From Clostridia bacterium (GTDB lineage Bacteria; Bacillota; Clostridia; Christensenellales; Aristaeellaceae): a stretch of 33,602 nt of DNA. How positions within the stretch are numbered: the stretch's first letter is position 1; each line of letters begins with the position of its first letter. The translations under genes were made by a program, and so were the position numbers. The notes beneath the pieces were generated by a model. The model was not told where the DNA came from and did not search any database. It saw only the letters and a program-made list of their open reading frames with translations. This document shows positions 1-33,602 of the stretch, in pieces. The stretch is taken from assembly GCA_017550745.1 (NCBI GenBank), contig JAFZOG010000129.1:1-33602 (forward strand). The letters run 5' to 3'.

Positions 1-45
1 GTTTCCGCAGAAACTTGAGAGAAACAGGCAGACTTTCGACGTTAT

Positions 46-171
46 GCTTCTGGCCCGGCGGCTGAAAGCCGCCTGACCGGACGCTTTGCGTCCGGTGAAA
101 GCCAGGGAATAATCCCCAGGGGAAAGCGAGCTTTCCCCTGGGGATTTTCCCGGCTTTCTTGGGCCAGAAGC
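46..171. repeat. Large branched inverted-repeat element (four-way junction)
   Basis: The sequence can fold on itself almost completely. An outer perfect 11-bp stem pairs 46-56 with 161-171. Inside it are a 7-bp hairpin (57-63 with 67-73, loop GAA), a 9-bp hairpin (76-84 with 88-96, loop TTT), and a very long arm. In that arm 97-103 pairs with 152-158, 105-109 with 147-151, and 111-127 perfectly with 130-146. No open reading frame of interest covers it. It could be the end of an upstream transcript, a structured RNA, or a DNA hairpin repeat of the REP type. The pairing is seen directly; the function is unknown. Confidence 0.75.
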
Positions 172-248
172 CGCTAACTTCCGTATCCCCGAATCGACTG
201 GCGAAAAAAGCTGGTTCTACCCAACGAAGTGCTTTCGCCTATTGGGAT

Positions 249-297
249 GCAAGGGATGAAATCCCTTGCCGCAGGTCTGGGCGCGCGCAGCGCCCAG
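249..297. repeat. Two further perfect hairpins in the gene-free start
   Basis: GCAAGGGAT at 249-257 pairs with 261-269 around a GAA loop. CTGGGCGC at 277-284 pairs with 290-297 around five bases. They follow the branched element and precede the radA promoter. Neither has a T-tract behind it, so they are not classical terminators. They may belong to the same hairpin family as 46-171. Confidence 0.6.
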
Positions 298-383
298 CGT
301 ATCCCTTTACTGACTTAAAGTGCCCAATAAAGCATTTTCCTTCGACATTTTCCTGCAAAGGTTGCTATAGCGGCGCGGGTGAA

Positions 384-396
384 AATATGTTATAAT
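384..396 (+). promoter_or_regulatory. Probable radA promoter (extended -10)
   Basis: A perfect TATAAT lies at 391-396, preceded by a TG-containing stretch as in extended -10 promoters, 37 bases before the radA start. No good -35 box is seen at the usual 17-base spacing. Confidence 0.5.
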
Positions 397-432
397 CAGG
401 GCTGGACACAGAAGAGGAACGGAGAGACGGAC

Positions 433-1812
433 ATGCCGAAGAAAAAGACCAGCTACCAGTGCAGCGCCTGCGGGTGGGAGAATCCCCGCTGGATGGGCAA
501 ATGTCCGGAGTGCGGGGCATGGAACACCATGGAGGAAATCATGGCCGCGCCGGAGGAAGCCGCGCCGAAGCAGTACAAGCAGCGGGGCGGCACGGGCAGC
601 AGCGCCATGAAGCTGAAAGAAATCGAGACGGGCAGCCAGGTGTACATTTCCTCCGGCCTGCCGGAGCTGGACCGGGTGCTGGGCGGCGGCATTGTGGAGG
701 GGGCCTTGATGCTGGTGGGCGGAGACCCGGGGATTGGCAAGTCCACGCTGCTGCTGCAGGTATGCCACCATCTGTGCCAAAGGGGAAAGCGGGTGCTGTA
801 TGTCAGCGGAGAGGAAAGCGCCAGGCAGATCAAGCTGCGGGCCCAGCGCCTTGGGGTGGCGGACAGCGACATGATGATCCTCACCGAAAACGCCATGGAC
901 CAGGTGGAGGACAAGCTGCGGGCCGTGGCCCCGGACTTTTGCGTCATCGACTCCATCCAGACCATGTACCGCCCCGAAATGGGCAGCGCGCCGGGCAGCG
1001 TGAGCCAGGTGCGCGAAAGCGCGTCGCTGCTGATGCGCTACGCGAAAACCGAGGGCTGCGCCATCTTTCTGGTGGGGCATGTGACCAAGGAAGGGTCGCT
1101 GGCCGGGCCGCGGGTGCTGGAGCACATGGTGGACGTGGTGCTGTATTTCGAGGGCGACCACCAGCATGAATACCGCCTGCTGCGGGCGGTGAAGAACCGC
1201 TTCGGGTCGGTGAACGAGCTGGGTATTTTTGAAATGACTGGCACGGGGATGCGGGCGGTGAAGAACGCTTCCGAAACGCTTTTATCCCAGCGGGCGAAGG
1301 GGGCCAGCGGCTCCTGCGTGTTCTGCGGCATGGAGGGCAGCCGCCCGATGCTGGTGGACATTCAGGCGCTGGTGACGCAATCCTTCCTGGCCGCGCCGCG
1401 CCGCACGGTGGACGGTATGGATTCCTCCCGGGTGATGCTGCTGCTGGCGGTGATGGAGAAGCGGGCGCGGCTCAAAATGTACAACCGGGACGCTTACATC
1501 AATGTGGCGGGCGGCATGTCGCTGAATGAACCGGCGGCTGACCTGGCCTTCTGCATGGCGGTGGCTTCCTCCTACGCGGACAGGCCTGTGCCCGCGGACT
1601 GGGCGGTGATGGGGGAGGTGGGCCTGGCGGGCGAAGTCCGCGCCATTTCCCAGCTGGAGCGCCGGGTGGCGGAATGCCAGCGCCTGGGCTTCACCCATAT
1701 CCTCTGCCCCCGGGACAGCGCCAGGCACGTCCGCGCCCCCGAGGGCGTCAGCCTCCACGGCGTGGACACCGTGGCCCAGGCCATGGCGGTCCTGGATCTG
1801 ATGGTGAGCTGA
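433..1812 (+). CDS. radA: DNA repair protein RadA (Sms)
   Basis: RadA is a RecA-like ATPase and DNA-branch-migration helicase that acts in recombinational repair in the cytoplasm. The 459-residue protein has the normal family layout. An N-terminal zinc finger has cysteines at 10, 13, 24 and 27. Walker A (GGDPGIGKST) is at 96-105 and the RadA-specific KNRFG motif at 254-258. The C-terminal third resembles a Lon-type domain. The ATG at 433 is chosen because it begins directly before the zinc finger and follows a GGAGA ribosome site. An in-frame ATG at 379 has no such support and would precede or overlap the likely -10 box. The following gene, a YacL-type PIN/TRAM protein, is a frequent neighbour of radA in Bacillota. 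Confidence 0.97.
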   Translation: MPKKKTSYQCSACGWENPRWMGKCPECGAWNTMEEIMAAPEEAAPKQYKQRGGTGSSAMKLKEIETGSQVYISSGLPELDRVLGGGIVEGALMLVGGDPGIGKSTLLLQVCHHLCQRGKRVLYVSGEESARQIKLRAQRLGVADSDMMILTENAMDQVEDKLRAVAPDFCVIDSIQTMYRPEMGSAPGSVSQVRESASLLMRYAKTEGCAIFLVGHVTKEGSLAGPRVLEHMVDVVLYFEGDHQHEYRLLRAVKNRFGSVNELGIFEMTGTGMRAVKNASETLLSQRAKGASGSCVFCGMEGSRPMLVDIQALVTQSFLAAPRRTVDGMDSSRVMLLLAVMEKRARLKMYNRDAYINVAGGMSLNEPAADLAFCMAVASSYADRPVPADWAVMGEVGLAGEVRAISQLERRVAECQRLGFTHILCPRDSARHVRAPEGVSLHGVDTVAQAMAVLDLMVS

Positions 1813-1830
1813 TACTGAAAAAATGATTGG

Positions 1831-1878
1831 GCCGTACTGAAGCAAGCCTGTTTGACCGCTTCGGTACGGCATTTTGTT
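1831..1878 (+). terminator. Terminator or attenuator hairpin after radA
   Basis: GCCGTACTGAAGC at 1831-1843 pairs with 1858-1870 (13 pairs including one G-T), followed by ATTTTGTT. It ends about a dozen bases before the next gene's start, inside its ribosome-site region. It therefore probably reduces rather than blocks expression of the downstream gene. Confidence 0.65.
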
Positions 1879-1890
1879 ATTGGAGGTTGT

Positions 1891-2742
1891 ATGGAACGGA
1901 ATGCTTTTCCTGTTTATTCCAGGCATTTTTGGAAGCTGTCAGGCGCTTTCTTTGGCGCTTTGCTGGCCGCGCTGCTGATGCAGCCGTTGCGCCTGCTGCC
2001 TCCGGGCTGGGGCGCCGGGCTGGCCGCGGTGGCGCTGTACGGCGGCTTGATGCTGACGGGCGCAAGAACAGGCGCGCGGTACGCCGCCTCCGTGCGCGTG
2101 AAAAGCGCCGTGGCCCAGAGCGCGCCGGAGGCCTGCCCCAAGGTGCTGGACACGTCGGTGATCATCGACGGGCGGGTGTTGGATATCTGCAAGGCGGGGT
2201 TTCTGGAAGGGGAGCTGGTGATCCCCTCCTTCGTGCTGGACGAGCTGCGCCACATCGCCGACAGCGCCGATTCCCTGCGCCGCGCCCGGGGCCGCCGGGG
2301 GCTGGACATCCTGAAAAAAATCCGGGAGGAGCTGGAATGCCCCGTCCGCATCGAGGAAGAGGAGGACACCGGCGAAGCGGAGGTGGACGTGAAGCTGCTG
2401 CGGCTGGCAAAGCGCCTGAACGGCGCGGTGATGACCAATGACTACAATCTGAACAAGGTGGCGGGCATAGCAAAGGTGCCGGTGCTGAACATCAATGAGC
2501 TGGCCGGGGCGCTGCGGCCCGTGGTGCTGCCCGGGGAGGAAATGGCCGTGCGCATCGTGCGCGACGGCAAGGAGCCCGGCCAGGGCGTGGCTTACCTGGA
2601 CGACGGCACCATGGTGGTGGTGGAGAACGGACGCCGCCGGGTGGGGGAGACATTGGACGTGGAAGTGACCACCGTGCTGCAAACCAGCGCGGGCAGGATG
2701 ATTTTCACCCGGATCAAGACCCCGGAGCCGAAAGCAATATAA
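1891..2742 (+). CDS. PIN/TRAM domain membrane protein, YacL-like
   Basis: The 283-residue protein begins with a hydrophobic region (about residues 10-50, probably two membrane passes), shorter than in typical YacL proteins, which usually have four. A PIN nuclease-type domain follows (about 84-200) with the acidic residue D87 in [11 protein letters not shown] and a later [10 protein letters not shown] motif. A TRAM domain, a predicted RNA/nucleic-acid binder, covers about 215-275. The family is widespread in Bacillota and Cyanobacteria but its substrate is not established. The ATG at 1891 follows GGAGG closely; an upstream in-frame ATG at 1852 lies within the terminator hairpin. The usual following gene ispD is absent; the arginine operon follows instead. 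Confidence 0.88.
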
Positions 2743-2826
2743 TGCGTAAAACCGACCATAATATACATTAAAACAATAAAGATGCAAATTTGAAAATTTA
2801 AAATCCTTAAAATTCAATTATTTTGC

Positions 2827-2855
2827 TTGACGAACAGTGTATAAATATGTATAAT
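2827..2855 (+). promoter_or_regulatory. Promoter of the arginine operon
   Basis: TTGACG at 2827-2832 and TATAAT at 2850-2855 are separated by exactly 17 bases, with a TG two bases before the -10. It lies in a sharply AT-rich gap and is one of the best promoter matches in the window. Confidence 0.85.
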
Positions 2856-2868
2856 ATACGTACACTGT
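2834..2868. promoter_or_regulatory. Candidate operator (ArgR-type) over the arg promoter
   Basis: ACAGTGTA at 2834-2841 and TACACTGT at 2861-2868 form a perfect 8-base inverted repeat. The AT-rich interior is partly symmetrical and covers the -10 box and likely transcription start. Position, symmetry and the downstream genes suggest arginine-responsive repression by ArgR. This is inference; I did not match a defined ARG box. Confidence 0.5.
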
Positions 2869-2912
2869 CTCTTTAGCATACGGCAGTGAAAGACACGAAG
2901 GAATCAAAAGCC

Positions 2913-3836
2913 ATGACGAAAGTGTTTATTGACGGCGGGGCAGGCACAACGGGGCTGAACATCGTATCCCGGCTCTCCCAGCGAAACGATATAGAGCTGA
3001 TCACGCTTCCGGAGGAAACCCGGAAGGATCCGTCCGCCCGGAAGGAAGCGCTGAACGCGGCGGATATCGCCTTTCTCTGCCTGCCGGATGACGCGGCGCG
3101 GGAAGCGGCGTCCATGATCGAAAACGGGCATACCGCCGTGATCGACACCTCCACCGCCCACCGGGTGGCGCCGGGCTGGGTATACGGCTTTCCGGAGCTG
3201 AAGGGGAAGCGGGCAATGATTCAGGCAAGCAAACGCATTGCCAACCCCGGCTGCCATGCCAGCGGATTCATCGCTCTGGTCGCTCCGCTTATATCGGAGG
3301 GAGCGCTCTCTCCGGACGCGGCGCTGGCCTGCTTCTCCCTGACCGGCTATTCCGGCGGCGGGAAAAAGATGATCGCGGAGTACGAAGCCGGGGAGCGGGA
3401 CCCGCTGCTGGACGCGCCGCGGCAGTACGGCCTTTCCCAAGCCCACAAGCACCTTCCCGAAATGAAGGCCGTCTGCGGGCTGGACACCGCGCCTGTCTTC
3501 TGCCCCATCGTGGCCCCGTATTATGCGGGCATGGAGGTGACGGTGCCGCTGTTCGCGTCTTTGGCGAAAGCGGGCGCGGAGGAAATCAGGGCCATTTACA
3601 AAGGGTATTACAGCCAGGGCGCGGTTCATTTCACGGAAGAGACGGGGGAGGGAGGCTTCCTTTCCGCGGGCGCTTTCGCCGGCCGGGACGACATGGAAAT
3701 CACCGTCAGCGGCAGCGCGGAACGCATCCTGCTCACCGCCCGGTTCGACAACCTGGGCAAAGGCGCGTGCGGCGCGGCCATCCAGAATATGAACCTGCTC
3801 ATCGGCGCGGACGAGTTTGCCGGACTGGTGGTGTGA
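2913..3836 (+). CDS. argC: N-acetyl-gamma-glutamyl-phosphate reductase, short type
   Basis: ArgC reduces N-acetylglutamyl phosphate to the semialdehyde with NADPH, the third step to ornithine. The 307-residue protein belongs to the short (type 2) ArgC group. It has the nucleotide-binding start FIDGGAGTTGL at about residues 4-14 and the catalytic cysteine C114 in ANPGCHASGF. The ATG at 2913 is chosen over the GTG at 2886 because the conserved dinucleotide-binding strand begins immediately after it and GAAGGA lies upstream. It is the first gene of the arginine operon, and the next gene starts four bases after its stop. Confidence 0.95.
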   Translation: MTKVFIDGGAGTTGLNIVSRLSQRNDIELITLPEETRKDPSARKEALNAADIAFLCLPDDAAREAASMIENGHTAVIDTSTAHRVAPGWVYGFPELKGKRAMIQASKRIANPGCHASGFIALVAPLISEGALSPDAALACFSLTGYSGGGKKMIAEYEAGERDPLLDAPRQYGLSQAHKHLPEMKAVCGLDTAPVFCPIVAPYYAGMEVTVPLFASLAKAGAEEIRAIYKGYYSQGAVHFTEETGEGGFLSAGAFAGRDDMEITVSGSAERILLTARFDNLGKGACGAAIQNMNLLIGADEFAGLVV

Positions 3837-3839
3837 GCC

Positions 3840-4295
3840 ATGGGGGACGTGCGGATTTTGCCCATGACGGAGCAGGACTACGACGCGGTACGGGCGCTGT
3901 GGCTCACCATCCGGGGCTTCGGTATCCGGGCGCTGGACGATTCCCGGGAGGACGTGACCCGCTTCATCCGGCGCAACCCCACCACCAGCGTGGTGGCGGT
4001 GGCGGACGGAAAAATCATCGGTTCCATCCTCTGCGGCTCCGACGGGCGCCAGGGCGCGCTGTACCACGTGTGCGTGGCGAAGGAGTACCGCAGGCAGGGC
4101 ATCGGCACCCGGATGGTGGGCTACTGCATGCAGCAGCTCAGGGAGATGGGCATCAACAAAGTGGGCCTCATCGCCTTTACCGCCAACGAGGCGGGCAACG
4201 CCTTCTGGAAACAGATCGGCTGGAAAAAGTCCGACGTGAATTATTATGAGTTTGTGCTGAATGAGAAGAATATCACACAGTTCGTGGAAAACTGA
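3840..4295 (+). CDS. GNAT acetyltransferase inside the arginine operon
   Basis: A single-domain GNAT protein of 151 residues. The acetyl-CoA-binding loop is seen as VAKEYRRQGIGTRM near the middle, followed by the usual NEAGNAFWKQIGW segment typical of the fold's second half. It begins four bases after argC and ends shortly before argJ, so it is cotranscribed with arginine genes. This suggests a role as a small stand-alone N-acetylglutamate synthase that primes or replenishes the acetyl cycle. That substrate is inference from position only; a protein or amine acetyltransferase carried in the operon remains possible. Confidence 0.85.
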   Translation: MGDVRILPMTEQDYDAVRALWLTIRGFGIRALDDSREDVTRFIRRNPTTSVVAVADGKIIGSILCGSDGRQGALYHVCVAKEYRRQGIGTRMVGYCMQQLREMGINKVGLIAFTANEAGNAFWKQIGWKKSDVNYYEFVLNEKNITQFVEN

Positions 4296-4330
4296 GCGCT
4301 GCGCGTGATATGAGCAAAGGAGCGGCAAAG

Positions 4331-5578
4331 ATGAGATACAAGAAGGTTTCGGGCGGTATTACGACGCCAAAGGGGTTCCGGGCCGCGTGCTGCGCGGCGG
4401 GCATCAAATACAGGAACCGCACCGATATGGCCATGATTTTCAGCGATGTTCCCTGCGCCGCGGCGGGCACCTTTACCACCAACAAGGTGAAGGCCGCGCC
4501 GGTGCTGTGGGACATGGACGTGATATATAAACATAAAACGGCGCAGGCTGTGGTGGTCAACGCGGGCATCGCCAACGCCGCCACGGGCAAAACCGGCCTG
4601 GACATCTGCGGGAAAACGGCGGACTTCGCGGCGCAGGCATTGGGCATTCCCGCTTCCTCCGTGCTGCTGGGCTCCACGGGCGTGATCGGCCCGAACCTGC
4701 CCATCGACCGCATCACGGCGGGCATTGCGGACATGGCGAAAAACCTGTCCGGCACCCTGGAAGCGGGCACCGCCGCAAGCCGCGCCATCATGACCACCGA
4801 TACGGTGAACAAGGAATTCGCCGTGGAGTTTTCCCTCCCCGACCCGGAGGGCAGCGGAACCGTGACCGTGCGCATGGGCGGCATGAGCAAGGGCTCGGGC
4901 ATGATCCATCCCAATATGTGCACGATGCTGGGCTATATCACCACCGACTGCCTGATCGACCAGGCGCTGCTGCAAAAGGCGGTGAGCGCCGCGGTGGCGG
5001 ATACCTTCAACATGATTACCGTGGACGGCGACACCAGCACCAACGATACCCTGTTGGCGCTGGCCAACGGCCAGGCAGGGAACAGGCCCGTCACGGCGGA
5101 GGATGAAAGCTATCAAATTTTCTGCGAAGCGCTGTTCTCCATCTGCCATGACCTGGCCGTAAAGATGGCGGGGGACGGCGAAGGGGCCACCCACCTGCTG
5201 GAAATGCGGGTGTACAACGCGGACACCAGGGAAAACGCCAGGATCCTGGCCAAATCCGTGGTGGGCTCCTCGCTGGTGAAGGCCATGGTGTTCGGCAAGG
5301 ACGCCAACTGCGGGCGTATCCTGTGCGCCCTGGGCTACGCCGGGCCGGATTTCGACCCCGCGAAAATCCAGGTTTATCTTCACGGCGAAAAGGACACCCT
5401 CTGCTTCTATCGGGACGGCTGCGTGCAGACGTTTGACGAAGACCTGGCTTTGGCCATCCTTTCCGAAACCGCCGTGCGCTTTTCCTGCAATATGAACATG
5501 GGCACGGCGGAAGCCACCGCCTGGGGCTGCGACCTGACCTATGATTACGTCAAAATCAACGGGGATTATAGGACGTAA
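4331..5578 (+). CDS. argJ: Glutamate N-acetyltransferase / ornithine acetyltransferase
   Basis: ArgJ moves the acetyl group from N-acetylornithine to glutamate, closing the acetyl cycle; some members also use acetyl-CoA. The 415-residue precursor is of normal length. The self-cleavage and nucleophile site is at T198 in KGSGMIHPNMCTML, so it should split into an alpha chain of 197 residues and a beta chain of 218. The residue before the nucleophile is Cys197 where most members I recall have Ala. The ATG at 4331 has an AAAGGAG ribosome site eight bases upstream; the ATG at 4310 does not. Confidence 0.95.
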   Translation: MRYKKVSGGITTPKGFRAACCAAGIKYRNRTDMAMIFSDVPCAAAGTFTTNKVKAAPVLWDMDVIYKHKTAQAVVVNAGIANAATGKTGLDICGKTADFAAQALGIPASSVLLGSTGVIGPNLPIDRITAGIADMAKNLSGTLEAGTAASRAIMTTDTVNKEFAVEFSLPDPEGSGTVTVRMGGMSKGSGMIHPNMCTMLGYITTDCLIDQALLQKAVSAAVADTFNMITVDGDTSTNDTLLALANGQAGNRPVTAEDESYQIFCEALFSICHDLAVKMAGDGEGATHLLEMRVYNADTRENARILAKSVVGSSLVKAMVFGKDANCGRILCALGYAGPDFDPAKIQVYLHGEKDTLCFYRDGCVQTFDEDLALAILSETAVRFSCNMNMGTAEATAWGCDLTYDYVKINGDYRT

Positions 5579-5633
5579 AACAATCTGCGGCACTGATTCC
5601 GTGTTTTTGGCTGAGGATCTGACAGGAGGCTTT

Positions 5634-6503
5634 ATGGATATACAGTTTTCCAACGCCCAGCGGGCGGAGGTATTGACCCAGGCCCTGCCCTACATCAAGC
5701 GGTACGTCGGCAAGATCGTGGTGGTGAAATACGGCGGCAACGCCATGGTGAACGAGCAGCTCAAGCAGCAGGTGATGGAGGATATCGTGCTGCTGTGGCT
5801 CATCGGCGTCAAGGTGGTGCTGGTGCACGGCGGCGGGCCGGAAATCAGCGACATGATGAAGAAGCTGGGCAAGCAGCCGGAATTTGTGGACGGCCTGCGG
5901 GTCACCGACCAGGAGACGGTGGATATCGTGCAGATGGTGCTGGCGGGCAAAGTCAATAAAACCCTGGTGAACCTGCTGGAAATGAAGGGCGGGCGGGCCA
6001 TCGGCCTGTCCGGCATGGATGGGCGGCTGATCGAGGCCAAGGTGAAGGATACGCGCCTGGGCTTCGTGGGCGAGGTGACGAAAATCCACATCGGCCCGGT
6101 GCACGACCTGCTGGATAAGGGCTATATCCCCGTGGTGTCCACCGTGGGCTGTGACCGGCAGGGCAACGCCTACAACATCAACGGCGACACCGCCGCCGCC
6201 CACATCGCCGGGGCGCTGAACGCGGAACGCCTGATCATGATGACGGATATCGCGGGCATCCTGCGGGACAAGGACGATCCGTCCACCCTGATCCCCGAAA
6301 TCACCCTGAGCCAGGCCAAGGAGCTCTACGCCAGCGGCGTGATCTCCGGCGGAATGATCCCCAAGGTGGACTGCTGCGTGACAGCGCTCCACGCCGGAGT
6401 GAAGAACGTGGTCATCATGGACGGCCGGGTGCCCCACTCCATCCTCATGGAGCTGCTCACCAACGAAGGCGCGGGCACATGGATTCGGAGGGACGAAGCA
6501 TGA
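5634..6503 (+). CDS. argB: Acetylglutamate kinase
   Basis: ArgB phosphorylates N-acetylglutamate with ATP, the second step to ornithine and usually the point of arginine feedback. The 289-residue protein shows the amino-acid-kinase signatures: the VVKYGGNAMVN glycine loop near residues 22-32, LVHGGGPEIS, and later INGDTAAAHIA and GGMIPKV. The ATG at 5634 follows AGGAGG at 5624-5629. The stop TGA overlaps the next gene's ATG as ATGA, indicating translational coupling with argD. Whether it is arginine-sensitive cannot be told safely from the sequence. Confidence 0.96.
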   Translation: MDIQFSNAQRAEVLTQALPYIKRYVGKIVVVKYGGNAMVNEQLKQQVMEDIVLLWLIGVKVVLVHGGGPEISDMMKKLGKQPEFVDGLRVTDQETVDIVQMVLAGKVNKTLVNLLEMKGGRAIGLSGMDGRLIEAKVKDTRLGFVGEVTKIHIGPVHDLLDKGYIPVVSTVGCDRQGNAYNINGDTAAAHIAGALNAERLIMMTDIAGILRDKDDPSTLIPEITLSQAKELYASGVISGGMIPKVDCCVTALHAGVKNVVIMDGRVPHSILMELLTNEGAGTWIRRDEA

Positions 6504-7675
6504 ATACAAAGGAATTGGACGCCGCCTATGTAGCGCCGACCTACAAGCGTTTTCCCCTGGAAATCGTCAGCGGGAAGGGCTCGGTCGTGCAGGATGAAAA
6601 CGGGAAAGAATATATCGACCTGGGCAGCGGCATCGCCGTCACCAGCTTCGGCGTGGCGGACAGCGTATGGCAGCAGGCGGTGATCGACCAGATCGGCAAA
6701 GTGCAGCACATGTCCAACCTGTACTATACCGCGCCCTGCGCGAAGCTGGCGGAGATGCTGTGCCAGAAAACCGGGATGAAAAAGGTGTTCTTTTCCAATT
6801 CCGGCGCGGAGAGCAACGAGTGCGCCATCAAAGCCGCGCGGAAATACGCCGCAGAAGCCCACGGCCCGGACTGCTTCACCATCGTGACGCTGAAAAACAG
6901 CTTCCACGGCCGCACCGTCACCACCCTGTCCGCCACGGGCCAGGAGCATTATCACGAGCTGTTCCGGCCCCTGACTCCCGGCTTTGTCCATGTGACCGCC
7001 GGGGACATGGACGAGCTGAAGGCGCTGGCTGAGCATACGAAGATCGCCGGTATCCTCATCGAGTGCGTCCAGGGCGAGGGCGGCGTGGTGCCGCTTTCCA
7101 AGGACTATGTCCGGGACGTTGCCGCGCTGTGCGGCGAAAAGGATATCCTGCTCATGGTGGACGAGGTGCAGACCGGCAACGGACGCACGGGCGAGCTGTA
7201 CGCCTACATGCACTACGGCATCCGGCCGGACATCGTTTCCACCGCCAAGGGCCTGGCGGGGGGCCTGCCCCTGGGCGCGACGCTGCTGGGGGAAAAGGTG
7301 CAGCACGTGTTCGGCTTCGGCGACCACGGCTCCACCTTCGGGGGCAATCCCGTGTCCTGCGCCGCCGCGCTGAGCGTGCTTTCCCGCATCGACGGTCAGC
7401 TGCTGGCGGAAATCAGGGAAAAGAGCGCGTATCTCTTTGATACGTTCAGGGACGCTCCCGGTATTGCGTCTGTGTCCGGCCTGGGCCTGATGATCGGGCT
7501 GAAAACAGAAAAGCCCGCGGGCCAGGTGGTGGCCGCATGCATGGAGCAGGGCGTGCTGTGCCTGACAGCCAAGGACAAGGTGCGCCTCCTGCCCGCGCTG
7601 AATATCCCCATGCAAACGCTGCAAAAAGCGGCGGAGATCATCAAAGCCGTCTGCGCGGAGCAGGGCGGATGCTAA
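6500..7675 (+). CDS. argD: Acetylornithine aminotransferase
   Basis: ArgD is a PLP-dependent class III aminotransferase that converts N-acetylglutamate semialdehyde to N-acetylornithine. The 391-residue protein has the PLP lysine K250 in STAKGLAGG. It also has the phosphate-binding SNSGAESNECAIK stretch and the VDEVQTGNGRTG segment holding the PLP-nitrogen aspartate. The start at 6500 overlaps the argB stop by four bases and has GGAGGG upstream. It is the last gene of the operon and is closed by a strong terminator. No argF, argG or argH is in the window. Confidence 0.95.
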   Translation: MNTKELDAAYVAPTYKRFPLEIVSGKGSVVQDENGKEYIDLGSGIAVTSFGVADSVWQQAVIDQIGKVQHMSNLYYTAPCAKLAEMLCQKTGMKKVFFSNSGAESNECAIKAARKYAAEAHGPDCFTIVTLKNSFHGRTVTTLSATGQEHYHELFRPLTPGFVHVTAGDMDELKALAEHTKIAGILIECVQGEGGVVPLSKDYVRDVAALCGEKDILLMVDEVQTGNGRTGELYAYMHYGIRPDIVSTAKGLAGGLPLGATLLGEKVQHVFGFGDHGSTFGGNPVSCAAALSVLSRIDGQLLAEIREKSAYLFDTFRDAPGIASVSGLGLMIGLKTEKPAGQVVAACMEQGVLCLTAKDKVRLLPALNIPMQTLQKAAEIIKAVCAEQGGC

Positions 7676-7691
7676 GCTAAATGCTTGTATA

Positions 7692-7739
7692 AAAGGGTTT
7701 TGGATTTCCAAAAAGATCCAAAACCTTTAATTTTTTTTT
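7692..7739 (+). terminator. Rho-independent terminator of the arg operon
   Basis: GGTTTTGGAT at 7696-7705 pairs perfectly with 7716-7725, with weaker A-T/G-T extension outward, followed by a run of nine T at 7731-7739. Confidence 0.92.
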
Positions 7740-7806
7740 ACCGAAAAATGAAAAAACTGCCGCCGATACGAAAATCCCTGATTTTCCTATAGAAAAGCGC
7801 GGCCTT

Positions 7807-7818
7807 GTATGGTATAAT
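7807..7818 (+). promoter_or_regulatory. Probable promoter of the polysaccharide operon
   Basis: TATAAT at 7813-7818 is preceded by TGG, giving an extended -10. No convincing -35 lies at 16-18 bases. Transcription from here would give a leader of about 340 bases before the first gene. Confidence 0.5.
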
Positions 7819-7824
7819 GAAATG

Positions 7825-8163
7825 CAAATTTTTAACCATTTGTTTGAGTAAGATGATTCCGGTTCCGTTTTCCCCGCCTTTTTTCCCCTCTCAGTCCTGT
7901 TCAGGACTGGCGGGGAAAGGCCGCAGGAAAAGCGGAAGGCGTCTTTTCGGGGACATGCAGGAAGGAACGGCGGAATGCTGTGGCTGAAAAGCAGGCAGGG
8001 CCGTCGCCAAGATACCGGGGCCGCTGATGGGTTTTGGATCATGGGGGACCATTGACAGCCGATCGGCGAACCGGTTCGTCTAACGTTAGGAGAAGCGATA
8101 AAACTTACAAAAAAACGAAGTAAATGAACAAGGCTGTTGCTGTTCAGAAAATGGGGCGAGTTT
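7825..8163 (+). other. Long structured 5' leader of the polysaccharide operon
   Basis: This gene-free stretch holds strong secondary structure. A hairpin pairs CAGTCCTG (7892-7899) with CAGGACTG (7902-7909). It can be enclosed by pairing of the TTTCCCCGCC region (about 7870-7879) with GGCGGGGAAA (7909-7918). Farther on, three palindromes stand side by side: GCCGATCGGC (8058-8067), CGAACCGGTTCG (8067-8078) and CTAACGTTAG (8080-8089). Such leaders before capsule genes often carry a riboswitch or an antitermination element (LoaP-type or EAR-type in Bacillota). I do not recognise a named class, so the role is inference. Short open frames here are not convincing genes. Confidence 0.5.
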
Positions 8164-9339
8164 ATGAAAAATAAATCAGACAGAAAACTGAACATCGCAA
8201 TGTTTGGCCACAAACGGATCCCATCCCGGGAAGGCGGAATAGAAGTGGTCGTGATGGAGCTGTCCACGCGCATGGCCGCGCTGGGCCACAGCGTCACCTG
8301 CTTCAACCGCTCCGGGCATCATGTGAGCGGCCAGGAATATGATGAAGAAAGAGTGTCCGAATACAAGGGCGTGAAGCTGAAAAACGTGCTGACGCTGGAC
8401 AGAACAGGGCTGGCAGCTATCACCGCCTCTGTTTCCGCGGCAATCAGGACCGCGTTTGGGAAATTCGATGTGGTGCATATCCACGCGGAAGGCCCGGCCT
8501 TTATGTGCTGGCTGCCCAAAATGCTGGGAAAACACGTCATTGTGACCATCCACGGGCTGGACTGGGCCAGGGCCAAGTGGGGAAAGCTCGCTTCCTGGTA
8601 CATCAAAAGCGGGGAAAAGAACGCGGTCAAGTACGCGGATCAGATCATCGTGCTGAGCAAGGGCGTGCAGGATTATTTCCGGGATACCTATCATCGGGAC
8701 ACTGTTTTTATTCCAAACGGCGTAAATAAACCGGAAATCAAAAAAGCCTGTGAAATCGAAAAGCGCTGGGGGCTTCAAAAAGACGGGTACGTCCTGTTTT
8801 TAGGCCGGCTCGTGCCCGAAAAGGGCGTTCATTACTTGGTTGAAGCATGGAAGAATATCCGGACGGACAAAAAACTGGTGATCGTGGGGGGAAGCTCCGA
8901 TACCCAGGACTATATGGACCGGCTGAAGTCGCTGGCCGGGCATGATATGATCTTTACAGGCTTTCAGCAGGGCCAGGTGCTGGAGGAGATGTACAGCAAC
9001 GCGTATGTTTATGTGCTGCCCAGCGACCTGGAGGGCATGCCCTTAAGCCTTCTGGAGGCAATGAGCTACGGCAACTGCTGCCTGGTATCCAGCATAGAGG
9101 AGTGTACCCAGGTCACGGAAGATCACGCGGTGGTTTTTGAAAAAGGAAATATCCAGGATCTGAGAAATAAACTGCAGGAACTGCTCGACCATCCGCAGGA
9201 AGTGAAAAAGTACCAGGACGCGGCTTCAGCTTATATCTGCGATAAATACAGCTGGGATGACGTGGTGAGCAGAACGGTCAGCCTGTATCAGGATAGTATG
9301 GCCAGGCTCGACAGGCATGAAAATAAACCGGCAATGTAA
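8164..9339 (+). CDS. Glycosyltransferase family 4
   Basis: A 391-residue GT-B-fold glycosyltransferase, expected to add one sugar from a nucleotide-sugar donor to the lipid-linked repeat unit at the inner membrane face. It begins with the family-typical GHKRIPSREGGIEVVV loop. The C-terminal half has FLGRLVPEKGVHYLVEA and the donor-binding E-x7-E motif at E290 and E298 (EGMPLSLLE). The N-terminal loop resembles rhamnosyltransferase-type GT4 proteins, but donor and acceptor cannot be assigned. The ATG at 8164 is chosen over the TTG at 8137 because a purine-rich GGGGCGAG precedes it and the conserved region starts shortly after. It opens the polysaccharide locus behind a long leader. Confidence 0.92.
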   Translation: MKNKSDRKLNIAMFGHKRIPSREGGIEVVVMELSTRMAALGHSVTCFNRSGHHVSGQEYDEERVSEYKGVKLKNVLTLDRTGLAAITASVSAAIRTAFGKFDVVHIHAEGPAFMCWLPKMLGKHVIVTIHGLDWARAKWGKLASWYIKSGEKNAVKYADQIIVLSKGVQDYFRDTYHRDTVFIPNGVNKPEIKKACEIEKRWGLQKDGYVLFLGRLVPEKGVHYLVEAWKNIRTDKKLVIVGGSSDTQDYMDRLKSLAGHDMIFTGFQQGQVLEEMYSNAYVYVLPSDLEGMPLSLLEAMSYGNCCLVSSIEECTQVTEDHAVVFEKGNIQDLRNKLQELLDHPQEVKKYQDAASAYICDKYSWDDVVSRTVSLYQDSMARLDRHENKPAM

Positions 9340-9440
9340 TGTATGGATCCGTAAACCTGGTGAAAGGCGTGGCTCCGGCAGACATCCATCGAATAAACCG
9401 TAAGGATGTGCCGAAAAAAATTTAAAGAAAGTGTGTCCGC

Positions 9441-10358
9441 ATGGAAAAAAAAGGAAGCCCTGCGCTTGATGCGCAGCCAAAGAAGAAAAAAATAATGAAA
9501 AAGATCTTAAAGCTCTTACTCTTCTTTTTCATTATCCTGGTTGTAACAGTAGTTGCTATCGGCGGCGCCATACTTGTCTATTGGCAGTATACAAAAACAC
9601 ATTACGAAATTTCTTTCTTTCAGGTCACTTCCAAAAAAGTCAGCAGAAACATACGTTTTATTGTTATTTCCGATATCCATAACCGGGAATATGGAGAAAA
9701 CAATGAATTGCTGATAAACGATATCCGTTCTCTGAATCCGGATCTTATCCTGTTTGCAGGCGATATGGTCATCAAACAGCAGGACGATTACCAGGCCGTG
9801 CTGAACCTTGCGACCAACTTAACTGAAATCGCACCCTGCTACGGCATTTTAGGAAATCATGAGAGTGAGCGAATCGTTTTCAGCAATGACAAAGATTTGC
9901 CTAAAAAGTTTGAAAATGCGGGATTGAAAATGCTGCGCAACGCGCAGGATATTATACATATCGGCATGGACACCATTCAGCTGATCGGCTTGTCGGCAAG
10001 CACGACCTACGGTTTTGAAGAATATGGCGGCCGCGCATTCATGGATAAAACGAGCATAGATCCCTCCGCGTTCTGCGTCGTTATGGCGCATGTTCCGATC
10101 TTGTTTGATTCGAAGCTGACTGATTATCAGTTCGATTTGGGCGTCGCCGGCCACGTTCACGGCGGGCTTGCGATTATTCCGTACTTTGGCGGACTGTACA
10201 GCAATGAGGAAGGCTTTTTGCCCACTTACTATGCCGGGAAATATATACTGAGCAATGATGCAACCCTGATTATCAGCAGGGGATTAGGAGACTCTCAGAA
10301 TATTCCCAGGATCAACAATATGCCTGAATTAGCCGTGATCGACGTCAATTGGTATTAA
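9441..10358 (+). CDS. Membrane-anchored metallophosphoesterase
   Basis: A calcineurin-like phosphoesterase of 305 residues with a lysine-rich N-terminus and one membrane segment at about residues 22-47. All family metal-ligand motifs are visible: SDIH (77-80), GDM (107-109), GNHE (138-141), AHVP (216-219) and GHVHGG (237-242). The fold resembles YkuE/YaeI-type membrane-associated phosphoesterases, so the catalytic domain probably lies outside the membrane. Within the locus it might hydrolyse a lipid-linked or polymer-linked phosphate, but the substrate is unknown. A start at 9495 (MKKILKLL) is also possible. The gene is noticeably richer in A+T than the arginine operon. Confidence 0.88.
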   Translation: MEKKGSPALDAQPKKKKIMKKILKLLLFFFIILVVTVVAIGGAILVYWQYTKTHYEISFFQVTSKKVSRNIRFIVISDIHNREYGENNELLINDIRSLNPDLILFAGDMVIKQQDDYQAVLNLATNLTEIAPCYGILGNHESERIVFSNDKDLPKKFENAGLKMLRNAQDIIHIGMDTIQLIGLSASTTYGFEEYGGRAFMDKTSIDPSAFCVVMAHVPILFDSKLTDYQFDLGVAGHVHGGLAIIPYFGGLYSNEEGFLPTYYAGKYILSNDATLIISRGLGDSQNIPRINNMPELAVIDVNWY

Positions 10359-10451
10359 ACGGATGACACAGCCGTTCTGTTGAAACCGGCAGATATGCGT
10401 GTGTATTCCACATGGAAATGATCAAGTTGCCAAATGGAAGAAGGTGAGCAA

Positions 10452-11813
10452 ATGCAGCTTGGATTACTGAAAAAGAAGAACCCGAACGTATCTTCAAAGA
10501 GCGTACTGGAAAAAGGATGGAACTGTTTACGCGAAACATTTGAAGAGTATTGGAAAAGAAGGTTTATCGTTTTTGCTTTGTTTATCCTCGTTTTCGCTGC
10601 GTTTTGCTGTTATCATTTTTCGAAAAGCCTGCTCACTGCCACGACGATTGTATCGCTGGATTATGAAGAAGCTTCAAAAGGCCTGACGCCAAGCCATACG
10701 CGATTCAATATTTTTGAGATTCAAAGCACCGAGGTGATGGAGCGGCTGATTAAATACGCCGGGCTGGAGGGTGTGATTACGCCCGATGAGCTGAGCGAAT
10801 GCATCCGGGTAAAGGCAACGCATAACAAAAATGTCAGCGGCAAAGTGAATTTTATCAGTACTTCCTATATCATTACTTTTACACATTCCGACTTAATAAA
10901 GGAACGATCGGTTGAAACCATGCTGTCGCTTCTGTGCAAATCTTACCGGGAATTTTTTGTGGAGAACTATGGCATCAACCATTCTATCCTGTCTTTTGAT
11001 ATCAATGACCTGAAATTCAACGATGAATATTTGATGGCTGTAGACCTGCTGGAGCTTAAATGCAACCAATTGGAGAAATATGTGCAGCTTCGCAAGCGGG
11101 AAAACAAAAACTATCAGGATCCGGATACCGGCATCACTTTTACCGCGTTGGAACAGCGGGCGAAGAACTTTTATACCTATGACCTGACAAGACTGCGCTC
11201 TTACATCATTGAATCCGGCATCGCAAACGACAAAGCAAGTCTGAACGCCATACTGGATTATAAGATCCGTATGGATCGATTGGTCTATGATAAACTGTTA
11301 GCGGCATATGAAGAAGACAATAAAGGGATAAAAATGTACGATACCGCCATGAGCGCCATCGTGATGATTCCCACGGAAGACAGTTCGCGGAAATACTATA
11401 TGTCCAGGACGAAAACCGGGATGGATAACATGGCGCTTCACGCGGATGGACAGCTCTATGGCGCTTCAGAAAAAATGCAGGCAATTTCTACAAACTCCTA
11501 CCTGATCAAAAAAATGGATTCGGTTTCTCCGCTTGCGGAACAGGTCAATAAAGCCGACGCCATGATCCGGCAGATTGAAGCGTCTCTGGAAGAACTTGCG
11601 TCAGATATCAGGAAGACAGACAAAGCCTATACCAGTTACAAAGCCCGCAACTATCTGAGCTTTAAAAGCAGTTACGAGCGCTTTATGGACCGTATCGATA
11701 TCATTAGCTCCGGTTTTGGATCGGCAGTTCTCCTTTTCTTATCATTCATTGCCGTTTTCCTGCACAAGTTCGTTATAAGGAAGAAAAAGGTAAAGAAGTA
11801 TGAAAAAATTTAG
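10452..11813 (+). CDS. Wzz-like polysaccharide co-polymerase without cytoplasmic domain
   Basis: A 453-residue protein with one membrane segment near each end (about 38-56 and 423-440) and a large, helical, coiled-coil-rich region between them. This is the layout of polysaccharide co-polymerases that set chain length. Early in the outer domain it has a TP...N-x-x-EI-x-S-x-x-V pattern (near residues 72-93) shared with the next gene, so the two look like paralogues. The C-terminus is only a short basic tail, with no kinase or signalling domain. The ATG at 10452 has AAGGTGAG just upstream; an ATG at 10434 is the alternative. It overlaps the next gene by 14 bases. The family call rests on topology and weak similarity. 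Confidence 0.75.
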   Translation: MQLGLLKKKNPNVSSKSVLEKGWNCLRETFEEYWKRRFIVFALFILVFAAFCCYHFSKSLLTATTIVSLDYEEASKGLTPSHTRFNIFEIQSTEVMERLIKYAGLEGVITPDELSECIRVKATHNKNVSGKVNFISTSYIITFTHSDLIKERSVETMLSLLCKSYREFFVENYGINHSILSFDINDLKFNDEYLMAVDLLELKCNQLEKYVQLRKRENKNYQDPDTGITFTALEQRAKNFYTYDLTRLRSYIIESGIANDKASLNAILDYKIRMDRLVYDKLLAAYEEDNKGIKMYDTAMSAIVMIPTEDSSRKYYMSRTKTGMDNMALHADGQLYGASEKMQAISTNSYLIKKMDSVSPLAEQVNKADAMIRQIEASLEELASDIRKTDKAYTSYKARNYLSFKSSYERFMDRIDIISSGFGSAVLLFLSFIAVFLHKFVIRKKKVKKYEKI

Positions 11814-13608
11814 TATTCTTCGATACCTGAAGCAATTCAGTCTGCTGATATTACTTTTGTCTGTCGCCGGCGCATACGGAATTTATCGCTACGGCAAAAA
11901 TCAGCAGCGGTATACTGCTTCCGTGGTGATCCAGTACACAAATAAAGGGGCCAACGATGGCTTTACACCGGATGGCAGCGTTTTGAACGTGGAAGAAATC
12001 TATTCTTCCACAGTAGTTGACGCTGCGCTGAAAGACCTGGGGTATGAAACCAATATCGATTCCATCCGTTCCAACTGCTATGTGGAAGAGATCATTCCGG
12101 AGACGAAGCAAAAACTGATAGATGTATTGCTGGATAAAGGCGAAGAAGTTTCCTATACTCCGAATACATACCGGGTGTTTTTTGTGGGCGGAAGCAGTAC
12201 AAGTGAAAATTACGCCTGGAATGTTCTGGACGCGATTATCAAAAACTACTGCGAATATTATACAGAAAAGTATGTTGAACAGCGGCTTCAGAACAATGGC
12301 GCCACTGCCCTGGAAACGGATGAATATGATTTTATCGAAAGCGCGCAGGTACTTGAGGATGCCGTATCGCAGATGCTGGACTATTTGTTGGAGAAAAGAA
12401 CATCATGGCCCTATTTTCGATCAATCGATACGGGTTATACCTATGGCGATTTAACAAATATCTATACTTTCTTATACAATTATGAGATTCCAAACCTGTA
12501 CTCGACCATCCTGGATAATGCGGAAACAAGCGACATTGAAGTGCTCGTAAACCGACTGAAGAAAGAATGCGAGGATCTGGAGCTGACGATCGAAAATCAG
12601 GAGGAGCAGGCTGATTATTTAAAAAGCCTGATCGATAATTACAGTGAGCGCAACAAAGATATGATGGATTACCATTATCATAATTCAAGCAACCAGGAAA
12701 GCGGCACAGATTACATTCTGAAGCTGGTGGAGGAGGATCGTGAGAGTAATGATAAAGAAACGACGTATGACTCGCTCATACAGGAATATGTAAACCTGCG
12801 CATCAGTATCCGAAACAGAGAAATCGAAATGAAGCACAACCAGTACATGCAGTCCGTGTTTGACACGGCGATGGACGTTGCAGGGAGAAAAACATACAGT
12901 TCGGAAGAAATCCTGGAAAAGATTGATCATTGCCTGAATCTGGTGAATACATACTATCAGGATGTGGAGCAAACCGGGCGGGAGCTGAACCGTTTCCTGA
13001 GCGCTGACTATCTGAAGATGGTCAGCAGTATCACGGTGAGCACCGCGGTGAATATCAAGCTGTATATCGTGATTGCCGTTGTGCTGTTCACTTCGGTCGG
13101 CGTCGTTGGCGCTGTGCTGCTGGGCAGGTTGATCGACTTTATCGATTATTTCCTGTATGTTGACAAAACGGTGGGTATTCCGAACCGTGCCAGATGTGAT
13201 ATTTTTATTGAAGAAAACTCGAAAAAGCTGCTTTCGGAAAACTATTCCTGCCTCGCGCTGAAGATGACATCGTTGAACGATATTTCCAAAAATTTCGGAC
13301 GTGCGACCGGCGACGCGGTGCTCAAGGACTTTGGCCTGATCCTCAAGAGCTTCGGCGATCTGTACGGTTTTGTGGGATATAACGGCAGCGGCAGCTTTAT
13401 GATGTTCTTCCCGGAGTGTTCCGCGACGAAGCTGAATGTTATGATTGAGGCGATTGGCCGCCAGGTGGAGGAATACAATAAACTGAATCCGGGCCACGAG
13501 ATTCGTTATACTTATGGCAAATCTGAAACTGACGAGGACAGCACCTTTGATATCCGTGGTTTGCTCCGCCTTGCCTTGCAGAGGATGAATATGGCAAAGC
13601 CGGCCTGA
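11800..13608 (+). CDS. Wzz-like co-polymerase fused to a degenerate GGDEF domain
   Basis: A 602-residue membrane protein. TM1 (about 9-28) is followed by an outer domain (30-418) with RYTASVVIQYTN as in Wzz proteins and long coiled coils. TM2 spans 421-444, and a cytoplasmic domain runs from about 454 to 597. This last part reads as GGDEF: VGIPNR (458-463) for the usual TGLPNR, then a FGRATGDAVL stretch for YGH..GD.VL. The signature is GSGSF (529-533) in place of GGDEF. The two acidic residues before the loop are K and T, the guanine-binding Asn is Ser, and the RxxD inhibitory site is absent. A diguanylate cyclase activity is therefore very unlikely; a sensing or docking role is inferred. It starts inside the upstream co-polymerase gene. 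Confidence 0.82.
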   Translation: MKKFSILRYLKQFSLLILLLSVAGAYGIYRYGKNQQRYTASVVIQYTNKGANDGFTPDGSVLNVEEIYSSTVVDAALKDLGYETNIDSIRSNCYVEEIIPETKQKLIDVLLDKGEEVSYTPNTYRVFFVGGSSTSENYAWNVLDAIIKNYCEYYTEKYVEQRLQNNGATALETDEYDFIESAQVLEDAVSQMLDYLLEKRTSWPYFRSIDTGYTYGDLTNIYTFLYNYEIPNLYSTILDNAETSDIEVLVNRLKKECEDLELTIENQEEQADYLKSLIDNYSERNKDMMDYHYHNSSNQESGTDYILKLVEEDRESNDKETTYDSLIQEYVNLRISIRNREIEMKHNQYMQSVFDTAMDVAGRKTYSSEEILEKIDHCLNLVNTYYQDVEQTGRELNRFLSADYLKMVSSITVSTAVNIKLYIVIAVVLFTSVGVVGAVLLGRLIDFIDYFLYVDKTVGIPNRARCDIFIEENSKKLLSENYSCLALKMTSLNDISKNFGRATGDAVLKDFGLILKSFGDLYGFVGYNGSGSFMMFFPECSATKLNVMIEAIGRQVEEYNKLNPGHEIRYTYGKSETDEDSTFDIRGLLRLALQRMNMAKPA

Positions 13609-13660
13609 CCTTCTTATATCGTGTTGACGAATCTGTTGGCAGTGAGGAGGAGAGATTGAT

Positions 13661-14677
13661 ATGGCGAGGAATCATCTGGTCGATTGTTTAAAGGCATATT
13701 CGTGTTTGCTGGTGGTGTTTGGGCATGTGATATTCGGCATTCAGAACATGGGAGGGATTTCTCAGCCGCAGTTTGCTCCCTATCTGAAGGATTTCATATG
13801 GACCTTCCATGTGCCGCTCTTTATGTTTTTAAGCGGATTTGTCTACCGGATCACCGGCGAATGGAAGGGCAAAAAAACACGGTGGCAGTTTATCCTGCAT
13901 AAAGCGGTGAACTTGGGGGTTCCCTATATCGTGTTTTCTATTCTGTATGTCCTGATCAACAGCAGGATTCCCGGCACAAATTTCTCCCACTCAGCGCAGG
14001 AACTCCTGTACCTGTGGAAAACGCCTGTGGCTCAGTACTGGTTTCTGCGTACGCTGTTTCTCCTGTTTGTGATATATGTGTTGCTCTCCAGGTTTTTGAG
14101 CAATATATGGATCACGGTCATCCTCACGGTGCTGAGCTGTGTACATCTGCTTTTTCCCGAGCTTCCTTTTCTTTCTTTGGGAAATATCATAAATTGGGCG
14201 TTTGCCTTCGGTTTTGGCGTCTGTCTGGCTTCTTTGAATAATCTCTGCTTTTCTGGCGTCAAGGCGGCGGCGGTGATTGCGGGGCATCTGGCGCTGGAAG
14301 CCGTTTTCCTGCTGACAGGCATCAGCGGCCTGCCCGTGATCGTGGAGATCGAAAGAGCGGCTGGGATCATTGCCAGCATAGCGGTTGTTTCGTTGCTGGT
14401 TAAAAATGCCAATATTGAAAAATTTCTGCTTTACATCAGCCGGTATTCCTTCCCAATTTACCTGCTGCACACCTTCTTTACCGCAGGCGTCCGAATCCTG
14501 CTGCAAAAAGCCGGGATCCACAATTATGCGCTTCATGTAGGGATTGGAATGCTGCTGGGTGTCGCGCTGCCGTTGCTGATCGCAATCATCATGGAAAAGA
14601 CGGTTTGGCTGAATTTTGTGCTGTATCCATCGCAAACGCTCAAAAAGCTGAAGCAACAACGTGCGGCAGTCCATTAA
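13661..14677 (+). CDS. Acyltransferase family 3 membrane protein
   Basis: A 338-residue integral membrane protein of the acyltransferase 3 family, which transfers acetyl or other acyl groups onto sugars of surface polymers. About ten hydrophobic segments are visible. The family's histidine motifs are present: GH at residue 22 (VFGHVIF) and FHVPLFMFLSGF with H50. The length suggests the membrane domain alone without an added SGNH domain, as in WecH-type enzymes. The ATG at 13661 follows GAGGAGGAGAG. It likely O-acetylates the repeat unit made by this locus; the acyl group is not shown by the sequence. Confidence 0.88.
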   Translation: MARNHLVDCLKAYSCLLVVFGHVIFGIQNMGGISQPQFAPYLKDFIWTFHVPLFMFLSGFVYRITGEWKGKKTRWQFILHKAVNLGVPYIVFSILYVLINSRIPGTNFSHSAQELLYLWKTPVAQYWFLRTLFLLFVIYVLLSRFLSNIWITVILTVLSCVHLLFPELPFLSLGNIINWAFAFGFGVCLASLNNLCFSGVKAAAVIAGHLALEAVFLLTGISGLPVIVEIERAAGIIASIAVVSLLVKNANIEKFLLYISRYSFPIYLLHTFFTAGVRILLQKAGIHNYALHVGIGMLLGVALPLLIAIIMEKTVWLNFVLYPSQTLKKLKQQRAAVH

Positions 14678-14716
14678 CGACGGTTAAAACCTTATTGTAT
14701 TCAGGGAGGAAGACCG

Positions 14717-16078
14717 GTGCCATATAAAAGAGTGCTTCCATATGGAGTAGAAGATGCAGAACCGCAAAGGCCCAAAAAAGTACCGCCGCGATTTGTCACT
14801 TTTATAGCAATTTTATGCACCGTTATTGCGGGTCTGGGTGATTGGGGCGTACTCAATAGAATGCTGAAAGGGCTGCCCAAAGCGGTGGCGCTGGGGACGA
14901 TTGCATGCGCGGTTTTGAATTATCTTGTGGACGCAGATTTTGTCAATATCAAAAAGGCGCTCAGTTATCTGCCGCTGTATATGCTCCTGATTGCTGTCTA
15001 TACGTCCATCAGCATGTATATTTGGCTGATGGATTTGTCGAAAGTATCCTCTATCAGCGCAGGCGCGCAAAAAATCCTTTTTCAGGCGATTACCATCATA
15101 TATGCGATTTGCATGTGTTATCTGTTTGAGGACCGGGCGATCAATTTTCTGTTTTTGGGGATGGTTATCACAAACGGAAGCATTATGCTCCTGGAGATGC
15201 CGAAATACGGAATTGCCAACAGTATATTATCCGTCATTACCTGTGTCATCACTTTCGGCGGAGCGTCCGGGTTTGTCCGCGCAATGGAAATCCATGACAT
15301 CACCTTTCTCTTTGGCCAATTTTTAATCTATTATATGATGTTCGCCCCAAGAAAAACGCCAACGGAAAGAAAAAGACGGTATATCTGTATTGGCTTTTGC
15401 ATTTTTTTCATGCTGGTTGGATTAAAGCGCAGCACCTTGCCGGCTGTAGCAATGATGTGTATCTATGTAAAAGTCCTCCGAATGTTTAAAAAGCCAGAGC
15501 CTCTTATGCTGGCGACAGGAATCGGCCTGTTCCTGTTCTCATATGTCTATGTTTATCTGGCCCGTACGGGGATCATGGTTGACTTCTTGGAATCGATGGG
15601 CATCGAAATGCTGGGCCGCGATAAGCTGTGGACGCTGCCCAATGATTATTATGAGTTTTCGCCTTTCTGGAAAGGGCTGGGCTTTGAAGGCGTAGACGAC
15701 CTGATTAAAATGTTTTATCAAGCGGGGCTCATCACCTCCACCTTTCCGCTGCATAATGATTTTTTGAGAATCTTTATTGAACTTGGCGCAATCGGCTTTA
15801 CCCTTTGGGGCGGAATTCATTATATTCTGTATCCGCTGTACTGGATGAAACGCTATGATACTGAAACCTGTATGCTGTACATGGCTCTCGTGTGCTATAT
15901 GACGGTTACGTATCTGACAGATAACACCGCTTTCTATTTTTGGTGTAGCATCGGCCTGAGAACGATTCCAATGAGCTACAGCTACCGTATCTATAAAGCG
16001 GAAAAGATCAGGCGATGGAAAGCGCCAACGGTCGAAACTGCCGCCGATTTAATTTGGGATATTGAAACAGGAGGGTAA
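14717..16078 (+). CDS. O-antigen polymerase/ligase-like membrane protein (Wzy type)
   Basis: A 453-residue polytopic membrane protein with about ten to twelve hydrophobic segments. Near residue 346 it has HNDFLRIFIELGAIGF, the loop pattern typical of the Wzy/WaaL superfamily, just before the last membrane segments. In a locus with a flippase and co-polymerases the natural role is the polymerase that joins repeat units outside the membrane. It starts at a GTG (14717) seven bases after GGGAGGA; no better in-frame ATG lies nearby. It is A+T-rich like its upstream neighbours. Wzy proteins are poorly conserved, so ligase activity cannot be excluded. Confidence 0.8.
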   Translation: MPYKRVLPYGVEDAEPQRPKKVPPRFVTFIAILCTVIAGLGDWGVLNRMLKGLPKAVALGTIACAVLNYLVDADFVNIKKALSYLPLYMLLIAVYTSISMYIWLMDLSKVSSISAGAQKILFQAITIIYAICMCYLFEDRAINFLFLGMVITNGSIMLLEMPKYGIANSILSVITCVITFGGASGFVRAMEIHDITFLFGQFLIYYMMFAPRKTPTERKRRYICIGFCIFFMLVGLKRSTLPAVAMMCIYVKVLRMFKKPEPLMLATGIGLFLFSYVYVYLARTGIMVDFLESMGIEMLGRDKLWTLPNDYYEFSPFWKGLGFEGVDDLIKMFYQAGLITSTFPLHNDFLRIFIELGAIGFTLWGGIHYILYPLYWMKRYDTETCMLYMALVCYMTVTYLTDNTAFYFWCSIGLRTIPMSYSYRIYKAEKIRRWKAPTVETAADLIWDIETGG

Positions 16079-16084
16079 TCTAAT

Positions 16085-17332
16085 ATGGGAAATCAACTAA
16101 AGGGGTTGGTGGGCTCTGGCCCATCAAAATTAAAAGGAAAACAGAAAATAGAGCACCAGTTGAAAAAGCTGCCGCTGTACCTGAAAAACGTATTTCTCCT
16201 GGCGGCGCTCTGGCCTGTCGCCACGGTGCTGAGAAAAACGAATAAAACATACCGCGGCCTTTGGCTGGTCTCGGAGCGCGGCATAGACGCCCGGGACAAC
16301 GGGTACTGGTTTTTCCGTTACCTGCGGGAAAAGCAGCCGCAGGTGAACACCTGCTTTGTGATCGACAAATCCAGCCCGGACTATGAGAAAGTCGCGCGGC
16401 TCGGCAATACCGTGGCATACCGTTCGCTCCGCCATTACCTCATGTATCTGGCGGCGGATCAACTGATCAGCACCCACGTGCAGCCCGCTTCTCCCGATCT
16501 GATGACCTATTATCACCTGCGCCAAATCGGCATCCATCCACGCGGCAAACAGGTTTTCCTGCAGCATGGGATCATCATGAATGAGATGAAATGGATGCGG
16601 TATCCCCAATTGAAGCTTGACTTTTTTGCCAGCGGCGGGAAAATGGAATATGATTATCTGGCGGGCGAATTCGGTTTTCCGGAAGGGGTCGTTCAGTATA
16701 CAGGCCTGTGCCGCTATGACAACCTGATGCGGGGCAATCATCCCTCCAATGAGATCCTGGTGATGCCCACCTGGCGCAGCTCGAATTATCCCATGGGTGA
16801 ACAGTTTTATGAAACGCCTTTTTATCAGTATTATCAGTCTTTGCTGAATCATCCACGCCTGCTCAAACTGCTGGAAGAACGTGATCTGAAGCTGCTCTTT
16901 TATCCGCATATCGAACTGCAAAAAGAATTGGACAAATTTAAATCACCGTCTGAACGGATCATCCTGGCAAGCTGGCGTGAATACGATGTGCAGACCCTTA
17001 TGATGCGCTGCAATATGATGATTACAGATTATTCCAGCGTGCATTTCGATGTGGGCTATATGGAAAAGCCAATAATTTATTACCAGTTTGATTATGAAGA
17101 CTTCCGGAAGTTCAGTTATCAGGAAGGCTATTTTTCCTGTGAGAAGCACGGTTTCGGCCCTGTGGTCAAAACAGAAGAAGCGTTGATGGAAGCCCTGATC
17201 GCATGCGCCCGGAATGATTTCCGGATGGAGAAAAAGTACCATGACCGGTTGGACGCCTTCTTCCAGATGCGGGACGAGAAAAACTGCGAGCGGACGTACC
17301 AGGCTTTGTGTAGGCTGATGAAAAAACAATAA
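16085..17332 (+). CDS. CDP-glycerol glycerophosphotransferase family (TagB/TagF-like)
   Basis: A 415-residue member of the glycerophosphotransferase family that moves a polyol phosphate (glycerol- or ribitol-phosphate) from a CDP-activated donor, as in teichoic acid synthesis. Visible motifs are SERGIDARDNGYWFFRYL near the start of the domain, QHG with catalytic-type H161, and TDYSSVHFDVGYMEKP starting at T314. The early part is basic and may bind the membrane surface. The ATG at 16085 follows AGGAGGG. The gene implies that the exported polymer carries phosphodiester-linked polyol groups. No CDP-polyol synthase (TagD/TarI) is in the window, so the donor must be made elsewhere. Confidence 0.9.
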   Translation: MGNQLKGLVGSGPSKLKGKQKIEHQLKKLPLYLKNVFLLAALWPVATVLRKTNKTYRGLWLVSERGIDARDNGYWFFRYLREKQPQVNTCFVIDKSSPDYEKVARLGNTVAYRSLRHYLMYLAADQLISTHVQPASPDLMTYYHLRQIGIHPRGKQVFLQHGIIMNEMKWMRYPQLKLDFFASGGKMEYDYLAGEFGFPEGVVQYTGLCRYDNLMRGNHPSNEILVMPTWRSSNYPMGEQFYETPFYQYYQSLLNHPRLLKLLEERDLKLLFYPHIELQKELDKFKSPSERIILASWREYDVQTLMMRCNMMITDYSSVHFDVGYMEKPIIYYQFDYEDFRKFSYQEGYFSCEKHGFGPVVKTEEALMEALIACARNDFRMEKKYHDRLDAFFQMRDEKNCERTYQALCRLMKKQ

Positions 17333-17370
17333 GCGAAGTGCCGAAGCATAAACAGGAGGGAGCGAAAAAG

Positions 17371-18498
17371 ATGATTCGTGTTTTGCATTCTGTCAGCAAT
17401 ATGGCCCGGGCCGGGATTGAAACGTTCCTGATGAACTACTACCGGGAAATGGACCGGGAGCAGATTCAGTTTGACTTTCTGGCAAACAAACCTACTCCCG
17501 GAGAATATGACGAAGAAGTACGCGCTATGGGCGGCAGGGTTTTTATCAGCCCGGGACTCAATCCCCTGCATTTCCCGCAGTATAAACGATTCATGGCGGA
17601 TTTGCTCCGCAGCAATCCCGATATCAAAATCGTTCATTCCCATAATGGCGCCATGGGCTATTACGCGCTCCAAAGCGCCAAGGACGCGGGCCTGCCAATC
17701 CGTATCGCGCACGCGCACAATACAAAGATACTCCGTGATTCCAAGTATCCGCTGAAAGCAGTATGCAAGCAGCTGCTGCGGGGTGCGGCCACGGATTACT
17801 GGGGGTGCGGCAGAGACGCGGGCATATTCTATTATGGAGAAAAGCGCTGGAAAGCCTCTGGCTTCATTCTGCATAACGCCATTGATCTCCCCAGGTTCCG
17901 GTTCCAGCCGGACGTCCGGCACCGCATACGGCAGCTCCACAATTTGGAAAATTATTTTGTGATCGGCCATGTGGGCAGGTTCAACCAGCAAAAAAACCAC
18001 ACCCGTTTGCTGGATATTTTCGCGGCTGTCGCAAAGGCTGACCCGGAAGCCCGCCTTGCCCTGATCGGCGTAGGCGAATTGGAGCAGTCCACCCGGGAGA
18101 AAGCCAAGGCGCTTGGCCTCCAGGATAAAGTGCTTTTCCTTGGGCAGATGGCCAATGTGAATGAATGGTACCAGGCCATGGATTGCTTCGTGCTCCCCTC
18201 GCTTTTTGAAGGGCTTCCTGTGGTAGGCATAGAAGCCCAGGCGGCCGGCCTGCCCTGCTTCTTTTCCGACCAGGTGACCGACGAGGTCCTGCTCTTGCCG
18301 GAGGCCTGCCGCGTTTCCCTTCAGGCAAGCGATGAAGAATGGGCCCGCAGGATCCTTGCCGCCAAACAGGCGGACAACATCCGGGAACAGGGCGAGGACA
18401 TTGTCCGCCAGGCAGGCTATGACATCTATGCGGAAGGACAGAAGCTTCAGGAGATCTATCTGAAAATGGCTGCCCGCACGGCAAATGCCAGAAAATAG
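17371..18498 (+). CDS. Glycosyltransferase family 4
   Basis: A 375-residue GT-B glycosyltransferase. The N-terminal half starts with MIRVLHSVSNMARAGIETF, a form seen in EpsF/CapM-type capsule enzymes. The C-terminal half has HVGRFNQQKNHTRLLD and the donor-site E-x7-E at E280 and E288 (EGLPVVGIE). The ATG at 17371 has CAGGAGGGAG upstream; the in-frame GTG at 17338 lies right after the previous stop and lacks a ribosome site. It should act on the growing lipid-linked oligosaccharide in the cytoplasm. The sugar cannot be assigned. Confidence 0.93.
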   Translation: MIRVLHSVSNMARAGIETFLMNYYREMDREQIQFDFLANKPTPGEYDEEVRAMGGRVFISPGLNPLHFPQYKRFMADLLRSNPDIKIVHSHNGAMGYYALQSAKDAGLPIRIAHAHNTKILRDSKYPLKAVCKQLLRGAATDYWGCGRDAGIFYYGEKRWKASGFILHNAIDLPRFRFQPDVRHRIRQLHNLENYFVIGHVGRFNQQKNHTRLLDIFAAVAKADPEARLALIGVGELEQSTREKAKALGLQDKVLFLGQMANVNEWYQAMDCFVLPSLFEGLPVVGIEAQAAGLPCFFSDQVTDEVLLLPEACRVSLQASDEEWARRILAAKQADNIREQGEDIVRQAGYDIYAEGQKLQEIYLKMAARTANARK

Positions 18499-18558
18499 TT
18501 ACAAACGGTTGTTGCGTGTACCAATCTACCAACAGATTCAGCGCAAAGGAGAAAACAG

Positions 18559-19584
18559 ATGCTCAGCGTGATCGTGCCCGTTTACAACGTGGAAAAATAT
18601 CTGCATCGCTGTGTGGACAGCATTCTGAAACAAACCTATCCTGATTTTGAGTTGATTCTGGTGGATGACGGTTCGCCGGATCAGTGTCCGCAGATCTGCG
18701 ATGAATACGCCCGCAAGGATCCCCGCGTGAAGGTCATCCACAAACCCAACGGGGGCTTGGTTTCCGCGCGGAATGCGGGTATCCTGGCCAGCCGGGGGGA
18801 TTATATCTGCTACGTGGACAGCGACGACTGGGCGGATGAAAATATGCTGCAATTCGTCCACGATACGCTGGCCAAATCTCCCGTGCCGCTGGATATGGTG
18901 CTTTTCGCCGCCCATGACGTATTTAAAGACCATATGGGTGAAACCGTCAATCATGTTCCGGAAGGATACTACGACCGGGAACGGCTGGAAAAAGAAGTTT
19001 TCCCCAGGCTGATCGTCGACGACCGGAACGGCTTATACGCGGGATGCATCCAGGCGCATACCTGGGACAAAGCCTGCAGGCGGGAACTGCAGGTCAAATG
19101 CTACACCCGGGATGAAAGGATCCGTGTTTTTACGGACGTGCCCATGACCTATGAATGCCTGCTGAACTGCCAGAATATTTACGTATGCAATCAGCACCTG
19201 TATTATTACAACAGAACCAACGAGGGTTCTATCCGCGCCAAAAGCAAGGAAAACCTTTTGACAAAGAGTTTTTACTATTTGACGGATTATATGCAGCAGC
19301 ACATGCGCGGCGTTTCGCCTGCCATAGATCGGCAGCTTAACGAATTTCCCGTCGCTTTGATCATCCGCACGGGAAAGTGGCACGCCAAAAGCGCTCCCTC
19401 TTTTCGGGAAGCGGTACGTCGTATGAAGGGAGTGCTGCAGGAATCGGACCTGCTCTCGCTGGTCTCTGTAAAGGGTTTGCCCCTCATTCCAAAAATTCTG
19501 ATTCTTTTATTCAAGCTGCGCCTGTATTCATTCACTATGCTGTTGTTCGCAGTAAAGGTGCGCATGGAAGCGGCAAAATCATAA
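18559..19584 (+). CDS. Glycosyltransferase family 2
   Basis: A 341-residue GT-A-fold glycosyltransferase. It opens with SVIVPVYNVEKYLHRCVDSI, then VDDGS at 35-39 and the metal/nucleotide-binding VDSDDW at 86-91. The C-terminus holds a hydrophobic stretch (LPLIPKILILLFKLRLY) that probably binds the membrane. GAAAGGAG-like purines precede the ATG at 18559. It adds one sugar to the repeat unit; with the two GT4 enzymes this gives at least three glycosyl transfers encoded in the locus. Confidence 0.93.
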   Translation: MLSVIVPVYNVEKYLHRCVDSILKQTYPDFELILVDDGSPDQCPQICDEYARKDPRVKVIHKPNGGLVSARNAGILASRGDYICYVDSDDWADENMLQFVHDTLAKSPVPLDMVLFAAHDVFKDHMGETVNHVPEGYYDRERLEKEVFPRLIVDDRNGLYAGCIQAHTWDKACRRELQVKCYTRDERIRVFTDVPMTYECLLNCQNIYVCNQHLYYYNRTNEGSIRAKSKENLLTKSFYYLTDYMQQHMRGVSPAIDRQLNEFPVALIIRTGKWHAKSAPSFREAVRRMKGVLQESDLLSLVSVKGLPLIPKILILLFKLRLYSFTMLLFAVKVRMEAAKS

Positions 19585-19640
19585 TGGATTTCGCGCCGCT
19601 CAAACGGCGTGAGATTTGATCAGGAAAGGAACGGTTGTTC

Positions 19641-21176
19641 ATGAAAATTGAACGCACGAAAAACGCTGCGCGGAATATCGCCTTCGGCAGCATGCTGAAA
19701 ATGCTCAACATGGTGATTCCTTTCATCATGCGATCGATCCTGCTGCATTATCTGGGCGTACAATACCTGGGGCTGAGCGGCCTTTTCAGATCGCTCCTTT
19801 CATTTTTGAATTTAGCTGAGCTTGGCGTGGGCAGCGCGATGGTGTTCAGCATGTACAAGCCCATCGCCGAGGACAATACAAAAGAGATTTGCGCGCTGAT
19901 GCGCCTGTACCGCACGTTCTACCGGATCATCGGCCTGTTCATTGCCGTGGTAGGTCTGGCAATCACGCCATTCCTGCGCAACCTGATCAGCGGCGACCTG
20001 CCGGCAGACATGAACCTGTATATCCTGTATTTCATCAATCTGGGATACACGGTGCTCTCCTATTGGCTGTTTGCCTATAAGAGCAGTCTGCTCAACGCGC
20101 ACCAGCGCACAGACGTAATCAGCAAAGTCAGCCTGTGCATTCATTTGGTGGAATATGCATTGAAGCTCCTGTCCCTGATTATTTTCAGAAATTATTACAT
20201 TTACCTTGTCATCCAGCTGCTCTCTCAGGTCGCGATCAATTTGGCAACCGCAGTGCAGGTAACGAAGATGTATCCGGACTATTTGCCCAAGGGCCGCCTG
20301 CCCAGGGAAAAAGTGATGGATATCGTACATCGGGTGCGGGATCTGTTCACCGCCAAATTCTCCTACGTCATTTTTAATTCCGCAGACACGCTGGTTATTT
20401 CCGCTTTTATGGGCCTGGCTCCTTTGGCGCTCTATCAGAACTACTACTTTGTCATTGCTTCGCTGAACACCTTTTTGAACATTATCATCCAGGCCTGCAT
20501 CGCCGGCGTGGGCAACAGCCTGGTTACGGAAAGCGAAGAAAAGAATATTAAAGACCTGACCAAGTTCACCATATTGTTCGGCTGGGTCATGGGCATCAGC
20601 AGCGCCATGCTGCTATGCATGTATCAGCCATTTATGCAAATCTGGATGGGAAAGGAAAACTTGCTCATCTTCAGTTATGTGATATGCTTCGTCATCTATT
20701 ACTACACGGAGGGAATGAACAGGGTCATCAACATGTTCAAGGATGCGGCGGGCATCTGGCGCAAGGATCGGTGGCGCCCGCTGACGGCGGCGCTGGTGAA
20801 TCTGGCCCTCAACCTGGCTACTGTGCAATGGCTGGGCCTGTACGGCGTGCTGCTGTCCTCCGTGATCTCCATGGTGGCGGTGCAGATTCCCTGGCTGTTC
20901 CATAACCTGTTTCAGGAAGTGTTTCCGCATAAATACCTGTGGCAGTATGTGCGCCTTTTCTGCGGCCTTGCGGTGTTGACGCTCCTGTCCTGTGTCGGCT
21001 CGATACTCGCGTGTTCCGCAATCCATCTGAGTGTATGGCCTTCCCTGATCATCAATGCCTGTTTCAGCTTTATCATTTCCAGTGCCCTTTTCTTCGCGGT
21101 GTATGGCAGAAACAAATTGTTCCGGGAAAGCATTGCGCAAATCAAGCGTAATCTTATAAAGAGGAAGGCAGCCTAA
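19641..21176 (+). CDS. Wzx-type polysaccharide flippase (MOP superfamily)
   Basis: A 511-residue polytopic protein with about twelve to fourteen membrane segments. It starts with ARNIAFGSMLKMLNMVIPF and continues with YLGLSGLFRSLLSFLNLAELGVGSA as in polysaccharide transporters of the MOP superfamily. It should move the lipid-linked repeat unit across the membrane for polymerisation by the Wzy-like protein upstream. The ATG at 19641 is chosen; the TTG at 19635 is only two codons earlier and less likely. AAAGGA lies upstream. Two basic residues end the protein just before a terminator-like structure. Confidence 0.92.
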   Translation: MKIERTKNAARNIAFGSMLKMLNMVIPFIMRSILLHYLGVQYLGLSGLFRSLLSFLNLAELGVGSAMVFSMYKPIAEDNTKEICALMRLYRTFYRIIGLFIAVVGLAITPFLRNLISGDLPADMNLYILYFINLGYTVLSYWLFAYKSSLLNAHQRTDVISKVSLCIHLVEYALKLLSLIIFRNYYIYLVIQLLSQVAINLATAVQVTKMYPDYLPKGRLPREKVMDIVHRVRDLFTAKFSYVIFNSADTLVISAFMGLAPLALYQNYYFVIASLNTFLNIIIQACIAGVGNSLVTESEEKNIKDLTKFTILFGWVMGISSAMLLCMYQPFMQIWMGKENLLIFSYVICFVIYYYTEGMNRVINMFKDAAGIWRKDRWRPLTAALVNLALNLATVQWLGLYGVLLSSVISMVAVQIPWLFHNLFQEVFPHKYLWQYVRLFCGLAVLTLLSCVGSILACSAIHLSVWPSLIINACFSFIISSALFFAVYGRNKLFRESIAQIKRNLIKRKAA

Positions 21177-21198
21177 ACGATCTTCGTTTCTTGTGATT

Positions 21199-21241
21199 GG
21201 GCCGATCAATCAGGTAAAAGCCATTGACCTTCGGCCCTTTT
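21199..21241 (+). terminator. Two-part terminator hairpin after the flippase gene
   Basis: GGGCCGA (21199-21205) pairs with TCGGCCC (21231-21237). Inside it TCAAT (21206-21210) pairs with ATTGA (21223-21227), leaving a three-base bulge, and TTTT follows. The 3' side of the stem contains the -35 box of the next promoter. Confidence 0.65.
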
Positions 21242-21252
21242 GTGAGTATAAT
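21224..21252 (+). promoter_or_regulatory. Internal promoter for the pyruvyltransferase pair
   Basis: TTGACC at 21224-21229 and TATAAT at 21247-21252 have a 17-base spacer. The next gene starts 96 bases downstream, so the last two genes of the locus can be expressed separately from the upstream operon. Confidence 0.8.
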
Positions 21253-21347
21253 ATCATACAGGTGAACAAAGATAAGCGAAGTAAACGGACGCGGACGAGT
21301 CAGAAAAAACTGCAATACAGATATTTAGATTTGGCGGGTGAAATGGG

Positions 21348-22421
21348 ATGAAAATCGGAATATTGACGCATCAGTATATCAACAACTATGGCGCGTTCCT
21401 GCAGGCGTGGGCTTTGAGGCAGGCAATTGCCGGGCTCTTTCCGGAGGATGAGGTGCAGATCATTGACTATGTCAATTTGAAGCACTTTATTATCAATACG
21501 GGCGGCTGGTTCCGGTTCTACAAGAACAGGGAAACGCTGAAAGAATGGCTGCAGAAAACCAGGCTTCCACATACTTTCGCAAAAGCCAGAAGACAGCATA
21601 TGGTTCTGTCAAAAAGATGCTTCAATGCCCAACAGATCAACGCGCTTGGATTTGACTGCATTATCGTGGGCAGCGACGAGGTGTGGAACTATAAAGATTC
21701 AAAAGGAAACGCCGAACTGAAATTCGGAATAGGCCTGACATGCAAGCATCTGATCGCCTATGCGCCCAGCGTAGGAAAGGTCACGGCGGAAGAAACCGTG
21801 CCGCAGTATGTAATTGACGGCATCAGGAAGTTCAAGTATATTTCCGCGCGGGACGATTTGACCGAGCAATTGGCCAAACGGGTGACCGGAAAAGCGCCCA
21901 CAAGGGTGCTCGACCCCACTTTTCTTACGGAGTTTCCCCGTGCGGATGCCCGGTCGGGGAAAAAACCGTATATTCTGTTCTATTATTGTGATAAATTGCC
22001 CGAACCAATTTTGACCCAAATTTTTTCTTACGCTAAACAGCATGATCTGGATGTTCTTGGCGCGGGTGAGTGCGATAAGAGATACTCCGCGATCACGATC
22101 AATCTGACGCCGTTTGAATGGATCGAAATGTTTAAAAACGCTGAATTTGTATTCACCGGCACATTTCACGGCGCGGTGTTTTCCATCCTGAATCAGCGGC
22201 AGTTCAAGGTCTATTTGACGAATGAAAGCCGGATCAAAAAAGTCACGGCGCTGCTGAATGAGCTAGGCATATCAAACCGCGTGATCGGTTCCGATTTCCA
22301 GTTTGATCTGGAAGCCATGAAATCGGAAATCAATTACAGCGGGATTCAGCCGGTCATCGAGCAGAAACGGCAGATGAGCAAGCAATACCTGAAAGACGCG
22401 ATTGGTTCAGCCAAAAAATGA
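21348..22421 (+). CDS. Polysaccharide pyruvyl transferase family protein
   Basis: A 357-residue member of the pyruvyltransferase family, which transfers pyruvate from phosphoenolpyruvate to a sugar as a ketal and so gives the polymer a negative charge. Seen are the N-terminal KIGILTHQYINNYGAFLQ loop, VGSDEVWN at 107-114, APSVGK, and later FTGTFHGAVFSIL, all typical of the family. The ribosome site (GGGTG) is weak. It has its own promoter and is followed by an FrhB-type iron-sulfur protein, a pairing commonly found in surface-polysaccharide loci of Bacillota and Bacteroidota. The sugar acceptor is unknown. Confidence 0.9.
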   Translation: MKIGILTHQYINNYGAFLQAWALRQAIAGLFPEDEVQIIDYVNLKHFIINTGGWFRFYKNRETLKEWLQKTRLPHTFAKARRQHMVLSKRCFNAQQINALGFDCIIVGSDEVWNYKDSKGNAELKFGIGLTCKHLIAYAPSVGKVTAEETVPQYVIDGIRKFKYISARDDLTEQLAKRVTGKAPTRVLDPTFLTEFPRADARSGKKPYILFYYCDKLPEPILTQIFSYAKQHDLDVLGAGECDKRYSAITINLTPFEWIEMFKNAEFVFTGTFHGAVFSILNQRQFKVYLTNESRIKKVTALLNELGISNRVIGSDFQFDLEAMKSEINYSGIQPVIEQKRQMSKQYLKDAIGSAKK

Positions 22422-22525
22422 AAAAGGAAGCTTCTTGTGTTACGATGTGAAGCCTGAATCATGGACAGCGCGGAATCATTTTAAAGTGACAGATGATTCG
22501 GCAAAGATACTTCTGCGAGGATAAA

Positions 22526-23767
22526 ATGAAAAAAATTGTTCTGTATTCGGATAAAAAAGATTGCTGCGGCTGCGGGGCATGTATGAACGCATGTCCCCAA
22601 TCTGCCATAAAGATGTGCGAGGATGAGCATGGATTTGTATACCCCGTGATCGTTGATGACCTTTGCATCGGGTGCGGAGCGTGCGAAAAAGCGTGTGTTT
22701 ACCAGAACAGTCCTGATGTACATCCGCCCCTGCACGCTTATGCTGCGGCTGCCAGAGATAATGGCGTCATTACCAAGTCAGCGTCCGGCGGAGCGTTCGC
22801 GGTGATTGCCGATAAAGTATTGAGCGGCGGCGGCGTTGTTTACGGGTGTGCTTTGGTATTTGAGGACAGCCACTTAGAACCCCGGCATATAAGGATCGAC
22901 AGCGTGGAAGATATTCCTATGCTCCAAGGATCAAAATATGTTCAGAGCGAGATCGGCGGCACATATAAAAAGGCAAAACAGGATCTTACCGAAGGAAAAA
23001 GCGTTCTGTTCACAGGCACGCCCTGCCAGATCGCAGGATTAAAGCAGTATTTGAAGAAAGAGTATGACAAACTTCTGACCGTTGAGATCATCTGCCACGG
23101 CGTCCCCGGCAAAAGGCTGTTTCAGGAATTTTTGGAATACTATGGGGAGAAGCTTGGCGGCAAAATTACAGCATTCTATTTCAGGGATAAAAGCAAAGGC
23201 CAGGGCATGGTTTCCCGGTGTGTCTATCAGGATCCGGCGGGGAGCAAAAAGGAAAGCATTAAAAATGGAAACCTGCTGGCGTACATTTTTTTCTTCCTGA
23301 AATCCTACACATACCGTATCAACTGCTACAGCTGTCCTTTTGCCAGGCCCGAACGGGTGGCTGACATCACGCTGGGCGATTACTGGGGTTTCCATGAAGA
23401 GTATCCGCAGTATCATGAATCGCAGGGGCTGTCAAACGGCAGAGGGATTTCCTGTGTCCTGGTCAATTCTGAGAAAGGGAAACAGATGTGGGATACGTGC
23501 CAGGACCAGTTAATTTCAATGCCGTCTGAGTTTGAGAAGATCGCCCGCCACAACGATCAGCTGAGAAAACCGAGCAAATACGATCAGAAAAGAGAAACGA
23601 TTCTTCATATATTTGATACAGAAGGATACGCGGGAGTGGAACGTTTTTTTAAAGCACATTTTAAGAAGGACATTGCCAAGCAGACGCTAGCCAGTATGGT
23701 ACCCAAGGATTTAAAGCGGCGGGTGAAAAAGCTGATAGGCCGTCTGTATCAATGGAAAAGAAGCTAA
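22526..23767 (+). CDS. FrhB/FdhB-type iron-sulfur protein of polysaccharide loci
   Basis: A 413-residue protein with two N-terminal 4Fe-4S ferredoxin motifs (cysteines 13, 16, 19, 23 and 47, 50, 53, 57). A domain of the coenzyme F420 hydrogenase/dehydrogenase beta-subunit type follows, with SGGAFAVIADKVL, FTGTPCQIAGLKQYL and SCPFARPERVADITLGDYWG. Bacteria of this kind generally do not use F420 in this context. Proteins of this layout travel with polysaccharide pyruvyltransferases and may perform a redox step on a sugar; the reaction is not established. The ATG at 22526 follows GAGG and starts just before the first cysteine cluster. The last residues are basic. It ends the polysaccharide locus. 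Confidence 0.88.
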   Translation: MKKIVLYSDKKDCCGCGACMNACPQSAIKMCEDEHGFVYPVIVDDLCIGCGACEKACVYQNSPDVHPPLHAYAAAARDNGVITKSASGGAFAVIADKVLSGGGVVYGCALVFEDSHLEPRHIRIDSVEDIPMLQGSKYVQSEIGGTYKKAKQDLTEGKSVLFTGTPCQIAGLKQYLKKEYDKLLTVEIICHGVPGKRLFQEFLEYYGEKLGGKITAFYFRDKSKGQGMVSRCVYQDPAGSKKESIKNGNLLAYIFFFLKSYTYRINCYSCPFARPERVADITLGDYWGFHEEYPQYHESQGLSNGRGISCVLVNSEKGKQMWDTCQDQLISMPSEFEKIARHNDQLRKPSKYDQKRETILHIFDTEGYAGVERFFKAHFKKDIAKQTLASMVPKDLKRRVKKLIGRLYQWKRS

Positions 23768-23921
23768 ATATATATACCGAATCCGGCATGTCTTTTTTGC
23801 GTGCCTACGCTTCCAGGAGTCAAGCTCTGCCAGCCTGACATGGAATCTGCCGCGCTTGTTTCCGGCAGTGGAACCGCCGGCCCGGACAGGCGTAAGCCTT
23901 GGAACTTTTCCGGCGAATCAC

Positions 23922-23950
23922 TTTTCATCCCGCTTTTTATATGATATACT
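23922..23950 (+). promoter_or_regulatory. Possible promoter of the RNA methyltransferase
   Basis: TTTTCA at 23922-23927 and TATACT at 23945-23950 lie 17 bases apart, with TGA before the -10, 36 bases ahead of the gene. The rest of the gap from 23768 shows only weak hairpins. Confidence 0.45.
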
Positions 23951-23985
23951 GCGGAAAAAGTGATTGTTTTCCGGGAGGGATGGGG

Positions 23986-25086
23986 ATGGAATACATCGCT
24001 GCTGCGGCGTTCGGGCTGGAAGGAATCGTAAAGCGGGAGCTAAAGCATTTGGGCATGGAAGCCAAGGCGGAAACCGGCGGGGCGCGGTTCAGCGCTTCGC
24101 CCGTGGAAGCGTTCAGGGCCAACCTGTGGCTTCGGACAGCGGACAGGGTGCTTTTGGTGGCGGGCGAGGGAAAAACGCTGAGCTTTGAGGATCTGTTCCA
24201 GCTGGTGTTCAGTCTGCCCTGGGAGGATTATCTGCCGAAAAACGCCCGGTTCCCGGTGAGCGGCAAGTGCGCCCGGAGCCGGCTCATGAGCGTGCGGGAC
24301 TGCCAGGCCATCACGAAAAAAGCCATCGCGGAACGGCTGAAGCGGCATTATAGGACCCAGTGGTTCCCGGAGGACGGGCCCGAATACCCCATCGACGTTT
24401 CCATCCATGGCGACCTGGCCCGCCTGACGATCGACACCAGCGGCACGGCGCTGAACCGACGCGGCTACCGCACCTGGAACGGCGAAGCGCCTTTGCGGGA
24501 AACCCTGGCCGCCGCGCTGGTGATGCTGTCGCCCTGGGAAAAGGACATGCCGCTGTGGGATCCCTGCTGCGGCACGGGCACGCTGCTGATCGAGGCGGCG
24601 TACCTGCGTTCCCGCCGCGCGCCGGGGCTGACGCGGAATTTTGCCTGCGAAGCCTGGCCCGATTTCCCGAAAAAGGAAATGGAGGGCATCCGGCGGGAAG
24701 CTGAAGCGCAGTTTGATCCCGGGCGGATCGGTATGATCGGCGGCAGCGACGTCGACCCGGAAGCGCTGACCTTGTGCAAACGCCACATCAAGCAGGCGGG
24801 GCTTTCGGGAAAAATCACCGTCATGCAGAAGGATCTGCGGGATCTGCAGCTGGAAGCCGCATCTCCCCTGTTCCTGCTGAACCCGCCCTACGGCGAGCGC
24901 CTGAGCGATAAAAAGAACTGCGAACAGCTGTACCGCGGCCTTCGCGCCTTGTCCGACCGCCACCCCGGCAGCCGCATGGGCGTCATCACCGCCCATCCCG
25001 GTTTTGAGCGCTGCTACGGCAAACGGGCCGGGCAAAAGCGGCGGCTGTACAACGGCAGGCTGGAATGTGAATTCATGATTTTTTGA
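23986..25086 (+). CDS. THUMP-domain SAM-dependent RNA methyltransferase
   Basis: A 366-residue enzyme of the RlmL-N/YpsC type, expected to methylate the exocyclic amine of a guanosine in rRNA. The N-terminal half is a THUMP-type RNA-binding region containing LSFEDLFQLVFSLPWEDYLP. The C-terminal half has the SAM-binding DPCCGTGTLLIEAA at 192-205 and the catalytic NPPYGERL at 299-306. The ATG at 23986 lies seven bases after GGGAGG; an ATG two codons earlier is too close to the ribosome site. By family analogy the target would be 23S rRNA, but this is not shown here. The following gene begins 12 bases after its stop. Confidence 0.9.
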   Translation: MEYIAAAAFGLEGIVKRELKHLGMEAKAETGGARFSASPVEAFRANLWLRTADRVLLVAGEGKTLSFEDLFQLVFSLPWEDYLPKNARFPVSGKCARSRLMSVRDCQAITKKAIAERLKRHYRTQWFPEDGPEYPIDVSIHGDLARLTIDTSGTALNRRGYRTWNGEAPLRETLAAALVMLSPWEKDMPLWDPCCGTGTLLIEAAYLRSRRAPGLTRNFACEAWPDFPKKEMEGIRREAEAQFDPGRIGMIGGSDVDPEALTLCKRHIKQAGLSGKITVMQKDLRDLQLEAASPLFLLNPPYGERLSDKKNCEQLYRGLRALSDRHPGSRMGVITAHPGFERCYGKRAGQKRRLYNGRLECEFMIF

Positions 25087-25098
25087 GAAGGCAGACGT

Positions 25099-25587
25099 AT
25101 GACAGCTTTATATTCTGGCGATGAAATGAAACGTATGCGGCGCCGGGCCGCTTGGAGCGGGGCGGTGGCCTGGGGGCTGCTGGCCCTGGGCTGGGCAGCC
25201 TGCGCGGTTTTATGCTTTTTTGTGCGCACGGCCAACGCAAAGCGGATGCTGTTTCTCATCATTGGGCTGGCGACGGTATCCGGGTGGATGTTTATCCTGC
25301 TGCGGCAGTTGGTCTATGCCCCCGCCCATGCGGAGGCCCATCACATGGCGGGCATTTTGGCGGATGCGGCAGAGAAAGAGTATGAAGGAGAGCTTCGCGT
25401 CGCCCCCGGCGCGTTCCGTATCCCCAGGAGCATCACGGTCAGGAAAGCCAGCGTCCGGCAGGGCGAAGAGACTGTTTCCCTGAGCATCGACGCCAGCCTG
25501 GCCCGCTGCCTGCCGCCCGACGGAACCTGGGTGCGGGTAAAGGCCGTACGGAAATACATCACTGCGTTCGAGGTGCGCCATGGGTAA
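25099..25587 (+). CDS. Small membrane protein of unknown function
   Basis: A 162-residue protein I do not recognise. It has a basic N-terminus, two strong hydrophobic segments (about residues 19-43 and 50-70), then a soluble part of about 90 residues with many beta-type stretches (RVAPGAFRIPRSITVRKASV). The basic start suggests that both ends are inside or that the C-terminal part faces the cytoplasm. It starts 12 bases after the methyltransferase and overlaps the next gene by eight bases. The two are thus a translationally coupled pair. GAGAAGG at the end of the previous gene can serve as ribosome site. Confidence 0.75.
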   Translation: MTALYSGDEMKRMRRRAAWSGAVAWGLLALGWAACAVLCFFVRTANAKRMLFLIIGLATVSGWMFILLRQLVYAPAHAEAHHMAGILADAAEKEYEGELRVAPGAFRIPRSITVRKASVRQGEETVSLSIDASLARCLPPDGTWVRVKAVRKYITAFEVRHG

Positions 25588-26149
25588 GATCAAAGCATTC
25601 TTTTCGCTCATCCCGGCGCTCATCCTCTGGCTCATGCTGTCCGCGCTGGTGTGGGGTTTCGTGTTCACCCGCATCACCGACACCGATCCCGCCCATAAGC
25701 TGACCCTGTTTATCGACACGCAGGTGGCCGACGCCACAGCGCTGGCGGTGCGGCTGGAAGAGCATGTGGGCGGAAACATCCGGATGGTGAAGGTGCACCC
25801 CTTTACTTACGCCATGCTGGACGGGGAACAGCTGAAAGCCGCCGACCTGTTTATCATCCGGGCGGACCGCATGGAAACCTACGGGGACTGGCTGGCGCCT
25901 CTGCCGGAGGAAATGCGGGGGGAGGGGCCGGAATACCTCCGCGGCGGCGATGCCTGGGGGATCCTGGCATTTGACGCGGAAAGCAAGACCGGCCTCGCCG
26001 CCGATTGCGTCGCCTACCTGGTCCCCGGCGAGCCGGCATGGGATTATTATTTATGCTTCGGCAACCAGTCCCTCCATTTCCCGACGCAGCCGAACGCCGT
26101 GGACAGCGCCGCTGTGGACGCGGCGAAGCTGCTTCTCACCATGCGATGA
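25580..26149 (+). CDS. Membrane-anchored protein of unknown function
   Basis: A 189-residue protein with an N-terminal hydrophobic anchor (about residues 7-30: FFSLIPALILWLMLSALVW) and a soluble domain, probably outside the cell. The domain contains KLTLFIDTQVADATALAV and a FIIRADRMETYGDWLAPLP stretch. This faintly recalls the alternating strand-helix order of solute-binding proteins, but it is far too short for one. No cysteine lipobox is seen. It overlaps the preceding small membrane protein by eight bases and lies 16 bases before the galactanase, so it may be co-expressed with that secreted enzyme. Function unknown. Confidence 0.75.
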   Translation: MGKIKAFFSLIPALILWLMLSALVWGFVFTRITDTDPAHKLTLFIDTQVADATALAVRLEEHVGGNIRMVKVHPFTYAMLDGEQLKAADLFIIRADRMETYGDWLAPLPEEMRGEGPEYLRGGDAWGILAFDAESKTGLAADCVAYLVPGEPAWDYYLCFGNQSLHFPTQPNAVDSAAVDAAKLLLTMR

Positions 26150-26165
26150 ACAGGAGGATGCGCCT

Positions 26166-27902
26166 ATGAAGAAAATCTGGCTGGCCCTGCTGCTTCTGCT
26201 GATTCCCGTCCTGGCGGCGGCGGAAGATGGCATCTATGTGAAGCAGGTGGAGCATCTGCCAAAGGACTTCATCTTCGGCATGGACATTTCCAGCGTGATC
26301 GCCGAGGAAAACAGCGGCGTCATATATTACGATTTCGACGGGAACCGGCAGGATATTTTCAGGATCCTGGCGGACAACGGCATCACGCATATCCGCGTGC
26401 GGGTGTGGAACCATCCCTTTGACGCGGAAGGAAGGGGCTTTGGCGGCGGAAACTGCGACATCGAAAACGCCGTGCGCATCGGCAAACGCGCCGCAAAATA
26501 CGGCCTTAAGCTGATCGTGGACTTCCACTATTCCGATTTCTGGGCTGACCCCGGCAAGCAGATGGTTCCGCTGGCCTGGAAGGATATGGGCGCGGAAGAA
26601 AAGGCGGAGGCCCTGTACACGTATACAAAGGACTGCCTTACGCGGCTCCTCGGCGCGGGGGCGGACGTGGCCATGGTGCAGGTGGGCAACGAAACCACCT
26701 TAGGGCTCTGCGGGGAATATGACTGGGTCCATATCCAGCGGCTCATGAAAGCAGGGGTCCGGGCGGTGCGCGAAATCTGCCCGGAGGCGCTGGCCGCCCT
26801 GCATTTCACCGACCCCCAGAATACCGGGGACTTCCTTTGGTATGCTAAAACGCTGAGCGAATATGGGGTGGGTTACGACGTATTCGCCACCTCCTATTAT
26901 CCCTTCTGGCACGGCACGCTGGACAACCTGGCCCGGGCGCTTACCGAGATTGCCGAAACCTACGGCAAGCAAGTGATGGTGATGGAAACCTCCTGGCCCT
27001 ATACCGGCGAGGACACCGATTTTTCCGGGAACAGCGTCAGCGGCGACAGCCCGTCAATGCCTTATTCCGTCCAGGGCCAGATCAACAGCCTGCGGGACAT
27101 CACCGATACCATCGTGAACCGGGTCAAAAACGGCATCGGGGTGGTGTACTGGGAAGGGGCGTGGATCACCGTGGGCGGGGCGTCCCGGGAGGAAAACAGC
27201 AGGCTGTGGGAGGAATACGGCTCCGGCTGGGCCTCCAGCTGGGCCGCCGCTTACGACCCCGCAGACGCGGGCGTATACTACGGCGGCAGCGCGGTGGACA
27301 ACCAGGCGCTGTTTGACCCCCAGGGGCGTCCCCTGGAATCGCTGAAGGTGTTCAGCCGTATGCGCGATGGATACGGCCTGGCCGTTGAACCGGACGAACC
27401 GGAGGAAACAGAGGCCCCCGGCGAAGCGGAAGTCCAGGTCAATTACATCATCGACCCCAGCTTTGAGGACGGCGGGGAGGGGTGGATCTTCCGGGACCTG
27501 CGCCACGCCAGAGAGCTTTACGTGGAGGAGAAGCAGGCGGATTCCCTGACCGGCACAAAGCACGCCCATTTCTGGAGCGCGGAACCCAACAGCGTGGAGT
27601 TCATCCTGGAGCAGCAGGCAGCCGATCTTCCGGAAGGGACCTTCGCTTTCTCCATCTCCATCATGGGCGGCGACGCCGGGGACTACGAGGCTTATGCCTA
27701 TGTGAAGATCGACGGGGAAACCGTCGCCACCGCGCCGATGAAAATCACCTCCTGGAACAACTGGGACACCGGCGCCATTCCCGCGTTTTACCACCCCGCG
27801 GGAACCGAGGCCGCCGTGGGTGTATACGTGAAATGCCAGGGGAGGGGCACCGGCGCGTGGGGAAAGATCGACGACGCGCTGCTCACCCCGGTCACAGAAT
27901 GA
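26166..27902 (+). CDS. Secreted endo-beta-1,4-galactanase (GH53) with C-terminal binding module
   Basis: A 578-residue extracellular enzyme that should cut beta-1,4-galactan side chains of pectin or arabinogalactan. A signal peptide covers about residues 1-19 (cleavage after LAAA). The GH53 domain has FGMDISSVIAEE near its start, the acid/base glutamate E176 in QVGNE, and the nucleophile E274 in VMETSWP. An acidic, proline-rich linker (about 403-422) leads to a module at about 426-576 that begins NYIIDPSFE and contains WGKIDDALL, as in carbohydrate-binding modules; family CBM61, known from GH53 enzymes, is a reasonable guess. AGGAGG precedes the ATG. A sugar importer with its own promoter follows. 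Confidence 0.93.
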   Translation: MKKIWLALLLLLIPVLAAAEDGIYVKQVEHLPKDFIFGMDISSVIAEENSGVIYYDFDGNRQDIFRILADNGITHIRVRVWNHPFDAEGRGFGGGNCDIENAVRIGKRAAKYGLKLIVDFHYSDFWADPGKQMVPLAWKDMGAEEKAEALYTYTKDCLTRLLGAGADVAMVQVGNETTLGLCGEYDWVHIQRLMKAGVRAVREICPEALAALHFTDPQNTGDFLWYAKTLSEYGVGYDVFATSYYPFWHGTLDNLARALTEIAETYGKQVMVMETSWPYTGEDTDFSGNSVSGDSPSMPYSVQGQINSLRDITDTIVNRVKNGIGVVYWEGAWITVGGASREENSRLWEEYGSGWASSWAAAYDPADAGVYYGGSAVDNQALFDPQGRPLESLKVFSRMRDGYGLAVEPDEPEETEAPGEAEVQVNYIIDPSFEDGGEGWIFRDLRHARELYVEEKQADSLTGTKHAHFWSAEPNSVEFILEQQAADLPEGTFAFSISIMGGDAGDYEAYAYVKIDGETVATAPMKITSWNNWDTGAIPAFYHPAGTEAAVGVYVKCQGRGTGAWGKIDDALLTPVTE

Positions 27903-27907
27903 CGGGC

Positions 27908-28036
27908 CCACGGGCGAAGCCGTGGCGCGTGTCGGCAGGCCCCGAATGGGCGCACGGCTGGCAGCATGCCATAGTAACGAGGAGACCGGCGCGCAGCGCG
28001 GTCGGCCGTCCCGCCGACTCCCGAAAGGGCAGGCGG
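27908..28036. repeat. GC-rich hairpin cluster after the galactanase gene
   Basis: The gap 27903-28229 begins with a GC-rich, hairpin-packed stretch. CCACGG (27908-27913) pairs with 27920-27925, and GACCG..CGC (27984-27992, one bulged G) pairs with 27996-28003 around GCA. CCGCC (28011-28015) pairs with 28032-28036 and encloses CCC-GAAA-GGG (28020-28029). No T-tract follows. The short stems with GAA-type loops recall the elements at 46-297. The rest of the gap is AT-rich and holds the promoter of the importer. Confidence 0.55.
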
Positions 28037-28110
28037 CGGGCGTTATAGTTTAATGATGCTTTTTTATAAAAAATCCGTACATATTTCGTACAATTCAGCC
28101 GAATATCATC

Positions 28111-28139
28111 TTGACAAAACGATCAAAGAAAGGTAAAAT
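28111..28139 (+). promoter_or_regulatory. Promoter of the sugar importer operon
   Basis: Consensus TTGACA at 28111-28116 and TAAAAT at 28134-28139 with a 17-base spacer, 90 bases before the binding-protein gene. CGTACA occurs twice upstream (28076-28081 and 28087-28092) and could be a regulator site. I saw no convincing catabolite-repression (cre) site. Confidence 0.8.
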
Positions 28140-28229
28140 TATTTCCGAATAAGGACCAAATTTGTCTGTGCCGCGGCTGCCCGCGGAGATGTTTGGCCTG
28201 AAAATCGGATATGAAAGGATGAACGTACC

Positions 28230-29717
28230 ATGAAAAAACTTCTGGCGATTGCTCTGGCTTTGGTCATGGCGCTGTCCCTGATGGGCACCGCGCTGGCGAG
28301 CGACCTGGCCGGCACCTATGACATCAAGATCTGGGTGGCTGAAAAGGCCGTTGACCTGACCAAACAGCAGATCGAAGACTTCAATGCGTCCAACGAACTG
28401 GGCATCGTGTTCAACGCCACGGTGGAGCCTGTTTCCGAAGCTGACGCCGCCACCAATATGATTACCGACGTGGAAGCCGGCGGCGACATTTACTGCTTCG
28501 CGCAGGATCAGTTCGCCCGCCTGGTGCAGGCCGGCGCGCTGGCGAAGCTGGGCAAGAAGGCCGCTGAAACCGTGACCGCCAACAACGACGCGGGCACCGT
28601 GGCCGCCGCCACCTCCGGCGACACCCTGTACGCCTACCCCCTGACCAGCGACAACGGCTACTTCATGTACTATGACAAGTCCGTCATCCCCGAAGAGGAC
28701 GTGGATTCCCTGGAAGCCCTGATCGCCGACTGCGAGAAGGCCCAGAAGTATTTCGCCATGGAAACCAACACCTCCGCCTGGTACGCCGCCGCCTTCTTCT
28801 TCGGCACCGGCTGCGTGTCTGAATGGATCACCGACAACGACGGCTCCTTCATCGAAGTGCACGATACCTTCAACAGCCCCCAGGGCCTCATCGCCGCCAA
28901 GGGCATGAAGAAGCTGGTGGATTCTCCCTTCAGCCTGAGCAGCTCCCAGGCTGACGCTTTCGCCTCCGACGCCGCTGTGGTGGTGACCGGTATCTGGGCC
29001 TATGAAGACATCGCCAAGATGCTGGGCGACAACATGGGCGTGACCGACCTGCCCTCCTTCGAAGTGGACGGCCAGACGTACCACATCGGTTCCTTCAACG
29101 GCTGCAAGCTGCTGGGCGTCAAGCCCCAGGAAGACGCCCTGAAGGCCGCCGCCCTGCACCAGCTGGCCCAGTACCTGACCGGCGAAAAGTGCCAGATGGA
29201 GCGCTTTGAAGCCCTGTCCTGGGGCCCCTCCAACGTGGCCGCCCAGGCCTCCGAAGCCGTGCAGGCCAACCCCGGCCTGGCCGCCCTCATCAAGCAGGCG
29301 CCCTATTCTGTGCCCCAGGGCCAGATCCACGGCTCCTGGTGGGACATCGCCAAGGTCATCGCTGACGACGTGAAGGCCGCCACCGACGAAGCGGGCCTGC
29401 AGGCCGCTCTGGACAGCTACACCGACAAGATCGCTTCCCTGTTCACCATGAGCGACGACGTGAAGTTCGGCTGGACACTGATCGGCGCTGTGAACGGCTC
29501 CATGTGGGACAAGGACTTCCCCATGACCAAGATCTCCGCTTCCGAATGGAAGACCGACGAAGCCTACGCCATGGAAGCCGGCACTGAATTCAAAGTGCGC
29601 CAGGGCCTGAGCTGGGACAACAACTTCCCCGCCGACAACTTCAAGGTAGAAGAAGCGGGCACCTATTTCGTGGTGTTCAACGAGAGCACCGGCGAAGTTT
29701 CCCTGTCCGCCGAATAA
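28230..29717 (+). CDS. Extracellular sugar-binding protein with C-terminal SusE/F-like module
   Basis: A 495-residue substrate-binding protein for a CUT1 sugar importer. A signal peptide covers about residues 1-24 (ALA-S type site); no lipobox cysteine is present, unusual for a Gram-positive binding protein. The solute-binding fold spans about 30-405. From about 411 an extra beta-rich module begins: FGWTLIGAVNGSMWDKDFPM, then FKVRQGLSWDNNF and GTYFVVFNESTGEVSLS. This pattern is like the starch-binding repeats of SusE/SusF proteins. The module might hold the protein on polysaccharide or on the cell surface. Codon use is strongly biased to C/G-ending codons, as for a highly expressed gene. The ligand could be galacto- or malto-oligosaccharide. 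Confidence 0.85.
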   Translation: MKKLLAIALALVMALSLMGTALASDLAGTYDIKIWVAEKAVDLTKQQIEDFNASNELGIVFNATVEPVSEADAATNMITDVEAGGDIYCFAQDQFARLVQAGALAKLGKKAAETVTANNDAGTVAAATSGDTLYAYPLTSDNGYFMYYDKSVIPEEDVDSLEALIADCEKAQKYFAMETNTSAWYAAAFFFGTGCVSEWITDNDGSFIEVHDTFNSPQGLIAAKGMKKLVDSPFSLSSSQADAFASDAAVVVTGIWAYEDIAKMLGDNMGVTDLPSFEVDGQTYHIGSFNGCKLLGVKPQEDALKAAALHQLAQYLTGEKCQMERFEALSWGPSNVAAQASEAVQANPGLAALIKQAPYSVPQGQIHGSWWDIAKVIADDVKAATDEAGLQAALDSYTDKIASLFTMSDDVKFGWTLIGAVNGSMWDKDFPMTKISASEWKTDEAYAMEAGTEFKVRQGLSWDNNFPADNFKVEEAGTYFVVFNESTGEVSLSAE

Positions 29718-29769
29718 TCAAAGGGAAATTGCTTGATTAAAACCTAATCCAGCAATCGGAAAACCGGAA

Positions 29770-29805
29770 GGGCCGGAACCAATCCCGATTGGTTCCGGCC
29801 CTTTT
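29770..29805 (+). terminator. Strong hairpin between binding protein and permease
   Basis: GGGCCGGAACCAATC at 29770-29784 pairs perfectly with 29787-29801 (15 bp), followed by TTTT. It ends 22 bases before the permease start. Such an internal terminator allows more binding protein than permease from one promoter. Confidence 0.88.
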
Positions 29806-29827
29806 CATAAAGGAGTGGAGCGAGGGC

Positions 29828-31369
29828 ATGAAAACGTATTCTGACCTTGAATTCCTCAAGCTGACAAAGTTCGAGAAATTCAAGTATAAATTTCTGAGCT
29901 TCTTCGCCGGGATCCCAAAGGCCCTGCTGAACCTGCTGCTGGCCCTGTGGAACCTGATCAAAGGCGCGGGCGTGAAAATCGGAAAGGAAATCGCCGACAT
30001 CTGTTCCACGTTCGTCCACGGCGACTGGAAGACCAAGCTGTCCTTTGTGGTGATGGGCTTTGGCTGCCTGGCGCGGGGACAGATCCTGCGGGGCATCCTG
30101 TTCCTGGTGTTTGAAATCGTGTTTATCGGCTACATGCTGCTGGCGGGCGGCTACTGGCTTTCCATGCTGCCCAGCCTGGGCCTGCAGGGGCCGACCAAGG
30201 AATACAATGAGATCCTGGACGTGGAAGTGACGGCTTTCCACGACAATTCCTTCAAGATCCTGCTGTACGGCGTGCTGACCATGTTCTTCATCGTGGCCTT
30301 CATTTACACCTGGCGGCAGAACGTGAAGCAGAACCAGCTGGCCGAAAAGATCCTGGCCTCCGGCAAAAAGCTGCGCTCCGGCAAGGACGACCTGCGTTCC
30401 CTGGTGGACGACCAGTTCCATAAGACCCTGCTGGCCCTGCCGCTGACGGGCATCCTGCTCTTTACGGTGCTGCCCATCCTGTTCATGATCCTGGTGGCCT
30501 TTACCAACTACGACGGCACCCACAACGGCTATACCAACAACCTGTTCACCTGGGTGGGGATGGATAACTTCAACACCATGCTCTCCTGGACGTCCGGCAG
30601 CGGCGGCAGCACCCAGTCCTATTCCGCCACCTTCGGCGAGGTGCTGGTGTGGACGCTGATCTGGGCCTTTTTCGCCACCTTCACCAACTATTTCCTGGGC
30701 ATGTTCGTGGCCATGGCCATCAACAAGAAGGGCATCAGGCTGAAGAAGGTATGGCGCACCATTTTGGTTTTGACCATCGCCATCCCCCAGTTTATCTCCC
30801 TCCTGTACGTTTCCAAGATGTTCGCCAAGAACGGCATCGTGAACGGCTTCCTCATGAGCATGGGATGGATCCAGCAGGCCCTGCCCTTCTGGGAAGATCC
30901 CACCTGGGCGCGGGTGACGGTGGTGCTGATCAACATCTGGATCGGCATTCCGTACCTCATGCTGATCGCCACGGGCATCCTGATGAACATCCCCGCCGAC
31001 CTGTATGAGTCCGCCCGCATCGACGGCGCGAATCCCTGGCAGCAGTACACCAAGATCACCCTGCCCTACATGCTGTTCGTGACCGGCCCGTACCTGCTCA
31101 CCAGCTTTACCGGCAACATGAACAACTTCAACGTCATTTACCTGCTCACCGGCGGCGCGCCCAACAACCCGGCGGCATCCTCGGCGGCGGGCAGCGTGGG
31201 CTACACCGACCTGCTGATCACCTGGCTGTTCAAGATCACCACCGGCGCGGAGAGCCAGTATTACCTGGCGTCCGTGGTGGGCATCCTGGTGTTCGTGGTG
31301 GTAGCGCTGATTTCGTTGGTGGTCTACAACGTGCTGCCGTCCATCAAGAATGAGGAGGATTTCCAGTGA
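29828..31369 (+). CDS. Sugar ABC transporter permease, MalF/GanP-like
   Basis: A 513-residue inner-membrane permease of the CUT1 (binding-protein-dependent) family. Its N-terminal part is extended: residues about 1-190 contain an amphipathic stretch and two to three hydrophobic segments before the core, as in MalF-type rather than short permeases. The core carries LVAFTNYDGTHNGYTNNL and, toward the C-terminus, the ATPase-contact EAA loop ESARIDGANPWQQYTKITLP. The ATG at 29828 follows AGGAGTGGAGCGAGG. The stop overlaps the start of the second permease. Close relatives transport maltodextrin or beta-1,4-galactooligosaccharides; the nearby galactanase favours the latter. Confidence 0.93.
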   Translation: MKTYSDLEFLKLTKFEKFKYKFLSFFAGIPKALLNLLLALWNLIKGAGVKIGKEIADICSTFVHGDWKTKLSFVVMGFGCLARGQILRGILFLVFEIVFIGYMLLAGGYWLSMLPSLGLQGPTKEYNEILDVEVTAFHDNSFKILLYGVLTMFFIVAFIYTWRQNVKQNQLAEKILASGKKLRSGKDDLRSLVDDQFHKTLLALPLTGILLFTVLPILFMILVAFTNYDGTHNGYTNNLFTWVGMDNFNTMLSWTSGSGGSTQSYSATFGEVLVWTLIWAFFATFTNYFLGMFVAMAINKKGIRLKKVWRTILVLTIAIPQFISLLYVSKMFAKNGIVNGFLMSMGWIQQALPFWEDPTWARVTVVLINIWIGIPYLMLIATGILMNIPADLYESARIDGANPWQQYTKITLPYMLFVTGPYLLTSFTGNMNNFNVIYLLTGGAPNNPAASSAAGSVGYTDLLITWLFKITTGAESQYYLASVVGILVFVVVALISLVVYNVLPSIKNEEDFQ

Positions 31370-32259
31370 TGAGCCAACAGAATGCGATTGCGTCCTCCGG
31401 CCCGGTGAAGAAGCACATGGGCTTGCGCGCCTCCCGCGCGTTGGGCAACACGGCCATATATGTCCTTTTGATCGTGGTCAGCGCCATCTGGCTGATCCCC
31501 TTCATCTGCATCCTGCTGCAGTCCTTCCGCGTGGAAAGCACCTGGCAGGTGGGCTACGTGATCCCGCAGCAGTGGGGCCTGGACAATTATAAAAACCTGT
31601 TTGAAACGGATTTCCCCCGCTGGTATATGAACACCTTCATCGCGGCCCTGTGCACCGCCGCGCTGCAGACCATCATCGTGCTGTGCATGAGCTACACCCT
31701 CTCCCGCTTCCGCTTCAAGATGCGCAACGGCCTCATGCGGTTCATGCTGATCCTGGGCATGTTCCCCGGGATGCTGACCATGATCATCCTCTACCGCGTT
31801 TTGAAAGACCTTGGCATGACCCAGGCCAACGCCCTGCCCGGCCTGATCCTGGTCTACGTGGCCTCCTCCGGCATGGGCTATTACGTCAGCAAGGGCTTCT
31901 TTGACACCATTCCCAAGTCCCTGGACGAGGCGGCGAGGGTGGACGGGGCGACCCGCTTCCAGATCCTGAAAAAGATCATCCTGCCCCTGTCCAAGCCCAT
32001 CGTGATCTACACCGTGCTGACCGCCTTCATGGGCCCCTGGGGCGACTTCGTGTTCGCCCGCTACATCGCCTTCGGCTCCTCCGCGGGCAGCAACGTGGCC
32101 GTGGGCCTTTACAACTGGCTGAGCAAGGACCAGATCAACACCCGCTATACCATGTTCTGCGCGGGCGGCGTGCTGGTAGCCGTACCGGTCACGATCCTGT
32201 TCATGTGCCTGCAGAAGTACTACGTTGAGGGCGTCACGGGCGGCGCGGTAAAAGGCTAA
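31369..32259 (+). CDS. Sugar ABC transporter permease, MalG/GanQ-like
   Basis: The second membrane subunit of the importer, 296 residues with six predicted membrane segments. The EAA loop that docks the ATPase is DEAARVDGATRFQILKKIILP. The ATG at 31369 shares its A with the stop codon of the first permease; a GTG three bases earlier is an alternative, and AGGAGG at 31352-31357 fits either. Together the two permeases form the heterodimeric channel. Confidence 0.94.
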   Translation: MSQQNAIASSGPVKKHMGLRASRALGNTAIYVLLIVVSAIWLIPFICILLQSFRVESTWQVGYVIPQQWGLDNYKNLFETDFPRWYMNTFIAALCTAALQTIIVLCMSYTLSRFRFKMRNGLMRFMLILGMFPGMLTMIILYRVLKDLGMTQANALPGLILVYVASSGMGYYVSKGFFDTIPKSLDEAARVDGATRFQILKKIILPLSKPIVIYTVLTAFMGPWGDFVFARYIAFGSSAGSNVAVGLYNWLSKDQINTRYTMFCAGGVLVAVPVTILFMCLQKYYVEGVTGGAVKG

Positions 32260-32281
32260 TTAGGAAGGAGAGAAAACGCAT

Positions 32282-33409
<1,128 letters not shown>

Positions 33410-33416
33410 TTTTAAA

Positions 33417-33456
33417 TGCGAATGAAAATGGAATACCGATTCCATTTTCATTCGCA
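33417..33456. repeat. Perfect 18-bp inverted repeat after the importer operon
   Basis: TGCGAATGAAAATGGAAT (33417-33434) pairs perfectly with 33439-33456 around a four-base loop. No T-tract follows, unlike the next hairpin. It may act as a terminator helper or protect the mRNA end; a protein-binding site is also possible. Confidence 0.7.
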
Positions 33457-33464
33457 GGCTTTCG

Positions 33465-33492
33465 AAAAAGGTCGCCAATGGCGGCCTTTTTT
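33465..33492 (+). terminator. Terminator of the importer operon
   Basis: AAAGG-T-CGCC (about 33467-33476) pairs with GGCG-G-CCTTT around AAT, followed by a T-run to 33492. It lies directly behind the 18-bp inverted repeat. Confidence 0.8.
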
Positions 33493-33517
33493 GATATAAT
33501 AGGGATGGGTGATAAAA

Positions 33518-33602
33518 GTGCTAACGAAAGAACACAAGAAATGCTTTGCCTACTATGATTGTGTTCTTTGTCCGAACTGCCAGGTATTAAGCTATTCTAC
33601 CA
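33518..33602 (+). pseudogene. Fragment of an IS1182-like transposase (cut by window end)
   Basis: The last 28 readable codons include YYDCVLCPNCQVLSYST. This matches a conserved cysteine-containing stretch that, from memory, lies in the interior of IS1182-family transposases, well after the N-terminal third. Here it begins right after a GTG with an in-frame stop at 33500, so the N-terminal part is missing. This points to a truncated or rearranged insertion-sequence remnant rather than a full gene. The frame continues out of the window. A TATAAT at 33495-33500 may be chance. Confidence 0.6.

Follow-up and report, generated by a model that had tools for sequence, protein, structure and literature searches.

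A predicted Wzz-like polysaccharide co-polymerase that ends in a degenerate GGDEF domain, with a possible link to c-di-GMP signalling

Judged by its sequence, the protein Wzz2, encoded in the 33,602-nucleotide stretch of DNA analysed here (the window), is a Wzz-like co-polymerase ending in a clear, catalytically broken GGDEF domain. We rate at about even the chances that this co-polymerase took its cytoplasmic control domain from c-di-GMP signalling and has no kinase beside it. The features of the gene and its cluster are listed in Table 1.

Table 1. Features of the fusion gene and the surrounding polysaccharide cluster (positions in the window)
Feature	Position	Strand	Basis
Family 4 glycosyltransferase	8137..9339	+	Pfam Glycos_transf_1 3.3e-29
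Calcineurin-like metallophosphoesterase, N-terminal hydrophobic segment	9441..10358	+	Pfam Metallophos 5.3e-16
Wzz1, Wzz-like partner protein without GGDEF, 459 aa	10434..11813	+	Profile comparison
Wzz2, Wzz-like co-polymerase with C-terminal degenerate GGDEF, 602 aa	11800..13608	+	ORF, Pfam, 36 distinct fusions
Wzz2 membrane segment 1, residues 10-28	11827..11883	+	Hydropathy
Wzz2 outer (extracytoplasmic) Wzz-type domain, residues 29-422	11884..13065	+	Bare homologues matching Pfam Wzz; CpsC by profile
Wzz2 membrane segment 2, residues 423-441	13066..13122	+	Hydropathy
Wzz2 degenerate GGDEF domain, residues 453-601	13156..13602	+	Pfam PF00990 46 bits; residue table
Wzz2 N528 and GSGSF (529-533), replacing GG[DE]EF	13381..13398	+	Residue table
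Wzy/O-antigen-ligase-type polymerase	14717..16078	+	Pfam Wzy_C 3.1e-08
CDP-glycerol glycerophosphotransferase-like protein	16085..17332	+	Pfam Glyphos_transf 7.4e-42
Putative flippase	19635..21176	+	Homologues with many hydrophobic segments; no Pfam family

An earlier, sequence-only reading of the gene gave an ORF, coordinates and residue numbers that were exact on rechecking, and hydropathy agreed with its two membrane segments around a large outer domain. The GGDEF landmarks that it had named (VGIPNR at 458-463, FGRATGDAVL and GSGSF) were all found as described, as were the substitutions K488 and T490 for the metal acids, S496 for the guanine Asn, and D520 and G523 for the Arg and Asp of the I-site. 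The GGDEF domain that it claimed scored 46 bits in Pfam (cut-off 23.8; E 6.5e-12), and the match is therefore not due to chance; a 12-row profile of the fusion GGDEF domain also matched GGDEF structures in the PDB (best E 5.1e-15). The Wzz-type half is likewise real but remote. Wzz2 itself gave no Pfam Wzz match (PF02706) in the Pfam scan, and its predicted homology to that family runs through the bare homologue L137, which scored 26.8 bits, over the 25.5-bit cut-off. Five of seven bare homologues matched Pfam Wzz at E<=0.1 (best E 2.3e-6). Comparison of the 85-row Wzz family profile with four CpsC proteins from kinase loci gave an hhalign probability of 86.6% (E 4.5e-6), smaller Wzz alignments being weaker (56.1% and 24.6%), and the bare Wzz profile found one weak match in the PDB, to 6rbg, a chain length determinant protein (E 0.17).

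The Wzz1 gene, which overlaps the fusion gene by 14 bases, encodes a protein related to the fusion family by profile comparison (98.4%, E 5.9e-15), and hhalign gave no link between Wzz1 and CpsC (0.9%). A Wzz1 homologue lies directly upstream of the fusions wherever the stretch extends that far, a Wzy homologue is close to the fusion in most neighbourhoods, and metallophosphoesterase homologues are frequent neighbours that adjoin many fusion loci. For the putative flippase, the best match in the Pfam scan was at chance level (E 0.12). We read Wzz1 and Wzz2 as a pair of co-polymerases that serve a Wzy-type polysaccharide pathway; no tyrosine kinase was found next to their genes.

The fusion is no isolated oddity: 36 distinct examples were gathered, including one from Monoglobus pectinilyticus. 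An artefact of assembly or frameshift is ruled out by this number and by the many contigs involved, among them the Monoglobus record and the one-contig genomes G430 and G589. Bare forms, with neither tail, also occur in the same Wzz branch, as does a form with an EAL tail (11 rows), in which Pfam EAL scored 108-200 bits in all four proteins scanned. When copies with a common 130-residue core were removed, 167 Wzz-like ORFs were reduced to 85, and in the tree of these 85 rows the GGDEF forms cluster and the EAL forms cluster, with three changes in total. The GGDEF and EAL fusions have two separate origins at the same end of the protein. The fusion proteins come from gut and rumen bacteria, and the genomes numbered G here probably belong to the class Clostridia, judging from named relatives.

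The second signature acid, present in 9/9 reference GGDEF domains, is absent from all 36 fusions, which together with GSGSF, K488 and T490 rules out an active diguanylate cyclase. An ordinary I-site receptor of the PelD/PssE type is ruled out as well, the RxxD motif upstream of the signature being found in 0/36 fusions. A new Asn directly before the signature position (N528 in Wzz2) is present in 36/36; D344 is retained in 33 and N335 in 23. More of the nucleotide-contact residues have been lost in the branch to which the window belongs, where all 12 members carry Lys or Arg at the first metal-acid position and Ser or Thr for the guanine Asn. The 12 columns of the former pocket had a mean entropy of 0.92 against 1.80 for the domain, and 2 of 20000 random column sets were equally low, a figure that is no true probability because the rows are related. 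The altered pocket, with Arg at the His position and Asn before the signature, might bind GTP, another mononucleotide or an alarmone and so report metabolic state. Such a sensor would suit pocket columns that are better conserved than the domain mean and the frequent D344 and N335, but not the uniform replacements in the window's branch, nor the indication of c-di-GMP from the sister branches. The domain is also retained in two genomes where no intact cyclase was found, which favours the sensor: G114 (∼90% complete) gave no GGDEF gene besides the fusion, and in G046 (∼79% complete) the sole other GGDEF is degenerate. On balance we regard a sensor of this type as rather unlikely.

A dN/dS value for the GGDEF part was obtained for 9 of 11 pairs and lay between 0.02 and 0.20; this part is clearly under purifying selection in the pairs compared. 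The value exceeded that of the Wzz part in 6 of the 7 pairs with both, so the GGDEF part evolves somewhat faster. This last difference is what might be expected of a structural remnant that has no sensing role and serves just for packing or oligomerising the co-polymerase ring, and the degenerate catalysis residues fit too, as does the tolerance of one loss (L035 has kept its Wzz part and lost the GGDEF domain) and of many bare relatives. The purifying selection, the fixation of new pocket residues and the second, separate fusion (EAL) at the same end make a remnant distinctly improbable.

The link to c-di-GMP is stronger than the sequence-only reading had it, through the EAL-tailed relatives and through GGDEF, EAL or HD-GYP-like genes in many related clusters. 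In clade B (13 members), a separate EAL gene was found in 12 neighbourhoods and a GGDEF gene in the 13th, and the neighbours include EAL proteins as well as GGDEF proteins of the membrane in which RMGGDEF is intact. For three genomes (G070, G494 and G618), all other GGDEF/EAL matches found lie within ∼11 kb of the fusion. In part of the other branches, c-di-GMP enzyme genes also occur near the fusion, and in the window's branch no GGDEF, EAL or HD-GYP-like gene was found near it in 12 neighbourhoods, some of them short; HD-GYP was searched for within neighbourhoods. As a control, neighbourhoods of bare Wzz pairs that are more distantly related were scanned: seven (L048-L050, L090-L093) were free of GGDEF, EAL and HD-GYP-like matches, and an eighth (L095) holds an annotated cyclase and an EAL protein. 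The c-di-GMP-I riboswitch RF01051 was found in at least 4 of 13 genomes, once in each, just 5' of an EAL gene, and it shares a contig with the fusion in three of the four; because 150 candidates in 11 of the 13 genomes were scored, misses are no proof of absence. PilZ was found in 0/12 of the riboswitch-searched genomes, and once in the genome of the window.

Enzymes so close to the clade B fusions could also point to a docking module, in which the dead GGDEF, with no ligand of its own, would form a pair with an active cyclase's GGDEF domain or bind a phosphodiesterase, and so keep local enzyme activity at the co-polymerase. GGDEF domains work as dimers, which counts for docking, as does the missing I-site. 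We think it unlikely, since no such enzymes turned up around the fusions of the window's branch (0/12) and the conserved new residues sit where the nucleotide pocket used to be.

No BY-kinase was found in the window by kinase profile search, and the BY-kinase profile matched a single locus among 81, L089, where no fusion is encoded. A nearby BY-kinase can thus be dismissed at fusion loci within the scanned stretches, mostly ∼10 kb per side and some far shorter (L034 3.7 kb, L038 5.5 kb in total). The scan took in ORFs chosen without overlap, by which the Wzz genes of L035, L038, L134 and L135, visible in other scans, were missed, and the neighbourhood set leaves out the fusion genome G769. BY-kinases above the family cut-off occur elsewhere in 7 of the 9 fusion genomes examined and could act in trans. 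Of the earlier proposal that a dead cyclase domain takes over from kinase control, several parts hold: the domain is dead by its residues, fused to chain-length control and conserved, with no BY-kinase in the scanned neighbourhoods. Replacement of the kinase itself is something we infer, given those distant kinases.

In the reading that we prefer, that of a control domain from c-di-GMP signalling, the tail of Wzz2 would have been recruited as a dead GGDEF here, as EAL in a sister branch and not at all in others. With the GGDEF domain directly behind the second membrane segment, a cytoplasmic signal could pass through the TM2 helix to the outer Wzz part, and chain growth would be switched or tuned by it, as is done by the tyrosine kinase in PCP-2 systems. 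The signal in clade B would most likely be c-di-GMP, or contact with the neighbouring synthase or phosphodiesterase. In the window's branch, whose pocket has changed further and whose neighbourhoods showed no c-di-GMP genes, it may be c-di-GMP read differently, another nucleotide or a protein partner. Several observations speak against this reading as a whole: the missing I-site, the lack of c-di-GMP genes found near the window-branch fusions, the G114 and G046 results (in genomes that are incomplete), the faster evolution of the GGDEF part, the loss in L035, the bare forms and the distant BY-kinases.

BcsE and Alg44 (PilZ domain, alginate machinery) resemble Wzz2 in placing a c-di-GMP-type domain on a secretion component, and differ in belonging to synthase-dependent systems with other host proteins. 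PelD of Pseudomonas and Bacillus cereus also has a degenerate GGDEF linked to polysaccharide production (PMC7112168). It belongs to the Pel system, has a GAF-GGDEF architecture and binds c-di-GMP through an intact RxxD, whereas Wzz2 lacks RxxD and carries the domain on a Wzz. In Listeria monocytogenes, PssE is a dead GGDEF protein of an exopolysaccharide operon and the sole predicted c-di-GMP receptor of that genome (PMC4125290), but it is an I-site receptor from the pssA-E operon and no co-polymerase. Excerpts of PMC12220298 tie Wzy-pathway co-polymerases to tyrosine kinases, with the roles of Wzc and CpsCD, and describe c-di-GMP control through PilZ for synthase-dependent systems. Wzz2 is like these PCP-2a/2b proteins (Wzc, CpsC-CpsD) in its two membrane segments, outer Wzz domain and Wzy-type cluster. 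It differs in having no kinase domain or adjoining kinase gene, in the GGDEF or EAL C-terminus of its family, and in an outer domain that alone spans ∼390 residues against 239-308 for the entire CpsC proteins compared. In the open-licence papers searched, no title or abstract opening was found that describes a GGDEF-Wzz fusion.

Since other c-di-GMP domains sit at this position in relatives, c-di-GMP signalling may govern the sugar coat of these bacteria, as a tyrosine kinase does in others. We suggest tentatively, at somewhat less than even chances, that a third type of PCP-2 exists in Clostridia: a co-polymerase of the Wzy pathway with a tail that serves as a receptor of the c-di-GMP system (dead GGDEF or EAL) and substitutes for the tyrosine kinase. 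In some lineages (such as G070) this tailed co-polymerase would be the sole evident protein effector in a private c-di-GMP circuit made up of one synthase, two phosphodiesterases and one riboswitch, all encoded around the polysaccharide genes. If true, second-messenger control would sit directly on chain-length control, in the dead-GGDEF Wzz and its EAL sister alike. Clade B, with c-di-GMP enzymes around its polysaccharide genes, allows the idea to be tested in small genomes that have few further c-di-GMP components.

Re-translating the fusion gene and re-counting its residues gave the same residue numbers as the sequence-only reading. Pfam places a GGDEF domain at residues 453-601 of the protein (46 bits, E 6.5e-12), with the signature GSGSF at residues 529-533. 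Set against PleD, K488 and T490 stand where the metal acids should be and S496 replaces the guanine Asn, D505 aligns with PleD D344, and D520 and G523 fall at the I-site (RxxD) positions. Residues of 36 such fusions were compared with nine intact reference GGDEF domains. The second signature acid was present in 0/36 fusions and 9/9 references, and with GSGSF, K488 and T490 this bears out the earlier claim of a dead GGDEF domain fused to Wzz. Asp occupied the first signature acid position in three fusions, an Asn stood directly ahead of the signature in all 36 and in none of the references, and the His position was Arg in 33. D344 was present in 33 fusions and N335 in 23, while an RxxD I-site was found in none of the 36 and is also missing from some of the references. 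Clade B, a 13-row sister branch of GGDEF fusions, has N335 and D344 in every row and D327 in 12; all 12 rows of the window's clade have Lys or Arg for D327, Ser or Thr for N335, and Asp at D344.

Coordinates of the features discussed
Feature	Location	Coordinates	Strand	Residues	Remark
Fusion (Wzz2-GGDEF)	window	11800-13608	+	602	length from window translation
Wzz1, second Wzz-like gene	window	10434-11813	+		overlaps the fusion gene
YaeI-like metallophosphoesterase	window	9441-10358			N-terminal hydrophobic segment; often adjoins the Wzz pair
Wzz2 relative without GGDEF	L035	5989-7380		463	GGDEF domain lost
Wzz1-type protein	L144	6361-8766		801	reverse-complement coordinates
Wzz1 and Wzy, each in two reading frames	L037 (G046)	8026-9356, 11227-12587			reverse-complement coordinates
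MotA/ExbB-like protein fused to EAL domain, with adjoining SpaA-fold and BY-kinase-like genes	L089 (G000:C76, ~60198-66392)	199-6393		533, 579 and 947	window's own genome

Mean entropy of the pocket columns is 0.92 bits, against 1.80 for the whole GGDEF domain, and only 2 of 20000 random draws gave column sets as low, the rows being related and some residues structural. The dN/dS of the GGDEF part was 0.02-0.20 in the nine pairs, of 11 tried, that yielded a value, and exceeded that of the Wzz part in six of the seven pairs with values for both, with synonymous sites close to saturation in several pairs. The low dN/dS and the conserved pocket argue that selection maintains a reshaped domain, under somewhat looser constraint than the Wzz part.

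The window protein alone did not reach Pfam Wzz in the Pfam scan. Among bare homologues, which carry no cytoplasmic tail domain, five of seven matched Pfam Wzz at E<=0.1 (best 2.3e-6), and one, L137, reached 26.8 bits, above the 25.5-bit cut-off. The profile of the 85-row family matched four CpsC proteins that related genomes encode at BY-kinase (tyrosine kinase) loci (86.6%, E 4.5e-6), and smaller family profiles gave 56.1% and 24.6%. Homology, through the bare homologues and CpsC, supports membership of the Wzz co-polymerases, as first proposed from the DNA. The Wzz1 profile matched the fusion family (98.4%, E 5.9e-15); Wzz1 alone showed no link to CpsC in the profile comparison and none to Pfam Wzz. 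One Wzz1-type protein (L144) has, judged by eye, an apparent family 2 glycosyltransferase N-terminus in the same frame, and may be a fusion.

A tree of 85 Wzz rows was built from the Wzz part only by a quick method, with SH-aLRT support and long branches flagged. The Wzz2 branch holds 59 of the 85 rows, with tails that are GGDEF, EAL or absent. The GGDEF branch has 37 rows, 36 with the domain and one (L035) without; the 11 EAL rows are grouped with support 99, and 11 rows of the Wzz2 branch are bare. The tail labels require three changes across the whole tree. Most simply, the separate GGDEF and EAL clusters and these three changes would mean that a c-di-GMP-type domain was joined twice, independently, to one and the same terminus of this protein. 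The EAL forms have 731-764 residues and scored 108-200 bits to Pfam EAL in all four scanned; when nine sites were checked, L124 retained all, L126 missed one and nine of the 11 missed three. Related dead GGDEF domains (RNGGNKF) also occur in free-standing two-TM proteins of 252 and 254 aa (L013 and L014, in neighbourhoods L045 and L046), and the matches L012 and L015 are likewise free-standing membrane proteins. No Wzz pair was seen beside L013 or L014 in the neighbourhood stretches examined.

Genes for c-di-GMP turnover lie near clade B fusions. An EAL gene (452-460 residues where complete) is ~6 kb downstream in 12 of 13 neighbourhoods; the thirteenth (G493) is cut at a contig edge and has a GGDEF gene ~10 kb upstream. 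On the fusion's own contig, ~8-11 kb away, G070, G494, G618, G493, G502 and G553 encode a GGDEF protein of 765-803 residues, and RMGGDEF is intact in the six such proteins read (L172-L175, L177, L178); the single one scanned had a Cache match below cut-off. In G070, G494 and G618, one GGDEF and two EAL genes, all within ~11 kb of the fusion, are the only others found genome-wide; G502 and G553 have one extra GGDEF gene elsewhere, and G493, G737, G576 and G772 several on other contigs. A single c-di-GMP-I riboswitch directly precedes an EAL gene in G070, G553 and G502 (on the fusion's contig, 10-13 kb off) and in G737 (another contig), and none was found in the other nine of 13 genomes, with only 150 candidates scored in each. 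PilZ searches found none in 12 of these genomes (0/12) and a single one in the genome of the window. A separate GGDEF, EAL or HD-GYP-like gene was present in 13/13 clade B neighbourhoods, 4/10 of other GGDEF fusions, 10/11 of EAL fusions and 5/11 of bare Wzz2, counts taken with unequal flanks and with genome-wide GGDEF/EAL background in part of the genomes only. The L035 neighbourhood had none, nor, for bare Wzz pairs that are more distant, had seven of eight neighbourhoods; the eighth, L095 (Pseudobutyrivibrio plasmid pNP95), carries annotated genes for a diguanylate cyclase and an EAL protein directly upstream. All nine degenerate EAL-fusion clusters (L127-L135) have a 195-220-residue HD-GYP-like protein without GYP ~5-6 kb downstream, HD-GYP-like proteins also occur in L133, L134, L145, L146 and L156, and the Monoglobus cluster carries a REC-HD-GYP protein.

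In the window's branch, GGDEF, EAL or HD-GYP-like genes were found near the fusion in 0/12 neighbourhoods, two of them very short. The window's genome (completeness 88.8%, contamination 7.45%) has 48 GGDEF matches. In G114 (~90% complete) the fusion was the only GGDEF gene found, G046 (~79% complete) had one other, with signature MGMNEF, and no EAL was found in G023 or G046. Given this local absence and the scarcity in genomes such as G114 and G046, c-di-GMP may have ceased to be the input in this branch.

Requiring a match that begins at the N-terminus and reaches into the GGDEF domain, we found the fusion in 9/100 relatives (the G070 match reaching residue 545 only), 9/396 genomes of the order and 20/391 of the class, overlapping samples that each count the window's genome. 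A phylum-wide sample of 398 genomes, searched at 1e-40, gave no match besides the window and G602, which belongs to the same class. One carrier with a species name is Monoglobus pectinilyticus; the annotation of its 880-residue protein reads simply 'GGDEF domain-containing protein'. The Monoglobus record L094 (NZ_OY725743.1) is deposited as a plasmid and may be chromosomal, since G589 has an identical protein core on a contig of 2.76 Mb. Gene order is mostly kept (metallophosphoesterase, Wzz1, Wzz2-GGDEF, Wzy-type polymerase, glycosyltransferases), the phosphoesterase side varying. The split Wzz1 and Wzy of G046 are a mutation or assembly error.

A profile built from four BY-kinases, searched against 81 loci, matched only L089, elsewhere in the window's genome, and gave no match in the window. 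A BY-kinase over cut-off was found elsewhere in seven of nine fusion genomes, and none in G000 (the window's own) or G068. The MotA/ExbB-EAL gene of L089 adjoins genes for a SpaA-fold protein (579 aa) and for a 947-aa protein with two TM segments, which combines a BY-kinase-like ATPase domain with a long tail of acidic repeats. A 2025 review gives Wzy-pathway co-polymerases a tyrosine kinase, either intrinsic or separate, and describes c-di-GMP for synthase-dependent systems (PMC12220298).

Dead GGDEF domains serving polysaccharide are known as c-di-GMP receptors in PelD (PMC7112168) and PssE (PMC4125290); both use RxxD, whereas the fusions lack it, and their mode is therefore not simply transferable. 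Changes in the domain would reach TM2 and the outer part through a short conserved segment behind TM2 (G442, R443, D446, Y450, Y453, D455). Among the titles and abstract openings of open-licence papers that our searches listed, we found no description of a Wzy-pathway co-polymerase joined to a dead GGDEF domain, of the EAL twin, or of local c-di-GMP genes in one branch; the individual pieces are already known. The best supported reading is a two-Wzz machine with no kinase adjoining, whose second Wzz bears a cytoplasmic control domain from c-di-GMP signalling.
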